Source of the DNA: Parasedimentitalea marina
GTDB taxonomy: Bacteria > Pseudomonadota > Alphaproteobacteria > Rhodobacterales > Rhodobacteraceae
DNA: 64,000 bases
Direction of reading: 5' to 3'
NCBI RefSeq assembly: GCF_004006175.1
Contig: NZ_CP033223.1
Span: 46,567 to 110,566 of the forward strand
In this document: positions 1 through 64,000 of the stretch, in pieces
Layout: every line of letters starts with the position of its first letter
How positions within the stretch are numbered: the stretch's first letter is position 1
Program-made: the position numbers and the translations under genes
Notes under the pieces: model-generated
Seen by the model: only the letters and a program-made list of their open reading frames with translations
Databases searched by the model: none
What the model was told of the DNA's origin: nothing

Positions 1-954
1 CCGGGCAATATCGGTGCGTCGACCGTGGACGGTCAGCTGTTGATGTTGCCGCGTGCGCAGTTCGATGTATCCGTTCTCTACTATCTGAAATCCAACTACG
101 AAGATGCTGACAAAGCCGCAGCTTTCCAAGCAGAGTACGGCTATGAATTGGCCGTTCCTGATACCTGGGATCAGGTTAAGGATCAGGCCATTTTCTTTTC
201 CGATCCCCCTAATTTTTACGGCACCCAGTATGCTGGCAAAGACGAAGCCATCGTTGGTCGGTTTTATGAAATGGTTGTAGCCGAGGGCGGCAACTATCTG
301 GATGGTGACAAGAAACCAATCTTCAACTCGGACGCGGGTCAGCGCGCGTTGCAGTGGTTTGTTGACCTCTATGATGCCAAAGCGGTTCCAGCAGGGACAA
401 CCAGCTATGTCTGGGATGATCTGGGTCAGGGCTTTGCGTCGGGCACCGTTGCCCTGAACCTGGATTGGCCAGGATGGGCCGGGTTCTTCAATGATCCGGA
501 ATCCTCCAAGGCAGCAGGCAATGTCGGCGTTGCAGTTCAACCGATGGGATCGGTCACCCGGACAGGTTGGTCCGGCCATCATGGTTTCTCGGTCACCAAT
601 GACTGCGCCAATCAAGAGGCCGCTGTGTCTCTGGTCAACTTCCTGACCAGCGAAGACAGCCAGCTGGCTGAATCTGCTGGTGGCTCACTGCCGACACGCA
701 GCGCCGTTTGGGAGGCAAATGTTGCGGCCGCTCAGGCTGGTGATGATCCCTTCCGGGCTGAATCCCTTGCGGCCTTTGCCAAAGGTGCTGAATTTGCCTT
801 TGCCGTGCCTGCGATCCCGGAATGGGGCGAGACCACAAATATCGTCTTCCCCGAACTGCAAGCCGCGATCCTTGGCGACAAGACTGTACAAGAAGCATTG
901 GACGATGCCGCCGAAGCGGTGGACGAGTTGATGCGTGAATCTGGTTATTACTAA
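1..954 (+). CDS. Sugar ABC transporter substrate-binding protein, C-terminal part
   Basis: The reading frame is open from the first base, so the N terminus, including any signal peptide, lies outside the window and no start can be chosen. About 317 residues are visible, ending at a TAA. The composition and pattern (repeated G/W-rich segments, SEDSQLAES near the C-terminal hinge) fit family-1 extracellular solute-binding proteins of the maltose/UgpB type, which capture sugars in the periplasm. Two permeases and an ATPase follow directly, so this is the binding component of that importer. The L-fucose catabolic genes downstream suggest a fucose-containing ligand; that is inference from context, not from binding residues. 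Confidence 0.85.
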   Translation, partial: PGNIGASTVDGQLLMLPRAQFDVSVLYYLKSNYEDADKAAAFQAEYGYELAVPDTWDQVKDQAIFFSDPPNFYGTQYAGKDEAIVGRFYEMVVAEGGNYLDGDKKPIFNSDAGQRALQWFVDLYDAKAVPAGTTSYVWDDLGQGFASGTVALNLDWPGWAGFFNDPESSKAAGNVGVAVQPMGSVTRTGWSGHHGFSVTNDCANQEAAVSLVNFLTSEDSQLAESAGGSLPTRSAVWEANVAAAQAGDDPFRAESLAAFAKGAEFAFAVPAIPEWGETTNIVFPELQAAILGDKTVQEALDDAAEAVDELMRESGYY

Positions 955-1026
955 TACCACCACTCCGGTATGGGGGCGGGCCAGACCTGCCCCCAATGCC
1001 ACAATCAATTGTCTGACAGGTGCACT

Positions 1027-1920
1027 ATGACCCGCCGCCGCTTACCCGAGTGGTTTCTTCTGCTGTTGCCCGCAATCATCGTGATTGCCGCAGTTGTGCT
1101 GATCCCACTGATCTTTTCGCTCTACTCAAGCTTTACACCATACAAGCTGACGCGGCCCTCGACGCTGTGGAAATGGGTCGGAACCTATAACTACGAAAAA
1201 ATTCTGACCGACGCCAAATTCTGGGCTGCATTCGGGCGCACGGTTTTGTTTCTGACGATAGCGTTGAACCTGGAGATGCTGCTGGGTCTGGGCATTGCAG
1301 TGATGGTGAACAAGGTAACATGGGGCCAGCGTACGCTGCGTACGATCGTGATGTTCCCGATGATGTTTTCGCCTATTTTGGTCGGCTTTCAGTTCAAGTT
1401 CATCTTCAATGACAATATCGGTCTGGTGAACAACGCCCTGCAGTCCATGGGGTTCAACGCAGCACTGCCCTGGCTGGTGGACGGCAAACTGGCACTGTTC
1501 TCGATAGCCTTTGCTGAAATCTGGATGAGCACATCGGTGTTCGCGATCCTAATTCTGGCGGGCCTGTTCGCCATGCCACGCGACCCGCTAGAGGCCGCCA
1601 AGGTGGATGGATGCACCCCGTGGCAGTCCTTCCGGCACATCACCCTGCCGTTCCTGATGCCGTTCATCTTTATCGCCATGACAATCCGGTCGCTGGATGT
1701 GGCGCGGGCCTATGATATTGTGCAGATCATGACCGGCGGCGGCCCCGCCCGCCGAACCGAGCTGTTGTGGACATTGATGAGCCGCACAGGTTACGTCGAT
1801 GCCCGCATGGGGCTGGCCAACGCGATGGGCTATGTCTCGATCATTTTGTCGGTCGTATTCACTATCTACTTCTTCCGTAAACTCACCGCTGCGCGCGCCC
1901 AAATCGGCATGGGAGGATAG
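1027..1920 (+). CDS. Sugar ABC transporter permease (MalF/UgpA type)
   Basis: Inner-membrane subunit of the importer, 297 residues. The ATG at 1027 is preferred over an upstream in-frame start because it follows an AGGTG-like ribosome site and opens a normal MTRRR leader before the first membrane helix (about residues 9-30). Six hydrophobic segments are visible. The cytoplasmic EAA loop reads EAAKVDGCTPWQSFRHITLP, the contact site for the ATPase. It lies 72 bases after the binding-protein gene and 4 bases before the second permease, so the genes are probably co-transcribed. It belongs to the binding-protein-dependent transport family; the transported sugar cannot be read from it. Confidence 0.9.
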   Translation: MTRRRLPEWFLLLLPAIIVIAAVVLIPLIFSLYSSFTPYKLTRPSTLWKWVGTYNYEKILTDAKFWAAFGRTVLFLTIALNLEMLLGLGIAVMVNKVTWGQRTLRTIVMFPMMFSPILVGFQFKFIFNDNIGLVNNALQSMGFNAALPWLVDGKLALFSIAFAEIWMSTSVFAILILAGLFAMPRDPLEAAKVDGCTPWQSFRHITLPFLMPFIFIAMTIRSLDVARAYDIVQIMTGGGPARRTELLWTLMSRTGYVDARMGLANAMGYVSIILSVVFTIYFFRKLTAARAQIGMGG

Positions 1921-1924
1921 TCAC

Positions 1925-2788
1925 ATGGATCGCAACCAATCCTATCGCAATCACAAGCGCCTGATGAAAGCACTGCATTTTAGTGGCCTGTTCATTGTTA
2001 TGGCGATCATCTGCATTCCCGGGTTGTGGATTGTGCTGAACTCGTTCCGGCCCACGGTCGAGATCATGGCGAAACCACCCGTCTGGATCCCATCCTTCAC
2101 CCTGGATCACTATCGGTCGATGTTTGGCGGCGCGGGCGAAGGCGGCGTGCCGGTGTTCAGCTATTTCCGCAACTCACTGATTGTGTCCGTGGTCTCGACG
2201 GTGATTGCCATTCTGATCGGCATGTCCGGCGGCTATGCCTTTGCGCGCTACAGGTTCAAGGGCAAGACCGGTTACTTTGTCGGGCTGATGTTGTTTCGTG
2301 CGGTGCCCGGCGTGGCGCTGTCACTGCCGCTGTTCATCGTGTTTGCCCGCGTTGGTATCATCGACACTCACATAGGCCTGATCCTGGCCTATGTGGCAAT
2401 GAATGTACCCTTCACCGTCTGGCTGACCGATGGCTTCTTTCGCCAGATCCCCAAAGAACTGCACGAGGCGGCCGAGATCGACGGCTGCACCCGCTGGCAG
2501 GCCTTTTGGCAGGTCGAATTCCCGGTGGCCAAGTCCGGCGTTGCCTCGGCTGCCATTTTTGCCTTTTTGACATCGTGGAACGAGTTCGCACTGGCCTCGC
2601 AGTTGACCCGATCCGTTGGGTCCAAGACGATGCCGGTTGGCCTGCTGGATTTCACCGCTGAATTCACCATCAATTGGGGCGGCATGTGCGCGCTGGCGGT
2701 TCTGATGATCGTTCCAGCCCTGATCCTCACCTTCCTCGTTCAGAAACACTTGATTGCCGGCCTCACCTTCGGCGGCGTCAAAGGATAG
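1925..2788 (+). CDS. Sugar ABC transporter permease (MalG/UgpE type)
   Basis: Second membrane subunit, 287 residues. The start at 1925 follows GGGAGG at the end of the previous gene, whereas a longer in-frame extension would overlap that gene by over 120 bases. The EAA loop [20 protein letters not shown] is clear, and the C terminus ends in the GLTFGGVKG tail common in MalG-type permeases. It should pair with the preceding permease to form the heterodimeric channel. The ATPase gene begins 4 bases after the stop. Confidence 0.9.
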
Positions 2789-2792
2789 CATC

Positions 2793-3887
2793 ATGACTGA
2801 AGTAACCCTTTCCAAAGTTGTCAAGAATTACGGCAAACATCGAGCTGTGCATGGCATTGACCTTGCCATTCAAGATGGTGAGTTTGTTGTCCTGGTTGGC
2901 CCCTCTGGCTGCGGCAAATCCACAACCCTGCGAATGATTGCCGGGCTCGAAGATATCACCAGCGGTGAGATCGCCATTGGTGGGCGGGTGGTGAATGACC
3001 TCCCACCGCGCGACCGCAATATCTCGATGGTGTTCCAGAACTATGCCTTATACCCGCATATGACGGTGCGTGAGAACCTTGGGTTTTCATTGAAGATCGC
3101 CAAAAAGGACGAGACTGCGATTGTGAAGGCCGTGGACGAGGCGGCGGCTATTTTGGGCCTGGAGGCGCTGATGGACCGCAAGCCTGCCGAACTGTCGGGT
3201 GGTCAACGCCAACGGGTCGCCATGGGCCGCGCCATTGTGCGGCATCCGGATGTATTTTTATTTGATGAACCCCTGTCAAATCTGGATGCCAAGCTGCGCA
3301 CTCAGATGCGGGTTGAGATCAAGAAATTACATCAGAAAGTTGGGAACACGATCATCTACGTGACCCACGATCAGGTCGAGGCAATGACGCTGGCGGATCG
3401 GATTGTGCTGATGAAGGACGGCCATATTGTGCAGGTCGGCACACCGCTAGAGCTGTTTAATGCTCCGAACAACACCTTTGTTGCGACCTTTATCGGATCT
3501 CCGCCAATGAACCTCATTGACGGCGTTGTGTCAGGCACCAGCACCATTCAGCTTGCCGGAGGGATAAATGTGCCAGTCCCTGCCAGTGCACGGGGGCAAG
3601 TCCACAATGGGCAGAATGTCCAGTTTGGATTTAGAGCCGATAATCTGATGCCCCTGGGCCATGCGGTTGAGGAAGAGGGTGAGCGCACGGAAATGGACCT
3701 CACCGTTACGCTGACCGAACCGCTGGGCACAGAGACAGTCCTGTTCACAAACATCGCCGGGACTGAAGTGCAGGGTAAAATGCTAAACCCTAGGCCCGTG
3801 CGTCCGGGTGAAGTCCTGAAATTCCGCCTGATGCTGGACAAATGTCACGTGTTTGATGCCACCAGCTCTAACGCGGTGCGGGGTTAG
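2793..3887 (+). CDS. Sugar ABC transporter ATPase (UgpC/MalK type)
   Basis: ATP-hydrolysing subunit of the importer, 364 residues. Walker A is GPSGCGKST (about residues 36-44), the signature is LSGGQRQRV, Walker B is [15 protein letters not shown], and the H-loop is [17 protein letters not shown]-terminal TOBE/MalK-like regulatory domain follows (about 240-364), containing FRADNL and [12 protein letters not shown]. Start at 2793, 4 bases after the permease stop. MalK-type ATPases often serve several sugar importers; a second one (16609-17667) is in this window. Confidence 0.92.
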
Positions 3888-3890
3888 ACC

Positions 3891-5003
3891 ATGGCACGGA
3901 TCACTCGCATAGAACTTCAAATGATTGACCTCGTTCCCAAGGTGAAACGGGTCGACGCCATTCAATCCTTTGTCTCGCAAGAGACACCGATGGTGACTGT
4001 CTATGACAGCGATGGGGCCTGTGGGACCGGCTATTCCTACACTATCGGCACGGGCGGTCCGTCTGTTATGGCGCTGTTGGAGCACACTCTGGGACCGGCC
4101 CTGATTGGCAAAGACGCGGACCGGATCGAGGGGATCTGGCGCGAACTGTTGTTCCTGACCCACGCCACGTCAGTTGGGGCGATCACCTCGCTGGCGCTCG
4201 CGGCCATCGATACCGCGCTCTGGGATCTGAAGTGCAAGACAGCGGGCCTGCCGCTTTGGAAAGCCGCAGGCGGCACCCGCGACAGCATTCTGCTGTATAG
4301 CACCGAGGGGGGCTGGCTTCACCTGGAGCCGCAGGCACTGGTTGATGACGCTCTGGCAATGCAAGCCAAAGGGTTCAAAGGCTCAAAGATCAAGATTGGC
4401 AGTGACCACATCAGCCAGGATGACGCGCGGCTGTCCGCAGTCCGGACTGCAGTTGGCGATAGTTATGAAATCATGACCGACGGCAATCAGGGGTTCACTG
4501 TGTCCGAGGCCATCCGGCGCGCCCGCGTCCTTGAAGAGTATTCCATCGGCTGGTTCGAGGAACCTCTGCCTGCGGATGACGTGGCCGGGCATATTGAACT
4601 GGCCCGACGCACCTCGGTGCCGATTGCGGTTGGCGAAAGCATGTATTCGATCAGCCAGTTCAAAGACTATTTGCAAATGGGCGCAGCCAGTATTGTGCAG
4701 GTCGATGTGGCCCGCATTGGCGGCATTACACCCTGGTTGAAAGTGGCCCATATGGCCGAGGCGTTTAACGTTATGGTCTGTCCTCACTTTCTGATGGAGC
4801 TGCACCTGTCACTGGTCTGTGCAGTGCCCAATGCCAAGTGGCTGGAATACATTCCGCAATTGGACAGCGTCACGACGGAACCGATGCTGGTCGAGGGTGG
4901 CTTTGCCATCCCATCACAGGCGCCGGGGTTGGGTATCGAATGGGATTGGCAAGCGATCACCTCCATGTCCCTGATCTCAAAAACAATCACCGGAGGAGCC
5001 TGA
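3891..5003 (+). CDS. Enolase-superfamily dehydratase/racemase (mandelate racemase subgroup)
   Basis: A 370-residue enzyme of the mandelate racemase/muconate-lactonizing family, acting in the cytoplasm on an acid sugar through an Mg-stabilised enolate. Visible catalytic set: K166-x-K168 (SKIKIG), metal ligands D197 (MTDGNQG), E223 or E224 (WFEEP) and E249 (AVGES), then the acid/base pair D272 (VDVARIGG) and H299 (CPHFLME). This is the complete machinery of the MR subgroup. It sits in the fucose operon but differs from the clear L-fuconate dehydratase at 6948-8237, so it may act on a second sugar acid or epimer. The exact substrate is not deducible. Confidence 0.82.
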   Translation: MARITRIELQMIDLVPKVKRVDAIQSFVSQETPMVTVYDSDGACGTGYSYTIGTGGPSVMALLEHTLGPALIGKDADRIEGIWRELLFLTHATSVGAITSLALAAIDTALWDLKCKTAGLPLWKAAGGTRDSILLYSTEGGWLHLEPQALVDDALAMQAKGFKGSKIKIGSDHISQDDARLSAVRTAVGDSYEIMTDGNQGFTVSEAIRRARVLEEYSIGWFEEPLPADDVAGHIELARRTSVPIAVGESMYSISQFKDYLQMGAASIVQVDVARIGGITPWLKVAHMAEAFNVMVCPHFLMELHLSLVCAVPNAKWLEYIPQLDSVTTEPMLVEGGFAIPSQAPGLGIEWDWQAITSMSLISKTITGGA

Positions 5004-5332
5004 TGCAACGCATGGGAATGGTAATCGGGATCAAGCCCGACAGGATAGCCGACTACAAACGGCTGCACGCCGCCGTGTGGCCGGATGTGTTGGCCCAGAT
5101 CGCAGGAAGCAACATCCGCAACTACAGCATTTTCCTGCGCGAGCCGGAAAACCTGCTGTTTGGCTATTGGGAATATCACGGCACAGATTTGAACGCTGAT
5201 CTGGCGAAAATGGCCGAAGATCCAAAAACCCAAGAATGGTGGACACATACCGACCCCTGCCAGTCGCCTCTGGCCAGCCGCGCAAGTGGTGAGCAATGGG
5301 CGATGATGGAACATGTTTTTTACACGGAATAA
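5003..5332 (+). CDS. L-rhamnose/L-fucose mutarotase (RhaM-like)
   Basis: A 109-residue protein of the former DUF718 family, which interconverts alpha and beta anomers of L-rhamnose or L-fucose before oxidation or isomerisation. The pattern RIADYKRLHAAVWPDV places the family's catalytic His at residue 22; NYSIFL and GYWEYHG follow, and length matches the family (about 105-115). The ATG overlaps the preceding TGA (TGATG) behind a GGAGGAG ribosome site, showing translational coupling. An L-fucose role is inferred from the neighbouring fuconate dehydratase; family sequence alone would also allow rhamnose. Confidence 0.86.
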   Translation: MQRMGMVIGIKPDRIADYKRLHAAVWPDVLAQIAGSNIRNYSIFLREPENLLFGYWEYHGTDLNADLAKMAEDPKTQEWWTHTDPCQSPLASRASGEQWAMMEHVFYTE

Positions 5333-5336
5333 CACT

Positions 5337-6086
5337 ATGACTCAGAACACAGGCCGGTTGGCCGGAAAAACAACATTCATCACCGCTGCAGGGCAGGGTA
5401 TTGGACGTTCAACAGCGGAACTCTACGCCGCGCAGGGAGCAACGGTTTTTGCCAGTGACATCAACGAGGCTTCTCTGGCTGAGCTTGACGGCATTGAGGG
5501 CATAACTGCGGTTAAGCTGGACGTTACTGATGCGGCGGCCGTTGCAGACTGTGCCAACAAGATTGGCCCGCTGGACGTCCTGTTTAACTGCGCTGGCTTT
5601 GTCGCCAACGGCTCGATCCTCGACACCGATGACAAAGACTGGGATTTCAGTTTTGATCTGAACGTCACTGCCATGTACCGCATGATCAAGCTGACCCTGC
5701 CTGCGATGTTGGAAAACGGTGGTGGCTCGATCATCAATATGTCCTCGGTGGCCTCGTCCATTAAGGGCGTGCCAAACCGATTTGCTTATTGCGCATCCAA
5801 GGCGGCCGTCATCGGCATGACCAAATCCATAGCCGCAGATTACGTAACGCAGGGCATACGCTGCAATGCGATCTGCCCCGGCACTGTGGACAGCCCGTCC
5901 ATGCACGGCCGCCTGCGTGCGACCGGCAACTACGAACAGGCACTGGCCGCCTTTATCAGCCGCCAACCGATGGGCCGTATTGGTACAGCCGCGGAAATCG
6001 CCGCCCTGGCACTTTACCTCGCCAGCGATGACAGCGCCTTTACCACCGGACAAACGCACGCCATCGACGGCGGTTGGTCCGTCTGA
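5337..6086 (+). CDS. SDR dehydrogenase, probable 2-keto-3-deoxy-L-fuconate 4-dehydrogenase
   Basis: A 249-residue short-chain dehydrogenase. It shows the NAD-binding glycine motif (TAAGQGIG, residues 17-23 region), NCAG at 84-87, catalytic Ser in NMSSVASS (134-141), and YCASK with Y151 and K155. It resembles the human BDH2/DHRS6 and bacterial keto-deoxy-fuconate dehydrogenase group (KDWDF, GIRCNAICPGTVD, IDGGWS). The enzyme would oxidise 2-keto-3-deoxy-L-fuconate to the 2,4-diketo acid used by the next gene product. An L-fucose 1-dehydrogenase role is an alternative. The start at 5337 is preferred to an upstream in-frame codon inside the mutarotase gene. Confidence 0.82.
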   Translation: MTQNTGRLAGKTTFITAAGQGIGRSTAELYAAQGATVFASDINEASLAELDGIEGITAVKLDVTDAAAVADCANKIGPLDVLFNCAGFVANGSILDTDDKDWDFSFDLNVTAMYRMIKLTLPAMLENGGGSIINMSSVASSIKGVPNRFAYCASKAAVIGMTKSIAADYVTQGIRCNAICPGTVDSPSMHGRLRATGNYEQALAAFISRQPMGRIGTAAEIAALALYLASDDSAFTTGQTHAIDGGWSV

Positions 6087-6105
6087 CTTCCAAGGAGATA
6101 ACACC

Positions 6106-6951
6106 ATGAAACTATTGCGCTTTGGCCCCGTAGGAGCCGAGAAGCCAGGTCTTCTGGATGCAACTGGAAATATCCGTGATCTGTCTGCCATTATCCCAGA
6201 CCTCGCCGATACTGCGCTAAGCGATGCCGCGCTTCAGAAAATCCGTGAGATTGATGTATCAACCCTGCCGCTGGTTGAGGGTAACCCCCGCCTGGGTGCC
6301 TGTGTCGGGCAAGTGGGTAAGTTTATTTGCATCGGCCTGAACTATGCGGACCACGCTGCCGAAAGCGGTATGGCACTCCCAGACGAGCCAGTGATCTTCT
6401 TCAAGGCAACCTCGGCCATATGCGGCCCGAATGACGCCGTCGAAATTCCGCGCACCTCGGTTAAGACCGACTGGGAAGTTGAGCTGGGTGTGGTGATTGG
6501 CAAGCCAACTAAATACGTCTCGGTTGAAGACGCCCTAGACTGCGTTGCTGGCTATTGCATAGTGAATGACCTGTCCGAGCGCGACTTTCAGCTGCACCGT
6601 TCAGGTCAATGGGTCAAAGGCAAATCCTGCGACACATTTGGCCCCATCGGCCCCTGGCTTGTGACCCGAGACGAGATTGCAAATCCGCAGGCTCTGGATA
6701 TGTACTTGGAGGTGAACGGCCACCGGTATCAGGACGGTTCGACCAAAACGATGCATTTTGATGTTGCCACAGTAATTTCTCATCTGTCGCAATTCATGAG
6801 CTTACAGCCGGGTGATGTGATTTCAACCGGAACGCCTCCGGGTGTGGGCATGGGGCAAAAACCGGAAACCTATCTTAAGCCAGGCGATAAGATCGAACTG
6901 GGAATTTCCGGGCTTGGCGTGCAACAACAGACTGTGGTGGCAAGCGCATGA
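6106..6951 (+). CDS. FAH-family hydrolase, probable 2,4-diketo-3-deoxy-L-fuconate hydrolase
   Basis: A 281-residue fumarylacetoacetate-hydrolase-fold enzyme. Family signatures are CIGLNYADHAAESG, the metal-binding EVELGVVIG, VNDLSERDFQ, KSCDTFGPIGPW and the C-terminal STGTPPGVGMG. In the non-phosphorylating fucose pathway this family splits 2,4-diketo-3-deoxy-L-fuconate to pyruvate and L-lactate. The ATG at 6106 has a strong AAGGAG site at about 6091-6096; longer in-frame starts fall inside the SDR gene. The stop overlaps the next ATG by four bases. Acylpyruvate hydrolase relatives look similar, so the substrate rests on context. Confidence 0.85.
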   Translation: MKLLRFGPVGAEKPGLLDATGNIRDLSAIIPDLADTALSDAALQKIREIDVSTLPLVEGNPRLGACVGQVGKFICIGLNYADHAAESGMALPDEPVIFFKATSAICGPNDAVEIPRTSVKTDWEVELGVVIGKPTKYVSVEDALDCVAGYCIVNDLSERDFQLHRSGQWVKGKSCDTFGPIGPWLVTRDEIANPQALDMYLEVNGHRYQDGSTKTMHFDVATVISHLSQFMSLQPGDVISTGTPPGVGMGQKPETYLKPGDKIELGISGLGVQQQTVVASA

Positions 6952-8237
6952 CACGGATAACCGGCCTCTCTACTCATGATCTGCGGTTTCCCACCTCTCT
7001 TTCTCTGGACGGGTCGGACGCCATGAACCCCGATCCGGATTATTCAGCCGCCTATGTCGTGCTTGAAACGGACGGCGACCACCAGGGCCATGGGCTGACA
7101 TTCACGATCGGTCGTGGCACAGAAATCTGTGTCGCGGCGATAAAGGCGATGCGCCACCTTCTGATCGGGCTCGATCTGGATTGGGTGCGCAATGACATGG
7201 GGCGGTTCTGGCGTCACATTACTGGCGACAGTCAACTGCGATGGATCGGTCCGGACAAGGGCGCCATTCATCTGGCCACTGGTGCGGTGGTCAACGCGAT
7301 GTGGGACCTGCTGGCCAAAGAGGCCGGTAAACCGGTCTGGATGTTGATTGGGGACATGTCGCCCGAAGAGATCGTCAAGCTGATCGACTTTCGCTACATG
7401 ACTGACGTGCTGACCAAGGATGAGGCACTGGAGATCCTACGGGCTGCTGAACCGGGAAAGGCGGACCGGATCGCCAAGCTAAAGGCTGAAGGGTATCCCT
7501 GCTATACAACCTCGGCGGGGTGGCTGGGGTATTCTGATGACAAGCTGCGCCACCTGTGCCGTGAAGCGAAAACAGCGGGCTTCACCCATATCAAGTTCAA
7601 AGTGGGCCGCGATCTTGACGATGACATTCGCCGTCTGACAATCGCCCGCGAAGAATTGGGCGAAGACATTAATATCATGATCGACGCCAATCAGGTGTGG
7701 GAGGTCGATCAGGCCATCGACTGGGTCAAAGCACTGTCCTTTGCGCGCCCATTGTTTATCGAGGAGCCAACCAGCCCGGATGATGTCATGGGACATCGCA
7801 AAATTCGCGAGGCCATTGCACCCGTCAAGGTGGCCACGGGTGAAATGTGTCAAAACCGTATTCTTTTCAAACAGTTCATCGCCAATCAGGCCATCGACTT
7901 TGTTCAAATTGATAGTTGCCGTCTTGGCGGGTTAAACGAAGTTCTGGCAGTTCAGCTGATGGCGGCCAAGTTCGGTTTGCCAGTCTGGCCACATGCTGGC
8001 GGCGTTGGCCTGTGTGAATATGTACAGCATCTGTCAATGATCGACTATGTGGCCATTACAGGTCAAAAGGACAACAACAGGATCGAGTACGTCGATCATC
8101 TGCACGAGCACTTTATTGATCCCTGTGTGGTCACAGATGGCGCCTATGCTGCGCCAACGGTGCCAGGGTTTTCCATTCAGATGAAACCCGAAACGCTTGT
8201 CGATTTCAAATTTGATGCTGCAATTGCCGCTCAGTGA
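6948..8237 (+). CDS. fucD: L-fuconate dehydratase
   Basis: A 429-residue enolase-superfamily enzyme that dehydrates L-fuconate to 2-keto-3-deoxy-L-fuconate. It closely follows the FucD/ENOSF1 pattern: QLRWIGPDKGAIHLATGAVV, IDFRYMTDVLT, YTTSAGWLGYSDD, IEEPTSPDDVMGH, IDSCRLGGLNE, PHAGGVGLCEYVQH and EYVDHLHEHF. Catalytic residues are K216-x-K218, D246, E272, E299, D322 and H349. Length matches the family (about 430-445). It is the last gene of the operon and overlaps the FAH gene (ATGA). This is the gene that best identifies the cluster as L-fucose catabolism. Confidence 0.93.
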   Translation: MTRITGLSTHDLRFPTSLSLDGSDAMNPDPDYSAAYVVLETDGDHQGHGLTFTIGRGTEICVAAIKAMRHLLIGLDLDWVRNDMGRFWRHITGDSQLRWIGPDKGAIHLATGAVVNAMWDLLAKEAGKPVWMLIGDMSPEEIVKLIDFRYMTDVLTKDEALEILRAAEPGKADRIAKLKAEGYPCYTTSAGWLGYSDDKLRHLCREAKTAGFTHIKFKVGRDLDDDIRRLTIAREELGEDINIMIDANQVWEVDQAIDWVKALSFARPLFIEEPTSPDDVMGHRKIREAIAPVKVATGEMCQNRILFKQFIANQAIDFVQIDSCRLGGLNEVLAVQLMAAKFGLPVWPHAGGVGLCEYVQHLSMIDYVAITGQKDNNRIEYVDHLHEHFIDPCVVTDGAYAAPTVPGFSIQMKPETLVDFKFDAAIAAQ

Positions 8238-8337
8238 GAGACACCCGATTTGCGCACACCACATGACACTTACCCCACCCAAAGGTCGCAGTTCACCCCT
8301 CGCTCTCAACACACTCAATCCAGATGCAAATCCACGG

Positions 8338-10701
8338 CTAGTTCGCTTCCCGCTTGGCCAAAAGGTTAGCCATGATCCGAAAGGCACCCGGAATGGTTTT
8401 TTCCATCTGATGATGAAGGATAAGTGAGGTGTGAATATGTCGGCCTTTGCCTATGTCCGCACAAAGCAAGGCCCCCTCTAAGGGGTGTTCTTGCGGGTCT
8501 GCCATCGACAAGATGGCCAGATAGGCCGGGTCCCATCGTTTTGCAAAGTACAGCCCGCGCTCTTTGTGCCAGTTATCCCAATCAGCCGCTGTAATTTGGT
8601 TTGGATGGGTCATCAGGGGAGAGTTCGGGTGCAGTACCTCAACGTTTGCCGTTTCGTCCGTAACCCGCCAGCGAAGGGAGGGCTGGCCAATTTCAAGCAT
8701 TCGCGGTGAACTGTAGTCCGGGTCCCAATTGTCCCATGGTCGATGATATAAAGTTAGCAAAGTTCCACCCTGCTCGCACCATCGGTGCAATCGCGGCATT
8801 TGAACTGACAGGCAATCGCGAAATTTAAAGGCAAAAATGCCGATGACCAAAGTGTCAAACTCGGCAAGGACGGCCTCGCTTTTTAGATCGTCGTCACTAA
8901 GCGCAACAACATCTGCTCCCAGACGGTCAAGCCAGTGATCTACCCGGTCGTTGCCGCCACCAATGTAGCCAATGCGCACATCAGGAAGCGCTGCGTGAAC
9001 AACTTGGATTTTGATCTCCGCCGGGCGGATTATGGCGCGTGGATCGATATGTGCATATTCGATCTTATGGATTTGTTGAGCAGGCCGACCATCCAGCAAC
9101 AAACCAAGACTGTAGCTGCCCGGGGCGACATCTTCAGGGGCTGTTACACTAAAACCAGTCTCAGTGCGCGTCGCTTGCCAGCGATCCGGCAGGGAAAGAG
9201 AGGCCGTGGCCGTTGACGGAACAATATCTTTGACTGTTATCGTCAGGACGCGATCCACCATTGCTGAGTTGATTACATCAGCATCGGGAGAGACCGTCGC
9301 CGAGTAACAAGGCAACACAACAGGTGGCGTTTCAAAGGCAACCCGGCGGGTAATCTGTTCACCGTGTACCATCAGGCTTGCCTCTATGCAGGGCAATCTG
9401 GGTGTGTCTGGCAGATAGACTGATGGGTAGGAATCTGAAACCTGTACATCCAGCGCCGTGCACAGCCCATTCTGATCCTGTGACCACCCCGGCGGCAACG
9501 CTGGCTTGAGTGTGGCCGAGTCCGCCCTGCCTGGGCGCAATTCAGACACCAACTCAACTGCATCACCAGCATTTATATAGGTCCTGTCAAGACGGGTATG
9601 GATCTGAACACCAGCAGCAATTGCGATGAGATTTGATAGCTGCGCCTCTTTGCGCGACAGCTTGTGCAGCACGTCCCCACGGCTGCTTTCAGGGCAATTC
9701 TGGATCGCCTCGCGGATGTGACGCAGCGCCGAACACGCCTGCGGAAGTATTTTTGACCCATCTGGGAAAGCGGCTATTGCGGCGTCGACGTTGTCCTGAG
9801 CCTGACGCAGATATCGATTGAGTGACGGCACATCCATATCTGCCAGAGTGGCCGCAAGTCCCGAATGCAGGTCTGTGTCTGGGCCATCAACATGGCTTTG
9901 CGCCAAATGGAGTGGCCAGTCCTTTTCATCACCGGCAGCAACCCACCGACCCATTGCCTGGGTCAAATGGAAGGCTCGGCTTTGCTGTCCAATCCGGGCA
10001 TAACTCCACCCGGTATGCTGTTCGACCCCTTTGGCCTGGACTGTCAGCGTGACAGGCGGCGGTGGCAGGTCGTCGTCATAAGCCTGACCTGCACCGGAAT
10101 AGGCGGGCAGGTACAGCTTTTTGACTTGCCAAACTGGTAAGTCACTGTCCAGGTAAGTTGGATCTGCCGCCAGGCTCATCACTTCAAATGCGGCCTGGGT
10201 CATCGCGCGATGATGCCCGTGCTGGCCCGGAACATCCAGGAATGTTGGACATATGATATCGGGGCGTTCGGTTCGGATAATCTCGACAAACCGTTTTAAC
10301 AGCCGCTGGTGGCCCCATTTGGCAAGCGTCTCATCGCCTGATTTTGAGAACCCAAAATCAAATATAGTGTCCTGTGGATATTCACAGTGCCAGTACATCC
10401 GCATGTTCAGGATATCACAGGCGCGCTCCATTTCAGCAGTGCGCAGCGCGCCAAGTGCCTCGCTTGTCTCAGTGCCTATATCGTTTTGTCCACCTTCGCC
10501 CCGGGTTGAACAGGCGTAGCTAAGGTCAAATCCATCACGAAAAGACAGGGCCGCAAGCATGTCGGACTTTTCATCATCGGGATGGGCGCCGGTACTCATG
10601 AAAGAAATAACGGACGTCAGGGGCACCAAAGCACGCCATAACTGCAGGATCTGTGGCGTCAAACGTTCCGCCGCCAAGCGCTTGGGATCGGTCAAAGGCA
10701 T
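8338..10701 (-). CDS. Large PIG-L family deacetylase with C-terminal extension
   Basis: A 787-residue protein. Residues 30-170 hold a PIG-L/LmbE zinc deacetylase core: AHPDDE at 39-44 and the second metal motif HGHHRA at 161-166. Known family members remove acetyl groups from GlcNAc-type sugars (MshB, BshB, PIG-L). Residues of about 370-600 look like beta-rich domains and 600-780 like a class-I glutamine-amidotransferase-type fold (GYIGGGNDRV, VIGIFAF); both readings are tentative. There is no obvious signal peptide. The start follows a GGAG site, 25 bases after the ROK gene, so the two are probably one operon. The natural substrate is unknown but probably linked to the divergent importer. 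Confidence 0.8.
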   Translation of the reverse strand: MPLTDPKRLAAERLTPQILQLWRALVPLTSVISFMSTGAHPDDEKSDMLAALSFRDGFDLSYACSTRGEGGQNDIGTETSEALGALRTAEMERACDILNMRMYWHCEYPQDTIFDFGFSKSGDETLAKWGHQRLLKRFVEIIRTERPDIICPTFLDVPGQHGHHRAMTQAAFEVMSLAADPTYLDSDLPVWQVKKLYLPAYSGAGQAYDDDLPPPPVTLTVQAKGVEQHTGWSYARIGQQSRAFHLTQAMGRWVAAGDEKDWPLHLAQSHVDGPDTDLHSGLAATLADMDVPSLNRYLRQAQDNVDAAIAAFPDGSKILPQACSALRHIREAIQNCPESSRGDVLHKLSRKEAQLSNLIAIAAGVQIHTRLDRTYINAGDAVELVSELRPGRADSATLKPALPPGWSQDQNGLCTALDVQVSDSYPSVYLPDTPRLPCIEASLMVHGEQITRRVAFETPPVVLPCYSATVSPDADVINSAMVDRVLTITVKDIVPSTATASLSLPDRWQATRTETGFSVTAPEDVAPGSYSLGLLLDGRPAQQIHKIEYAHIDPRAIIRPAEIKIQVVHAALPDVRIGYIGGGNDRVDHWLDRLGADVVALSDDDLKSEAVLAEFDTLVIGIFAFKFRDCLSVQMPRLHRWCEQGGTLLTLYHRPWDNWDPDYSSPRMLEIGQPSLRWRVTDETANVEVLHPNSPLMTHPNQITAADWDNWHKERGLYFAKRWDPAYLAILSMADPQEHPLEGALLCADIGKGRHIHTSLILHHQMEKTIPGAFRIMANLLAKREAN

Positions 10702-10726
10702 AAGGGCTCCGTTAAAATTATTTGAA

Positions 10727-11896
10727 CTATAAAGTGACCGCGTTTGGCATTAGGCGCTTGTTCAAGATCAACGCAGCGGCACCCAATGTTGCAACCAGCC
10801 GACCAGACGTCCCACACTGTAAGCGCGGCTGAGAGTTGTCGTCCCGCAAAGAGACCGATGCAGAGTGCAAATCTACGTTACTGACCAGATGATGCAGTAT
10901 CGTCTCGGGCATAGCCCCCCCTAAAATGATGGTGCGTGGGTCAAAGATGTTTTCGATGATTTGTGTCGCGTGCCCCAGGGCATCCGTCGCCGAAGCGAGC
11001 CACATCATTAGATCCGGATCTGATTTGGCGAACAATGCTTCAAGTGTTTCGAAATCAATATTTTCATGGCCCGCCAATATCAGGTGGTGCTGGACTGACA
11101 TTCTGCTAAGCCGGGTTTCCAACGGCGCAGAACCTAACGGAGTCGGCACCGGAATATGACCAATCTCGCCAGCATTGCCAAAGGCACCGCGGATCAAATG
11201 ACCTTGGCTGACCAAGCCAAGGCCCAGGCCGCTGCCAAAGTACAAGTACCCATAGCTGTCCAGGCCCAGTGCGCATCCTGAAATGCGCTCTGCCATTGCG
11301 GCGGCGTTGGCGTCGTTGCTAACTTCAATTGGCAGGTCAAGCGCGGTTTGGAACAATTCAACGGGATCAACGTCCTGCCAGTTAGGCAAATCCGTTTCCC
11401 GCCCCGAAAGACCGGTTGCCCCAAATGGTCCAGGCATGACAATACCGGCCCCCAGCAGGCGGTCCCTGGCGTCTGGCACGGATTGCAGTGCCAAGTCACG
11501 CAGTCGTGTCACCTCGGGGATAACTGCGTCTGGTTGAGCATCGGCAAGGATAGAGCGATGCGTGAAAACTGTATTGCCAAGCATATCCAGCATCGCGGCA
11601 TGTATCACCGTCGGGCGAATCTCTATCCCCAAAGCGAAGCCACCGGTCGGGGCGATGCCATATTGAACCGCCGGCAGGCCACGTTTCGCAGACCGCGCGC
11701 CCTTTTCAACCAACAGTCCGTCTTGCAGAAGATCCGCAATAATGTTGCTGACGGCCTGAACGCTTAAGTCCAGGCTCCGGGCCAATTCGGCCCGCCCCAA
11801 CTCTCCTGAATGATAAATCTGGCCCAATACAGCAGTTCTGTTTCGAATTCGCGAACGTCCGGCATTGCTGCCTTTGAGAGGGGGTGTTGAAGCCAT
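10727..11896 (-). CDS. ROK-family transcriptional regulator
   Basis: A 389-residue regulator. The N terminus (about 15-75) is a winged helix (GELGRAELARSLDLSVQAVSNIIADLLQDGLL), followed by a ROK sugar-kinase-like domain (IEVSNDANAAAMAE, YFGSGLGLGLV, GEIGHIPV). The usual ROK zinc motif (CxCGxxGC after GEIGH) is missing; the sequence reads PTPLGSAPLETRLS instead, so zinc-dependent folding or ligand binding probably differs. Members of this group usually repress sugar operons and release DNA on binding a sugar. It is divergent from the ABC operon starting at 12025, with paired repeats between them, so control of that operon and of itself is likely. Confidence 0.88.
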   Translation of the reverse strand: MASTPPLKGSNAGRSRIRNRTAVLGQIYHSGELGRAELARSLDLSVQAVSNIIADLLQDGLLVEKGARSAKRGLPAVQYGIAPTGGFALGIEIRPTVIHAAMLDMLGNTVFTHRSILADAQPDAVIPEVTRLRDLALQSVPDARDRLLGAGIVMPGPFGATGLSGRETDLPNWQDVDPVELFQTALDLPIEVSNDANAAAMAERISGCALGLDSYGYLYFGSGLGLGLVSQGHLIRGAFGNAGEIGHIPVPTPLGSAPLETRLSRMSVQHHLILAGHENIDFETLEALFAKSDPDLMMWLASATDALGHATQIIENIFDPRTIILGGAMPETILHHLVSNVDLHSASVSLRDDNSQPRLQCGTSGRLVATLGAAALILNKRLMPNAVTL

Positions 11897-11905
11897 TACA
11901 AGATA

Positions 11906-11945
11906 TTAATTCAAATAAGTTGATAACTCAAGTAACTTGAATTAA
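11906..11945. promoter_or_regulatory. Candidate ROK operator in divergent promoter
   Basis: Just upstream of the ROK start, inverted arms TTAATTCAA (11906-11914) and TTGAATTAA (11937-11945) flank two direct repeats, TCAAATAAGTT (11911-11921) and TCAAGTAACTT (11928-11938). The segment is AT-rich and lies between divergent genes, the normal place for an autoregulatory operator. Assignment to the ROK protein is inference. Confidence 0.55.
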
Positions 11946-12024
11946 AAGCATGCTCAGAACAGCGAAAAGCTGCACTGCATCCGGTATTTTGCGGAGCCAG
12001 ACAAATACAACTTGGAGAAAGCCC

Positions 12025-13284
12025 ATGATGAAGACATTCAAAGGACTGGCCGCGGCCACCCTGACAGCATCCTCAGCACTGCTTGCCTCTTCTGCCGCAG
12101 CAGATGTTGAGATTGAGTATTGGCAATATTTTTATGACGCCCGTGTAACGGCGATGGAGCAGCTGATTGACGGGTTCGAGGCTGAAAACCCCGGCATCAC
12201 CGTTAAAATGACCCATTTCCCCTACGCGGATTATCGCACCAAAGTGGCCGCCGCGATCCCCGCAGGGGAGGGGCCTGATGTTGTTCAGCTGTTCTATGGC
12301 TGGTTAAACGACTACATTGCTGCCGACTTGATCCAACCCTTACCGGTTGATACTTTTTCGCCCTCGGACGTCGACAAAGACTTCTTTCCGATGGTTCAGG
12401 CGATGAAAAAGGATGGCGTTTACTACGCGCTCCCCACAGCAGTGCGCAGCTTGGCGTTGTTTTATAATCAGCGTCTATTCGACGAAGCTGGCATTACCGA
12501 ACCACCTGCCAACCTGAACGACCTGATCGAGGTCGCAAAGAAGCTAACCAAACGCGACGGCGCCGGAAATATCACTCAGGTCGGCATCACCACCGGCATG
12601 ACGGCGCAGGATCACCATTGGTTCCGTGAAGGTTTGATCCGCCAGTTTGGCGGCACACCTTATAACGATGGCTACGATACCGTGTCGTATAACAGTGAGG
12701 CCGGCGCCGCCGCATTGCAGTATTATACCGACCTTGAAAAACTGCATGGCGTCACGGCCTCGGGGTTTATGGATGAACCGCAAGCCGCATTTAAGGCGGG
12801 CAGGGCAGGAATGCACATCGACGGATCATTCCGTATTGGCTCGCTCAAGGCAATCCGGGGGCTGAAATGGGGCGTGGCTGAATTGCCGGCCGCTGTCGAC
12901 GGCACCCAGTCCAACTATTCTTCGTATTGGGTCAACGCCGTGACCACCAAAGCCGAGGGTGAGAAATACGAGGCATCGTTAAAGTTCATGTCTTACATCA
13001 CCTCTGATGCTGCCATGCAGATCTGGCTCGACGTGGTCGGAGAATTGCCGGCAAAACCATCGGTTGGGCTGACCGAGGCCAACGCGAATGACCCCGTTTT
13101 CGGACCCTTTATCAAAGGACTCTCCTACGCGCATACAACTGTATTTGCGAACGAAAGTTCTCAGCGGCAGGTACTGGTCGATATGGTGGCCCGTACGGAT
13201 ATTGAGGATCAGCCAATTGCCGAAAGTCTGGCGATTGCAGCTGAGGCTGAGCAAAAAATCCTAAACGAATATTACGCGGATTAA
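12025..13284 (+). CDS. ABC transporter substrate-binding protein (family 1)
   Basis: A 419-residue periplasmic binding protein. A signal peptide is clear: MMKTFKGLAAATL, hydrophobic stretch, cleavage near SSAAA-DVEIEY. The mature part shows the family-1 sugar-binding pattern (FEAENPGITVKMTHFPYADYRTKV, GPDVVQLFYGWLNDY, AFKAGRAGMHIDGSFR). Start 12025 has GGAGA at 12014-12018; an earlier in-frame start would lack this spacing. It heads an operon of two permeases, a lyase, an ATPase and a kinase. The ligand is unknown; the deacetylase and ROK genes next door hint at an amino- or N-acylated sugar. Confidence 0.9.
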   Translation: MMKTFKGLAAATLTASSALLASSAAADVEIEYWQYFYDARVTAMEQLIDGFEAENPGITVKMTHFPYADYRTKVAAAIPAGEGPDVVQLFYGWLNDYIAADLIQPLPVDTFSPSDVDKDFFPMVQAMKKDGVYYALPTAVRSLALFYNQRLFDEAGITEPPANLNDLIEVAKKLTKRDGAGNITQVGITTGMTAQDHHWFREGLIRQFGGTPYNDGYDTVSYNSEAGAAALQYYTDLEKLHGVTASGFMDEPQAAFKAGRAGMHIDGSFRIGSLKAIRGLKWGVAELPAAVDGTQSNYSSYWVNAVTTKAEGEKYEASLKFMSYITSDAAMQIWLDVVGELPAKPSVGLTEANANDPVFGPFIKGLSYAHTTVFANESSQRQVLVDMVARTDIEDQPIAESLAIAAEAEQKILNEYYAD

Positions 13285-13287
13285 GCC

Positions 13288-13320
13288 TTTCCCCCAGGGC
13301 TTTTGCTCTGGGGGGTTTGT
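13288..13320 (+). terminator. Hairpin between binding protein and permease
   Basis: CCCCCAG (13291-13297) pairs with CTGGGGG (13308-13314), with the adjoining GGC/GCT extending it imperfectly, followed by a T-rich run. In ABC operons such hairpins often end or stabilise the binding-protein message so that it exceeds the permease transcripts. That role is inferred here. Confidence 0.65.
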
Positions 13321-13350
13321 CTCTTTGACCATTTAACATCCGGACATCCG

Positions 13351-14244
13351 ATGAACCTCTATCGCAACCTGACAATTAAGCAGAAACAGATTGTCTGGGC
13401 CTGGACCTTTTTAGCTGTACCGGTCGTCTTTTACTCAGTGATCCGGTTTTATCCCACCGCAACAGCAATTCTGATTTCATTTCAAGACTGGAACCTGCTG
13501 GGCGCGCGGACCTGGGCGGGTTTCGACAATTACATAAAACTTTGGAATGATCCGGTGTTCTGGAAAGTCTTCCGCAATACCTTTGCTTATCTATTGATCG
13601 GCACGCCGGTCTCATTGGTACTGTCTTTTGTGATTGCTTATCACTTGGACAAAGTCCGCTTTCTGCATGGCTTTATGCGGATGATGTATTTCTTACCCTT
13701 TATGACCAGCGCCGTGGCAATGGCTTGGGTCTGGCGCTGGTTTTATCAAGCGGTTCCCATTGGGTTGTTCAATAATATTCTGGCCAGTTTTGGCATTGCG
13801 CAAATTGAATTCCTGAACTCAACCACAAATGCACTGCCGGCCGTTTTGGCCCCTGCGGTATGGGCCGGGCTGGGATTTCAGGTGATCATTTTTATGGCAG
13901 GTATCCGCGCCATTCCAACGTCCTACTACGAAGCCGCGCGCATAGATGGAGTGGGATGGTGGGTGGTGCTGACGCAAATCACCCTGCCACTGCTGCGCCC
14001 GACCATTGTGTTCATTGTTGTCTTCTCATCGATCGGTTTTTTGCGAATTTTCGACCATGTGTTCAACATGACCACAAACAATCCGGGCGGGCCGCTGAAT
14101 GCCACCAAACCGCTGGTGCTCATGATCTACGACACTGCGTTTAACAGTTTCAATATGGGCTATGCTGCCGCGCAGACTGTGGTGTTGTTCACCATCCTCA
14201 TGATCGTTAGCCTGATCCAGTTGCGCCTGCTGAGGAGCAACTGA
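13351..14244 (+). CDS. ABC transporter permease (MalF type)
   Basis: A 297-residue membrane protein with six hydrophobic segments. The EAA loop reads YEAARIDGVGWWVVLTQITLP. The ATG at 13351 is chosen because the longer frame would begin inside the preceding hairpin. The second permease starts 1 base after its stop. It is the first membrane subunit of the second importer in the window. Confidence 0.9.
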   Translation: MNLYRNLTIKQKQIVWAWTFLAVPVVFYSVIRFYPTATAILISFQDWNLLGARTWAGFDNYIKLWNDPVFWKVFRNTFAYLLIGTPVSLVLSFVIAYHLDKVRFLHGFMRMMYFLPFMTSAVAMAWVWRWFYQAVPIGLFNNILASFGIAQIEFLNSTTNALPAVLAPAVWAGLGFQVIIFMAGIRAIPTSYYEAARIDGVGWWVVLTQITLPLLRPTIVFIVVFSSIGFLRIFDHVFNMTTNNPGGPLNATKPLVLMIYDTAFNSFNMGYAAAQTVVLFTILMIVSLIQLRLLRSN

Positions 14245-14245
14245 C

Positions 14246-15124
14246 ATGAGCACAACAGACATAATCCGCCCCACAGCAACCGGTTTGATGGCCAAGCAAT
14301 CCAAGCCTGCAACCCGCAACATGGGGCAAATCTTGCGCTGGCTGGCCTTGTTTGGCGGCGGAGTGCTGATGGTAATGCCCATCGCCTACATGATCTCGAC
14401 CTCGCTGAAGTGGCCGCATGAAGTCTATAATGTTAATCTGATCCCGGTTGAGCCGACGTTAGATAACTACTTGTACGTGCTTGAAGATGGGCGGTTTTAT
14501 ATGTGGTTCATCAACTCGGGGATCATCGCGATTGTGACCACAATATCCAACCTGCTGTTTGACAGTCTGGTTGGCTATACCCTGTGCAAATTCAAATTTC
14601 CCGGCCGCACAATTGTCTTTATTGCCATCCTGTCGACGCTGATGATTCCGACAGAAATGTTGGTGATCCCCTGGTATTTGATGAGCCAGTCTTTTGGGTG
14701 GCTGGACAGCTATTGGGGGATTATGTTCCCAGGTCTTATGACTGGATTTGGCACCTTTCTGATGAAGCAATTCTTTGAAACCGTGCCCGACGACTTCATA
14801 GAGGCGGCCCGGATTGATGGTCTGAACGAATTGCAAATCTGGTGGACGGTCGCAATGCCGCTGGTGAAGCCCGCCTTGGCAGCCCTGGCAATCTTTGTCT
14901 TTTTGGGCAATTGGACCGCGTTTTTATGGCCCCTGATCGTCACCAACTCTACCGAGATGTACACCATTCCTGTCGGTTTATCGGGCTTTGGTGACGAAGC
15001 CGATGTGGCCTGGGAGTTGATCATGACCGGGGCCGCGATATCGACCATTCCAACCCTGATCGTGTTTTTGATTTTCCAACGCTTTATCATTCGCGGCGTT
15101 GTCATGGCGGGGCTCAAAGGATGA
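14246..15124 (+). CDS. ABC transporter permease (MalG type)
   Basis: A 292-residue membrane protein. After a 25-residue cytoplasmic leader, hydrophobic segments begin at LRWLALFGGGVLMVMPIAYM. The EAA loop reads IEAARIDGLNELQIWWTVAMP, and the tail GVVMAGLKG is typical of MalG-like subunits. A GAGGAG ribosome site lies at the end of the previous gene. The stop overlaps the next start (ATGA), showing coupling to the lyase gene. Confidence 0.9.
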   Translation: MSTTDIIRPTATGLMAKQSKPATRNMGQILRWLALFGGGVLMVMPIAYMISTSLKWPHEVYNVNLIPVEPTLDNYLYVLEDGRFYMWFINSGIIAIVTTISNLLFDSLVGYTLCKFKFPGRTIVFIAILSTLMIPTEMLVIPWYLMSQSFGWLDSYWGIMFPGLMTGFGTFLMKQFFETVPDDFIEAARIDGLNELQIWWTVAMPLVKPALAALAIFVFLGNWTAFLWPLIVTNSTEMYTIPVGLSGFGDEADVAWELIMTGAAISTIPTLIVFLIFQRFIIRGVVMAGLKG

Positions 15125-16605
15125 CCGACAATAGCGTATTTCCTGATCCGACCTACAAAGAGACAGTCCTGGCACCATTGTTCGAAGGGGTCAAAAATAA
15201 CTATGCCGGCTACATGGGCGAGGTGAACAAGGCGCATCTGGTGATGTTGGTGGAAACCGAAATCCTGTCGTCCGAACAAGGCCGCGATATTGCCATCGCA
15301 CTAAACGAAATTGACGCCGAAAACGATATCAGCTCTCTGACGTATTCCGGCGAGTATGAGGATTATTTCTTTTTGGTCGAGGCCGAGTTGCGCAAACGGC
15401 TGGGCGATCTTGGTGGTGCTTTGCACACCGCAAGGTCTCGCAATGATATGGACCACACCCTGTTCAAACTGGCCCTGCAATCACGGGCGGAAACGCTGTT
15501 AGGGCAGATCCACCAACTGGCAAACGCGCTGATCAACAAGGCAACAACAGAGCAGGACACGTTGATCGTGGCCTACACCCATGGTCAACCGGCCCAGCCA
15601 ACTACCTTTGGTCATTATTTGGCTGCCGTGATCGAAGTTTTGCTGCGCGATGCCGACCGTTTGAACGCGGCCATTGTCGGCTTGGATCATTGTCCCATGG
15701 GCGCAGCCGCGATCACCACCTCAGGGTTTCCAATCAATCGCGAGCGGGTGGCCGATCTGTTGGGTTTTGCAGGCCCATTGGTTAATTCCTATGGCTGTAT
15801 CGCGAGCGTTGATTACATCACTGGTCTGTATTCAGCGATCAAGCTGGTTTTCCTGCATTTGGGGCGGGTCGTTCAGGACATGGCCTTCTGGTCAGCCTTT
15901 GAAGTGGGCCAGCTCTATGTTCCCAACGCCTTAGTTCAGATCAGTTCCATCATGCCGCAGAAGCGCAACCCGGTGCCGATTGAACACATGCGCCATTTGG
16001 CCTCGGTGACGGTGGGACGTTGCGACACGATCGTAAACACAATGCACAACACTCCGTTCACCGATATGAACGACAGCGAGGGCGAAGTGCAACAAGCGGG
16101 CTATGCCGCCTTTGAAAGCGGTGGCCGAGTTTTGGAGTTGCTCGCGGCGTTTTTACCCGCCTGTCAGATCAATTCAGATCGGGTAGCAAAGACCACAGAT
16201 GCGGCCTGTATCACCATCACAGAACTGGCCGACACATTGGTCCGTGACGAAGGGCTGAGTTTCCGGCAAGCCCACGATGTTGCAGCGCTGACAGCAAAAT
16301 CCGTCATCGAGCGCAACAGTTCCCTGGCGCATGGATTTTCAGATTTTTCTATTGCCTTTCAGACCCAAACGGCAAGAACAACGACATTGACCCAAACTCA
16401 ATTTGAAACAGCCGTTTCAGCTCAGGCTTTCGTATCAAGGCGAGACCGAACCGGCGGTCCTGCACCTGTCGCCTTGCAAAGCGCACTAACGGCCAGTTTG
16501 AACCAACTGACAGCGCTAGGCACGCAGCAGCACCAACGGTCTGAACGCAGAGCCAACGCCTCTGTCCAATTGCAACAGGCCTTTACGACCCTAACGGAGC
16601 ACTGA
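15121..16605 (+). CDS. Argininosuccinate-lyase-like enzyme of the fumarase/aspartase superfamily
   Basis: A 494-residue cytoplasmic lyase. Superfamily signatures are present: TARSRND (argininosuccinate-lyase N-terminal motif), THGQPAQPTTFGHY, and the flexible signature loop SSIMPQKRNP with catalytic Ser at 275 or 276. Family enzymes cleave C-N or C-O bonds of succinyl compounds to release fumarate. It is longer at the C terminus than biosynthetic ArgH (about 460) and is locked inside a sugar-type ABC operon, so an arginine role is unlikely. Relatives outside arginine synthesis include EDDS lyase, which cleaves N-succinyl amino compounds. The substrate here is unknown. Confidence 0.8.
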   Translation: MTDNSVFPDPTYKETVLAPLFEGVKNNYAGYMGEVNKAHLVMLVETEILSSEQGRDIAIALNEIDAENDISSLTYSGEYEDYFFLVEAELRKRLGDLGGALHTARSRNDMDHTLFKLALQSRAETLLGQIHQLANALINKATTEQDTLIVAYTHGQPAQPTTFGHYLAAVIEVLLRDADRLNAAIVGLDHCPMGAAAITTSGFPINRERVADLLGFAGPLVNSYGCIASVDYITGLYSAIKLVFLHLGRVVQDMAFWSAFEVGQLYVPNALVQISSIMPQKRNPVPIEHMRHLASVTVGRCDTIVNTMHNTPFTDMNDSEGEVQQAGYAAFESGGRVLELLAAFLPACQINSDRVAKTTDAACITITELADTLVRDEGLSFRQAHDVAALTAKSVIERNSSLAHGFSDFSIAFQTQTARTTTLTQTQFETAVSAQAFVSRRDRTGGPAPVALQSALTASLNQLTALGTQQHQRSERRANASVQLQQAFTTLTEH

Positions 16606-16608
16606 TTT

Positions 16609-17667
16609 ATGGCTAATCTCGCCCTTCACAACCTTGTAAAATCTTACGGGAAAACCGAAGTGCTCCATGGTATCAATCTGGAGGTCCAGGATGGAGAATT
16701 CATCGTTTTTGTTGGCCCATCCGGGTGCGGAAAATCAACTACACTGCGTTTGATCGCCGGGCTGGAAGAAACCACCTCGGGTACGATCGTCATTGACGAA
16801 CGTGAAGTGAACAATTTGGAGCCCAAGGAACGCGATATTGCAATGGTGTTCCAGAATTACGCAATCTATCCACATATGTCGGTAAAGAAGAACATTGCCT
16901 TTGGGTTGCGATCCTCCAAGGCCTCAAAGGCTGCAAAAGAGGCACGGATACAAGAGGTTGCCACAATTCTCGACATGGTCAATCTGTTGGATCGAAAACC
17001 GTCTCAATTGTCAGGCGGGCAACGCCAGCGGGTCGCCATTGGTCGCGCCATGGTGCGCGATCCTGCCGTATTTTTGTTTGATGAGCCGCTGTCCAATCTA
17101 GACGCACAACTTCGCACACAGATGCGATTGGAAATCAAAAAACTACACCAGCGTGTTGGCAACACCATTGTGTTCGTCACCCATGATCAGGTCGAAGCCA
17201 TGACCATGGCTGACCGGATTGTGATCATGAAAGATGGGCACATTCAACAAGTGGGCACACCAGAGGAGGTTTATCACAATCCTGCCAATACCTTTGTCGC
17301 TCAATTCATCGGCGCACCGTCAATGAACTTGCTGGCCGGTGAAAAAACACCGGATGGCATTCGCCTGTCTTCTGGCCGAACGGTTCGTACTGATCGGTGG
17401 GCAACCCAGCAACCGGGAAAAGTTCAACTGGGTGTACGGCCAGATGATTTGCAGATTGGCGGCGAATGTACGCTGATTGAAGGCCAAATCACTCTCCGAG
17501 AACCCCTTGGGTCCGAAACCCTAATATATGTTTCTACAGATCAAGGCGAACTGATCGCCAGGGCGGACGGACGATACCCACCAGCCGTTGGCGAAAGCAT
17601 CTTATTGGGTGTTGACCCTATTGATCTCTATCTGTTTGACGCCGTGGACGGAAAATCTCTCTCATGA
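16609..17667 (+). CDS. ABC transporter ATPase (UgpC/MalK type)
   Basis: A 352-residue ATPase. Walker A is GPSGCGKST, the signature [14 protein letters not shown], Walker [16 protein letters not shown], and the switch His is in [16 protein letters not shown] MalK-like C-terminal domain follows (GVRPDDL, REPLGSETLIYV). It powers the importer encoded at 12025-15124. It begins 3 bases after the lyase stop and its own stop overlaps the kinase start. It is clearly paralogous to the ATPase at 2793-3887. Confidence 0.92.
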   Translation: MANLALHNLVKSYGKTEVLHGINLEVQDGEFIVFVGPSGCGKSTTLRLIAGLEETTSGTIVIDEREVNNLEPKERDIAMVFQNYAIYPHMSVKKNIAFGLRSSKASKAAKEARIQEVATILDMVNLLDRKPSQLSGGQRQRVAIGRAMVRDPAVFLFDEPLSNLDAQLRTQMRLEIKKLHQRVGNTIVFVTHDQVEAMTMADRIVIMKDGHIQQVGTPEEVYHNPANTFVAQFIGAPSMNLLAGEKTPDGIRLSSGRTVRTDRWATQQPGKVQLGVRPDDLQIGGECTLIEGQITLREPLGSETLIYVSTDQGELIARADGRYPPAVGESILLGVDPIDLYLFDAVDGKSLS

Positions 17668-18548
17668 GACCCGTTAACGGCCGGTCCGGAATCCTGTGTG
17701 CAGGGCGGCTCTATTGTGATCTGATCTTCTCAGCTGTTCCCCGAATGCCAACACTTGGTACCGAAGTCTTCGCAGAACATTTGACGCTAAGTGCCGGCGG
17801 CGGCGCTTTTATCACAGCGGCAACTTTACAGGCATTGGGCCAGCCCGCTTCGTTGCTTACGACCCTGCCGGCAGCTCCATTTGACGAGGTCGTCAAATCC
17901 GACATCAAAACTTGTAACGTCAACGCCAGCCATTGCAGCCCAGCACGAAATGGGGACAGCCCCCAAATCACGGTCGCAATTGCAAACTCGGAAGACCGTG
18001 CTTTTCTCAGTCACCAATCAGGTCGGGCCATTCCTGACATTGTGAGCAGCAACCTTGAGGAATTCCAGCACCTCCACATCGGAGAGCTCCGCAGTCTCGT
18101 TGAACACCCAAAGCTCATTGATCAGGCGCGCGCTGCTGGACTGTCGATATCTCTCGACTGTGGCTGGGATGACGAGGTGATGTCAGGGAAAATCGACGTC
18201 GCGCCTATCATCTCTGCCGTGGATATCTTTTTCCCAAACAAGGTGGAATTTGAACACCTCTTGGCTTTGGGTTTACCCGAGAACTTGGCGCCTTTGACCG
18301 TGGTTAAATGCGGAGCAGAGGGCGCGCGATCACTGGATGCACGTGGATGGCAAAGCGCACCCGGTGACCCAACCGAGGTCATCGACGCAACGGGTGCGGG
18401 AGATTCATTTAACGGCGGGTTTTTATCCGTATGGCTGGAAAATGGCCCCTTGATGCGCTGCATGGAGCGGGGCAATCAATGTGGGCATATTGCTGTCCAA
18501 ACTAAAGGTGGATTTGGCGCCTATGAACACTGGCACAAGCTGACGTAA
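17664..18548 (+). CDS. PfkB-family carbohydrate kinase
   Basis: A 294-residue sugar kinase of the ribokinase/PfkB family. The N-terminal substrate region contains AGRLYCDLIFSAVP and LSAGGGAFITAATLQALGQ. The C-terminal signature DATGAGDSFNGGF has the catalytic base at D247. It is the last gene of the operon, overlapping the ATPase gene by four bases, and would phosphorylate the sugar released from the imported compound. Phosphate acceptor identity is not evident. Confidence 0.87.
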   Translation: MRPVNGRSGILCAGRLYCDLIFSAVPRMPTLGTEVFAEHLTLSAGGGAFITAATLQALGQPASLLTTLPAAPFDEVVKSDIKTCNVNASHCSPARNGDSPQITVAIANSEDRAFLSHQSGRAIPDIVSSNLEEFQHLHIGELRSLVEHPKLIDQARAAGLSISLDCGWDDEVMSGKIDVAPIISAVDIFFPNKVEFEHLLALGLPENLAPLTVVKCGAEGARSLDARGWQSAPGDPTEVIDATGAGDSFNGGFLSVWLENGPLMRCMERGNQCGHIAVQTKGGFGAYEHWHKLT

Positions 18549-18713
18549 GTCATTTTTCATGTCCCCAACGGGTGCACATCTTGGTGGACGGGTTGAACAC
18601 AATTGGGCCCCAACGCGTAATAGGCGTTATGTAATCAAAGTAAAGCTGAGCCCAACTCACCACTTAAGCCTGAGCAACATTCCAATTATGCAAAACGCTC
18701 GGTACCGGCTGGC

Positions 18714-19328
18714 TCACTCCTCCAATGAAACCCATAGAACGCGGGCGTCCTCGGCGCTGGTGGACACGCACCCATGCCCCATACCGCTATCATAGTAGAC
18801 ACTATCACCCGCAGTCATCATCAGCGGCCGGTAATGTTCGGTGTACAGTGTCAGCGAGCCACTAATTACATACATGAACTCCTCGCCGCGGTGGCGCACC
18901 CAGCTTTCAAAGACACTGACATCGCGGGCCTTGATCGTACTGATATAGGGTAGCATGCGCTTGCTGCTCAGTTCCGTGCACAGCAGTTCGTGATCATATG
19001 TGGCGGTTTCTTGATGTTCGCCTTTACCGGTCAGCGTATAGTCACGACGACCGGAAATGTCACTTTTACCGGATTGCACAAACAGCTGAGGCGTCTTTAG
19101 ATCCAGGGTCTGCATCAGACGTCGAATGATATCGAAACTTGGCTTGGTTTGGTTGTTTTCAATCTTGGACAAGGTCGACCGCCCAATGGCAGCAGCCCTG
19201 GCAGCCTCCTCCAATGTCAGCCCCTTTGCTTTGCGCGCATCCCGAATCATTTGACCCAAAACCAGCCCATCCGGCGCCTCACCGATCTCACCAATCGGGC
19301 CGGTCTCTTCTTTCTGGACGGGTTCCAT
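18714..19328 (-). CDS. XRE-family regulator with C-terminal cupin
   Basis: A 204-residue regulator. The helix-turn-helix lies at about 25-80 (MIRDARKAKGLTLEEAARAA, RSTLSKIENNQTKPS) and a cupin sensor domain at about 110-200 (HRGEEFMYVISGSLTLY, GDSVYYDSGMGHG). This two-domain type usually senses a small metabolite through the cupin. The ATG at 19328 follows AGGAG at 19337-19341; a GTG seven codons upstream lies within that ribosome site and is rejected. It is divergent from gcvT, suggesting control of glycine cleavage, but this rests on position only. Confidence 0.85.
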   Translation of the reverse strand: MEPVQKEETGPIGEIGEAPDGLVLGQMIRDARKAKGLTLEEAARAAAIGRSTLSKIENNQTKPSFDIIRRLMQTLDLKTPQLFVQSGKSDISGRRDYTLTGKGEHQETATYDHELLCTELSSKRMLPYISTIKARDVSVFESWVRHRGEEFMYVISGSLTLYTEHYRPLMMTAGDSVYYDSGMGHGCVSTSAEDARVLWVSLEE

Positions 19329-19629
19329 AGGCGTTACTCCTGTATCCACGCAGTATTATTCTGCATCACCCTACACAAATATTCCCTCAATATCAATTTT
19401 GTTGCCAATAGGGGAAAAGTTTCCTATAGGAACATCAACACATAGACCGCGTATACAAGCGCATACATTGTTGATTTTATCCTGACGAACATGGAGACTG
19501 TCAGATGCACAGGTTTGACGCACCGGCAAGGCACCAACTAACCGCCAACCGGAATTGCCCAAACCGAACCCGTCTTACTGCCTCTCCATCGTACAGCCCA
19601 GCCTCGCCCCCACAGAAAGGCCTAAAATT
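19329..19629. promoter_or_regulatory. Divergent regulatory region of XRE-cupin gene and gcvT
   Basis: No gene is seen in these 301 bases. The palindrome TTCCTATAGGAA at 19421-19432 is preceded by a related half, ATAGGGGAAA (19409-19418), giving a two-site arrangement that could bind the XRE regulator. The flanks are AT-rich (about 19370-19470). I looked for a glycine riboswitch and could not recognise its conserved core. Confidence 0.5.
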
Positions 19630-20727
19630 ATGACCGATGCTGCGAAACGCACACCGTTGTATGATCTTCACGTCGAACTTGGCGGTAAGATGGTTGATTT
19701 TGCTGGCTGGGAGATGCCGGTTCAGTACCCGATGGGCATCATGGGCGAGCACAGCCATACGCGCGCCAAGGCGGGGTTGTTTGACGTCAGCCATATGGGT
19801 CAGGTGATCCTGCGCGGGGCGGATGCGGCCAGCAAACTGGAAACCCTGGTGCCCTCGGCGCTGACCACCCTGAAAGAGGGCAAGGCGCGCTATACGTTCT
19901 TCACCAATGACGACGGTGGCATCATGGATGACCTGATCGTCGCCAATGCCGGTGATCACCTGTTTGTGGTGGTCAATGCCTCGATGCGCCACCAGGACAT
20001 CCCGCATATGGCCAAGCATCTTGATGGGATCGAGGTCACCGAGATCTTTGATCGCGCGCTCATCGCGGTCCAGGGTCCGGCGGCGGAACATGTGGTGGGC
20101 GATCTGTGCCCCGCCGCACGTGAGATGAGCTTCATGCAGACCATGGAGGCCGAGATCATGGGTGTTGACTGCCGCATCTCGCGGCTGGGTTACACCGGCG
20201 AAGACGGCTTTGAAATCTCCATCCCCGAAGCCAAGGCGATTGCGATCTGCCGCGCTTTTCTGGCCCATGAAGACTGCGAGCCGGTTGGCCTCGGGGCGCG
20301 CGACAGCCTGCGCCTGGAATCCGGATTGTGCCTCTATGGCAATGACATCGACAATGACACCTCGCCGGTCGAGGCCTCGCTGACCTGGGCGATGCAGAAA
20401 CGCCGCCGCGAGGAAGGCGGATTTCCCGGCGCGGCCCGCATTCAGCGCGAGCTGGCTGAGGGCACTGCCCGCAAACTGGTTGGCATCAAACCCACTGGGC
20501 GCGCCCCGGCCCGTGCCGGTGTCGAGGTCCAGGATCTGGACGGCACCGTGATCGGCACCATCACCTCGGGCGGATTTGGACCCTCGGTCGGCGCCCCGGT
20601 TGCGATGGGATATGTCGCCACCGACTTCAGCACCCCAGGCCAGAAAATCAACCTGATCATCCGCGGCAAGGCGCAACCGGCTGAGATTGCCGCGCTGCCT
20701 TTTGTCCCCCAAAACTACAAACGCTGA
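19630..20727 (+). CDS. gcvT: Glycine cleavage system T protein (aminomethyltransferase)
   Basis: A 365-residue tetrahydrofolate-dependent aminomethyltransferase that takes the aminomethyl group from lipoyl-GcvH and releases ammonia and methylene-THF. Signatures: TPLYDLHVELGGKMVDFAGWEMPVQY in two pieces near the N terminus, GLFDVSHMGQ, SRLGYTGEDGFEIS and GLGARDSLRLESGLCLYG. Length matches the family. The ATG at 19630 follows AGAAAGG; an upstream in-frame start at 19555 would add 25 non-conserved residues. gcvH follows after 18 bases. The region is visibly richer in G+C at third codon positions than the ABC operons to its left. Confidence 0.95.
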   Translation: MTDAAKRTPLYDLHVELGGKMVDFAGWEMPVQYPMGIMGEHSHTRAKAGLFDVSHMGQVILRGADAASKLETLVPSALTTLKEGKARYTFFTNDDGGIMDDLIVANAGDHLFVVVNASMRHQDIPHMAKHLDGIEVTEIFDRALIAVQGPAAEHVVGDLCPAAREMSFMQTMEAEIMGVDCRISRLGYTGEDGFEISIPEAKAIAICRAFLAHEDCEPVGLGARDSLRLESGLCLYGNDIDNDTSPVEASLTWAMQKRRREEGGFPGAARIQRELAEGTARKLVGIKPTGRAPARAGVEVQDLDGTVIGTITSGGFGPSVGAPVAMGYVATDFSTPGQKINLIIRGKAQPAEIAALPFVPQNYKR

Positions 20728-20745
20728 ACCCCAGGAGTTTCGAAC

Positions 20746-21111
20746 ATGACCACCTATTATTCCGAAGAGCACGAATGGGTCACCGTCGAAGGTGAGATCG
20801 CCACCATTGGCATCACCCAGCACGCCGCCGACCAGCTGGGCGAGATCGTGTTTGTCGAACAGAAAGAGCCCGGCGACGATTTTGAAAAAGGCGACGACAT
20901 TGGCGTCATCGAATCCGTCAAAGCCGCCTCGGAAATCTACGCGCCTGTGGACGGCGAAGTGCTCGAGGCCAATGGCGCCCTCGAGGACAATCCCGGCGCG
21001 CTGAATGACGCCCCCGAGGGCGATGCCTGGATCTACAAGATCAAGCTGACCAATACAGACCAGCTCAGTGATCTGATGGATCTGGACGGCTACAAGGCCT
21101 TCATCGGCTAA
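20746..21111 (+). CDS. gcvH: Glycine cleavage system H protein (lipoyl carrier)
   Basis: A 121-residue shuttle protein carrying lipoate between GcvP, GcvT and the L protein. The lipoylation site is in GVIESVKAASEIYAPV, with K at about residue 63. Other family features are YSEEHEWV at the N terminus, GITQHAADQLGEIVFVE, and the acidic DAPEGDAWIYKIK stretch. It has a strong CAGGAG ribosome site. It lies between gcvT and gcvP in the usual gcvT-H-P order. Confidence 0.96.
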   Translation: MTTYYSEEHEWVTVEGEIATIGITQHAADQLGEIVFVEQKEPGDDFEKGDDIGVIESVKAASEIYAPVDGEVLEANGALEDNPGALNDAPEGDAWIYKIKLTNTDQLSDLMDLDGYKAFIG

Positions 21112-21141
21112 CCGCCCCCCCTGATGCGGATCCGCCACCGG

Positions 21142-21208
21142 GCGCAGGCCGCATCTTCATCTTTTCAAAAATACTCCCGCCGGAGGCTCCCCTCCTCCCG
21201 GCCTGCGC
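21142..21208. repeat. Intergenic element with AATACTCCCGCC core and inverted ends
   Basis: Between gcvH and gcvP, arms GCGCAGGCC (21142-21150) and GGCCTGCGC (21200-21208) enclose the segment TTTTCAAAAATACTCCCGCC (21162-21181). The 13-base core AAATACTCCCGCC recurs at 48439-48451. From memory, similar stretches occur in many intergenic spaces of Rhodobacteraceae genomes; I could not check this. Confidence 0.5.
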
Positions 21209-21232
21209 TGATCTCTCCAAAGGAACACCCCC

Positions 21233-24087
21233 ATGGCCTTCAAGCTGACCGATTACGAAGCCTATGATTTTGCCAACCGCCGCCACATTGGCCCCAGCCC
21301 GCGTGAAATGGCTGATATGTTGCAGGTCATCGGCTTCAAAACCCTGGACGAGTTGATCGACGCGACGGTCCCGGCCTCGATCCGCCAGACCGAAGCCCTG
21401 GACTGGGGCCCGGCCATGACCGAGCGCGACGCCCTGTTCCACATGAAAGAGGTCGCCAGCAAAAACAAGGTGCTGACCTCGCTGATCGGCCAGGGCTATT
21501 ACGGCACCTCCACCCCGGCGCCGATCCTGCGCAACATCCTGGAAAACCCGGCCTGGTACACCGCCTATACGCCCTATCAGCCAGAAATCTCGCAGGGCAG
21601 GCTTGAGGCGCTGTTGAACTTCCAGACCATGGTCAGCGATCTGACCGGCATGGACATCGCCAATGCCTCGCTGCTGGACGAGGCCACCGCCGCCGCCGAG
21701 GCCATGGCGATGACCAAACGCAGCAGCCGCTCCAAGGCCAATAACGCCGCCTTCTTTGTTGATGAAAACTGCCACCCGCAGACCATCGCGGTGATCAAAA
21801 CCCGTGCCGCGCCGCTGGGTGTCGAGGTGATCGTGGCCAACCCGGATGATCTGGAACCCGAAACCGTCTTTGGCGCCATCTTCCAGTATCCCGGCACCTA
21901 TGGCCATGTGCGCGACTTCACCGCTGAAATCACCGCGCTGCACGCCAACAAAGGTCTGGCCATTGTCGCCGCCGACATTCTGTCGCTGGCGCTGCTGAAA
22001 TCCCCCGGTGAAATGGGCGCCGATATTGCCATCGGATCGACCCAGCGTTTTGGCGTGCCGATGGGCTATGGCGGTCCCCACGCCGCCTATATGGCCACCA
22101 CGGATAAGCTCAAGCGCGCCATGCCGGGCCGCATCATTGGTGTCTCGGTCGACAGCCACGGCAACAAGGCCTACCGGCTGGCGCTGCAAACCCGCGAACA
22201 GCATATTCGCCGTGAAAAGGCCAATTCCAACGTCTGCACCGCCCAGGCGCTGCTGGCGGTGATGGCCTCGATGTATGCGGTCTATCACGGTCCCGACGGC
22301 ATCAAGGCGATCGCCCAGTCGGTGCACCGCAAGACCTCACGTCTGGCCGCCACCTCGAAGAGCACGGCTACACCGTCGAGCCCGAGGTGTTCTTTGACAC
22401 CATCACGGTTGACGTGGGTCCGCTGCAGAAAACCGTGATGGAGGCGGCGGTGGCCCGCGGCATCAACCTGCGCAAGGTCGGGGCCACGGCCGTGGGCGTC
22501 TCCCTTGACGAACAGACCCGCCCGGAAACCATCGAGGCGGTCTGGGGCGCCTTTGGCATCGACAAACAGGACGACAGTCAGGCCAACCGCGACTATCGCC
22601 TGCCCGAGCACGCCCTGCGCGACAGTGCCTATCTGACCCACCCGATTTTCCACAAAAACCGGGCCGAGGCCGAAATCACCCGCTACATGCGCCGTCTTGC
22701 GGATCGCGATCTGGCGCTGGACCGCTCGATGATCCCGCTGGGGTCCTGCACCATGAAGCTGAACGCCACCGTCGAGATGATCCCGGTCACCTGGCCCGAG
22801 TTCAGCAACCTGCACCCCTTTGTGCCGCAGGATCAGGCGCAGGGTTACACCCAGATGATCGACGATCTGAACGATAAACTGTGTCAGATCACCGGCTATG
22901 ACGCGATCAGCCAGCAGCCCAACTCGGGCGCGCAGGGTGAATATGCCGGCCTTTTGACCATCCGCAACTATCACGCGGCCCGGGGTCAGGCGGGGCGCAA
23001 TGTCTGCCTGATCCCCACCTCGGCGCATGGCACCAACCCGGCCACCGCGCAGATGGTGGGCTACAAGGTGGTGCCCATCAAGGCGGATGCGCACGGCAAT
23101 ATCGACATCGCCGATTTCCGCGCCAAGGCTGAATTGCACTCGGACAGGCTGGCCGCCTGCATGATCACCTATCCCTCGACCCACGGCGTGTTTGAGGAAA
23201 CCGTGCAGGAGGTCTGCCAGATCACCCATGATCACGGCGGTCAGGTCTATATCGATGGCGCCAATATGAACGCCATGGTCGGTCTGGCCCAGCCCGGTAA
23301 GATCGGCGGCGATGTCAGCCACCTGAACCTGCATAAAACCTTCTGCATTCCCCACGGCGGCGGCGGCCCCGGCATGGGCCCGATCGGGGTGAAATCCCAC
23401 CTGACCGCGCACCTGCCCGGCCACCCTGAATACGGCTCGGCGGTGGGTCCGGTCTCGGCGGCGCCCTTTGGCTCGCCCTCGATCCTGCCGGTCAGCTGGG
23501 CCTATATCCTGCTGATGGGCGGCGCCGGTCTGACCCAGGCCACCAAGGTCGCCATCCTGAACGCCAACTATATCGCCGCCCGCCTGAAAGACGCCTACGG
23601 TGTCCTCTACACCTCCAAAACCGGCCGCGTCGCCCATGAGTGCATTCTCGACACCCGCCCCCTGGCCGATGCGGGCAATGTCACCGTGGATGACATCGCC
23701 AAACGTCTGGTCGACAGCGGTTTCCACGCCCCGACCATGTCCTGGCCGGTGGCCGGCACCCTGATGGTGGAACCCACCGAGTCCGAGCCCAAGGACGAGC
23801 TGGACCGGTTCTGCGACGCCATGCTGTCGATCCGCGCCGAGGCCCAGGATGTCATCGACGGCAAGATCGACGCCGACAACAACCCGCTGAAAAACGCACC
23901 CCACACGGTGCGCGATCTGGTCGGCGACTGGGACCGCCCCTACAGCCGCGAGACCGCCTGTTTCCCGCCCGGATCATTGGGCGTCGACAAATACTGGTCC
24001 CCCGTCAACCGCGTCGACAACGCCTACGGTGACCGAAACCTCATCTGCACATGCCCCCCAATGACTGACTACCAAGACGAAACTTAA
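21233..24087 (+). pseudogene. gcvP: Glycine decarboxylase P protein, interrupted by a -1 frameshift
   Basis: Two overlapping frames together cover a full-length PLP-dependent glycine decarboxylase (about 951 residues if corrected). The first, 21233-22438, is in frame until about 22350 ([11 protein letters not shown]); the second carries on with [16 protein letters not shown] in the +1 frame and runs to 24087. One C appears lost in GCCGCCACC around 22348-22352: inserting it would give [15 protein letters not shown]. The downstream half contains the PLP lysine motif [14 protein letters not shown]. If real, the uninterrupted N-terminal product lacks the cofactor site and the enzyme is dead. A sequencing or assembly error at a short C run is a serious alternative, since both halves look well conserved. 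Confidence 0.85.
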
Positions 24088-24098
24088 AACAACAATCA

Positions 24099-24120
24099 GC
24101 CCCGTCAAATAAGACGGGGC
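24099..24120 (-). terminator. Hairpin between gcvP and znuA
   Basis: GCCCCGTC (24099-24106) and GACGGGGC (24113-24120) form an 8-bp stem with loop AAATAA. Read on the minus strand the stem is followed by a moderately T-rich stretch (GATTGTTGTTTT), so it probably ends znuA; it may also serve gcvP. Confidence 0.75.
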
Positions 24121-24133
24121 CAACCAAAACAGG

Positions 24134-25114
24134 TCAGGAGCAGTTCGCCATCCGCTGTCCAAGATCCAACAACAAGCTCGGGTAAAACTGCGGACCCAGT
24201 GGAATGTCTGTTCCCATCGGGTCAATCACTGCTGTTTTGGCCCCGGTGCCATCCATGACTGTCGCAACCAATCCCGGATTGAACTGCGGTTCTGAAAACA
24301 CGCAGCTCACCCCCAGTTCCGCTACCGTTCCTCGCACTTCGGCCAGCCGTGCCGGACTGGGTGACGATGCATCGCTGAGTGAAATTGCCGCCAATGCCGA
24401 CAGATCAAAACTGGTCTCAAAATACTGATAGGCATCGTGAAAAACCACAAATCCACCCTCACGCAGCGGCGCCAGCCCGGCGTCAATGATGACCACAGCC
24501 TGATCTATCTCTGCCCTGCCAGCCGCAGCGTTTGCACGGTATGCCTCGGCGTTATCCGGATCAAACTGCGCAAGTTCAGTGGCCGCCAGGTCCAGCCATA
24601 GCTTACCATTCTCTGGCGCCAACCAAGCATGCGGATCTACACCTTCATGGCCATGATCATCGTGCGCATCTCCGTCATGTCCGTCTTCTTGATGTTCGCT
24701 CTCTTCGTGCCCGTCTTCTCCATGATCATCGTCGTGACCGGCAAACCGCGCACCTTCGCGAAACGGCAGAACCGTCACGCCGTCGCTGTGCAGCAACTCT
24801 ATCACCTTTGCACCTGTCGCTAGATTGTCTACCGATCCCTCCAGCCAGGGGGTCAACGTCTCGCCCATCCAAAACACAAAATCTGCCCGGCTCAACGCCC
24901 TCGCCTCGGACGGGCGCATCGAATAGCCATGCGGCGAAGCGCCTGGCTGCACCACCAGATCCGGAGTGCCTACCCCTTGCATCACTCGGGCTACCAGCCC
25001 ATGCACCGGTGCGATATCGGTGGCCACAAGCGGCACATCTGCCTGCCCCGCACCCGTGAATGTCAAGCTGGCCACGGCTGCAACAAAGGATATCATTTGG
25101 GATGATCGTAACAT
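24134..25114 (-). CDS. znuA: Zinc ABC transporter periplasmic binding protein
   Basis: A 326-residue cluster-9 metal-binding protein. A signal peptide (residues 1-25, ending GAGQA) is followed by zinc ligands H38 (APVHGL), H62 (SPHGYS) and H162 (DPHAWL), and the His/Asp/Glu-rich loop at 127-158, the hallmark of ZnuA rather than manganese-binding relatives. A Cys pair (C256 region and the last residues) is consistent with the ZnuA disulphide. It is divergent from zur-znuC-znuB and the spacer carries a candidate Zur site. Confidence 0.95.
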   Translation of the reverse strand: MLRSSQMISFVAAVASLTFTGAGQADVPLVATDIAPVHGLVARVMQGVGTPDLVVQPGASPHGYSMRPSEARALSRADFVFWMGETLTPWLEGSVDNLATGAKVIELLHSDGVTVLPFREGARFAGHDDDHGEDGHEESEHQEDGHDGDAHDDHGHEGVDPHAWLAPENGKLWLDLAATELAQFDPDNAEAYRANAAAGRAEIDQAVVIIDAGLAPLREGGFVVFHDAYQYFETSFDLSALAAISLSDASSPSPARLAEVRGTVAELGVSCVFSEPQFNPGLVATVMDGTGAKTAVIDPMGTDIPLGPQFYPSLLLDLGQRMANCS

Positions 25115-25133
25115 AGGATGCCTCGTGTGATCT

Positions 25134-25172
25134 TATAACATTACATGGCTTGTTAAATGTCATACTATAACA
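25134..25172. promoter_or_regulatory. Candidate Zur-binding region
   Basis: The divergent spacer between znuA and zur holds the repeated element TATAACAT and an imperfect palindrome with TGTTA at 25151-25155 and TAACA at 25168-25172. Zur boxes of alphaproteobacteria are AT-rich palindromes with GTTAT...ATAAC halves, which this resembles. Zinc-dependent repression of both units is expected by analogy. Confidence 0.55.
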
Positions 25173-25213
25173 TATCAAGCGATAAATGACCTGATCCAGC
25201 GGAGACGTGACAA

Positions 25214-25696
25214 ATGGGTTCTCTTGGCTTTACGACCCACGACCATGCAAACTGCATCAACGACTGCGTTGCGGCCGCCGACCAGCAGTGCCTAGAACAG
25301 GGGCTGCAACTGACCCCTGTGCGCCGCCGGGTTTTGGAAATCCTGCTGCAACAGCACCAGTCGCTTGGGGCCTACGACATCCTCGACCTCCTGCGCAGCG
25401 AGGGCCTGGGGTCTCAGCCGCCTGTCGCCTACCGCGCACTGGATTTTTTGGTCAAACACGGCTTCGCCCACAAGATTGAGCGTCTGAATGCCTTTATCGC
25501 CTGCACCCATCCTGGCGAAAATCATGCCCCCATTTTCATGATCTGTCGTCAATGTAATGCCGTCGCCGAAACCCATACCAACCTGAACGACGGCCAGCTT
25601 GGTCAATTGGCGCAGGACGCAGGATTTCAGATCGAAGGCACTGTAGTCGAGGTAGAAGGCCTGTGCCCCAAATGTCAGGACCACCCCACACCATGA
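25214..25696 (+). CDS. zur: Zinc uptake regulator (Fur family)
   Basis: A 160-residue Fur-family repressor. The winged helix spans about 25-95 (LTPVRRRVLEILLQQHQSLGAYDILDLL, PVAYRALDFLVKHGFAHKIE). Structural zinc cysteines are C112-x2-C115 (CRQCNA) and C153-x2-C156 (CPKCQDH). Placement between znuA and znuCB identifies it as Zur rather than Fur. The stop overlaps the znuC start, so its own expression is tied to the transporter. Confidence 0.93.
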   Translation: MGSLGFTTHDHANCINDCVAAADQQCLEQGLQLTPVRRRVLEILLQQHQSLGAYDILDLLRSEGLGSQPPVAYRALDFLVKHGFAHKIERLNAFIACTHPGENHAPIFMICRQCNAVAETHTNLNDGQLGQLAQDAGFQIEGTVVEVEGLCPKCQDHPTP

Positions 25697-26439
25697 GCCT
25701 GGTCACGTTGCAGGATCTGACCATCCGTCACAGCGGCAACCCCGTTCTGACGAATGTCAATTTCACCATCACCAAAGGCGAGATCGTCACCTTGGTTGGG
25801 CCAAACGGCTCGGGAAAGTCCACGCTTTTGCGGGCTGTCATTGGCGCCTTGCGACCAAATTCCGGCCAGGTGATCCGCGCCCCTGGTCTGCGCATCGGTT
25901 ACGTTCCGCAGAAGCTGCATATCGACCCCACTTTGCCCCTGACCGTGCGCCGTTTTCTGAGCCTGCCGACACGTGTTCCAAATTCCATGGCAGATCAAGC
26001 CCTGGACCAAGCTGGGGCTGGCCCGCTGGCAAATCGGCAGATGTCCCGTCTGTCTGGCGGACAATTTCAACGGGTCCTGCTGGCCCGGGCCTTGCTGTGC
26101 AATCCACAATTGTTGATCCTGGACGAGGCGACGCAGGGGCTGGATCAACCGGGATCCGCCGCATTTTATCAACAGATCGAAACCGTCCGCCAGCAGCTGG
26201 GTTGCGCGGTCTTGATGGTCAGCCATGAATTGCACGTGGTTATGGCGGCCTCAGATCGGGTGATCTGCCTGAATGGCCACATCTGCTGCGAAGGCGAGCC
26301 CGAACATGTCGCCTCGGCCCCCGAATACCGCGCCCTGTTTGGCACCGGAACCCAGGGGGCACTGGCCCTGTACCGGCACGAGCATAACCATTCGCATGAC
26401 AGCGACTGCGATCATCACAGTCACGAGGCCGCAGAATGA
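25693..26439 (+). CDS. znuC: Zinc ABC transporter ATPase
   Basis: A 248-residue ATPase. Walker A is GPNGSGKST, the signature LSGGQFQRVLLARA, Walker B LLILDEATQGLD, and switch His VSHELHVV. The C terminus carries a His-rich tail (HEHNHSHDSDCDHHSHE) common in ZnuC. Start 25693 overlaps the zur TGA by four bases; an upstream start would extend into zur. The stop overlaps znuB. Confidence 0.94.
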   Translation: MSLVTLQDLTIRHSGNPVLTNVNFTITKGEIVTLVGPNGSGKSTLLRAVIGALRPNSGQVIRAPGLRIGYVPQKLHIDPTLPLTVRRFLSLPTRVPNSMADQALDQAGAGPLANRQMSRLSGGQFQRVLLARALLCNPQLLILDEATQGLDQPGSAAFYQQIETVRQQLGCAVLMVSHELHVVMAASDRVICLNGHICCEGEPEHVASAPEYRALFGTGTQGALALYRHEHNHSHDSDCDHHSHEAAE

Positions 26440-27242
26440 TTTTGTTTGACAGTTTTCTGATTTATGCCGCTTTGGCCGGCCTTGGCGTTGCCATCGCTGC
26501 GGCCCCTTTGGGCTGTTTCGTCGTCTGGCGCCGGATGGCCTATTTTGGCGACGCCACTGCGCATGCCTCGATCCTTGGCGTGGCGCTGGCCCTTAGTTTT
26601 GAAATATCGATCTTTGCCGGAGTACTGATTGTGGCGCTTTTGATGGCCGCCACCGTCTCAACGCTCAGCAATCGCGGCTATGCCATGGACACTATTTTGG
26701 GTGTCCTCGCCCATTCAGCGCTGGCTTTTGGGCTTGTGGCAGTTTCCTTTTTGCAAGGTGTGCGGATCGATCTGATGGCCTATCTGTTTGGCGAAATACT
26801 GGCCGTTGGACTGCTGGACCTGACTGTCATCTGGGCCGGAGCCTTGCTGGTTCTGTCCTTGCTGTGGTGGCGCTGGTCGGCCTTGCTGACGGCGACGCTA
26901 AACCCGGATCTGGCTTATGCCGCAGGCATCGACCCCCGCCGCGAGCAACTGGTCCTGACGTTGGCGCTGGCGCTGGTGGTTGCGGTGGCCATCAAAGTTG
27001 TCGGCGTGTTGCTGATTTCCGCAATGTTGATTATCCCCGCTGCCACGGCCCGTCCCTTTGCCGGTACGCCGGAACGCATGGCGGTGATGGCCGCCGCGAT
27101 TGGCGGATTATCTGCTCTTGGTGGGTTGCAGCTGGCCTTTGCATTTGACACGCCGACCGGGCCGACAATCGTATGCCTGGCCGCCTTGCTGTTTACCCTG
27201 TCCAGTGTGACTACCCTCTTATTTCGCGGCCCCTCTGCCTAA
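26436..27242 (+). CDS. znuB: Zinc ABC transporter permease
   Basis: A 268-residue ABC-3 family membrane protein with about eight hydrophobic segments. Family patterns are GCFVVWRRMAYFGDATAHASILGVAL near the N terminus and KVVGVLLISAMLIIPAATARPFA. It overlaps znuC (ATGA) and completes the zinc importer. It converges on the histidine kinase gene with only 18 bases between stops. Confidence 0.94.
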   Translation: MILFDSFLIYAALAGLGVAIAAAPLGCFVVWRRMAYFGDATAHASILGVALALSFEISIFAGVLIVALLMAATVSTLSNRGYAMDTILGVLAHSALAFGLVAVSFLQGVRIDLMAYLFGEILAVGLLDLTVIWAGALLVLSLLWWRWSALLTATLNPDLAYAAGIDPRREQLVLTLALALVVAVAIKVVGVLLISAMLIIPAATARPFAGTPERMAVMAAAIGGLSALGGLQLAFAFDTPTGPTIVCLAALLFTLSSVTTLLFRGPSA

Positions 27243-27260
27243 CGTCCTGGCAATTGACGT

Positions 27261-29543
27261 TTAGGTCCCGGTCCGCAACACTTCACCGGTTTCGGGAAGG
27301 CTCTCGATGGCGCCCAACAGGGCCTTCTTGTTGATGGGTTTGCTTAGAAATCCGTCCATCCCCGCCTTCAGGCATTTCTGTTTGTCGGCGGGCATTGCGT
27401 TGGCTGTCAGCGCAATAATCGGGCAATGAGCACGCTGTTCCGTCGCCTCCAACTCGCGAATGATCGCCGTGGCTTCCAGCCCATCCATTTCTGGCATCAT
27501 CATATCCATCAAAATCACGTCAGGGCAGGAGTCACAGTACATTTGCACGGCTTCAATTCCATTGGCTGCAACCAGGATGTCTATCGGAGCATCCTTTAGC
27601 ATTTTGCACACCACCAATTGATTGGTCTTATTGTCCTCTGCCAGCAGGACCCGCAGTGTCTTGGTTCTTTGGGCCTTATCCTCAAGGTCAGACCCAGCGC
27701 CTGAGTGCAGTGGGGTCAGATGCATCGACCGACTGATCACACCGTGCAGTTGTGCTGACCGTACCGGTTTCAGGGCCAGTTCGCAGGGGCTAAGTGTCTG
27801 TTTTGTTGTAGCATCCAACGATTGTTCGACCGACGATAGGATCACCAGAGGCAAGGTTTCATGGTCTGGAATGGCCCGGATCCGGCAGGCCAGTTCAAGA
27901 CCGTTCATACCTGGCATTTGGTAGTCCTGTAGCACCAGATCAAATGCCCCGGTGCGAACACCAGCTGCCGCCAAAACCTCCAGCGCCTCGGCGCCAGATG
28001 ACGCCAGTGTGCAGTCCATGCCCCAGGTTGTCAGACGCTCAAACAGGATCCTACGGTTCACCTCAAGGTCATCGACCACCAAAACTCTCAACCCTTTCAA
28101 GTCCAGAGAACTTGACCAGACAGGTTCACATCTCTCGTCGCTAACCAACAATGGCAATTGCATTGTGAACACCGAGCCGGTTCCCGGGTCTGATCGGGCC
28201 GAAATTTTACCCCCCATCAATCGCAACAATCGGGTTGAGATTGCCAAGCCCAGCCCCGTGCCTTCAAAGTTCCGTGTTGCAGCCCCGTCGACCTGCTCAA
28301 ATGCATTAAAAATGTGCTCAATCTTGTCTTCGGGAATACCAATGCCGGTGTCGGTGACGGATATGTCCAAATCACAAACATCACCATTCATGATCCCTGA
28401 CACATCAATAAAGACATATCCCTCCAACGTGAATTTGACCGCGTTGCCAACAATATTGGTGATCACCTGACGGATTCGGCCCACGTCTCCTTCAAAGACT
28501 GTTGGAAGGTCAGGATCAAAGCGCAAAGTGACCTCGACACCCTTGCTTGCGGCATTTGGTGACAACAACGTCACCACATCTTCCATAGAAGTCTGAAGAT
28601 TAAAGGTGCACGATTCCAGTTTTAATTTACCCGATTCAATTTTCGAGAAATTGAGGATATCGTTGATGATCGTCAAAAGCGCCGCACCGGATGTGGAAAT
28701 GGTCTCGGCGTACATTTTTTGATCTTCGTCGAGGTCGGTTTCGAGGATCAGCTCGGCCATACCAATCACCCCATTCATTGGGGTCCGTATTTCATGAGAC
28801 ATATTGGCCAGAAATTCAGATTTGGCCCCATTGGCCACTTCTGCCGATTCACGCGCCTGTTCCAGGGCAAACTCGCGCTCGTCTCGCTCAACAAATGTGT
28901 CCTCCATCACCCCAACCGAAAAATTCAGCGCAGCGTATTCTCGAGAGGCGTACCACGGCAATCTCATCGATGGTCGTTTCAGGCCCGAAATCACGTCTGA
29001 CATCCGCTGATGGATCATCTGCAATGGCCGCATCGCCAGAATGTGAACAAGGTATAAAACAAGCGCAGACAGTGCTGCGACTGACAGCACCGTCCAGAGA
29101 ATGGTTTGACGCACCTTTTGTTGCAACATGAGTTGACCTTCGCTGGTGGACCACTTGACCACCATGTGCGCAAAAACCATGCCGTCCCATTCAATCGGCC
29201 GGTCATAAATCACATAATTCCTTGGCTCTTCCGTTGCCAAGGCCTGGCCCGCTGCAATGACTTTCCTATCTTCACTCAAGATCTGTATTGCCAGTATTTT
29301 TGGATTGCGCGCGATCGCCTCGTGCAGGCCCGTTTCAAGAACCGGCACATCCTCGACGATGATAGCATCAAGCATCAAGCCGCCAAGCAAAGAGACCGTG
29401 AGAGCCGCCTGTGCATCCAGTTGTTGCGTCATGCGCTGGGTCTCGTAGCGCCGTGCCAGGTCACCGACAACCAGGGCGACCAAAGACGCCGCGAGTGCCA
29501 TCGACACTACAATCTGGAACAAGATACTCGTACGCTTCATCAA
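27261..29543 (-). CDS. Hybrid sensor histidine kinase with two receiver domains
   Basis: A 760-residue membrane kinase. TM1 is at about 9-29 and TM2 at 148-170, enclosing a periplasmic sensor of about 120 residues. The HisKA H-box is [16 protein letters not shown] with H250. The ATPase domain has N-box [16 protein letters not shown] and [12 protein letters not shown]1 (485-605) has D540 and the acidic pair D491/D492; REC2 (629-750) has D680 in [13 protein letters not shown]. There is no Hpt domain, so a separate phosphotransfer protein is expected. It is co-oriented with, and 18 bases after, the PhnD-like gene, which may present its ligand. Confidence 0.9.
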
Positions 29544-29561
29544 AAAAGCCTCTCATACCAT

Positions 29562-30461
29562 TTAAAACAAACGACTTTGGTCCATCGCCTGGCGTACAAA
29601 ATTGTAATCGTCGTCAGTTCCTTCCAAAAACCCATTTTTGAGAATCTGCCGCACGGTTTCTTGGTTGTCCGACGCCAGCATGACACGGCGCATCGCAGCC
29701 ACAATCCTGGGCGAAACTTCAGCACTGGCCAGCCAGGGCTTGGTCACATTGTCGAATGACAGCAGCACCCGGATAGGAACGCCTTTGGCCACCAGCTTCT
29801 TGTAAGTGCTTTCTTTTAGCGCACCGGCTGTAAACCGGCCCGCGCCAACCGCTTCGCCAACCAGATCATGACGGCCAAGGTAATCAAAACCTTGAAGCTC
29901 GGCACTGCTGATCCCTGCCTCTAGCAAATGGGACTGCGCCAGATACCGGCCAATCGTGGACAGTTCATCCCCAAAAGCAAAACTCTGCCCGGACAATTGT
30001 TCCAGTGAATGAATGTCGCTGTCCGCATGAACCACGATCACACCGTTAAAACGCTTTCCACCATTTTTGGCTTCCATCGCCACCAGTTGAATCTCTGAAT
30101 TTCGGTCCATGACGTGCACATATGAGGCCGGACCAAAGCGCGCGAAGTCCACTTCACTGGTTGCCAAATGGTCAATTCCAGCGTCGTATTCCTTGGCGAT
30201 TTTCATCTTTATGGTGACCGGTTCATCCAGGTCCACGCTCATACGGTCGGCCAGGAAAGTTAAAAATGGGCGGTACTTTCGAACCGTGTCAGTCGGCTTA
30301 TCGGCAGCATAGGTTCCAAACGTCAGTGTCACGTCCGCCTGCGCGGCCATTGGCAAGGCAACAAGCCAGCCGACCATGGCCACAATTCCCAGTTGAGCGA
30401 CACAACGTGGTACAGGCAGGTACCGACTGACTATTCGAAACATAAACAAAACAGAACTCAT
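29562..30461 (-). CDS. PhnD-like periplasmic binding protein
   Basis: A 299-residue protein of the phosphate/phosphite/phosphonate-binding family. The signal segment is hydrophobic (VAQLGIVAMVGWLVALPMAAQA) with cleavage near AQADV. Mature features are LTFGTYAADKPTDTVRKYRPFLTFLAD, VDFARFGPASYVHV, GQSFAFGDELSTIGRYLAQS and the C-terminal ARFTAGALKEST-like segment. Start 30461 follows GAGGA at 30469-30473; a longer in-frame start is less well placed. No ABC permease or ATPase accompanies it, only the hybrid kinase, so it probably serves signalling rather than uptake. Confidence 0.85.
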   Translation of the reverse strand: MSSVLFMFRIVSRYLPVPRCVAQLGIVAMVGWLVALPMAAQADVTLTFGTYAADKPTDTVRKYRPFLTFLADRMSVDLDEPVTIKMKIAKEYDAGIDHLATSEVDFARFGPASYVHVMDRNSEIQLVAMEAKNGGKRFNGVIVVHADSDIHSLEQLSGQSFAFGDELSTIGRYLAQSHLLEAGISSAELQGFDYLGRHDLVGEAVGAGRFTAGALKESTYKKLVAKGVPIRVLLSFDNVTKPWLASAEVSPRIVAAMRRVMLASDNQETVRQILKNGFLEGTDDDYNFVRQAMDQSRLF

Positions 30462-30620
30462 AACATAATCCTCAGCTAAAAGGTCCAACACACGATCCGG
30501 TTTCTCCCAATACTATTCTGGTCACGGCGATCAAAAGATAAGGTTAACCCAGTTCGGTATTTCCATCTAATTTGTCGATTTTATTGAGTTTTATTGGGAC
30601 ATTAACCAAACAGTAACGTT

Positions 30621-30639
30621 TGTGACGTTTTCATGACAA
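30621..30639. promoter_or_regulatory. Candidate Pho-box-like site
   Basis: In the spacer between the PhnD-like gene and the fusion gene, TGTGAC (30621-30626) and ATGACA (30633-30638) are spaced 11 bases apart, one helical turn. This matches the reverse complement of the PhoB consensus (CTGTCAT-n4-CTGTCAC) at most key positions. A further TTGACA lies at 30641-30646. PhoB control is a hypothesis. Confidence 0.4.
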
Positions 30640-30688
30640 CTTGACAAAAATTTTATGGACGGCGTGAAATCGACCGGCGTGAACAACC

Positions 30689-33600
30689 GTGACAAGCTAC
30701 ATTCCCCCTCACTTTCTGCATTGGCCTATCAGGATTGACCGTACACTTACTACGTGTGTAGCCGCCATATTATTGCTGCCCAACACCGCGCTGGCGATCC
30801 CCTCACCTGAATTGGTAATCGGGTCCGTCTCGTCCCTGGGCCAAGTTTTCGCTGTTGGGTTTGCGATGCTGTCGGGTGTCGGGGCGATTGTCGCGACAAA
30901 ATTGGGATTTTCGCCGAAAAAAGGCGACACAGCATGGCGTTACCCGGTTCGGTTGATCACAATTCTGTCGATGTTCGCCGTCGCACTACTTGCTTTGAAC
31001 TACTGGCAATACACGAAACAGGGCGCTGCAGAATTAGCGCGGTTGCAGGCCACATTGGTTCGCCCGGCGCAATTTTCTGGCACCACAATTAAGGACGCCA
31101 CACTCAAGGAAATCAGCTTTTCAAACCAAGAAAACCACCCGCTGGCGATCTCAACCAGCGAAGCCGCTGCTTTGCTACACAACGGCAGTACATCGTTCTA
31201 CGACGTCCGTGAAACCGGCGAAAACGCCATGGGCACCCTTCCTGGTGCCACCCACATCCGGTTCCCTGATTTCCTGCAGTCACAACCGGTGACAGGTGAT
31301 CAACCGGTCATTTTATTCTGTCATAACGGCAATCGCAGCTCGGAAACCTGCGAGAAACTGGCCGCCATGGGCATCGACTGCCGGTTCATTTCCGGCGGTA
31401 TCGAGAAATGGATCGTCGAAGGAAACGGGTTTAGCGACACCGAAGTCAAATCACTGTCCGACCTGCGTGCCATCCCAGATTACTCAAACAAGGATATCTT
31501 GCTCGGCACGGATGATTTCAAATCACTGCTCGACACCGAAGACCTGCAGATCGTCGACACCCGTTACCCCGGTGACTTTGACACCGGCCACCTGCCGGGG
31601 GCCGCGAATATCCCCATTCGGGCCTTGCCAACAGACGAGTTAATGCGCCGTATTGATGCGCTGGACCCCAGCAAACCCACCATCGCCGCCTGCTATGACC
31701 GCCGCAGTTGCTTCATGAGCCAGGTGCTGGGGCTGGAACTGGCTCAAAAGGGCTTTGATTTCCGCGGCCGCTACACCCTCCCCTGGGAGTTCTTCATACC
31801 CCCGGCGCCAAAGCCTCATATTCAGGATTGGCAAGCCGCCCAACAGCAGGGTCTATGGGACAAGGCGGTCTCGGCCGTTGCCACAGGGTTGCTGTGGGTG
31901 CATGCTCGCAGCCACATCCTGCTGGGTCTGTTGAGTCTGTCACTGCTGACCCGTCTGCTGGTGCTGCCGGTAGCGTTGAAATCTGAGCGCGACCAAATCA
32001 TCACCGCCGAGACCGCTGACGCGCTGAAGACGCTCAAAAATGATCTGGCAAATGATCCCGTCCGCAGGGCGCGCGCGGTGCAGGCGTTCAACGCTGACAA
32101 GGGCCTGACCCCAATGCGCAACCTGACGGCACTGCTGTTCTTGCCAGTGATGATGATCGGCGTCTCTGCCGCACAAATGGCCAGCTCGGCCTTGCAGATC
32201 CCGTTCCTGTGGATGTCTGATCTGGGTCAACCGGACCCTACCTACATATTGCCGGTGCTGTTCACCGCACTGGCTGGCCTCTATCTGGTCTGGGCCGTCG
32301 CCAAAACGCGCCGCCAGATCCTGTTGTGGCTTGGCCTTGGGTTGCCTGCACTGTTTGCCATGGTCTTTGCCCTGGGGGCTGCTGCCAATGCCTATCTGTG
32401 CTGCAGCCTGACGCTGCTGCTGGCGCAACGGGCCTATGTCACCGGCCTGTTTACCCGCCTGCGCCGGTCTGTTGCAGAGCGGGCGCATAAATTCACGCTG
32501 TGCAGATTGCCACGCGGTGTGATCCCCTTGGGCATGGTTGAGGAGCTGGAAACCTCGGGCAACAAAGCCCTGCGCCTGTCGATCCTGAAAACCGCCGGCC
32601 TGCCGGTGCCCGGCGGCGTGGTGATCCGCTCGGATGCGATTGCTGACCTGCGGCAAATGTCAGAAGCCCAGCGAGACATTTTCGCGGCGCAGATCTGGCG
32701 TCTTGCTGGTGAAACCCCCTGTGCAGTCCGCAGCTCAGCCAGCAACGAAGACGGAGCGGATCAAAGCTTTGCAGGTGTATTCGACTCGGTGCTGGACGTA
32801 ACGGCCGATACCATGCGCGCCGCGCTGGAGCAGGTTATCGCCAGTTTCACATCCGAGCGCGCAGCCAGCTATGATACCAGCGCCGGGGATGAAAACGCCG
32901 GTAATATTCTGGTGCAGCAGATGGTGCAGGCGGACTATGCCGGTGTGATGTTTACCCAAGATCCCACCGCCCCGGGTATGGTCATGATCGAATGGATCAA
33001 TGGCTGCGGCGACGACCTGGTGTCCGCTCGCGTCACACCCACCTCGCTGCGCTTTGGCCGATACACCGGCCTGCCGGCCTATGCGGATCAGGATCAAACG
33101 CTGGATCTGGCACCACTGCTGAACCTCGGCCGCCAGATCGAACAGGTTTTTGGCTGCCCACAGGATGTGGAATGGGCCTATGCCGATGGTCAGTTTCAAA
33201 TCGTCCAAAGCCGCGACATCACTACGTTGAACCTTGGCTCCGAACAAGAAAAAGCCCGGCTGGCCGAATGGCGCGGCCTGTTGGATCGCTTTGGTGATGC
33301 GGATCCGGATCAGCCGATTTTGGAACAGGACGAAATGTCCGAAGTCCTGCCGCGACCAACGCCCCTGTCGTTCTCACTGATGGGCCGCATGTGGTCGCCG
33401 GGTGGCAGCGTCGATCTGGCCTGCCGTCAGCTGGGCGTGCCCTATGGTCTGCCGGAAGGCCCCGATGGCCATATGGTCAACCTGTTTGGTAAAACCTATG
33501 TTGATGTGGCTCTAAAGCTGGGCATGACGCTGAATGTCAGTGCCTCCAAGGCCAAGCAGTTGCGCAAACAGGCCCGCCCCATGATCGCGCAGTTCCGTTC

Positions 33601-34720
33601 CGATGTGATACCGGATCTGGCCGACCAATTGGCGCTGTGGCAGGCCGTGGATTATACCGCCCTGCCCCTGCGCAAGCTGATACAAGCCATCGACACCCTG
33701 CAACAGATGCTGGTGCAGGATATCTATGTCGAGGCCGAAAAGATCAACATTCTGGCAGGGTTCACCATGGGCGAGGCCCGTGTGGCAGCCCAGAATGACC
33801 CCGCCCTGCGCAACCGGCTGATGCAGGCCACCCTGCCCCATGCGCCTTCCTCCCTGATCGCCAGCTGCAAGGGAAAGAAGGCCCAAACCAAGGCGTTGCA
33901 GCTGATGGGTCACCGGTCCATCTTTGACTATGAACTCAGCTCACCCCGCTATATCGAGGCCCCTTCCCTGTTGTGGTCCCTGCTGGACGCCACCACCGAC
34001 CCAAACCCCACGACCCCGCCCCCGGCAAACCTGCCCGGCGCGCTCAGCGAGGTACTGGAACTGGCTCTGGCCTTTCAGGATCTTAAGGAACAAGCCAAAC
34101 ACGAGGCTCTGCGCGTGGTGGCCGAAATTCGCCGCGCCGTACTCGCACTGGGCCGGGTCACCAAACTGGACGCACTGATCTTTCACCTGACCCTGGACGA
34201 GGTGCTAAGCACAGATTGGGGACAGCCCGCCGCCCGCCAAATCGCACAGGCCCGCCTGGATCAGGCCGAGCTGCGCCGGACATCCGCCCCCACCGCGGTC
34301 AGCCTGTCCCTGCGTGACTGCGAGATGCTGTCACTGGGCAAGCAGGCACAGGCCAGTGATAGCAGCCTTGGCGGCACATGTGTTTCAGGGGATGGCAGTG
34401 TCACCGGTCGGGTGTTCTGGGTCGAGGACGAAAGCGCCATTGATCCGGCACTATTTGACGGTTTCCGCGACGGCGACATTCTGGTCTGCCGGATGATCAA
34501 CCCGGCCTGGCTGCCATGGGTGCAACGCTCAGGCGCTGTCCTGTCCGAGGTCGGCGGCTGGCTCAGCCATATGGCCATTGTCGCCCGCGAGAAAGACATT
34601 CTGATGCTGGTGGCCTGCAAGGGCTTGGATCAATTGGAGGCCACCAGCCGGGTCAAAGTGTCAAGTGACGGCACCATAGAAATGTCCCAGACCGCCGAAC
34701 TAAAAGTCGTTTCGGCCTGA
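30689..34720 (+). CDS. Fusion: tandem rhodanese, YidC/Oxa1-like membrane domain and dikinase (rifampin-phosphotransferase-like)
   Basis: A 1343-residue chimera. Residues 20-37 look like a signal or anchor (AILLLPNTALA), with further helices at about 47-70 and 90-107. Rhodanese 1 (about 150-235) has C211 in CHNGNRSS; rhodanese 2 (about 265-360) has C335 in CYDRRSC. Residues of about 405-590 resemble YidC/Oxa1: LLTRLLVLPVALKSERDQ (R422), the charged NDPVRRARAVQAFNADKGLTP loop, then PFLWMSDLGQPDPTYILPVL. From about 623 comes a PPDK-type ATP-binding domain (GNKALRL, AVRSSASNEDG, ILVQQMVQADYAGVMFTQDP), a helical middle, and a swivel domain with H1294 in GGWLSHMAIVARE. No PEP-binding barrel follows, as in rifampin phosphotransferases. 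Topology would place the rhodaneses in the periplasm and the dikinase in the cytoplasm. The GTG start is the best available but lacks a strong ribosome site. Confidence 0.85.
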   Translation: MTSYIPPHFLHWPIRIDRTLTTCVAAILLLPNTALAIPSPELVIGSVSSLGQVFAVGFAMLSGVGAIVATKLGFSPKKGDTAWRYPVRLITILSMFAVALLALNYWQYTKQGAAELARLQATLVRPAQFSGTTIKDATLKEISFSNQENHPLAISTSEAAALLHNGSTSFYDVRETGENAMGTLPGATHIRFPDFLQSQPVTGDQPVILFCHNGNRSSETCEKLAAMGIDCRFISGGIEKWIVEGNGFSDTEVKSLSDLRAIPDYSNKDILLGTDDFKSLLDTEDLQIVDTRYPGDFDTGHLPGAANIPIRALPTDELMRRIDALDPSKPTIAACYDRRSCFMSQVLGLELAQKGFDFRGRYTLPWEFFIPPAPKPHIQDWQAAQQQGLWDKAVSAVATGLLWVHARSHILLGLLSLSLLTRLLVLPVALKSERDQIITAETADALKTLKNDLANDPVRRARAVQAFNADKGLTPMRNLTALLFLPVMMIGVSAAQMASSALQIPFLWMSDLGQPDPTYILPVLFTALAGLYLVWAVAKTRRQILLWLGLGLPALFAMVFALGAAANAYLCCSLTLLLAQRAYVTGLFTRLRRSVAERAHKFTLCRLPRGVIPLGMVEELETSGNKALRLSILKTAGLPVPGGVVIRSDAIADLRQMSEAQRDIFAAQIWRLAGETPCAVRSSASNEDGADQSFAGVFDSVLDVTADTMRAALEQVIASFTSERAASYDTSAGDENAGNILVQQMVQADYAGVMFTQDPTAPGMVMIEWINGCGDDLVSARVTPTSLRFGRYTGLPAYADQDQTLDLAPLLNLGRQIEQVFGCPQDVEWAYADGQFQIVQSRDITTLNLGSEQEKARLAEWRGLLDRFGDADPDQPILEQDEMSEVLPRPTPLSFSLMGRMWSPGGSVDLACRQLGVPYGLPEGPDGHMVNLFGKTYVDVALKLGMTLNVSASKAKQLRKQARPMIAQFRSDVIPDLADQLALWQAVDYTALPLRKLIQAIDTLQQMLVQDIYVEAEKINILAGFTMGEARVAAQNDPALRNRLMQATLPHAPSSLIASCKGKKAQTKALQLMGHRSIFDYELSSPRYIEAPSLLWSLLDATTDPNPTTPPPANLPGALSEVLELALAFQDLKEQAKHEALRVVAEIRRAVLALGRVTKLDALIFHLTLDEVLSTDWGQPAARQIAQARLDQAELRRTSAPTAVSLSLRDCEMLSLGKQAQASDSSLGGTCVSGDGSVTGRVFWVEDESAIDPALFDGFRDGDILVCRMINPAWLPWVQRSGAVLSEVGGWLSHMAIVAREKDILMLVACKGLDQLEATSRVKVSSDGTIEMSQTAELKVVSA

Positions 34721-34731
34721 CCCCTCGATGC

Positions 34732-34770
34732 CAAATTGCCCGCCTGCCAATAGCGCGGACGGGCAATTTG
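34732..34770. terminator. Bidirectional terminator hairpin
   Basis: CAAATTGCCCG (34732-34742) and CGGGCAATTTG (34760-34770) are perfect 11-base inverted arms between the convergent fusion gene and manC. The A/T ends give a T-tract on either strand, suiting termination in both directions. Confidence 0.75.
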
Positions 34771-34796
34771 AACCAATGACCTAAGCCTTGTTCTGT

Positions 34797-36239
34797 TCAG
34801 CTGCGGGCATAGACATCTTCGTAACGTATGATGTCGTCTTCACCCAGATAGCTGCCGGTCTGAACCTCGATCAGCACCATTGGCACTTTGCCGGGGTTTT
34901 CCATCCGGTGCACAGCCCCCAGTGGGATATAGACCGACTGATTTTCGCTCACCAATTTGACGTCATCGTCCACCGTGACCTTGGCAGTGCCTTCGACCAC
35001 GATCCAATGTTCGGACCTGTGATGATGGCTTTGCAGGCTGAGCGCCGCACCGGGATGCACAACGATGCGCTTGACCTGAAACCGCTCGCCGATCACCAGA
35101 CTTTCAAACCAACCCCAGGGGCGGTGATCCTTGGGAAAGGCGGTCGCCTGAGTGGATTTCTTTGCCTTCAAAGCCGCCACCGCCAGTTTGACGTCCTGTG
35201 CGCGCGATGCATCGGCCACCAAAACCGCATCTGGCATCGCCACAGTGATGATATTTTTCAGCCCTATGCCAACCACCTCAAGCCCATCATCTTCCGAGCG
35301 CAGCAGGCTGTTCTCACACTCAATCGCCGTGGCGGCCCCCTGGGCCACCACGCCATCCGCGTCGCGATCGGATTCGCGCCAAACGGCATCCCAGCCGCCC
35401 AGATCGGACCAGCCGGCGGCAAAAGGCACCACGGTCAGATTGTCCGCCCGCTCCATCACCGCATAATCGATCGAGATATCTTCCGCCCCACCCCAGGTGT
35501 CAGGGTCCAGACGCAAAAAGCCCAAGTCAGGGCGACCCTGATCAACTGCGGCCTGAACCGGTGCCATAAGGTCCGGCGCATGGGCGCGAAACGCAGCAAT
35601 GATCGTGTCGACCGAGAACAGAAAGATCCCGGCGTTCCACAGAAAGTTACCAGCCGCCAACATTGCCTCGGCGGTTGCCGCATCCGGTTTTTCAACAAAC
35701 CGCTTCAACCCGATGGCGCGCGGCGAGAAGTCACCCGCGTCACCGTCCAGTTCCAGGTAACCATAGCCGGTCTCTGCATGGGTCGGCTTGATACCAAAGG
35801 TCACCAACTGGCCGTCCCGTGCCGCCGCCTCGCCTGCCGTCACCGCGGCCCGAAACGCCGCCGCATCGGGAACCACGTGATCGGAAGGCGCCACCAGCAT
35901 CAGGGCCTTGGGGTCACTTTGGTGCAAATACAAAGCCGCCGCCAGAACCGCAGGCGCGGTATTTCGCCCCTCGGGTTCGATCAGGATAGCACCGGGATCG
36001 ATACCAACTTCGGACAGTTGCTCGGTCACGATAAAGCGAAAATCCGAGTTGGTCAGCACCAGCGGCGCACCATAGCCGTCACCCGCCAGGCGCTGCGCCG
36101 AGGCCTGAAACAGGGTGGTATCCCCCAGCAGTGGCGAAAACTGTTTGGGGTAGCTTTTGCGCGACAGCGGCCAAAGTCGGGTGCCGGAACCCCCGCATAG
36201 CAGCACTGGCGTAATCTTGGTGGTCTCACTGGTTGTCAC
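34797..36239 (-). CDS. manC: Mannose-1-phosphate guanylyltransferase / mannose-6-phosphate isomerase
   Basis: A 480-residue bifunctional enzyme making GDP-mannose. The nucleotidyltransferase signature LLCGGSGTRLWPLSRKSYPKQF is split over residues 14-35; FVEKPD and NAGIFLF follow. The type-II isomerase cupin at about 370-480 has RPWGWFESL, GAALSLQSHHHRSEHWIVV and IPLGAVHRMENPG. The GTG at 36239 is chosen because GGGAG lies 6 bases upstream; the longer frame begins with TTG and would take in that site. It is the distal gene of a minus-strand run with colD, fcl/colC and gmd, all acting on GDP-mannose. Confidence 0.93.
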   Translation of the reverse strand: MTTSETTKITPVLLCGGSGTRLWPLSRKSYPKQFSPLLGDTTLFQASAQRLAGDGYGAPLVLTNSDFRFIVTEQLSEVGIDPGAILIEPEGRNTAPAVLAAALYLHQSDPKALMLVAPSDHVVPDAAAFRAAVTAGEAAARDGQLVTFGIKPTHAETGYGYLELDGDAGDFSPRAIGLKRFVEKPDAATAEAMLAAGNFLWNAGIFLFSVDTIIAAFRAHAPDLMAPVQAAVDQGRPDLGFLRLDPDTWGGAEDISIDYAVMERADNLTVVPFAAGWSDLGGWDAVWRESDRDADGVVAQGAATAIECENSLLRSEDDGLEVVGIGLKNIITVAMPDAVLVADASRAQDVKLAVAALKAKKSTQATAFPKDHRPWGWFESLVIGERFQVKRIVVHPGAALSLQSHHHRSEHWIVVEGTAKVTVDDDVKLVSENQSVYIPLGAVHRMENPGKVPMVLIEVQTGSYLGEDDIIRYEDVYARS

Positions 36240-36253
36240 GTCAATCTCCCTTT

Positions 36254-37420
36254 TCAAAGCGCCAAAAGCGCATCAATGGCGTCGGGAATCGGGAAATGAT
36301 GATTGCCCACAAATAAGCCAAACTGGTCGATATAATCGGCATTGCTCAGCTCACCGTGAATATCATACTCGAAATACTTCATAACTTCGTTCTTGGCAAA
36401 ATTCCCGGCCACAATCGGGCGGCATTCAAACCCGGCAGCCGTCAGTTTCTTAACAAAATCCGCCCGTTGCAGGCCCAGATCCGGCCGCAACACCAACGAG
36501 AAGCCGAACCAGCTGCTGGCGCCGATTTCGCGCTGGATGATGAACTTGGGATGATTGCCCAGCTTCGCCTGCAGCATCGCCCCATTGACCCGTCGGCCTT
36601 CGATCAGACCCGGCAGTTTCTTAAGCTGCTCAATCCCCAGCGCCCCGGACATCTCCAGGGGGCGCAGATTATACCCCGGCAATACAAAGCGGAAACTTTC
36701 CTCAAACGGATCGTCGCTTTTCTCGCCGGTGACATGATTGAACTTCGGCAGGTTTCGGGTCCAGCCATGGGCCCGCAGCGACAGCATGATATGGTACAGC
36801 TCTTCATCGTCGGTCACCACAATCCCACCTTCCATGGTCGAGATATGGTGCGAGAAAAACGCCGAATAGCTGCCCACAGTGCCAAAGGTGCCGGCCTGTT
36901 TGCCGTTGAACGTCGCCCCCATCGACTCACAGTTGTCTTCGATCACCACAATGTCACGGCCATCGATGATCTTGTTGATCGCGTCGAAATCATTGGGGTT
37001 GCCTAGCAGGTTCACCACCATGATCGCCCGGGTGTTATCTGTGACGGCTGCGGCCAGCGCCTCTAGGTCATAGTTCAGCGTGCCAAGATCAATATCGACG
37101 AATTTCATCCGCAAGCCATATTGGCCCAGTGGGTAATATGTCGTTGACCAGCTGACGGCGGGAACGATGATCTCGTCGCCGCGCTCCAGTTTCAGGCCTG
37201 GGTTCTTGGTGAAAAACAGCGCCGCGGTCATCAGCAGATTGGCTGACGAACCCGAGTTGACCATCACCGCATGCTTGCTGCCGAACTGGCGGGCAAACTG
37301 CTCCTCAAAGGCGCGCACTTCTGGCCCCATCGAGAACATATCCGAGGCGATCACCCGGTTCAGCGCATCATGTTCAGCCTGATCCCAGGACGAGGTGGCC
37401 AGAGGGTATTTGACGGTCAT
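36254..37420 (-). CDS. colD: ColD-like GDP-4-keto-6-deoxymannose 3-dehydratase (DegT family, His for Lys)
   Basis: A 388-residue PLP enzyme of the DegT/DnrJ/EryC1 family. The position that holds the Schiff-base lysine in aminotransferases is histidine: AFFSHHISTMEGG, with H191. Known members with this change (ColD, RfbH) are 3-dehydratases of deoxysugars, not aminotransferases. With gmd upstream and GDP-sugar genes on both sides, removal of the 3-OH from GDP-4-keto-6-deoxymannose en route to colitose is the best reading. Other motifs fit: VNSGSSANL, EDNCESMGA, RAHGWTRNLP. The ATG at 37420 overlaps the preceding stop. CDP-sugar specificity is less likely from context. Confidence 0.85.
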   Translation of the reverse strand: MTVKYPLATSSWDQAEHDALNRVIASDMFSMGPEVRAFEEQFARQFGSKHAVMVNSGSSANLLMTAALFFTKNPGLKLERGDEIIVPAVSWSTTYYPLGQYGLRMKFVDIDLGTLNYDLEALAAAVTDNTRAIMVVNLLGNPNDFDAINKIIDGRDIVVIEDNCESMGATFNGKQAGTFGTVGSYSAFFSHHISTMEGGIVVTDDEELYHIMLSLRAHGWTRNLPKFNHVTGEKSDDPFEESFRFVLPGYNLRPLEMSGALGIEQLKKLPGLIEGRRVNGAMLQAKLGNHPKFIIQREIGASSWFGFSLVLRPDLGLQRADFVKKLTAAGFECRPIVAGNFAKNEVMKYFEYDIHGELSNADYIDQFGLFVGNHHFPIPDAIDALLAL

Positions 37421-38352
37421 GTGGCTGTGCTTTCCAAATAAGAGCGATAGGTCTGCGCGATCCCGTCGCGCAACGAGGTCGGCGCCTGCCAGCCCCATGC
37501 TGATTGACGTGTAGTATCACAAAGCTTCTGCTTCATTCCGACAGGTTTGCTAAGGTCATGGGTAAATTCACCCTGCCAGCCCACCACTTCCGCCACGGTT
37601 TCGTAATATTCGTTGATGGTATGGTCATGGCCCAATCCGACATTCATCAGATCCGGCAGCATGTCGATGTCATCTGCTGCGCGCAGCACCGCATCGGCCA
37701 AATCACCGGCAAACATGAATTCACGGCGCGCGGTGCCGTCGCCCCAAATTTCTACGCTCGCCTGCCCCAGCCGCTTGGCCTCGTGCATCTTGTGAATGAT
37801 GGCCGGCACCAGGTGCGAATGTTTCGGATCAAATTTGTCATGCAAGCCAAACAGATTGCAGGGGATCAGCGTCTTGTACTGCGCCGCCGCATCCTCTTTG
37901 CGAATGTACTGACACAGCCGCGTCGCCATGATCTTGGCCAGCGCGTATCCCTCGTTGGTGGGTTCCAGCTCGCCGGTCAGGATCACCTCTTCCCGCAGCG
38001 GGTTTGTGGCCGCGCGCGGGTACATACAGGTCGAGGCCAGATTGACAAACCGCGTCACCCCGGCGCCAAGCGCACCCATGATCACATTGCGCCCCATCGC
38101 GGTGTTCTGGTCCAGAAAGGCCACCGGATGCGCCATATTGGCTTGGATACCACCAACACGGCCCGCCGCATGGATCACCATGTCTGGTTTGGTTGCCGCA
38201 AAAAACGCGGTCACCGCCTGCGCATCGGTCAGGTCCAACTCAGAACTGCGCGGGGCAACGATGGTCCAGTCCGCCGCCAGCGGGTGGTCCTGGATGTTGC
38301 GCCCGACCATGCCGCCGCCACCGGTCAGAAACAAAGTCCCCTTGCTGCTCAT
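37417..38352 (-). CDS. GDP-sugar epimerase/reductase (GDP-L-fucose or GDP-colitose synthase)
   Basis: A 311-residue extended SDR. The NAD(P) motif is TGGGGMVG at the N terminus; the catalytic Ser/Cys region is LASTCMYP and the YxxxK motif is GYALAK. HAAGRVGGIQANMAHP and LIPCNLFGLHDKFDPKHSHLVPAIIHK are strongly Fcl/WcaG-like. Fcl converts GDP-4-keto-6-deoxymannose to GDP-L-fucose; ColC performs the same 5-epimerisation and 4-reduction on the 3-deoxy intermediate. The ColD-like partner overlapping its stop favours ColC, but the sequence cannot separate the two by eye. Confidence 0.85.
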   Translation of the reverse strand: MSSKGTLFLTGGGGMVGRNIQDHPLAADWTIVAPRSSELDLTDAQAVTAFFAATKPDMVIHAAGRVGGIQANMAHPVAFLDQNTAMGRNVIMGALGAGVTRFVNLASTCMYPRAATNPLREEVILTGELEPTNEGYALAKIMATRLCQYIRKEDAAAQYKTLIPCNLFGLHDKFDPKHSHLVPAIIHKMHEAKRLGQASVEIWGDGTARREFMFAGDLADAVLRAADDIDMLPDLMNVGLGHDHTINEYYETVAEVVGWQGEFTHDLSKPVGMKQKLCDTTRQSAWGWQAPTSLRDGIAQTYRSYLESTAT

Positions 38353-38356
38353 CTGC

Positions 38357-39478
38357 TTATTCTCCGCGCGTCACTGGCAAGTCATAACCGTGGTCTTTCA
38401 GCACCCGCGCCCGCTTGGCCGCCTTAAGGTCTTCGCGGACCATTTCCGCGCACATCTCTTGCACCGTGGTCTCTGGCACCCAACCCAGCTTTTCTTTGGC
38501 CTTAGTGGGATCACCCAACAGGGTCTCAACTTCGGCAGGGCGGAAATAGCGCGGATCGATCCGCAAAATCACATCACCCACGCTCAAGCCCGGTGCCTCG
38601 TCACCGGAGATTGCGGACACTGTGGCGATCTCATCAACGCCGCTGCCGCTAAAGTCCAGCGTGATACCCAGCTCGGCGGCGGACCAGTTGATAAAGTCGC
38701 GCACGGAATATTGCACGCCGGTGGCGATGACAAAATCATCCGGTGCATCCTGTTGCAGCATCATCCATTGCATCCGCACATAGTCTTTGGCATGGCCCCA
38801 GTCGCGCAGACTGTCGATATTGCCCATATACAGACAGGGCTCCAGCCCCTGCGCCATATTGGCCAGACCGCGGGTGATCTTGCGGGTGACAAAGGTCTCG
38901 CCCCGGCGTGGGCTCTCGTGGTTGAACAGGATGCCGTTGCAGGCATACATGCCATAGGCCTCACGGTAGTTCACCGTGATCCAATAGGCATACATCTTGG
39001 CCACAGCATAGGGGCTGCGCGGATGGAACGGCGTGGTTTCAGTCTGCGGGGTTTCCTGCACCAAGCCATACAGTTCCGAGGTCGAGGCCTGATAGAACCG
39101 GGTCTTTTTCTCCAGCCCCAAAAACCGGATCGCCTCAAGCAGACGCAGGGTGCCCATGGCATCGACGTCGGCGGTGTATTCCGGCGCATCGAAACTGACG
39201 GCAACGTGGCTTTGTGCGCCCAGATTATAGACCTCGTCCGGCTGCACCTCTTTGAGGATCCGGGTCAGGTTCGAACTGTCGCTCAGATCGCCGTAATGCA
39301 ATTTGAACTTGGCGTGGTCGATATGCGGATCCTGATAGATATGATCCACCCGCTGGGTGTTGAACGACGAGGCCCGGCGTTTGATGCCATGCACCTCATA
39401 GCCTTTTTCCAACAGGAATTCCGCCAGATAAGAGCCGTCCTGACCGGTCACGCCGGTGATAAGTGCTATCTTGCTCAT
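38357..39478 (-). CDS. gmd: GDP-mannose 4,6-dehydratase
   Basis: A 373-residue extended SDR converting GDP-mannose to GDP-4-keto-6-deoxymannose. The N terminus is classical ([31 protein letters not shown] site). Catalytic residues lie in ASTSELYG and [11 protein letters not shown] (Y and K). [20 protein letters not shown] is diagnostic of Gmd. Length matches the family. It is followed after 4 bases by the Fcl/ColC gene. Confidence 0.96.
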
Positions 39479-39575
39479 TCAATCGCCAATCATTAATGTG
39501 TCCCGTTCTCCGGGGTTTTATCAGACATGCCACCGCCATTGAAGCAGTTCAATAGCGCGCCCAGCCGAACCGAAC

Positions 39576-40850
39576 CTATAGGCGTAGATCCGACTGTTCC
39601 GGTGGCAAAATGTATTTCAAGTCATAGACCAGAGCACCGGGGCGGCCCAATGCGCGAATCGATGTCTCGCCCATGGCACGAAATTCGTCATGCGCCACCG
39701 CCAGAATAATACCTTCATAGGTACGCGGTTGCGGCGTCTGAACCAGATCGAGGCCAAATTCCGCCAATGCATCCGCAGGCGCGACATTGGGATCACGCAC
39801 ATCCACGGTAACACCGTATTCCTGTAAGCCGCGCACCACATCGATCACCCGCGTATTGCGCAGGTCCGGGCAGTTTTCCTTGAACGTCAGTCCCAGCACC
39901 AAAACCCGCGCATCCGCCATCTGTATCCGGCGCTTGAGCATCGCTTTGATCATCTGCTGCGCAACATAATCGCCCATGCCATCGTTCAACCGCCGCCCCG
40001 CCAGCAGGATTTCCGGGTGATAGCCAACTTGTTCGGCCTTGTGGGTCAGATAATAGGGATCGACGCCAATGCAGTGACCGCCCACAAGGCCAGGGCGAAA
40101 CGGCAGGAAGTTCCATTTGCTACCCGCCGCGCGCAGCACCGCCTCGGTGTCGATATCGAGCTTGTTGAAAATCTTGGCGAGCTCGTTGATCAGCGCAATA
40201 TTGATATCACGCTGGCTGTTTTCGATCACCTTGGCCGCTTCGGCCACTTTTATGCTTTCGGCGCGGTAGGTGCCGGCCGTGACGATCTCGCGGTAGAGCG
40301 CGTCCACCCGGTCTGCGGTTTCCGACGTTGAGCCCGAGGTCACCTTTACGATTGTGGTCAGGCGATGGGTCTTGTCGCCGGGATTGATCCGCTCGGGGCT
40401 ATAGCCCACATGGAAATCCCGGTTAAAGGTCAACCCCGAGTGCGCCTCAAGGATCGGTACGCAATCCTCTTCGGTGGCGCCGGGGTAAACGGTGGACTCG
40501 TAGATAACGATGTCTCCCGGCGCCAGCACCCGCCCCACCAGTTGCGACGCCCGTTCCAGTGGTCCCAGGTCAGGGCGGCGCGTGGCGTCAATCGGGGTCG
40601 GCACAGTGACAATGTAGATCGAGCAAGCCGCGATTTCAGCGATATCGCTGGTAAAGCTGAGATATCCGGCCTGGGCCATTTCTGCGGGGTCAATCTCACG
40701 GGTCAGGTCCTGACCCTGGCGCAGCTGGTCAATGCGGGTCTGATTGATGTCAAATCCCACAACGTCGCGATGCTTGCCGAACTCAACAGCCAGTGGCAAG
40801 CCGACATAGCCCAGGCCAATCACACAGATCTGATCCGCCACTTTGCTCAT
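39576..40850 (-). CDS. Nucleotide-sugar dehydrogenase (TviB/WbpA group)
   Basis: A 424-residue NAD-dependent dehydrogenase oxidising a UDP-sugar (typically UDP-GlcNAc or a related hexosamine) to the uronic acid. The N-terminal Rossmann site is [15 protein letters not shown]; the catalytic cysteine is in [32 protein letters not shown] and [11 protein letters not shown] are typical of the TviB-like branch. It lies 97 bases upstream of gmd on the same strand and probably feeds the same polysaccharide. Exact UDP-sugar is inferred from resemblance. Confidence 0.88.
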
Positions 40851-40939
40851 CTGTCACTCACTCCTGATACCACGTTGGGTTCGCACCCGCTGTCTCTCCT
40901 ATAAGTCACAGGGAGCCACTGCAACCTTCTGGGCAACCA

Positions 40940-41623
40940 TCAAGACACCACCACAATATCAGACACATCCGGATCCACTTCGCGGCAGGCCTCCAGCAGA
41001 CGCGGTGCCAGATGGGCCATGACATAGGTGGCGTGGAACCGGCTGGGGGCCAATAGCGTCAACCGCCCCCCTGCCCTGCCCTGCCGGGAGAGGCTTTGAA
41101 TCCATGCGGTGTAACTGGCCGGGTCTTCGGCATGCATCAACCCTTTGGTCAGGCTCCACTCGCTGCCGTCTGACAGATCCGGCGCCGGGGCTGGACTGCT
41201 GACCGGCAGCGGCACCACATTGCTGGGCCCGGTATCATCCCCATTGAGGCGCTGTTCAAAATCCGGACCCACAGCGGCCCAGATACCCTGAGTGTCGCGC
41301 AGAATGCGCTCCAGATTGATCCCGTATTCGCTGACCCTGCCCCGGTAGCCCTGCCGTTTGACCACCAGCCATCCCAGGGCACGCAGCTTGGCCATCTCGC
41401 GTTTCACTGTGCGTTCGTCCACATGCCACATGCGCGCCATCTCGCGTTGACCCACGGCCAGCTCATCCCGGGACCAGTTGTAACGGGCGGTGATCAAAGT
41501 CATGAATCGCAACACCAACCGCTGCTTTCCTTTGTCCAAGGCTAAGGCGTGCGTTCCCAGCGCAGTGAGGATATCATATTTGATAACAGACGCATTGCGC
41601 CCGGCTGGTTTACTGGCAAGCAT
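40940..41623 (-). CDS. DnaA-like plasmid replication initiator
   Basis: A 227-residue protein. The N-terminal half has winged-helix character (RDELAVGQREMARMWHVDERTVKREMAKLRALGWLVV). The C terminus (about 155-227) resembles the DnaA N-terminal domain: WSLTKGLMHAEDPASYTAWI, LTLLAPSRFHATYVMAHLAPRLLEAC. This matches the DnaA-like replication initiators of Rhodobacterales extrachromosomal elements, which sit next to parAB as here. It lacks AAA+ and DNA-binding domain IV of true DnaA. The ATG at 41623 has a GAGGG site. Divergent from parA across the origin region. Confidence 0.83.
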   Translation of the reverse strand: MLASKPAGRNASVIKYDILTALGTHALALDKGKQRLVLRFMTLITARYNWSRDELAVGQREMARMWHVDERTVKREMAKLRALGWLVVKRQGYRGRVSEYGINLERILRDTQGIWAAVGPDFEQRLNGDDTGPSNVVPLPVSSPAPAPDLSDGSEWSLTKGLMHAEDPASYTAWIQSLSRQGRAGGRLTLLAPSRFHATYVMAHLAPRLLEACREVDPDVSDIVVVS

Positions 41624-41875
41624 CTCTGCCCTCGTCGTTCACGTCCTGCACCAGGCAGGTCTGTACCTCAGATGTCCCGGCTTCACTGGCCCGGATCATA
41701 GTAGACGGTTTTACCTGGGTTGCGGTCTGGATAGTGTTTGGAACCGGACCAACTCAGCGCTTTTCGTCTTTGTTGTCTGATTTGCGTCCTTTTGCTCGAT
41801 TCTGTCAAGTCCTCTGTAATTTGGACCAGATCCTTAAACTCTATTTCAAATGAAATTTTGGTATTAAAGGTATTG

Positions 41876-41949
41876 GGGGACATCCAGTCTGTCCCCTATT
41901 AGCGCAAAAATGTCCCCCAATATACAGTATGCGGTCAAATCCTGTCCCC
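41876..41949. repeat. Cluster of TGTCCCC half-sites
   Basis: Four copies of the half-palindrome: inverted at 41876-41882, direct at 41890-41896, 41911-41917 and 41943-41949. Start-to-start distances of 21 and 32 bases equal about two and three helical turns, so bound proteins would sit on one face. They match half of the 16-bp palindrome at 42042. Iteron-like binding by Rep or ParB is inferred. Confidence 0.6.
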
Positions 41950-42041
41950 CTAAATAGACCCCATTTATCAAGCGTTTCGAATCGTTTTAGTCGCTGCCGT
42001 TCGAATCGGTATGAGCCGTAGGATCCTGCTATACAGGGCTG

Positions 42042-42057
42042 TGTCCCCGCGGGGACA
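42042..42057. repeat. Candidate parS palindrome 1 (TGTCCCCGCGGGGACA)
   Basis: Perfect 16-bp palindrome in the parA leader, identical to three copies inside parA and parB. Placement upstream of a parAB operon fits a ParB-binding centromere site, and perhaps an operator. Confidence 0.7.
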
Positions 42058-42177
42058 GCTCCAGTGCAGATACGATAATAGCTTTTGCGTTTTTTGCAAA
42101 TTCGCCGTAAATAGCCAGTAAGGCGGAATTTGCGTCCACTTAAAAACGCAAACGTCGAGCAGAGATGAGGACGACAT

Positions 42178-43482
42178 ATGTTTACCCACCAAGACCTGTC
42201 GCAGATGCAGGCCCAATCGCTCAAGATGCAAAGCTGGATCAGGCAGCAGACTTTCTCGCCCGAGATGGAGAAGAAGCTGCGCAGGTTTTCCAGCTGGGAG
42301 GTGGCCGAACTGATATTTAAGGCCAACCAATCCACCCTGCGCGGCCGTCTTGCTGCCGACCCGAGCCTGCCGCAGGGCTTGGTCGAGGCCGACGGGCGTC
42401 AGCGCTGGTATTCCCTGGAAGAGATCAACGAGCTGCGCCGCCGTATTAAGGTGAACCGCAAGTCGCTGATGCCGGACCGTCCGGCAGGTAAACGGGCGCT
42501 GCGGGTGGCGATCTCAAACTTCAAAGGCGGCGCCGGTAAATCTACTGTGGCGCTGCACTTTGCCCATGCGGCCGCGCTGGACGGCTACCGGGTGCTCTGC
42601 GTTGATTTTGATCCGCAGGCGACGCTGTCCCATTCCATGGGTCTGAACGACGTTACCGAGGACTATACGGTCTGGGGCATCATGGCCCGCGATCTGGTCC
42701 GGGAAACGGAACGGATGAACACCGCCTCGCAGGGGGCCGAATCCGGCGCCGCCCTGCCCCACCGTCGCCTGCCCGAAGCGATCACCGACATGGGGCTGCA
42801 GGATCTGCGGGTCAGCGATTTCATCAAATCCACCAGCTGGCCCACCATCGATCTGATCCCCAGTTGTGCCAATGCCGCCTTTGTTGAATTCGCCAGCGCC
42901 CAGTATCGCCACCTCAATCCCGAGTGGTCGTTCTTTGCGGCGGTGTCGCGCTACCTGGATCAGATCCCGGCGGAAGATTACGACATGATGATCTTTGACT
43001 GCCCGCCTGCCATTGGCTACCAATCGATGAACGCGGTCTTTGCGGCGGACATGCTGTATATCCCTTCGGGGCCCGGCTACTGGGAATATGATTCCACCAC
43101 CTCCTTTATCGGTCAGCTGTCCGAGGCGCTCGAGGATCTGTCGGCGTTTAACGGCGTTGTCCCCGCGGGGACAGCCACCCTGCCCAAGGTGTTTCAGGAT
43201 GTGCGGTTCCTGCTGACGCGTTATGAATCGGGCAATGACCTGCACCGGGCCATGCGCGATGCCTTTGGCAAAGTCTTTGGCGAGCGTCTGGCGGATCACC
43301 CTATTGAAATGACCCGCGCGGTGGAACAATCCGGCCGGTTCCTCAGCTCGATATACGAGATCGACTATCGCGACATGACCCGCGAAACTTGGCGGCGGGC
43401 GCGGGCGTCATTTGACCAGGCCTACGATGAATTCAAGGCCAACGCCCTCTTGGCCTGGGATGGGCTGGAGGATGAAACATGA
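42178..43482 (+). CDS. parA: Plasmid partition ATPase ParA
   Basis: A 434-residue partition ATPase. The N-terminal part has a helix-turn-helix-like segment (SSWEVAELIFKANQSTLRGRLA), typical of larger plasmid ParA proteins that also autoregulate. Deviant Walker A is KGGAGKST (116-123); FDPQATLSHSMGL and MIFDCPPAIGY follow. A copy of the 16-bp palindrome is inside the gene at 43158-43173, encoding V-V-P-A-G-T. GAGG precedes the ATG. The stop overlaps parB (ATGA). Confidence 0.93.
   Translation: MFTHQDLSQMQAQSLKMQSWIRQQTFSPEMEKKLRRFSSWEVAELIFKANQSTLRGRLAADPSLPQGLVEADGRQRWYSLEEINELRRRIKVNRKSLMPDRPAGKRALRVAISNFKGGAGKSTVALHFAHAAALDGYRVLCVDFDPQATLSHSMGLNDVTEDYTVWGIMARDLVRETERMNTASQGAESGAALPHRRLPEAITDMGLQDLRVSDFIKSTSWPTIDLIPSCANAAFVEFASAQYRHLNPEWSFFAAVSRYLDQIPAEDYDMMIFDCPPAIGYQSMNAVFAADMLYIPSGPGYWEYDSTTSFIGQLSEALEDLSAFNGVVPAGTATLPKVFQDVRFLLTRYESGNDLHRAMRDAFGKVFGERLADHPIEMTRAVEQSGRFLSSIYEIDYRDMTRETWRRARASFDQAYDEFKANALLAWDGLEDET
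43158..43173. repeat. Candidate parS palindrome 2, inside parA
   Basis: Identical 16-bp palindrome within parA. The codons are GTC CCC GCG GGG ACA, the same register as in the two parB copies, giving the peptide VPAGT each time. Confidence 0.7.
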
Positions 43483-44594
43483 GCAAGCGTCGCGTCTTTG
43501 ACATCAACTTCCCGTCCGATCCTCCCAAGCCTGATGCCACGTCTGCCCCTACTGTCCCCGCGGGGACAGATGTCACACCGCCGCTGGAAACGCGGCGTGG
43601 TCCTATGGCGACGGCGATCTCGGAAAATGCCGATGCGCTGCGGGTGCGGGCTGATGCCGAGCAGAAAATCCGCGCCGAGAATGACCGGCTGGCGCATGAA
43701 TTTGTCCGCCTGAAAAAACTGGGTCTGGTGGTCGATCGCATTTCGCTGGACCTGATCCAGACCAGCAAACTGACCCGTGATCGCAGCCAGACCCGTGACC
43801 CGGAGCTGGACGAATTGATCGCCTCGATCCGCACCCTTGGCCTGTCCAATCCCATCCGGGTTGAACAGGATGGCGACGGCTATCAACTGGTTCAGGGGTT
43901 TCGCCGTCTGTCGGCCTATCGCGCCCTATACGCCGAAACCGGTGATGACCTGTATGCCAGCATTCCCGCTGGTCTGGTGGCGCAGGGGGAAACCCTGCAG
44001 GGTCTGTACCGTCGTATGGTCGACGAAAACCTGGTGCGCCGGGATATCTCATTTGCGGAAATGGCGCAGCTCGCCCTGTCTTATGTGCAGGATGATGCGA
44101 CCGAGGCCGGGACGTTGGAGCAAGCAGTCAGCATGCTCTATGCCTCGACCGGGCGTCAGAAACGCAGCTATGTGCGCCACTTTGCGGAACTGCTGGAATG
44201 GCTCGGGGCTGATCTTAGGTTTGCTGAAATGATCCCACGGGCCCTGGGTTTGGATCTAAAGAAACGTCTGGCTGATGATGGCCAGCAACAGGCCGCACTG
44301 AGGCGCCGACTGCAACAGGAACAACCGCAAACAGCAGAACAGGAATTGGCGATTTTGCGTGCGGCGCTGGAACGAGTAACGCCGCGCGCGCCCAAATCTC
44401 CTGCCCGCGTCGATGGTGCAAAAACCACCCTGCGCTGTACTGTCCCCGCGGGGACAGTCCGCTGTCTGGCCCGTAACGGCCGTATCGAAATGGCAATGGA
44501 GAAAGACTTCTCGACCATTGATCAGCGTCGGCTTGAGGGCGCAATTGCCGCGTTCTTTGAGGTTCTCGACAGCGAGACCGAGGACGACACCTAG
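43479..44594 (+). CDS. parB: Partition protein ParB
   Basis: A 371-residue ParB/RepB-type DNA-binding protein. The ParB/Srx-like domain spans about 85-160 (ELDELIASIRTLGLSNPIRVEQ, YQLVQGFRRLSAYRAL, then MVDENLVRRDISFAEMAQLAL). A central helical region with HTH character follows (160-260). Two palindromes lie inside the gene, at 43553 and 44441; the encoded VPAGT stretches are in poorly conserved linkers, as expected if DNA sequence is what is selected. Translationally coupled to parA. Confidence 0.92.
   Translation: MSKRRVFDINFPSDPPKPDATSAPTVPAGTDVTPPLETRRGPMATAISENADALRVRADAEQKIRAENDRLAHEFVRLKKLGLVVDRISLDLIQTSKLTRDRSQTRDPELDELIASIRTLGLSNPIRVEQDGDGYQLVQGFRRLSAYRALYAETGDDLYASIPAGLVAQGETLQGLYRRMVDENLVRRDISFAEMAQLALSYVQDDATEAGTLEQAVSMLYASTGRQKRSYVRHFAELLEWLGADLRFAEMIPRALGLDLKKRLADDGQQQAALRRRLQQEQPQTAEQELAILRAALERVTPRAPKSPARVDGAKTTLRCTVPAGTVRCLARNGRIEMAMEKDFSTIDQRRLEGAIAAFFEVLDSETEDDT
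43553..43568. repeat. Candidate parS palindrome 3, inside parB
   Basis: Same 16-bp palindrome near the 5-prime end of parB; flanking C and G extend it to 18 bp. Encodes T-V-P-A-G-T in the N-terminal linker. Confidence 0.7.
44441..44456. repeat. Candidate parS palindrome 4, inside parB
   Basis: Same 16-bp palindrome near the 3-prime end of parB; flanks AC and GT extend the symmetry to 20 bp, the longest of the four. Encodes C-T-V-P-A-G-T-V. Confidence 0.7.
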
Positions 44595-44781
44595 CGGTCA
44601 TTTCGCGAAATTCAGGCTCTAATCGGCGGGTTAGAGCCTGACCAAAGCCCTGTTAAGGGTGATGCATATGCAAAAATGGCGGGGGTGTTGCATTAGAATA
44701 GCCGCTGCGTGCGCTACTGTCACCCCATGGAAATGGCTTACCGCTACCCTGTCGGGGTTCCCAGATGCCAAGGCCCGACAA

Positions 44782-45675
44782 ATGCGCACTCCTTCTCAAT
44801 CCTCAGATGTTTCACCGGACCAATCTGTGTATCGTATTCTGCGTCCGCGGGTGGTGCCGCTGGACCAGATTCATAGCAGTGATTTGCCTCGTGACCGTCT
44901 GGATTTGCCGGGGCAGGCGGGCTCGGCCGAGATGCAGGCGCTCAAGGCGTCTTTGTCGCAACGGGGACAACGGGTACCGGTGACAGTCAGCCGGGACCAA
45001 CAGGGACGCTATCAACTGGTGTCAGGCTGGCGGCGGCTGACCGCGCTGCAACAATTGGCAGAAGAGCAGGGGCTTGCGGATCCGATGATCACCGCCCGCC
45101 TGACCGGGATAGGCGCGGCGCGGATGGAACTGTATATTGATATGGTCGAAAGCAATTTGCTGCATCAGGGTCTTAGCTTCGGCGAAATGGCCCAGTTGGC
45201 CCTGACCGCCTCTGCTGACCCGGCGCTGTCAGATCTGGGAGTAGGGGAGGTGGTCACCCGGTTGTACGGCGCACTGCCCAAGATGAAACGCTCATATATC
45301 CGCAGGTTCGTCTATCTGCTGCAGGTGCTTGGCGACGGCCTGCGGTTTCCCCATAAAATCTCCCGAAATCAGGGGGTTGCAGTGTCCAGGCAGTTGAGAA
45401 ATAATCCTGAAACAGCAGAGGATCTGCGTCAGTCCCTGTCCCAATGCCCCAACGAGACCACGCAAAGCGCTGTTTTCGCGCAATATTTATTATCGACGCG
45501 CGTGCGAACTCCGCAAAAAACACAGCCTGAGCGGCGGTTCCACCTGGGCAAAACGCATGTCACCGGGCGGATGGGCGAATGTGTGATCCGGCGGGATACT
45601 GACTTTTCACGCATCGACACCGCTGTTCTGTCCCGCGCGATCCAGGCATTTGAGCGGATTCTGCAAAACGGGTAA
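44782..45675 (+). CDS. Second ParB-like protein
   Basis: A 297-residue ParB-family protein, paralogous to the upstream ParB. Shared order: SAEMQALKASLSQRGQRVPVTV, YQLVSGWRRLTALQQL, MVESNLLHQGLSFGEMAQLAL, MKRSYIRRFVYLLQ, and C-terminal RDTDFSRIDTAVLSRAIQAFERIL matching KDFSTIDQRRLEGAIAAFFEVL of ParB. The ATG at 44782 is chosen because upstream residues lack similarity to ParB; an alternative in-frame start at 44659 would add 41. The ribosome site is weak. It follows parB by 187 bases. Role unknown: extra segregation factor, antagonist or regulator. Confidence 0.82.
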   Translation: MRTPSQSSDVSPDQSVYRILRPRVVPLDQIHSSDLPRDRLDLPGQAGSAEMQALKASLSQRGQRVPVTVSRDQQGRYQLVSGWRRLTALQQLAEEQGLADPMITARLTGIGAARMELYIDMVESNLLHQGLSFGEMAQLALTASADPALSDLGVGEVVTRLYGALPKMKRSYIRRFVYLLQVLGDGLRFPHKISRNQGVAVSRQLRNNPETAEDLRQSLSQCPNETTQSAVFAQYLLSTRVRTPQKTQPERRFHLGKTHVTGRMGECVIRRDTDFSRIDTAVLSRAIQAFERILQNG

Positions 45676-45690
45676 CCCATGGGTTACCCG
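45669..45690. repeat. 22-bp perfect palindrome at the end of the second parB
   Basis: Arms CGGGTAACCCA and TGGGTTACCCG meet without a spacer and overlap the gene's TAA. AAATATTTTA follows. As RNA it could fold into a terminator-like hairpin between convergent genes; as DNA it could be a protein site. Confidence 0.55.
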
Positions 45691-45717
45691 AAATATTTTA
45701 CAAGCAAGGGCAGGGGG

Positions 45718-46755
45718 TTAGTTCACCACGGAAAATTCGATGCGGCGATTTTTGGCCCGGTTCTGCACGGTGTTGTTCGGGACCAGCGGTTTGGTTTCAC
45801 CGTAACCGGCCACATTCATGCGGGATTCCGGGATGCCCTTATGTTCCAGATACTCCGCGACCGCATGGGCGCGTTGTTCGCTCAACCCCATGTTCCAGGC
45901 CGCTCTGCCCTGGCTGTCCGTATGGCCCGCAATTTCGATCACCAGACCGGGGCAGCGACTGACAACGTCATACAACGTATCCAACAATGCGGTTGAACTG
46001 GGCTCAAGCTTGGCCGCAGCAGGCGCAAAATTGATGCTGCCCGTGCGCGACAGGATTTCAAAACGGCCCACACAGGCAGTGCGGTCAAAATCGCCCTCGG
46101 CTTCCAAAGCTGTCGAGGCCGTAACAACAGTGGTGGTCACCGGCGGGGCCGAGCCGGGGGTTGTTCGATCAAAAGTCAGGTTCAGGCTGACAATCGCCAG
46201 CGGCGTGATCGCCACGCCTGCCGCTTCTTCCAGTTTTGCCCGTCCGGGCTCAAGGCCGAAATCCTTCGTCAGGATCGGGATCGGCTTGACCGTGGCGACG
46301 TTAATCCGGTCATTGGACAAAAGTGAAATGATGACAGGCGCCGAGAGATCAGCCTTAACTCCATGTAATGACAGCGAAAATGGTAATGTAATTTCCTTTC
46401 GACGCAGGGTCGTCAGGTCCTCTAATACGGCAGAGTCCAGTTGTGCGGTGACGACAGCCTGCGGGTGCAGGAATGTCTCGAAGAACAAAAACCGCATGCG
46501 AACATTGCGCAGATCCACTTTGGTATCCACTGAATCCAGCGAGATGGTCAGCACCGCTGTGCCGTCTTCACTGATTTGACCATTCACTGTGGCAAAACTA
46601 TTTGCTTCGGCGATATGGCCCTTCTTGATCGACATATAGGTGACATTCGATGCGGTCTGATCCAGTTGCCAGCCATTTTCAAAGGGGCTCTGTGCCAGCA
46701 GAAATCCGGGCCAGCAGATTAGAAACACCGCGGTGAGAGAAGATAATATCCGCAT
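45718..46755 (-). CDS. YceI-like and OmpA-C fusion protein
   Basis: A 345-residue secreted protein. Signal peptide 1-21 (FLICWPGFLLAQ). Residues of about 25-190 resemble the YceI lipid-binding barrel (NGWQLDQTASNVTYMSIKKGHIAE, DLRNVRMRFLFFE). Residues 225-345 form an OmpA-type peptidoglycan-binding domain (EIAGHTDSQGRAAWNMGLSEQRAHAVAEYL, GYGETKPLVPNN, NRRIEF). It would sit in the periplasm attached to the wall. It is divergent from the caspase-like gene and converges on the partition module, so it probably marks the edge of the envelope/T6SS island. Confidence 0.85.
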   Translation of the reverse strand: MRILSSLTAVFLICWPGFLLAQSPFENGWQLDQTASNVTYMSIKKGHIAEANSFATVNGQISEDGTAVLTISLDSVDTKVDLRNVRMRFLFFETFLHPQAVVTAQLDSAVLEDLTTLRRKEITLPFSLSLHGVKADLSAPVIISLLSNDRINVATVKPIPILTKDFGLEPGRAKLEEAAGVAITPLAIVSLNLTFDRTTPGSAPPVTTTVVTASTALEAEGDFDRTACVGRFEILSRTGSINFAPAAAKLEPSSTALLDTLYDVVSRCPGLVIEIAGHTDSQGRAAWNMGLSEQRAHAVAEYLEHKGIPESRMNVAGYGETKPLVPNNTVQNRAKNRRIEFSVVN

Positions 46756-46934
46756 GATGAGACCTCTTTTCTAAAATGTAGATCAACCTCTGACGAGAAA
46801 AGTCAGAGCACTATTTTAATTGTTCGCTCGTATACTAACAGGAAACTTGCGCCCCAAGGCAAGGAGCGCAATACTTTACCGATGAATTTCCGGCAACTTC
46901 TGTTGCCATTGAATATTTGCTTGGAGTTTTGAGC

Positions 46935-48413
46935 GTGAAACAAGTCTGGTGGATCTTTCGATTGTTGATCCTGTGTGGGGTTGTACCGCTTGTGTGGGGC
47001 AGCCGGGTCAGCGCCGAAGAGCGGCTGGCGCTGATCTTTGGCAATTCGGCTTACGGCTCTGTGGCGTCGTTGGACAATCCCGTGAACGATGCGCAATTGA
47101 TGGGCCAGTCTCTGACGCAGGTAGGGTTCAAAGTGACCCTGCTAATCGATGCGACCCAGATTGAAATGAAACGGGCCATTGCCCAGTTCGGCCGCGATCT
47201 GCGCGGGGCAGGCAGTGATGCAACCGGATTGTTCTATTACGCGGGTCATGGCGTGCAAAGCTTTGGCAACAACTACCTGCTGCCGGTTGATGTGTCTTTG
47301 TCAGATGCCGCCGATCTGGACTTGGTCGCGGTTGAGGCCCAGTCGGTCCTGCGCCAAATGGCCTCGGCGCGCAATCGCACCAATATTGTGATCCTGGACG
47401 CCTGTCGCAACAATCCGTTTAGCGACATATCCGAATTGAACGACAATGGACTGGCCGAAATGAAAGCGCCGACCGGCACCTTCCTGGCCTATGCCACGGC
47501 GCCCGGCAGCGTCGCTTTGGATGGGGTGGACAAAAACAGTCCCTTTACAAAGGCCGTGGTTGAACAGATCCTGACGCCGGGGCAACCGATTGAACAGCTG
47601 TTCAAGCAGGTGCGTCGTTCGGTGCTCAAGCAAAGTAACGGAATGCAGACACCCTGGGATGCCTCGTCCCTGGTCAGCGACTTTCGGTTTGTCGAGAAAC
47701 CGGATGAGCCGACCCCAGCTGAGGCCGATGAATTGCAAGTTTGGCAATCGGTTCAGGCGACGCGCGATCCGATACAATTGACCTTGTTCCTGCGGGGATA
47801 CCCCAACGGCGAATACGCCGATGCCGCGCGTCTTTTGTTGTCCGAAGTTATTGCCGCCGAGCTGGCCCCACCAGCCCAGGAAGCAGCTGTACCGCTCAGT
47901 GATGCAGAGAACCTGATGTTCCAGACGGCTCAAGTAGATGGCAGTCTGGCAGCCTATGAGGCCTATCTGCAAACCTACCCGGACGGAACCTATGCAGAAA
48001 TGGCCCGATCTGAAGTGATCGCCCTGAGCAAAGGGACAGCGGAGGACCCCCAAGCGGGACCAGAGGCGGAAAGAGAGGTTGAGGTTGAGCCCGAACAGAT
48101 ACCTGCGCAGCCTGAGTCAGGAACTATTACCTTTGCCAGTCCGCTAGAGTCGGGCCTAGGTGTTGTTGCTGGCAGGTCTCTGGCTGAATTGATCACCGGA
48201 TCACCAGCATTTCCACCCATCGAAGGCCTGCCCGAGGCTTATTGGAAAGATCAAACCTGTTCGAATTGCCACCAGTGGAATCAAGACCGGTTGTGTACGC
48301 AGGCGAATGCCTATCTTAACCTGACCATGCAGCGGTCGCTGACCAAGCAGCACCCGTTTGGCGGCGTTATGAAGCGCGCACTGAAAAGCTGGGCAACAGG
48401 CGGCTGCCAGTAA
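46935..48413 (+). CDS. Secreted caspase-like (peptidase C14) protein
   Basis: A 492-residue protein. Signal segment at 5-30 (FRLLILCGVVPLVWGSRVSA). The caspase-like p20 domain spans about 33-255: RLALIFGNSAYGSVASLDNP, catalytic H105 in YYAGHGVQ and C157 in LDACRNNPF. Two degenerate SEL/TPR-like segments follow (FLRGYPNGEYADAARL, YLQTYPDGTYAEMAR), then a Pro/Glu linker and a C-terminal cysteine-rich part with C442-x2-C445-H446. GTG at 46935 has GGAG 8 bases upstream; the TTG further upstream is less likely. Its proteolytic target is unknown. Confidence 0.85.
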   Translation: MKQVWWIFRLLILCGVVPLVWGSRVSAEERLALIFGNSAYGSVASLDNPVNDAQLMGQSLTQVGFKVTLLIDATQIEMKRAIAQFGRDLRGAGSDATGLFYYAGHGVQSFGNNYLLPVDVSLSDAADLDLVAVEAQSVLRQMASARNRTNIVILDACRNNPFSDISELNDNGLAEMKAPTGTFLAYATAPGSVALDGVDKNSPFTKAVVEQILTPGQPIEQLFKQVRRSVLKQSNGMQTPWDASSLVSDFRFVEKPDEPTPAEADELQVWQSVQATRDPIQLTLFLRGYPNGEYADAARLLLSEVIAAELAPPAQEAAVPLSDAENLMFQTAQVDGSLAAYEAYLQTYPDGTYAEMARSEVIALSKGTAEDPQAGPEAEREVEVEPEQIPAQPESGTITFASPLESGLGVVAGRSLAELITGSPAFPPIEGLPEAYWKDQTCSNCHQWNQDRLCTQANAYLNLTMQRSLTKQHPFGGVMKRALKSWATGGCQ

Positions 48414-48745
48414 GACGTCACTGTTTTTGCCGCACTCGAAATACTCCCGCCCGTCGTTGGCCTTCTGACGAAGGCGCGCCTCCCGTTGGGCGTGGCACCG
48501 CGTTTACGCGGTGCCACGCCCAAGGCCGCCAAGGGGGATCAGCGCAGCTGGTGCACCTGCGGGCACGGGAGAATTTGGCGAACCGTAAGGCTTACGATTT
48601 CAAGACAGTCGCATTTTCTGGTCAGCCAAAGATTGATGTAAGTCCGATGTAGACGACACATCCAGGAAATGGGCGAAAACCGGATGATGGATAATTCGAT
48701 TTCAGCATATTTGTCTTGTTGGCTCTGTTAGGACCCGTGCCGCCC
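48414..48745. repeat. Gene-free 332 bp with strong hairpin and AATACTCCCGCC core
   Basis: No gene recognised. AAATACTCCCGCC (48439-48451) repeats the element seen after gcvH. TTGGGCGTGGCACCGCG (48486-48502) and CGCGGTGCCACGCCCAA (48507-48523) are perfect 17-base arms with a 4-base centre, and could terminate the caspase transcript or be a mobile-type palindrome. The rest to 48745 holds nothing I can name. Confidence 0.6.
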
Positions 48746-50365
48746 TTACTGCTCTGTCGTGGACATAAAGAAATACACCCACTCGCCTTTGAAGTCCGGG
48801 TATGTTGCGCGAGCCTCAGTGACGCGGTCTGTCAGCCAGCTCAGATATTCAGCAGCATCTTCACTCAGCGGGCGTAACCCGTGATACAGCGGATGTGAGG
48901 CGGCAAAGGCCACTGCGATTTCCTGACCGTAGGGAGGGCCAACGGTGATTTGCAGGCCGGTATCGCCGGCCGCTTTGGCGCCCACCCGCATTCGGCTTTG
49001 GGCTGGGGTCAGGACCAAAGGTACTGCCTGGTTGGGGGAGAGGTGCACCGCCGCACCGCCTGCATCGAAATAGTCGACGTAGATATAGGCGTCATAGTCT
49101 GGCGCAGTGAGATCAAAAAACATCCGCTCGCCGCCAGTGTAATCCAGCACGCGGACGTGGGTGTCGGCGCCAATCAGCAGGGGATTGGTGATCTGGTCCG
49201 TGCTTTGTGGCAGCCCGACATTTGAAATCCCCGCCAACGCGCCACATTGTGGTCGCGGCAGCAGCTTCATCTGGTCCGAAACCTGAATATCCGCGCCCAT
49301 TTGCGCCTGTAAGGCCGCGAGTACCGGGGCGCGCAGCCCGGCCTCGGGCAAGTGACCGCGCAGGTTTAACGTGGCGGTTTCGGGGTCAAACATGACCTGC
49401 AGCCGCGAACAGGGCACGGCGGCCAGAATACCGCCCACGCCATCGCGCAAAGTGTCGCCTGTGGTGGCAATATCACCGGGTCTCATGAAGCTTTGGAAGG
49501 CGGCCAGTGAAACCGGGTCGGCCTGCCCCGCGTCTGCACCAGAGAAGGCCAGCGCAGCTTTGATATAGGGCACGTCTGGGTCTGACAGAGCTGCCTTGAC
49601 CGGGGCTGGTGGCTGTTCGGCCACTGCGGTTGTGGCGGGAGCCTGCTCTGGGCTGGACGGGCTTTCGGGTTGGGCCAATGCCACCGGGCGGGGATCAGCG
49701 ACCAGCTGAGCGGCTTTGTTTGGTGTGGCAAGTGCCTCGGTTAGGTCCGAGGGCTGTGGGGGCTGTTGCGGGGTTGGCGTGCTGCTGGTGGGCGCAGCAA
49801 CAATGGGCTGTGCAGCCGGGACCAGTGTGGCGGTGGTACTGGGCTGCACCGAAGCGGCGGGTAGGGACGCTGGGGCAGGGCTGCTTGCTGCTGTGGTCTG
49901 CAAGTCTGGTAAGGCTGCAATCTTGGCTGCTGCGACGGGCGCGACGGCGGCGGTCACGGGTGCGGATAGGACCGGGCGTGGGGCCATTGACTTGGCAACT
50001 GTTTCCAGTGGCATGGCCTGCGGTGACGGCTGCTGTTTTGCAGTGAGCGCAGTGCTGTCAGGAGAAGTTTGAGCAAGTGGAGAGGCTTTTGGTGTAAGGC
50101 TCTGGGCCGTTGATTGCGGCACGGCGCCCGCTGCAATACCTTCGCCGCGCGCTTGGCTTTGTGCGGCGGGATCAGATTGGGGCGCTTGCGGTTCGGCCTC
50201 GGTGCGGGGCACGCGATACGCCTGCAACTGCAACTCACTTTGAGGGCTGGGTTGCTGTTCCACCTGATCGGGTTGCAAAGACCAAATCAGCGCGGCGGCA
50301 AACCCCAGATGTGCCAGTCCTGAACCGAGCACGCCTCCAAACCATATGGCCGGGTGTCGTGTCAT
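48746..50365 (-). CDS. TonB-like periplasmic protein with DUF4384-like C terminus
   Basis: A 539-residue protein. One N-terminal membrane anchor (residues 8-29, GGVLGSGLAHLGFAAALIWSL) is followed by about 230 residues rich in Pro, Ala, Gln and Ser, suggesting a periplasm-spanning arm as in TonB/TolA. Residues of about 260-390 contain a BON-like or OmpA-lytic segment (LRDGVGGILAAVPCSRLQVMF), and the C-terminal 130 residues resemble DUF4384 (YIYVDYFDAGGAAVHLSPNQ, VGPPYGQEIAVAFAASHPLY). DUF4384 is known to accompany caspase-like proteins. Start overlaps the ExbD gene (ATGA). Confidence 0.7.
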   Translation of the reverse strand: MTRHPAIWFGGVLGSGLAHLGFAAALIWSLQPDQVEQQPSPQSELQLQAYRVPRTEAEPQAPQSDPAAQSQARGEGIAAGAVPQSTAQSLTPKASPLAQTSPDSTALTAKQQPSPQAMPLETVAKSMAPRPVLSAPVTAAVAPVAAAKIAALPDLQTTAASSPAPASLPAASVQPSTTATLVPAAQPIVAAPTSSTPTPQQPPQPSDLTEALATPNKAAQLVADPRPVALAQPESPSSPEQAPATTAVAEQPPAPVKAALSDPDVPYIKAALAFSGADAGQADPVSLAAFQSFMRPGDIATTGDTLRDGVGGILAAVPCSRLQVMFDPETATLNLRGHLPEAGLRAPVLAALQAQMGADIQVSDQMKLLPRPQCGALAGISNVGLPQSTDQITNPLLIGADTHVRVLDYTGGERMFFDLTAPDYDAYIYVDYFDAGGAAVHLSPNQAVPLVLTPAQSRMRVGAKAAGDTGLQITVGPPYGQEIAVAFAASHPLYHGLRPLSEDAAEYLSWLTDRVTEARATYPDFKGEWVYFFMSTTEQ

Positions 50366-50769
50366 TCGTCGCGCTCAGGCGTGACCACCAGCACCACATC
50401 GCGCAGGCCTAGGGCCTCGGCGCGTGTGACATAGGGCAGAACATGGCGCAATTCGGCGGTGCGATGAGCGTTGATGCGCAGGCGCAACGCGGGCTGGCGT
50501 TCCAATTCGGCAGACAGTGCCGCATCCAGATCCGCGACACTGATGTCATCGCCGTCCAGTGCCAGGGCGCCATCGGCGGCTATGGCCAGCGTGATCCCGC
50601 CGGCGGGCATGTCGCGCCCGGTTTGGGCAACGGGGGGGCGGACCTCAAACGGGGCGGTGGCATCCATGCGTCCGATCAGCATGAAGAACACCAGCAGGAA
50701 AAACACCACGTCGATCAGTGCCACGATGGTTTCCGACTGTGTGGCGCGCTTGGGGCGGGTTAGTTTCAT
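50362..50769 (-). CDS. ExbD/TolR-family protein (second copy)
   Basis: A 135-residue protein with one transmembrane helix at about 18-37 (IVALIDVVFFLLVFFMLIG) containing the conserved proton-path Asp in LIDVVFFLL, then a periplasmic ExbD fold (DGALALDGDDISVADLDAAL). Coupled by overlap to the preceding ExbD and the following DUF4384-like gene. It would form the motor's stator partner with ExbB. Confidence 0.88.
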   Translation of the reverse strand: MKLTRPKRATQSETIVALIDVVFFLLVFFMLIGRMDATAPFEVRPPVAQTGRDMPAGGITLAIAADGALALDGDDISVADLDAALSAELERQPALRLRINAHRTAELRHVLPYVTRAEALGLRDVVLVVTPERDE

Positions 50770-51179
50770 GGTCGCGCCTCAAGCCGCAGCACCCGCAGGC
50801 GCTGCACCCCAGCCAGAGTGGCGGCGTCCATCACCGAAATCAGCGATTGGGTTGGCGCCGCACCCGAGGGCAGGATCAAGACCTGCATCAGCGGCTCTTC
50901 GGCCAGTTCCAGGGTCAGACGCTGACCCAAAGCGGTCGGATCAAGCGCGATACCCTGCAAGACCATCGCGCCATCGGCCCCAATGCGGATCATCAGGGTT
51001 GCCTCAGGCGCTGATGAGGCCTGCACCGTGCCATCCTCGGAGGGGCGCACTGCGGGGATCATGTCAAGGTTCAGATAGGTCGACGTGACCATGAAGAACA
51101 CCAACAGGATCAACATCACGTCGATCATCGGCACCAGCGAGATAAGCGGGCCGGACTGGGCGTGCCGCCTGAGGTTCAT
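50766..51179 (-). CDS. ExbD/TolR-family protein (first copy)
   Basis: A 137-residue protein. The membrane helix at about 14-33 reads ISLVPMIDVMLILLVFFMV, including the essential Asp. A periplasmic domain follows (MIRIGADGAMVLQGIALDPTALGQRL). It lies 12 bases after the ExbB gene and overlaps the second ExbD gene. Two different ExbD subunits in one operon occur in some Exb/Tol/Agl-type systems. Confidence 0.9.
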   Translation of the reverse strand: MNLRRHAQSGPLISLVPMIDVMLILLVFFMVTSTYLNLDMIPAVRPSEDGTVQASSAPEATLMIRIGADGAMVLQGIALDPTALGQRLTLELAEEPLMQVLILPSGAAPTQSLISVMDAATLAGVQRLRVLRLEARP

Positions 51180-51191
51180 AGGCCGCCTCCG

Positions 51192-51809
51192 CTAACGGGT
51201 TTCATTGACCAGCAACAACCGGCCAACGGCGCTTTCGATCTGTTGCGCGGCACCATCGATACGGGCGGCATACAGACCAGCGGCGATGGCAGCCGGAATG
51301 GCCACCAGTAACCCAGCTGCGGTGGTCAGCAACGCCTGCCAGATACCACCTGCCAGCACCGATGCATTGGCCGCGCCCTGTGCCAGTTCCAACTCCTGGA
51401 ACGATTGGATCATCCCCAGCACCGTGCCCAGCAATCCCAGCAAGGGCGATACCATCGCGATCAGTTCCAGCAGCCGGATCAGGCTGTTCATCTGCATGAC
51501 TTCGGCGTTGCCACGGCGCATCAGCTCTCCCTCTAGCCGGGGACCACTCAGACCCTCGGTCAGGGCCTGCATGGCGTAACTCATCACCCGGTCCGCAGGT
51601 GCTCGGCCATCAGACATCGCCGATATTGCCTTTTGCGGCTCGCCTGCCTGCCAGAACTCCAAGGCCCGATCGCGGCGCTCCTCACCGGATCGCACCCGCC
51701 ATAACTGCGCCAGTTTGACCCCGATCAGAGACAGTGAAAAGACGGACATCACCGCCAGCAACATAATCACCGGACCGCCGGTGATCAGCATTTCCCAGAT
51801 GGCTGTCAT
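51192..51809 (-). CDS. ExbB/TolQ/MotA-family proton channel protein
   Basis: A 205-residue inner-membrane protein with three helices: about 15-35, 110-130 and 150-175. The family signature GLLGTVLGMIQSFQELELA and LLTTAAGLLVAIPAAIA are clear. It uses proton-motive force to drive the ExbD/TonB-like partners encoded next to it. First structural gene of the minus-strand group after the small unknown gene. Confidence 0.93.
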   Translation of the reverse strand: MTAIWEMLITGGPVIMLLAVMSVFSLSLIGVKLAQLWRVRSGEERRDRALEFWQAGEPQKAISAMSDGRAPADRVMSYAMQALTEGLSGPRLEGELMRRGNAEVMQMNSLIRLLELIAMVSPLLGLLGTVLGMIQSFQELELAQGAANASVLAGGIWQALLTTAAGLLVAIPAAIAAGLYAARIDGAAQQIESAVGRLLLVNETR

Positions 51810-51811
51810 CG

Positions 51812-52231
51812 CTATTTCACCAGCTGCGCAGAGGTCTTCGAGCCCAGATCAAGGATCGGAAAACAATCCATCTGTTCCTCGTTCTGCGGTTGGCACGAGG
51901 TCACGTCATGCAGCAGAATTTCCGAAATATTGCCACAGGAAATCTCGGGGATCTCGAATAGCTTCAATGTTGTGCGCTGCACTGGCAGCGGTGCGGCATC
52001 GATTGACAGCAACCGGTCAATCACACCCTGGCCATCCAGAATGGCCAGCGACATTTCAAACCCGGCAAAGCTCTTCTCGGTTTGGTTTCGAAACAGAAAA
52101 AACGCCCGGCATCCGCCGCCGTCAATCTCTTCTACCTTGTTCAATTCGACCTTTAACTGGCCGGTTTCCGCATGCCCGATCAAAGGCATCGCTGCTAGCA
52201 ATACTGCAGCCCCCATGGATTTAAAATTCAT
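51812..52231 (-). CDS. Small secreted protein of unknown function
   Basis: A 139-residue protein. Signal peptide 1-21 (MGAAVLLAAMPLIGHAE). The mature part has four cysteines (C41, C97, C112, C121 region), suggesting disulphides, and beta-rich character (LKVELNKVEEIDGGGCRAFFLFRNQ). I do not recognise the family. It ends 2 bases before the ExbB start, so it is in the same operon and probably works in the periplasm with the Exb group. Confidence 0.75.
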   Translation of the reverse strand: MNFKSMGAAVLLAAMPLIGHAETGQLKVELNKVEEIDGGGCRAFFLFRNQTEKSFAGFEMSLAILDGQGVIDRLLSIDAAPLPVQRTTLKLFEIPEISCGNISEILLHDVTSCQPQNEEQMDCFPILDLGSKTSAQLVK

Positions 52232-52254
52232 CTGTGTCTCCGTTGTTAGTGTGC

Positions 52255-53094
52255 TCAGCCGAGTGTCATCAGTGCCTTTTCTATTTTATCCATCACCTTA
52301 TTGGCGCCTTCCAGATCGCGGGATTTCAAAAGCTTGGCCGCCTCGTGGACTGCGCGATCCAGTTTTGAGCGTGCCGCGCCGGGGCTGCGTTCAACATTGG
52401 CACGCAGGGCTTGTGCCCGTTTGACACCGGCATCCATCGACATTTTATCCCGGCTTACCTGCGCTTTGACCTGGGTCAGTTCTTCGCTTTCGACCGTCTG
52501 GCCGATCTTGGCCAGGGTCATTTCGATCATCGAGACCAGTGTTTCAGCCTCTTGCAACCTGCCGTCATTGACCTGTTGGACAGATTTGGCCAGGGCGCGT
52601 TTCAGCTTTATTTCCAAAGGACCCGGCGCCAGTGCAATGCGCGGGCGGATGTCCTTTAAGCGCTGAACCAGATCCTGGGCACCGCTACCTTCAGGTGGGG
52701 CCAAATCGGCGACCTTATCATCACTGACCACGGCGTCAGAGCCCTCGGGTTTGAGACTGTCCAGCAGGTTACCGCCCTTGTCGAAGAACAGCACGTTGAC
52801 CTTGGGCTGGTTCTTGCGCAGGAACTTTTTCAGCTGTCCCGTAACCTTGGCCGAGACCTTTTCGCAGATCATTTCCATTTGATCCGACCGCACTACAAAG
52901 GTGCCCCAAGTCATCGGCGGCTCACCTCCGGCTTTTTTCAACGGCACGCTAAGGGCTTCGGGTTTTTTGCCCGGTTCGATCATCAGCAGAGGATCGTTTT
53001 TCTTGTCGTGACAAAAGCCAAAACACATTCGTTTGCGGGTGCCCTGGCGCACCATAGACTTAACATCTTCCCCAGGAATACGGGTCGCGACCAT
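52255..53094 (-). CDS. Protein of unknown function, T6SS-adjacent
   Basis: A 279-residue protein, not recognised. No signal peptide with the chosen start. The N-terminal half contains KRMCFGFCHDKKNDPLLMIEP (two Cys) and KKFLRKNQPKVNVLFFDKGGNLLDSL; the C-terminal half is long, charged and helical, likely coiled coil (AETLVSMIEMTLAKIGQTVESEEL, KLLKSRDLEGANKVMDKIEKALM). Start 53094 is preferred because the extension to 53250 runs through the tssA promoter region. Divergent from tssA with 175 bases between, so shared regulation is plausible. Confidence 0.72.
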   Translation of the reverse strand: MVATRIPGEDVKSMVRQGTRKRMCFGFCHDKKNDPLLMIEPGKKPEALSVPLKKAGGEPPMTWGTFVVRSDQMEMICEKVSAKVTGQLKKFLRKNQPKVNVLFFDKGGNLLDSLKPEGSDAVVSDDKVADLAPPEGSGAQDLVQRLKDIRPRIALAPGPLEIKLKRALAKSVQQVNDGRLQEAETLVSMIEMTLAKIGQTVESEELTQVKAQVSRDKMSMDAGVKRAQALRANVERSPGAARSKLDRAVHEAAKLLKSRDLEGANKVMDKIEKALMTLG

Positions 53095-53269
53095 ATCTAG
53101 GCACCTACAAAAACTGTGAAACCAATTGACTTTAAGAAAACGATAAGGCTCACTTGTGGTCAAGTTATTGTTTATAGTTTCGCATTCCGGACCCCCTAAC
53201 GGCGCCGCAAGCCAGCTCCGAAATGTGGTGGTATGGGTAAGGAAGACCAAATTTCAGGAGGTCGATCAT

Positions 53270-54316
53270 ATGGACCCAGCTGTGTTGTTGCAGTCCAAAG
53301 GGGACGATGCCCCTAGTGGCGACGATTTGGAATATGATCCAACGTTTACCGACATGGAACTGGCTGGACAGCCGGGTGAAGAAGTGGTGCTGGGCGATAA
53401 CACCACCGAGGCCTCAGATCCTGATTATCGCGAAGTTCAGAAAAATGCTTTGGTTATTCTTGAGCAGAGCCACGATCTGCGGGCGGCTGTGTTTCTGGCA
53501 GATGCCATCCTGTATTCCGAAGGTCTGACCGGGTTTGCGGATGTGACCACATATATTCGGGGCTGCCTGGAACAATACTGGGATACCTGTCATCCCGAGC
53601 TGGATGAAGACGACGGCGATCCAACCATGCGGATCAACAAGGTGCAGGATTTATGTGGCCAGCCCGAAGATATGGCAGGCCCGTCGCCGGTGTACCGCTC
53701 GTTGCGGCGTGCGGCGCTAAGCAACAGTCGCGGGTTCGGGCGGTTCTCACTGCGCGATATCGAAGCGGCCGAGGGGGTGATCCCTGCGCCCAGCGATATG
53801 GATACTGTGCCCGACACAGCCACCGTCAGTGCGGCCTTTCAGGACAGTGACAAAGAAGAGCTGGAGGCGCGCGTTGAGGCCATCGAAACCTCGGCAACAA
53901 ATGTCGCGGCGATCTCAGCTGTGTTTGATGAGCAGACGCCGGGGCAGGGGCCTGATTTGCAACCTCTGGTCAAACTGCTGCGACAGATGGCCAAGCGGAT
54001 GCGCGATTATGCCAGTATGGCGCCGGCAGGGGCCGGAGATGAACCCGCGGACGAAGAGACCGATGGTGAGGCGTCGGTCATGGCAACCTCTGTCGGCGGC
54101 AGCGTCGGCGGGATCAATTCTCCTTCGGATGTGGCCAATGCGCTGGATCGGATTATCGGGTATTATCAACGCTCAGAACCATCGAGCCCGCTGCCCATCT
54201 TGTTGGAGCGCGCCAAGCGACTGGTCGGAGCGGACTTCATGACCATCGTTAACGATATGGCACCGCAGGGTATGAGCAATGTCAATTTAATCGGGGGCAT
54301 TGACGACGACGACTAA
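53270..54316 (+). CDS. tssA: T6SS protein TssA (ImpA N-terminal domain)
   Basis: A 348-residue baseplate and sheath-assembly factor. The ImpA_N domain is at the N terminus (DLEYDPTFTDMELAGQPGEE, then DYREVQKNALVILEQSHDLRAAVFLADAIL, CLEQYWDTCHPELDEDDGDPTMR). The C-terminal part carries the short PSDVANALDRIIGYYQRSEPSSPLPILLERAKRL motif, cut here to two pieces in the family. ATG at 53270 has an excellent CAGGAGG; the upstream extension from 53156 is promoter. First gene of the T6SS run. Confidence 0.92.
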   Translation: MDPAVLLQSKGDDAPSGDDLEYDPTFTDMELAGQPGEEVVLGDNTTEASDPDYREVQKNALVILEQSHDLRAAVFLADAILYSEGLTGFADVTTYIRGCLEQYWDTCHPELDEDDGDPTMRINKVQDLCGQPEDMAGPSPVYRSLRRAALSNSRGFGRFSLRDIEAAEGVIPAPSDMDTVPDTATVSAAFQDSDKEELEARVEAIETSATNVAAISAVFDEQTPGQGPDLQPLVKLLRQMAKRMRDYASMAPAGAGDEPADEETDGEASVMATSVGGSVGGINSPSDVANALDRIIGYYQRSEPSSPLPILLERAKRLVGADFMTIVNDMAPQGMSNVNLIGGIDDDD

Positions 54317-54386
54317 AATATGGCCGCCCGCATCCCAATAGTGCTCAGGGTAGGTGGCACAATGATTGACGAGTAAGGAGTAAAAG

Positions 54387-54902
54387 ATGGCTGGCAGTTC
54401 ACAAAAATTCATAGCGCGCAATCGGGCGCCACGTGTTCAAATTGAATATGATGTCGAACTTTATGGCGCTGAGAAAAAGGTTCAGCTTCCCTTTGTGATG
54501 GGGGTGATGAGCGACCTGGTTGGTAAATCTGAGGTGGAACAGCCCAGTGTTGCCGATCGCAAATTCCTGGAAATCGATGTCGATAACTTTGATGACCGGA
54601 TGAAATCGATGGCCCCACGCGCCGCGTTTACCGTGCCGAACACGCTGACCGGCGAAGGCAATCTGGCCGTCGATATCACATTCGAAAGCATGGATGACTT
54701 CAAGCCCGCAGCCATCGCCGCCAAGGTGGCCCCGCTGCGTGAATTGCTGGAAGCGCGCACTCAGCTGTCCAACCTGATGACCTATATGGACGGCAAAACC
54801 GGCGCCGAGGATTTGATCTCAAAGATCATTCAAGACCCAAGCCTGTTGAAAACCCTTGCGGCGCAGGCAGCGCCGGGTGGCAGCAGCGACGCTGAAGAAT
54901 AA
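54387..54902 (+). CDS. tssB: T6SS sheath small subunit TssB (VipA)
   Basis: A 171-residue contractile sheath subunit. Characteristic N terminus: FIARNRAPRVQIEYDVELYG, LPFVMGVMSDLVGK, then FLEIDVDNFDDRMKSMAPR and ELLEARTQLSNLMTYMDGK. It assembles with TssC into the sheath that ClpV later disassembles. TAAGGAG ribosome site. Gap of 70 bases to tssA, 11 to tssC. Confidence 0.96.
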   Translation: MAGSSQKFIARNRAPRVQIEYDVELYGAEKKVQLPFVMGVMSDLVGKSEVEQPSVADRKFLEIDVDNFDDRMKSMAPRAAFTVPNTLTGEGNLAVDITFESMDDFKPAAIAAKVAPLRELLEARTQLSNLMTYMDGKTGAEDLISKIIQDPSLLKTLAAQAAPGGSSDAEE

Positions 54903-54913
54903 GGAGGGTAGAC

Positions 54914-56410
54914 ATGGCTGAAGAACAACTCGAGGCACAAGCTGCTGGTGCTGAAGAAGCATTTGGTTCCAATGAATTTGCAAGCCTGCTGCACAAGGAA
55001 TTCCGGCCCAAGTCGGATCAGGCGAAGACGGCGGTTGAATCTGCGGTCAAGACGCTGGCCGAACAGGCACTGGCCAATACCGCATTGATCAGCGATGACG
55101 CGCTGCGGTCCATCGAAAGCATCGTAGCTGCGATCGACAAGAAACTGACCGAACAGGTCAATCTGGTGCTTCATAACGAAGAGTTCCAGCAAATGGAGAG
55201 CGCCTGGCGCGGTCTGCATTATCTGGTCAATAACACCGAAACCGATGAACAGCTGAAAATCCGCGTGATGCCGATCTCGAAGAAAGAGATGCATAAGACC
55301 CTGAAGAAGTTCAAAGGCACGGCCTGGGATCAGTCCCCGATCTTCAAGAAACTCTATACCGAGGAATTCAGCCAGTTGGGTGGTGAACCCTATGGCTCTC
55401 TGGTTGCGGATTATCACTTTGACCATTCACCGCCAGATATCGAACTGCTGGGTGAGATGTCCAAAATCGCAGCCGCAGCCCATGCGCCGCTGATCACCGG
55501 GGCGCAGCCCTCGCTGTTCCAGATGGACAGCTGGTCGGAATTGTCGAACCCGCGCGATCTGACCAAGATCTTTCAGACCCCGGAATATGCCGCCTGGCGG
55601 TCGCTGCGCGATAGCGAAGATGCCAAGTATGTCGGTCTGGCCATGCCACGGTTCCTCGGTCGGATGCCCTATGGGTCGAAAACTGATCCGGTGGAAGAAT
55701 TCGCCTTTGAAGAGGACACCGGCAGCGCAGACAGCGGTCACTATTCCTGGGTCAATGCGGCCTACGGTATGGCGATGAATATCACCCGCTCGTTTAAATC
55801 CTATGGCTGGTGTTCGCGTATTCGCGGTGTTGAAAGTGGCGGTACATTGGAAGGTCTGCCCTCGCATACTTTCCCGACCACCGATGGTGGTGTTGATCAG
55901 AAATGTCCGACGGAAATCGCCATTGATGATCGGCGCGAGGCGGAATTGGCGAAGAATGGCATGATGCCATTGATCCACCGCAAAAATACCGATGTGGCCA
56001 CGTTCATGGGCGCCCAGTCGCTTCATAAACCGGCCGAATATGATGATCCGGATGCGACATCAAACGCCAATCTCGGCGCGCGACTGCCCTATCTGTTCGC
56101 GACCTGCCGGTTTGCACATTACCTTAAGTGCATGGTGCGCGATAAGGTCGGATCATTCAAAAGTCGTCAGGCGATGGAAACCTGGCTGCAGGATTGGATC
56201 AACAACTACGTTGATTTCAATGCCGAGATTTCCTCGGAAAACGAAAAGGCGCGCAAGCCTCTCGCCGCTGCCGAAGTGGTGGTGGAAGAGGTCGAGGGTA
56301 ACCCGGGCTATTACAGCTCAAAATTCTTCCTGCGCCCGCATTACCAGCTCGAAGGCCTTTCTGTCTCGTTACGGCTGGTATCCAAACTGCCCTCGGAAAA
56401 AGGGGCCTGA
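54914..56410 (+). CDS. tssC: T6SS sheath large subunit TssC (VipB)
   Basis: A 498-residue sheath protein. Strong family segments are EFQQMESAWRGLHYLVNNTE, SPIFKKLYTEEFSQLGGEPYG, FGSLVADYHFDH-like GSLVADYHFDHS, PRFLGRMPYG, and FATCRFAHYLKCMVRDK. Length matches the family (about 490-500). AAGGAGG ribosome site 11 bases after tssB, so the two are co-translated in ratio. Confidence 0.97.
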   Translation: MAEEQLEAQAAGAEEAFGSNEFASLLHKEFRPKSDQAKTAVESAVKTLAEQALANTALISDDALRSIESIVAAIDKKLTEQVNLVLHNEEFQQMESAWRGLHYLVNNTETDEQLKIRVMPISKKEMHKTLKKFKGTAWDQSPIFKKLYTEEFSQLGGEPYGSLVADYHFDHSPPDIELLGEMSKIAAAAHAPLITGAQPSLFQMDSWSELSNPRDLTKIFQTPEYAAWRSLRDSEDAKYVGLAMPRFLGRMPYGSKTDPVEEFAFEEDTGSADSGHYSWVNAAYGMAMNITRSFKSYGWCSRIRGVESGGTLEGLPSHTFPTTDGGVDQKCPTEIAIDDRREAELAKNGMMPLIHRKNTDVATFMGAQSLHKPAEYDDPDATSNANLGARLPYLFATCRFAHYLKCMVRDKVGSFKSRQAMETWLQDWINNYVDFNAEISSENEKARKPLAAAEVVVEEVEGNPGYYSSKFFLRPHYQLEGLSVSLRLVSKLPSEKGA

Positions 56411-56477
56411 TCATTTCTGTCATCAGGCTAATCACGTGATGCTCGTAACGAGTTCTTGAATTTGAAAGGAAAAGAAA

Positions 56478-56978
56478 ATGGCTGCCAACATGTTTGTTGA
56501 GATTTCAGACGTCGAAGGCGACGCAATGGAAACCGACCACAAGAAATGGATCGTTGTCCAGTCGGCCAGTTGGAATGTGGAACGCGCGGTGGAAATGACC
56601 GATCTAGGGTCGACCCAACGGATGCACGCCAATTCGAATTTTGGTAAGGTCGAACTGACATCGCAAATGGGCAAAGCGTCGAATGACCTGGCACTGTCCG
56701 TGGCGAACGGCACTGTTCGCCCTGAAATCGTCATGCATTGGTGCCGGTCAGGTGACAGCGCCGCTGACGGTCTGTTGGTCTATTGCATCTGGAAACTGAA
56801 GGACGTCGTCATCGACAGTTACTCGCTGTCGGCCAGTGAAGACGGTATTCCGGAAGAGACTTGGGCGCTTGCCTATGCTTCGCTGGAAATCGAGTATAAA
56901 TCGACCAACCAGAAGACGGGTAAACTGTCCACCGAGGGCACATTCAAGTGGAATGTTCAGACTGGCAAGGTCGAATAA
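56478..56978 (+). CDS. hcp: T6SS tube protein Hcp
   Basis: A 166-residue hexameric tube protein. Hcp1-family features: MFVEISDVEGDAMETDHKKWI, VQSASWNVERAVEM, MHWCRSGDSA and YSLSASEDGIPEETWALAYASLEIEY. GAAAGGAAAAG ribosome site. A 67-base gap separates it from tssC and a strong terminator follows, so hcp ends a highly expressed segment. Confidence 0.96.
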   Translation: MAANMFVEISDVEGDAMETDHKKWIVVQSASWNVERAVEMTDLGSTQRMHANSNFGKVELTSQMGKASNDLALSVANGTVRPEIVMHWCRSGDSAADGLLVYCIWKLKDVVIDSYSLSASEDGIPEETWALAYASLEIEYKSTNQKTGKLSTEGTFKWNVQTGKVE

Positions 56979-56990
56979 TTCAACACTATT

Positions 56991-57023
56991 GCTCCGAGCG
57001 CTTTGGCGCTCGGAGCTATTTTT
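56991..57023 (+). terminator. Rho-independent terminator after hcp
   Basis: Arms GCTCCGAGCGC (56991-57001) and GCGCTCGGAGC (57006-57016) with loop TTTG, followed by TATTTTT. The stem is perfect. Partial read-through would set a high Hcp level relative to the distal tss genes. Confidence 0.9.
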
Positions 57024-57055
57024 AATCAGTTGATTACGTGACGGAGCACTGTGTG

Positions 57056-57859
57056 ATGACACCCGAAGAGCATCTGAAATCTGGTGACCCAGCGGCGGCC
57101 CTGAAGGCGTTGCAAGACCGGGTACGCGCCGACCCGTCGGATGCCAAGCTGCGAATATTCTTGTTCCAGCTGTTATGTGTTCTGGGGGATTGGAAACGCG
57201 CCATTGCACAGTTGAAGCTGAGTGCCGAACTGGACGAAGGCGCCACCATGATGGCCAAGGCCTACCGGGAAGCAATCATCTGTGAAGTCTACCGCGAACG
57301 GGTGTTTGCGGGTGAGAAAGACCCGATGATTTTTGGCGAACCCGAGGAATGGCTGGCGCTGTTGATTGAGGCTCAGAAATTATTGGCACAGGGCAAGGTG
57401 GACGAGGCGGCCGACTTGCGCGCCCGTGCTTTTGACGGGGCCCCCGCCAGCACCGGCGAAATCAACGGTGCGCGATTTGACTGGATTGCAGATGCCGATA
57501 TGCGTCTGGGACCGGTGCTTGAAGTGATCATAAACGGGCGCTATTTCTGGCTGCCTTTTGCCCAGATCAGCAAGCTGGAGATCGACGAGCCCAGTGATCT
57601 GCGGGACGCGGTTTGGACGGCTGGCACCCTGACCTTGGCCAATGGCGGTGAACTGGTGGTGATGATCCCGACCCGGTATCCTGGCTCGACCACAGCCGAG
57701 ACGGCGCTGATGCTGGCGCGGGCCACCGACTGGCGTGACGCGGGCAGTGAAACCTTTGTTGGGATGGGCCAGCGGTTGCTGACCACCGAACAGGGAGATT
57801 TCGCCCTGATGGATCTGCGCAGCCTGCAGATGGACGGCCAAGAGGTCGACAATGGCTGA
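57056..57859 (+). CDS. tagJ: T6SS accessory protein TagJ (ImpE)
   Basis: A 267-residue ImpE-family protein that in studied systems binds TssB and can help ClpV recruitment. It starts with a TPR-like helical region (LKSGDPAAALKALQDRVRADPSDAKLRIFLFQLLCVLGDW) and ends in a family beta domain (YFWLPFAQISKLEIDEPSDLRDAVW, MIPTRYPGS). Start 57056 has GGAG at 57043-57046; a GTG at 57038 would overlap the ribosome site. Overlaps tssE. Confidence 0.9.
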   Translation: MTPEEHLKSGDPAAALKALQDRVRADPSDAKLRIFLFQLLCVLGDWKRAIAQLKLSAELDEGATMMAKAYREAIICEVYRERVFAGEKDPMIFGEPEEWLALLIEAQKLLAQGKVDEAADLRARAFDGAPASTGEINGARFDWIADADMRLGPVLEVIINGRYFWLPFAQISKLEIDEPSDLRDAVWTAGTLTLANGGELVVMIPTRYPGSTTAETALMLARATDWRDAGSETFVGMGQRLLTTEQGDFALMDLRSLQMDGQEVDNG

Positions 57860-58349
57860 CAAGACCCTTGGCGAACGCCTGCAACCTTCCTTGTTGGACC
57901 GGCTGACAGATCAGGAACCGGGCAATCTGAAGGAGACCCGGGAATCGCGCGTTATTGACCTGAACCGCCTGCGCGAGATCATCCAGCGCGACCTGTCCTG
58001 GCTGTTGAACACCCACAATGCGGAATCCCACTTCGACGTAGAGAAATTTCCGACCGTGGCGCGCTCGGTCGTGAACTTTGGGCTGTCCGAAGTGGCGGGC
58101 GAGTATTCCACGAATGAAAAGGCCGAAGCCATCCGGCGCTCGATCGAGCAGGCGATTTCGACCTATGAGCCGCGGATCATCGAAGGGTCGGTCGATGTGC
58201 TGCTCAGCGGTGGGACTGATGAAACCCAAATGACCGTCGGCCTGGATATTCGCGCCGACATGTGGGCGCAGCCGATGCCGCTGGAATTATTCCTGCGCAG
58301 CAAGGTTGATTTGACCACCGGCGAAGTTGCTGTGGAAAGGGGGCTGTAG
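57852..58349 (+). CDS. tssE: T6SS baseplate protein TssE (gp25-like)
   Basis: A 165-residue baseplate wedge protein. The gp25-like core is RLREIIQRDLSWLLNT, VARSVVNFGLSEVAG, then IEQAISTYEPRIIEGSVDV and the C-terminal beta strand region EMPLELFLRSKVD-like PMPLELFLRSKVDLTTGEV. Overlaps the end of tagJ by 8 bases; tssF starts 1 base after its stop. Confidence 0.94.
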   Translation: MADKTLGERLQPSLLDRLTDQEPGNLKETRESRVIDLNRLREIIQRDLSWLLNTHNAESHFDVEKFPTVARSVVNFGLSEVAGEYSTNEKAEAIRRSIEQAISTYEPRIIEGSVDVLLSGGTDETQMTVGLDIRADMWAQPMPLELFLRSKVDLTTGEVAVERGL

Positions 58350-58350
58350 C

Positions 58351-60228
58351 GTGGATACACGGCTTCTGGAGCACTATGAAAACGAGCTGAACTATCTGCG
58401 CGACATGGGCGGAGAATTTGCCGACGCCTATCCAAAAATTGCTTCACGTCTGGGGATGGAAGGCATCGAAGTCCTGGATCCCTATGTGGAGCGGCTGCTT
58501 GAGGGGGTGGCGTTTCTGTCGGCGCGGGTACAGCTGGAACTGCAGCTGCAATATCCCAATTTCACCTCGAACCTGCTGGAAATTATTTATCCCCACTATC
58601 TGGCGCCCACCCCGTCGATGATGATTGCGGCCTTCAAACCAGACATCACCAACTCGGCCGTTAAAAGCGGCTATGTTCTGCCGCGACATTCGGTTCTGCG
58701 CAGTCGCCTGACCGAGGGCGAGCAAACCGCCTGTGAATTCCGCACCGCTTCGGAAATGACCATGTGGCCGATCGAGATCACCGAAGCTGACTATATCGAT
58801 GGCCGCGGCGAATTGGTTGCGGCGGGGGTGGCCAGTGGTGTGGATGCCCGGGCCGGTATTCGCCTGCGGCTGCGGCGCAGTGACGGCGAGGCGATCTCGG
58901 ATCTGGCGATGGATAACCTGACGCTGTATCTCAGCAATGAGGCGGGCAATAGCTGGCCACTGCTGGAACTGCTGTGCACCCAGGTGCAGGGGTTGGTGGC
59001 GCGGTCCACTGACAGACGTGCCGATTGGCACATGCCTTTGCCTGGCGGGCAGATTGTACAGCGCGGGTTCGAGGCGGACGAGGCCCTGTTGCCCGCGCCG
59101 CGACAGGTGTTCGATGGCTATCGTCTGCTGCAAGAATTCTTTGCCATGCCCGAACGGTTCCGTTTTGTCGAGTTGCAGGGTCTGCGCCCGGCACTGGAAC
59201 GGGCCAAGGGGCCCGAGGTGGACATCTATATCCTGCTGCGCGAGGGCATGAGCGAGATCGCCCCGGTTGTCACGCCCGAGGTGTTCACCCTGAACGCGGT
59301 GCCTGCGGTCAACCTGTTCGAAAAGCGTTGTGACCGGGTGCAGATCGCGCCGCATGACACCGAACATCACGTGGTGCCCAACCGTACTGCGGGCCTGGAT
59401 TTTGAGATTTACAGCCTGAACTCTGTCACCGGCATCAGTGGCGAAGGCGAAGACGACGTGATCTTTCGTCCATTCTATTCGGCCACCGATTTCACCGCCT
59501 CGGGGGAAAGTTTTCCGGCCTATTACACGATCAAACGCCGCATGCGTCGGCGCTCGGAAAAGGAACGGCTGCGCGGCGTGCGCAGTTCCTACCTTGGCTC
59601 CGAAATCTATCTGACCCTGGTGGATCGATCACAGGCACCCTATGCGGCTGATTTGGAACAATTGGCGGTTAAGGCCCTGTGCACAAACCGCGATTTGCCT
59701 ATGCTGCTGGCGACGGGCGATGATAATGTATTTCACCTGCCCGAAGGCGGACCGGTGACATCGATCATGCTGCCGGTGTCGCCGACGCGACCGCGCCCAA
59801 CCCTGGCCCAAGGCGATACGGCCTGGCGGCTGATCTCACATCTCAGCCTGAACTACGCCACCATTGCGGAAACCGGCAAGGGCCAGTCTGCCGCCGCCCT
59901 GCGTGAATTGGTCGGGCTATATGCGCCTTTGGGCAACCGGGTGACCGAAAAGCAGATGGAGGGGATCGTGTCGATTTCAACACGTCCCATCGTACGCCGG
60001 ATGAGCGACGAAGTGCTGTCGACAGCGGTACGGGGCCTGGAAATCACTTTGGGGTTTGACGAAAGCTTTTTTGAGGGCAGCAACATCTACGCGCTTGGCG
60101 CTGTACTGGAGCGGTTTTTACGCCGCTATTCCACCATCAACTCGTTTACCGAAACTGTTTTGAAAACTGAAAAACGCGGGGAAATTGCAAGATGGCGACC
60201 GGAAAAAGGTCTGGGCCGGATACTCTGA
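58351..60228 (+). CDS. tssF: T6SS baseplate protein TssF (VasA)
   Basis: A 625-residue baseplate protein. N terminus is classical: LLEHYENELNYLRDMGGEFADAYPKIASRL, then PYVERLLEGVAFLSARVQLEL and FTSNLLEIIYPHYLAPTPSM. Further motifs are VTEKQMEGIVSISTRPIVRR and GLEITLGFDESFFEGSNIYALGAVLERFLRRY in adjacent segments. GTG at 58351 is chosen because an ATG at 58327 would overlap tssE and the GGAAAGGGGG ribosome site is placed for the GTG. Confidence 0.95.
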   Translation: MDTRLLEHYENELNYLRDMGGEFADAYPKIASRLGMEGIEVLDPYVERLLEGVAFLSARVQLELQLQYPNFTSNLLEIIYPHYLAPTPSMMIAAFKPDITNSAVKSGYVLPRHSVLRSRLTEGEQTACEFRTASEMTMWPIEITEADYIDGRGELVAAGVASGVDARAGIRLRLRRSDGEAISDLAMDNLTLYLSNEAGNSWPLLELLCTQVQGLVARSTDRRADWHMPLPGGQIVQRGFEADEALLPAPRQVFDGYRLLQEFFAMPERFRFVELQGLRPALERAKGPEVDIYILLREGMSEIAPVVTPEVFTLNAVPAVNLFEKRCDRVQIAPHDTEHHVVPNRTAGLDFEIYSLNSVTGISGEGEDDVIFRPFYSATDFTASGESFPAYYTIKRRMRRRSEKERLRGVRSSYLGSEIYLTLVDRSQAPYAADLEQLAVKALCTNRDLPMLLATGDDNVFHLPEGGPVTSIMLPVSPTRPRPTLAQGDTAWRLISHLSLNYATIAETGKGQSAAALRELVGLYAPLGNRVTEKQMEGIVSISTRPIVRRMSDEVLSTAVRGLEITLGFDESFFEGSNIYALGAVLERFLRRYSTINSFTETVLKTEKRGEIARWRPEKGLGRIL

Positions 60229-61250
60229 GCCTGTTCGACCAGCTGGTCGAGGACCCTGGAAAACATCACATTTTTCAGGCGCTCAGAGTCTTGGAGGCCC
60301 ATTACGCCGAGGCCCCGCGCCTGGGCGAAAGCCGCCGTCCGCGGCAGGATAAATTGCGACTGGGGCAAGAGGCCGAACTGGCCTTTCCGCCCAATACCAT
60401 TGCAGGGTTTACCCCGCCACAGGGGGATAAGCCGGCCCGCCTGACCAACCGTTTCTTTGGGCTGTTTGGCCCGCAGGGACCGCTGCCGCTGCATATGACT
60501 GAATACGCCCGCGACCGTAAACGCAACCATCGCGACCCGACCATGGTCGGCTTTGCTGATATGTTGACGCATCGGATGATGGGGTTGCTGTACCGGGCCT
60601 GGGCCCAGGGCCAGCCGGCGGTCAGTTTTGACCGCGCCGATGATCCGATGGCCCGCAAGGTGGCCTCGCTGGCTGGCTACAACGGCGACAAGTTGCAGGA
60701 TCGCGATGCAATGCCGGACCTGGCCAAGCTGCATTTCGCCGGTCATCTGGGGCAGGGATCGAAGAACCCTGAGGGGTTGATCTCTATCCTGTCAGCGTTC
60801 TTTGATGTGCCGGTGCGATTGCAGGAATTCATCGGCAGCTGGTTGGATCTGGAACCGGATGATCAGTGGCAATTGGGACGGGCCGGCGGGCTGGGACAGA
60901 CCACCAGCATCGGGACAAAAGTCTGGAGCCGCAGTGCCAAGTTTCGGCTGCGGATTGGCCCGCTTAGCCTGGAAGAATACGAACGTTTATTGCCCGGCGG
61001 TCCGGCACTGACCCGGATGCGGGCCATTGTGCGGTCCTATATTGGTGATGCGCTGGATTGGGACGTCAATCTGGTGCTGGCCGGCGATCAGGTGCCGTGC
61101 GCCAGTTTGGGCGGCAGCACCAAATTGGGGCACACATCCTGGATTGGCAGCCGCCCGGACCCCGATGCCGAACGCCCAGATGTTGATGATTTGTACCTGT
61201 ATCCCGGCCTTGGGGTTGCGCAGGATGATAGTTTAAAGGGAGGTATTTGA
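60192..61250 (+). CDS. tssG: T6SS baseplate protein TssG (VasB)
   Basis: A 352-residue protein that joins TssE, TssF and TssK in the baseplate. Signatures are FFGLFGPQGPLPLHMTEYAR, RDPTMVGFADMLTHRMMGLLYRAWAQGQP and LGQTTSIGTKVWSRSAKFRLRIGPL (in parts). Its 5-prime end overlaps tssF by 37 bases, as in many T6SS clusters. tssH starts 1 base after the stop. Confidence 0.95.
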   Translation: MATGKRSGPDTLSLFDQLVEDPGKHHIFQALRVLEAHYAEAPRLGESRRPRQDKLRLGQEAELAFPPNTIAGFTPPQGDKPARLTNRFFGLFGPQGPLPLHMTEYARDRKRNHRDPTMVGFADMLTHRMMGLLYRAWAQGQPAVSFDRADDPMARKVASLAGYNGDKLQDRDAMPDLAKLHFAGHLGQGSKNPEGLISILSAFFDVPVRLQEFIGSWLDLEPDDQWQLGRAGGLGQTTSIGTKVWSRSAKFRLRIGPLSLEEYERLLPGGPALTRMRAIVRSYIGDALDWDVNLVLAGDQVPCASLGGSTKLGHTSWIGSRPDPDAERPDVDDLYLYPGLGVAQDDSLKGGI

Positions 61251-61251
61251 C

Positions 61252-63960
61252 ATGACCGAGATCAGCCGCGTGGCCCTGTTTGGGAAACTGAACAAACTGG
61301 GTTATCAAGCCGTCGAAAGCGCAACCGTGTTCTGTAAAATGCGCGGCAACCCTTATGTTGAACTGGTGCATTGGATGCATCAGATCCTGGCCGGACAAGA
61401 CAGCGATCTGCACAGGATTGTCGATCACTATGACCTTGATCCGGGCAAGATTGCCGCCGAGATGACCCGGGCCTTGGATATGCTACCGCGTGGGGCGTCG
61501 ACGATTTCGGATCTCAGCGATCACTTGATGGACGCGATGGAGCGCGGCTGGGTCTGGGGCTCGCTGCTGTATTCATCCAATCAGGTGCGCAGTGGTTATT
61601 TGTTGCTGGGGATGCTGAAAACTCCGGCCCTGCGCAATATCCTGTCGTCGATGTCACCGGAACTGGCGCGTATTGGGGCGGATGATCTGGCTGATAATTT
61701 CATCAAAGTCACCGATGGCTCGCCCGAGGACACCATGGGCGCGCAGGATGGCTCGACCACCGGTGGTGGTGCGGCACCGGGCGAGGCCTCGGATGCGATG
61801 GCGCCGGCGGCGATGGGCAAGGGCGAGGCGCTCGAGAAGTTTTGCACTGATATGACCGAGCAGGCCCGCAATGGCGAGATTGACCCCATCGTGGGCCGGG
61901 ACGAGGAAATCCGCCAGATTGTCGATGTGCTGATGCGCCGTCGGCAAAACAACCCGATCCTGACCGGCGAGGCCGGAGTTGGCAAAACGGCGGTGGTCGA
62001 AGGTTTTGCCCTGCGGATTGCCCGTGGCGACGTGCCACCTGCGCTGCATGATGTTCGCTTGCTGATGTTGGATGTGGGCCTGTTGCAGGCAGGCGCCAGC
62101 ATGAAGGGCGAGTTTGAAAACCGCCTGCGTCAGGTGATCGACGAAGTTCAGTCCAGTGACACGCCGATTGTGATGTTTGTTGACGAAACCCACACGCTGG
62201 TCGGGGCAGGCGGGGCAGCGGGCACCGGCGATGCGGCCAACCTGCTGAAACCGGCGCTGGCGCGGGGCACCCTGCGCACCATCGGCGCCACCACCTGGGC
62301 CGAGTATAAGAAATACATCGAAAAAGACCCGGCCCTGACCCGCCGCTTTCAGGTGGTGCAGGTGGATGAGCCGAGCATCCCCAAGGCAACCTTGATGATG
62401 CGGGGCATTGCCTCGATGCTGGAGAAACACCACCGGGTGCAGGTGCTGGACGAGGGCATCGAAGCGGCGGTCAGCCTCTCGGCGCGCTATATTCCGGCCC
62501 GGCAATTGCCCGACAAATCGGTCAGCCTGCTGGACACCGCCTGTGCGCGGGTGGCGGTCAGCCAACACGCCGTCCCCGCCGAAGTGGACGACTGCCAGCG
62601 CCGGATTGAGGCGCTGACCACCGAGTTGCTGATTATTGGCCGCGATGAAACCGCAGGCTATGAAGTTGGCGACCGGCGCGAGGCGGTCGAGACAGCCAAG
62701 AGCGCCGAGGAAGAACGGCTGGTTGGTCTGACCGAACGCTGGGATGCCGAGAAAGCCGTTGTCGAAGAGATCCTGGATCTGCGCGCCAAACTGCGTGAAG
62801 GGGCGGCCCCCGTGGATGCCCCAGCTGAAAGTGAGGAAGAGGCCGGCGATAGCCCGCTGGACGATGAAGCCCGCGCCGCGTTGATGCAGCAGCTCAAAGA
62901 TAAGAACGCCGAGCTGGAAACCCTGCAGGCCGAAAGCCCGCTGATCCTGCCGATTGTCGACCATCAGGCCGTCGCCAGCGTGGTGGGGGACTGGACCGGC
63001 ATTCCGGTTGGCCGCATGGTCAGCGATGAGATCGAAACCATTTTGAACCTCGAAGACCATCTGGCCAAGCGGGTGATCGGACAAGATCACGCGATGAAGA
63101 TGATCGCGAAACGCATTCAGACATCGCGCGCCGGTCTGGACAACCCGTCCAAACCCATTGGGGTGTTCCTGCTGGCCGGCACCAGCGGCGTCGGTAAAAC
63201 CGAAACTGCTCTGGCGCTGGCCGAGGTGCTCTATGGCGGTGAACAAAACGTCATCACAATCAATATGTCGGAATACCAAGAGGCCCATACGGTCAGCAGC
63301 CTGAAAGGCGCGCCTCCGGGCTATGTCGGATACGGCGAAGGCGGCGTGCTGACCGAGGCGGTGCGGCGCAAACCCTATTCGGTTGTCTTGCTGGACGAGG
63401 TCGAAAAAGCCCACCCCGATGTGCACGAGGTGTTTTTCCAGGTCTTCGACAAAGGTGTGATGGAGGACGGCGAGGGGCGGGTGATCGATTTCAAGAACAC
63501 CCTGATCCTGCTGACCTCAAACGCGGGATCTGAATTGATCATGGACCTGTGCAGCGATCCGGACCTGTTGCCCGAACCCGAAGGCATCACCAAGGCGCTG
63601 CGCGATCCGCTGCTGAAAATATTCCCGGCGGCCCTGCTGGGACGTCTGGTTACCATTCCCTATTATCCGCTCAGCCCGGACATGATCGCCAAGATCACCG
63701 TGTTGCAACTGAACCGGATCAAAAAACGGGTGATGGAATCGCACAACGTACCGTTCGAATACAGCGATGCCGTTGTCGATAAAATTGTCGAACGCTGTCA
63801 GGAATTGGAATCCGGCGGCCGTATGATCGATGCGATTGTAACCAACACCATGCTGCCTGACATCTCGGCTGAATTCCTGCGTCGCCTGATGGAAGGCAAA
63901 GAGGTTGAGAAAGTCAGCATCGATATTACTGACGGTGAATTTTCTTACAGTTTTGAGTGA
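61252..63960 (+). CDS. tssH: T6SS ATPase TssH (ClpV)
   Basis: A 902-residue AAA+ disaggregase that takes apart the contracted TssB/C sheath. N-terminal Clp_N domain (1-165), then Walker A1 [13 protein letters not shown] at about 239, a middle coiled coil (480-570) and Walker A2 [12 protein letters not shown] at about 643; Walker B2 is [14 protein letters not shown]. ClpV-type sequence: [20 protein letters not shown] and [21 protein letters not shown] ribosome site. It is complete and ends 40 bases before the window edge. Confidence 0.96.
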
Positions 63961-64000
63961 CCCTCCGGTCAAATTGGCTTTGTTTATGGGGAGATGAGTA

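Follow-up and report, generated by a model that had tools for sequence, protein, structure and literature searches.

Results

A four-part fusion protein beside a divergent sensor pair

The window, the whole 64,000-nucleotide stretch of Parasedimentitalea marina DNA analysed here, carries a 1343-residue ORF that joins two rhodaneses, a YidC/Oxa1-type membrane core and an RPH-like dikinase in one chain (Table 1). Beside it lie a CtrA-box-like element and divergent genes for a PhnD-like periplasmic binding protein and a hybrid histidine kinase.

Table 1. Features at the fusion locus, in window coordinates
Feature	Positions	Strand	Details
Hybrid histidine kinase	27261..29543	-	HisKA-HATPase-REC-REC
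PhnD-like periplasmic binding protein	29562..30491	-	PF12974; divergent neighbour of the fusion gene
CtrA-box-like element	30602..30616	+	TTAA-N7-GTAA, upstream of the fusion gene
Whole fusion gene	30689..34720	+	1343 aa; signal/TM segments, two rhodaneses, YidC-like core, RPH-like dikinase
Hydrophobic N-terminus	30743..30799	+	Residues 19-37, signal-peptide-like; adjoins conserved AIPSPELVIGS motif at its end
Two TM-like helices	30827..31012	+	Residues 47-71 and 87-108, ahead of rhodaneses
Rhodanese 1	31154..31414	+	Residues 156-242; active loop C211-HNGNRS, C211 at 31319-31321
Rhodanese 2	31496..31795	+	About residues 270-369; loop C335-YDRRSC, C335 at 31691-31693
YidC/Oxa1-like membrane core	31841..32488	+	About residues 385-600; R422 at 31952-31954
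PPDK_N-type ATP-grasp domain	32522..33238	+	About residues 612-850; K626 (32564), R681 (32729), E828, Q840, R842
Central substrate domain, RPH-like kind	33260..34360	+	About residues 858-1224; K1133-E1134 align with RPH R666-E667
Swivel phosphohistidine domain	34361..34678	+	About residues 1225-1330; H1294 at 34568-34570 aligns with RPH His825

We are nearly certain of the four-part architecture. The domain composition proposed in an earlier sequence-only reading held up: the Pfam domains are found, and the predicted models match rhodaneses, YidC and, along the whole dikinase, RPH (the halves were modelled separately, the rhodanese/YidC half being compared by Foldseek and VIA and the kinase half by VIA). 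A survey of homologues recovered the same four Pfam domains in 119 of the best 120 of 595 database matches; a second hit list comprised the best 120 of 600, and both lists were scored from candidate sets of limited size. The family consists of very large marine bacterial proteins, and its design is real. That design appears to be undescribed so far, as the sequence-only reading had supposed: among the titles and opening lines of abstracts listed from the openly licensed literature searched, none describes the fusion.

Assembly or annotation might have fused separate genes into this frame. Among 10 database entries that we read, some look truncated or frame-shifted, and the gene is broken into two ORFs at two loci (L067 and L089); breaks are therefore possible in single genomes. 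The protein is nearly full-length, however, in all eight genus members sampled, and at least 80% of the query is covered in one place in 80 of 81 plasmid records. These end-to-end relatives uphold the continuity of the ORF and refute an assembly fusion, to which we assign a negligible probability.

Stand-alone rhodanese-YidC half-proteins were also sought, and no convincing case emerged among the 10 candidates read, as protein sequence without the underlying DNA, of 77 matches to residues 1-604. By our own reading, the frame is lost just inside the kinase in P0165, P0170 and P0176, at the YidC-kinase junction in P0167, within the YidC part in P0200 and P0225, and twice in P0224, in rhodanese 1 and then in YidC. 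P0186 breaks off shortly after the kinase begins, perhaps because it is cut or shifted, while P0219 and P0227 have a short N-terminus and keep YidC and kinase.

Conservation was read from 71 fusion ORFs longer than 1230 aa, drawn from the window and 82 ORFs in 79 loci (80 of 81 matches kept), with shorter or split ORFs dropped. C211, R216, C335, C341, R422, K626, R681, E828, Q840 and R842 are invariant in all 71, which thus keep both rhodanese active-site cysteines; H1294 is identical in 70, the remaining sequence having a gap. Of 60 sequences selected, 56 are included in set A2 and 56 in set A3. Across five domain segments, pairwise distances are correlated with one another (0.90-0.95), indicating that the domains evolved together.

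Membrane core and topology

Rhodanese membership is supported by fold, and the Pfam cut-off is reached. In the membrane part, the model shows the conserved core fold of the YidC/Oxa1 superfamily, and R422 aligns with the membrane arginine of E. coli YidC. Pfam 60KD_IMP scores 31.5 bits by protein and 36.4 bits by genome search, around a curated cut-off of 35 bits, and a match at E<=1e-3 was found in 12 of 12 family members. A housekeeping YidC role was rejected in view of a separate canonical YidC in the same genome (E 9.1e-60). The fold and its invariant arginine would also suit a specialised role in inserting or assembling membrane proteins, with the enzyme domains modifying the client proteins. 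We hold this to be very unlikely: the canonical copy counts against it here too, the attached kinase is of the small-molecule type and, besides the sensor pair and broad ABC-ATPase matches, no neighbour family common to close and distant loci was among those listed.

The rhodaneses are predicted to be periplasmic and the dikinase cytosolic. This agrees with the sequence-only reading, which had placed sulfur transfer outside and the phosphotransferase inside, and with the positive-inside rule: loops predicted to be inside carry 3, 8, 3 and 7 Lys/Arg, and the short loops predicted to be outside carry 0. The signal-peptide-like segment may be cleaved; model confidence is low near residues 31-53 and 80-83.

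A proposed small-molecule dikinase

The kinase half has the order ATP-grasp, substrate domain, swivel-His that marks small-molecule dikinases, an order claimed before and borne out by sequence alignment and model comparison with RPH. RPH K22, R117, H825 and R666-E667 align with K626, R681, H1294 and K1133-E1134 (positions counted by hand). In PMC4844700, K22, R117, T136, H825 and the 666/667 pair are tied to RPH catalysis, and resistance is reported not to be reduced when a Mg ligand is changed (E297A); conservation of every active-site residue is therefore no proof of need.

The protein could be protective: toxic compounds dissolved in the membrane would be caught by way of the YidC-like groove and phosphorylated, as rifampin is by RPH. 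We consider this quite unlikely: against NCBIfam RIF_Ptrans_rph the protein scores 133.7 bits, far below the curated cut-off of 999 bits, and neither the periplasmic rhodaneses nor the sensor pair would have a clear role.

A conserved module with a sensor pair

The adjoining sensor pair, absent from the sequence-only reading, is the best clue to function. Binding protein and hybrid kinase flank the fusion gene in 61 of 79 loci, upstream and divergent in 53 and downstream and convergent in eight; in all 61 the nearer pair match lies at most 711 bp from the fusion match, and the pair members lie at most 238 bp apart. Among 295 family genomes, one per genus, nine carry the fusion, 10 the binding protein and nine both (P 2.4e-16 if genomes were independent, a value that overstates the association because these genomes share ancestry). 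Where the pair was out of view (13 loci), the binding protein occurs on another stretch in 11 genomes, adjoined by the hybrid kinase in every case. The fusion is present without a detected orthologous binding protein at L081 and at L062, the latter on a 3.5-kb contig, and the pair is present without the fusion in genome G834. Four distant loci, in genomes lacking the orthologue, have a different binding protein beside the fusion; three of them also have a membrane GGDEF-EAL receptor, complete in two cases and incomplete in the third. A Ramlibacter MAG match was rejected as an orthologue of the binding protein: by our reading it is a phosphonate-transporter protein, and an ABC ATPase gene lies downstream of it. 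The link is strong, and membership of the fusion in a module with the PhnD-like protein and hybrid kinase is new here. The module also resides on a plasmid of the cultured strain Phaeobacter inhibens 2.10, where the fusion gene is PGA2_RS18840 and its partners are PGA2_RS18835 and PGA2_RS18830.

The closest PDB sequence match of the binding protein is the phosphite-binding PtxB (E 1.4e-21). Arsenite sensing of the AioXSR type was rejected: according to PMC5908839, AioX binds arsenite through Cys106, and a cysteine after residue 50 is missing in 48 of 55 binding proteins, the window's among them. Sox thiosulfate oxidation likewise finds no support as a linked process, since SoxB does not track the fusion (five of nine fusion genomes vs 187 of 295 overall; not enriched).

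Three Pho-box patterns were not found in 73 upstream regions. A CtrA-like box occurs in 25 of 54 regions (after removal of proteins at least 85% alike and of regions whose upstream DNA was too short), vs a mean of 0.2 and a highest count of 1 in 60 shuffles; it is only a lead, because the pattern was picked after reading the sequences and the regions are related.

These observations raise a signalling alternative, in which the state of the rhodaneses or the ligand-loaded binding protein would alter the membrane bundle, and the phosphohistidine/kinase half would talk to the hybrid kinase. The conserved partner is, after all, a sensor pair. Its kinase has two receivers and, by Pfam, neither an HPt nor a DNA-binding domain, and no DNA-binding response regulator is annotated up to 14 kb away in P. 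inhibens 2.10 or up to 6 kb away in P. psychrophila. The CtrA-like boxes and the four distant loci, with their other binding protein and GGDEF-EAL receptors, point the same way. A full substrate domain with the catalytic residues of RPH nevertheless exceeds what a pure signal carrier needs, and proteins of this type are not known to phosphorylate receivers; we regard signalling as unlikely.

Discussion

We tentatively propose that the protein is an ATP-dependent small-molecule dikinase of the inner membrane, with its periplasmic and cytosolic portions both acting on a single ligand sensed by the neighbouring pair, a possibility we entertain without great confidence; we infer both the substrate and the coupling of the two halves. 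The N-terminal hydrophobic segments and YidC-type bundle are predicted to hold the rhodaneses on the periplasmic side and the kinase on the cytosolic side. The rhodaneses may take sulfur from, or give sulfur to, an oxyanion or thiol ligand, and the kinase may then receive the ligand, or a lipid-soluble product, through the YidC-like groove; the groove of known YidC is open to the bilayer and the cytosol. Since residues needed by RPH are kept, a dikinase reaction is expected, putatively ATP + X + H2O to X-P + AMP + Pi by way of phospho-H1294. Phosphorylation might trap or activate the ligand inside, by analogy with the proposal for HpeHI. The binding protein and hybrid kinase would signal the presence of that ligand and tune the cellular response, possibly by way of a CckA-ChpT-CtrA relay. 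One tension in this proposal is that the predicted topology sets rhodaneses and kinase on opposite sides of the membrane; passage of material between them is hypothetical, as is the coupled redox/sulfur and phosphotransfer function suggested by the sequence-only reading.

It is tempting to go further and picture a one-chain, ATP-driven group translocator, with rhodanese processing outside, the YidC fold converted from protein insertase to small-molecule conduit, swivel-His phosphorylation inside and control by the sensor pair. We count this as a long shot; if true, the protein would be to ATP what the PTS, its PEP-driven counterpart, is to PEP. Finding a YidC fold within an enzyme that has catalytic domains on either side of the membrane would broaden the roles presumed for the Oxa1 superfamily.

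Each part has known relatives. The first rhodanese shares its fold and C-x(4)-R loop with the sulfurtransferases GlpE, YgaP and 6mxv, and 6mxv is likewise a two-domain tandem. The second loop differs, reading CYDRRSC, and the domain pair taken as a whole does not superpose on 6mxv (13.2 A across 272 columns). Fusion to YidC and a dikinase, and predicted periplasmic placement, also set these rhodaneses apart from all three. With YidC/Oxa1 insertases the protein shares the membrane core fold, the conserved membrane arginine and a cytosolic helical stretch after the core. The two rhodaneses occupy the position of the periplasmic domain found in E. coli YidC, and the core is followed by a kinase of 740 residues.

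PtxB serves an ABC transporter; at the fusion locus a kinase adjoins the binding protein instead, and the nearest transporter genes in two annotated relatives are zinc-type. The pairing of a histidine kinase with a PF12974-type binding protein is shared with the three-component oxyanion-sensing systems AioXSR, ArxXSR and ArrXSR and with the PhnD-domain kinases TtrS and ThsS, and the binding protein here keeps pocket-type Tyr, Ser/Thr and His; coupling to the fusion distinguishes this locus from AioXSR-type systems. Among small-molecule dikinases, RPH is described as a single three-domain chain (PMC4844700) and HpeHI as two chains. What separates the protein described here from RPH, HpeHI, CreHI and PpsAB is its attachment to the membrane and its fusion with rhodanese and YidC-like parts; it would give the small-molecule dikinases a membrane branch.

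Conservation and distribution of the fusion protein

The architecture of T, a 1343-residue protein joining two rhodaneses, a YidC/Oxa1-like core and a dikinase resembling rifampin phosphotransferase, and its conservation are almost certain. In the alignment of 71 full-length sequences, C211 (rhodanese 1 loop), R216, C335 (rhodanese 2 loop), R338, R339, C341, the membrane arginine R422, K431, D435, K626, R681, E828, Q840, R842, H1075 and R1076 are invariant. The swivel histidine H1294 is kept in 70 of the 71, the remaining sequence having a gap there; C221 and C231 are likewise kept in 70, and E1015 is less constant (identical in only 63). T is likely to be an active dikinase. A single old fusion predicts that the parts of T diverged together, and distances between the 71 sequences indeed correlate at 0.90-0.95 among five domain segments.

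In one sample T was present in 8/8 genomes of the genus and, among the 53 genomes from outside it, near full-length only in G026. Even genome samples, each counting the window's own genome, were probed with residues 105-612; T occurred in 9/295 genomes of the family, 2/385 of the class and 3/398 of the phylum. Most named loci among the 79 drawn from 80 of 81 matches come from the Roseobacter group; some are in MAGs that bear other labels, among them Hyphomicrobiales, Afifella and Ramlibacter. In the record labelled Nocardioides marinus (L080), which is probably mislabelled, T is 72% identical and its surroundings show Roseobacter-type synteny; two matches attributed to a sea spider (P0111, P0187) seem to be contaminants. 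T is also plasmid-borne (81 PLSDB records, of which Phaeobacter 59 and Leisingera 17).

In the source databases the best T matches listed are named PEP/pyruvate-binding protein, YidC/Oxa1 insertase, rifampicin phosphotransferase, or a composite. Among the open-licence publications listed, none deals with T as judged by title and opening of the abstract, and to that extent the sequence-only reading of T as undescribed stands.

Features of the window (nucleotide positions, or residues of T where stated)
Feature	Position	Remarks
Argininosuccinate-lyase-like gene	15121-16605	Lyase_1, ASL_C2; amid genes reading like a sugar ABC transporter
gcvP (glycine dehydrogenase)	21233-24087	two overlapping ORFs, 401 + 566 aa
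Zinc-uptake (znu-like) cluster and Fur-family gene	24134-27242	adjoins the T module
TTAAC-N6-[GT]TAA element	30602-30616	upstream of T
T hydrophobic segments, first four	residues, about 19-37, 47-71, 87-108, 405-428	
T hydrophobic segments, last four	residues, about 475-502, 520-538, 544-560, 566-586	
Plasmid-type block	40940-45675	DnaA_N-match protein, ParA-type ATPase, ParB_N protein, then an ORF resembling the ParB_N protein
Caspase-fold protein	46917-48413	Peptidase_C14, E 9e-40; adjoins replication block
ORFs resembling a type VI secretion cluster	52255-63960	ClpV-like ATPase last; putative assignments

The znu-like/Fur cluster lies beside the module in most Phaeobacter/Leisingera-type loci and was not seen in distant ones; many T loci of Phaeobacter and Leisingera likewise have members of the DnaA_N, ParA and ParB_N families close by. 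The gcvP family median is 947 aa (seven ORFs, the window's second piece among them), and the window's copy looks frame-shifted, through mutation or sequencing error.

Association with a sensor pair

In the window T has as neighbours a binding protein of PhnD-like type (PF12974) and, with it, a hybrid kinase carrying two receivers. Both adjoin T in 61/79 loci: in 53 of these the pair is upstream of T and divergent from it, and in the other 8 it lies downstream, convergent with T. Strands are consistent in all 61, the nearer match lies at most 711 bp from T, and binding protein and kinase are at most 238 bp apart. The other 18 loci comprise one whose binding protein sits at the end of a contig, four with another binding protein and 13 with none in view. 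Whole-genome searches placed the binding protein elsewhere in 11 genomes of these 13 loci, adjoining the hybrid kinase in 11/11, and did not find an ortholog for L062 and L081. In L061 the contig with the unlinked pair also holds the start of the T gene, which is therefore probably divided between contigs. All nine T genomes of the 295-genome family sample encode the binding protein, as does one without T (G834), where the pair sits on a small contig (L121, 808-3908). The rearranged gene orders and unlinked pairs speak against simple shared neighbourhood and for a functional tie, which we consider very probable.

Four loci (L074, L078, L083, L085) are in genomes lacking the orthologous binding protein, and a PBP_like_2-type binding protein, identified in L078 solely by similarity, adjoins T instead. 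In L078 and L083 the substitute is next to a HAMP-PAS-GGDEF-EAL receptor, in L085 to a partial one; the sequence of L074 ends too early to show any. The four T sequences fall within one clade of the T tree (support 0.999) that also contains L072, with a PhnD-type pair, and L081. T is thus paired with a binding protein, and also with a membrane signalling protein where the sequence allows one to be seen, even if these partners belong to another family.

The TTAAC-N6-[GT]TAA element precedes T in 25/54 non-redundant loci (shuffled mean 0.2) and recalls the CtrA consensus TTAA-N7-TTAAC, as given in two reports (PMC4046655, PMC6180460). Because the pattern was first spotted by eye and counted afterwards, possible CtrA-like control is a lead only.

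Topology and the candidate ligand

Short loops of T predicted outside contain no Lys/Arg, versus 3 to 8 in those predicted inside. This confinement of charge would put the rhodaneses on the outer side of the membrane and the kinase on the inner, a predicted placement in agreement with the sequence-only reading. T may process one ligand in coupled fashion across the membrane, a proposal that we consider somewhat doubtful. SoxB does not track T, being present in 5/9 T genomes versus 187/295 genomes of the family sample.

The binding protein is nearest in sequence to the phosphite-binding PtxB (E 1.4e-21), with AioX and ArrX as weaker matches, and Y61, Y124, S178, T179, H208 and D209 are identical in 55/55 sequences. 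AioX binds arsenite through Cys106 (PMC5908839), whereas 48/55 T-associated binding proteins have no Cys beyond residue 50. The likeness to PtxB and the pocket residues, together with the sensing of tetrathionate and thiosulfate by the PhnD-type domains of TtrS and ThsS (PMC5408782), make a small phosphorus or sulfur oxyanion a plausible ligand.
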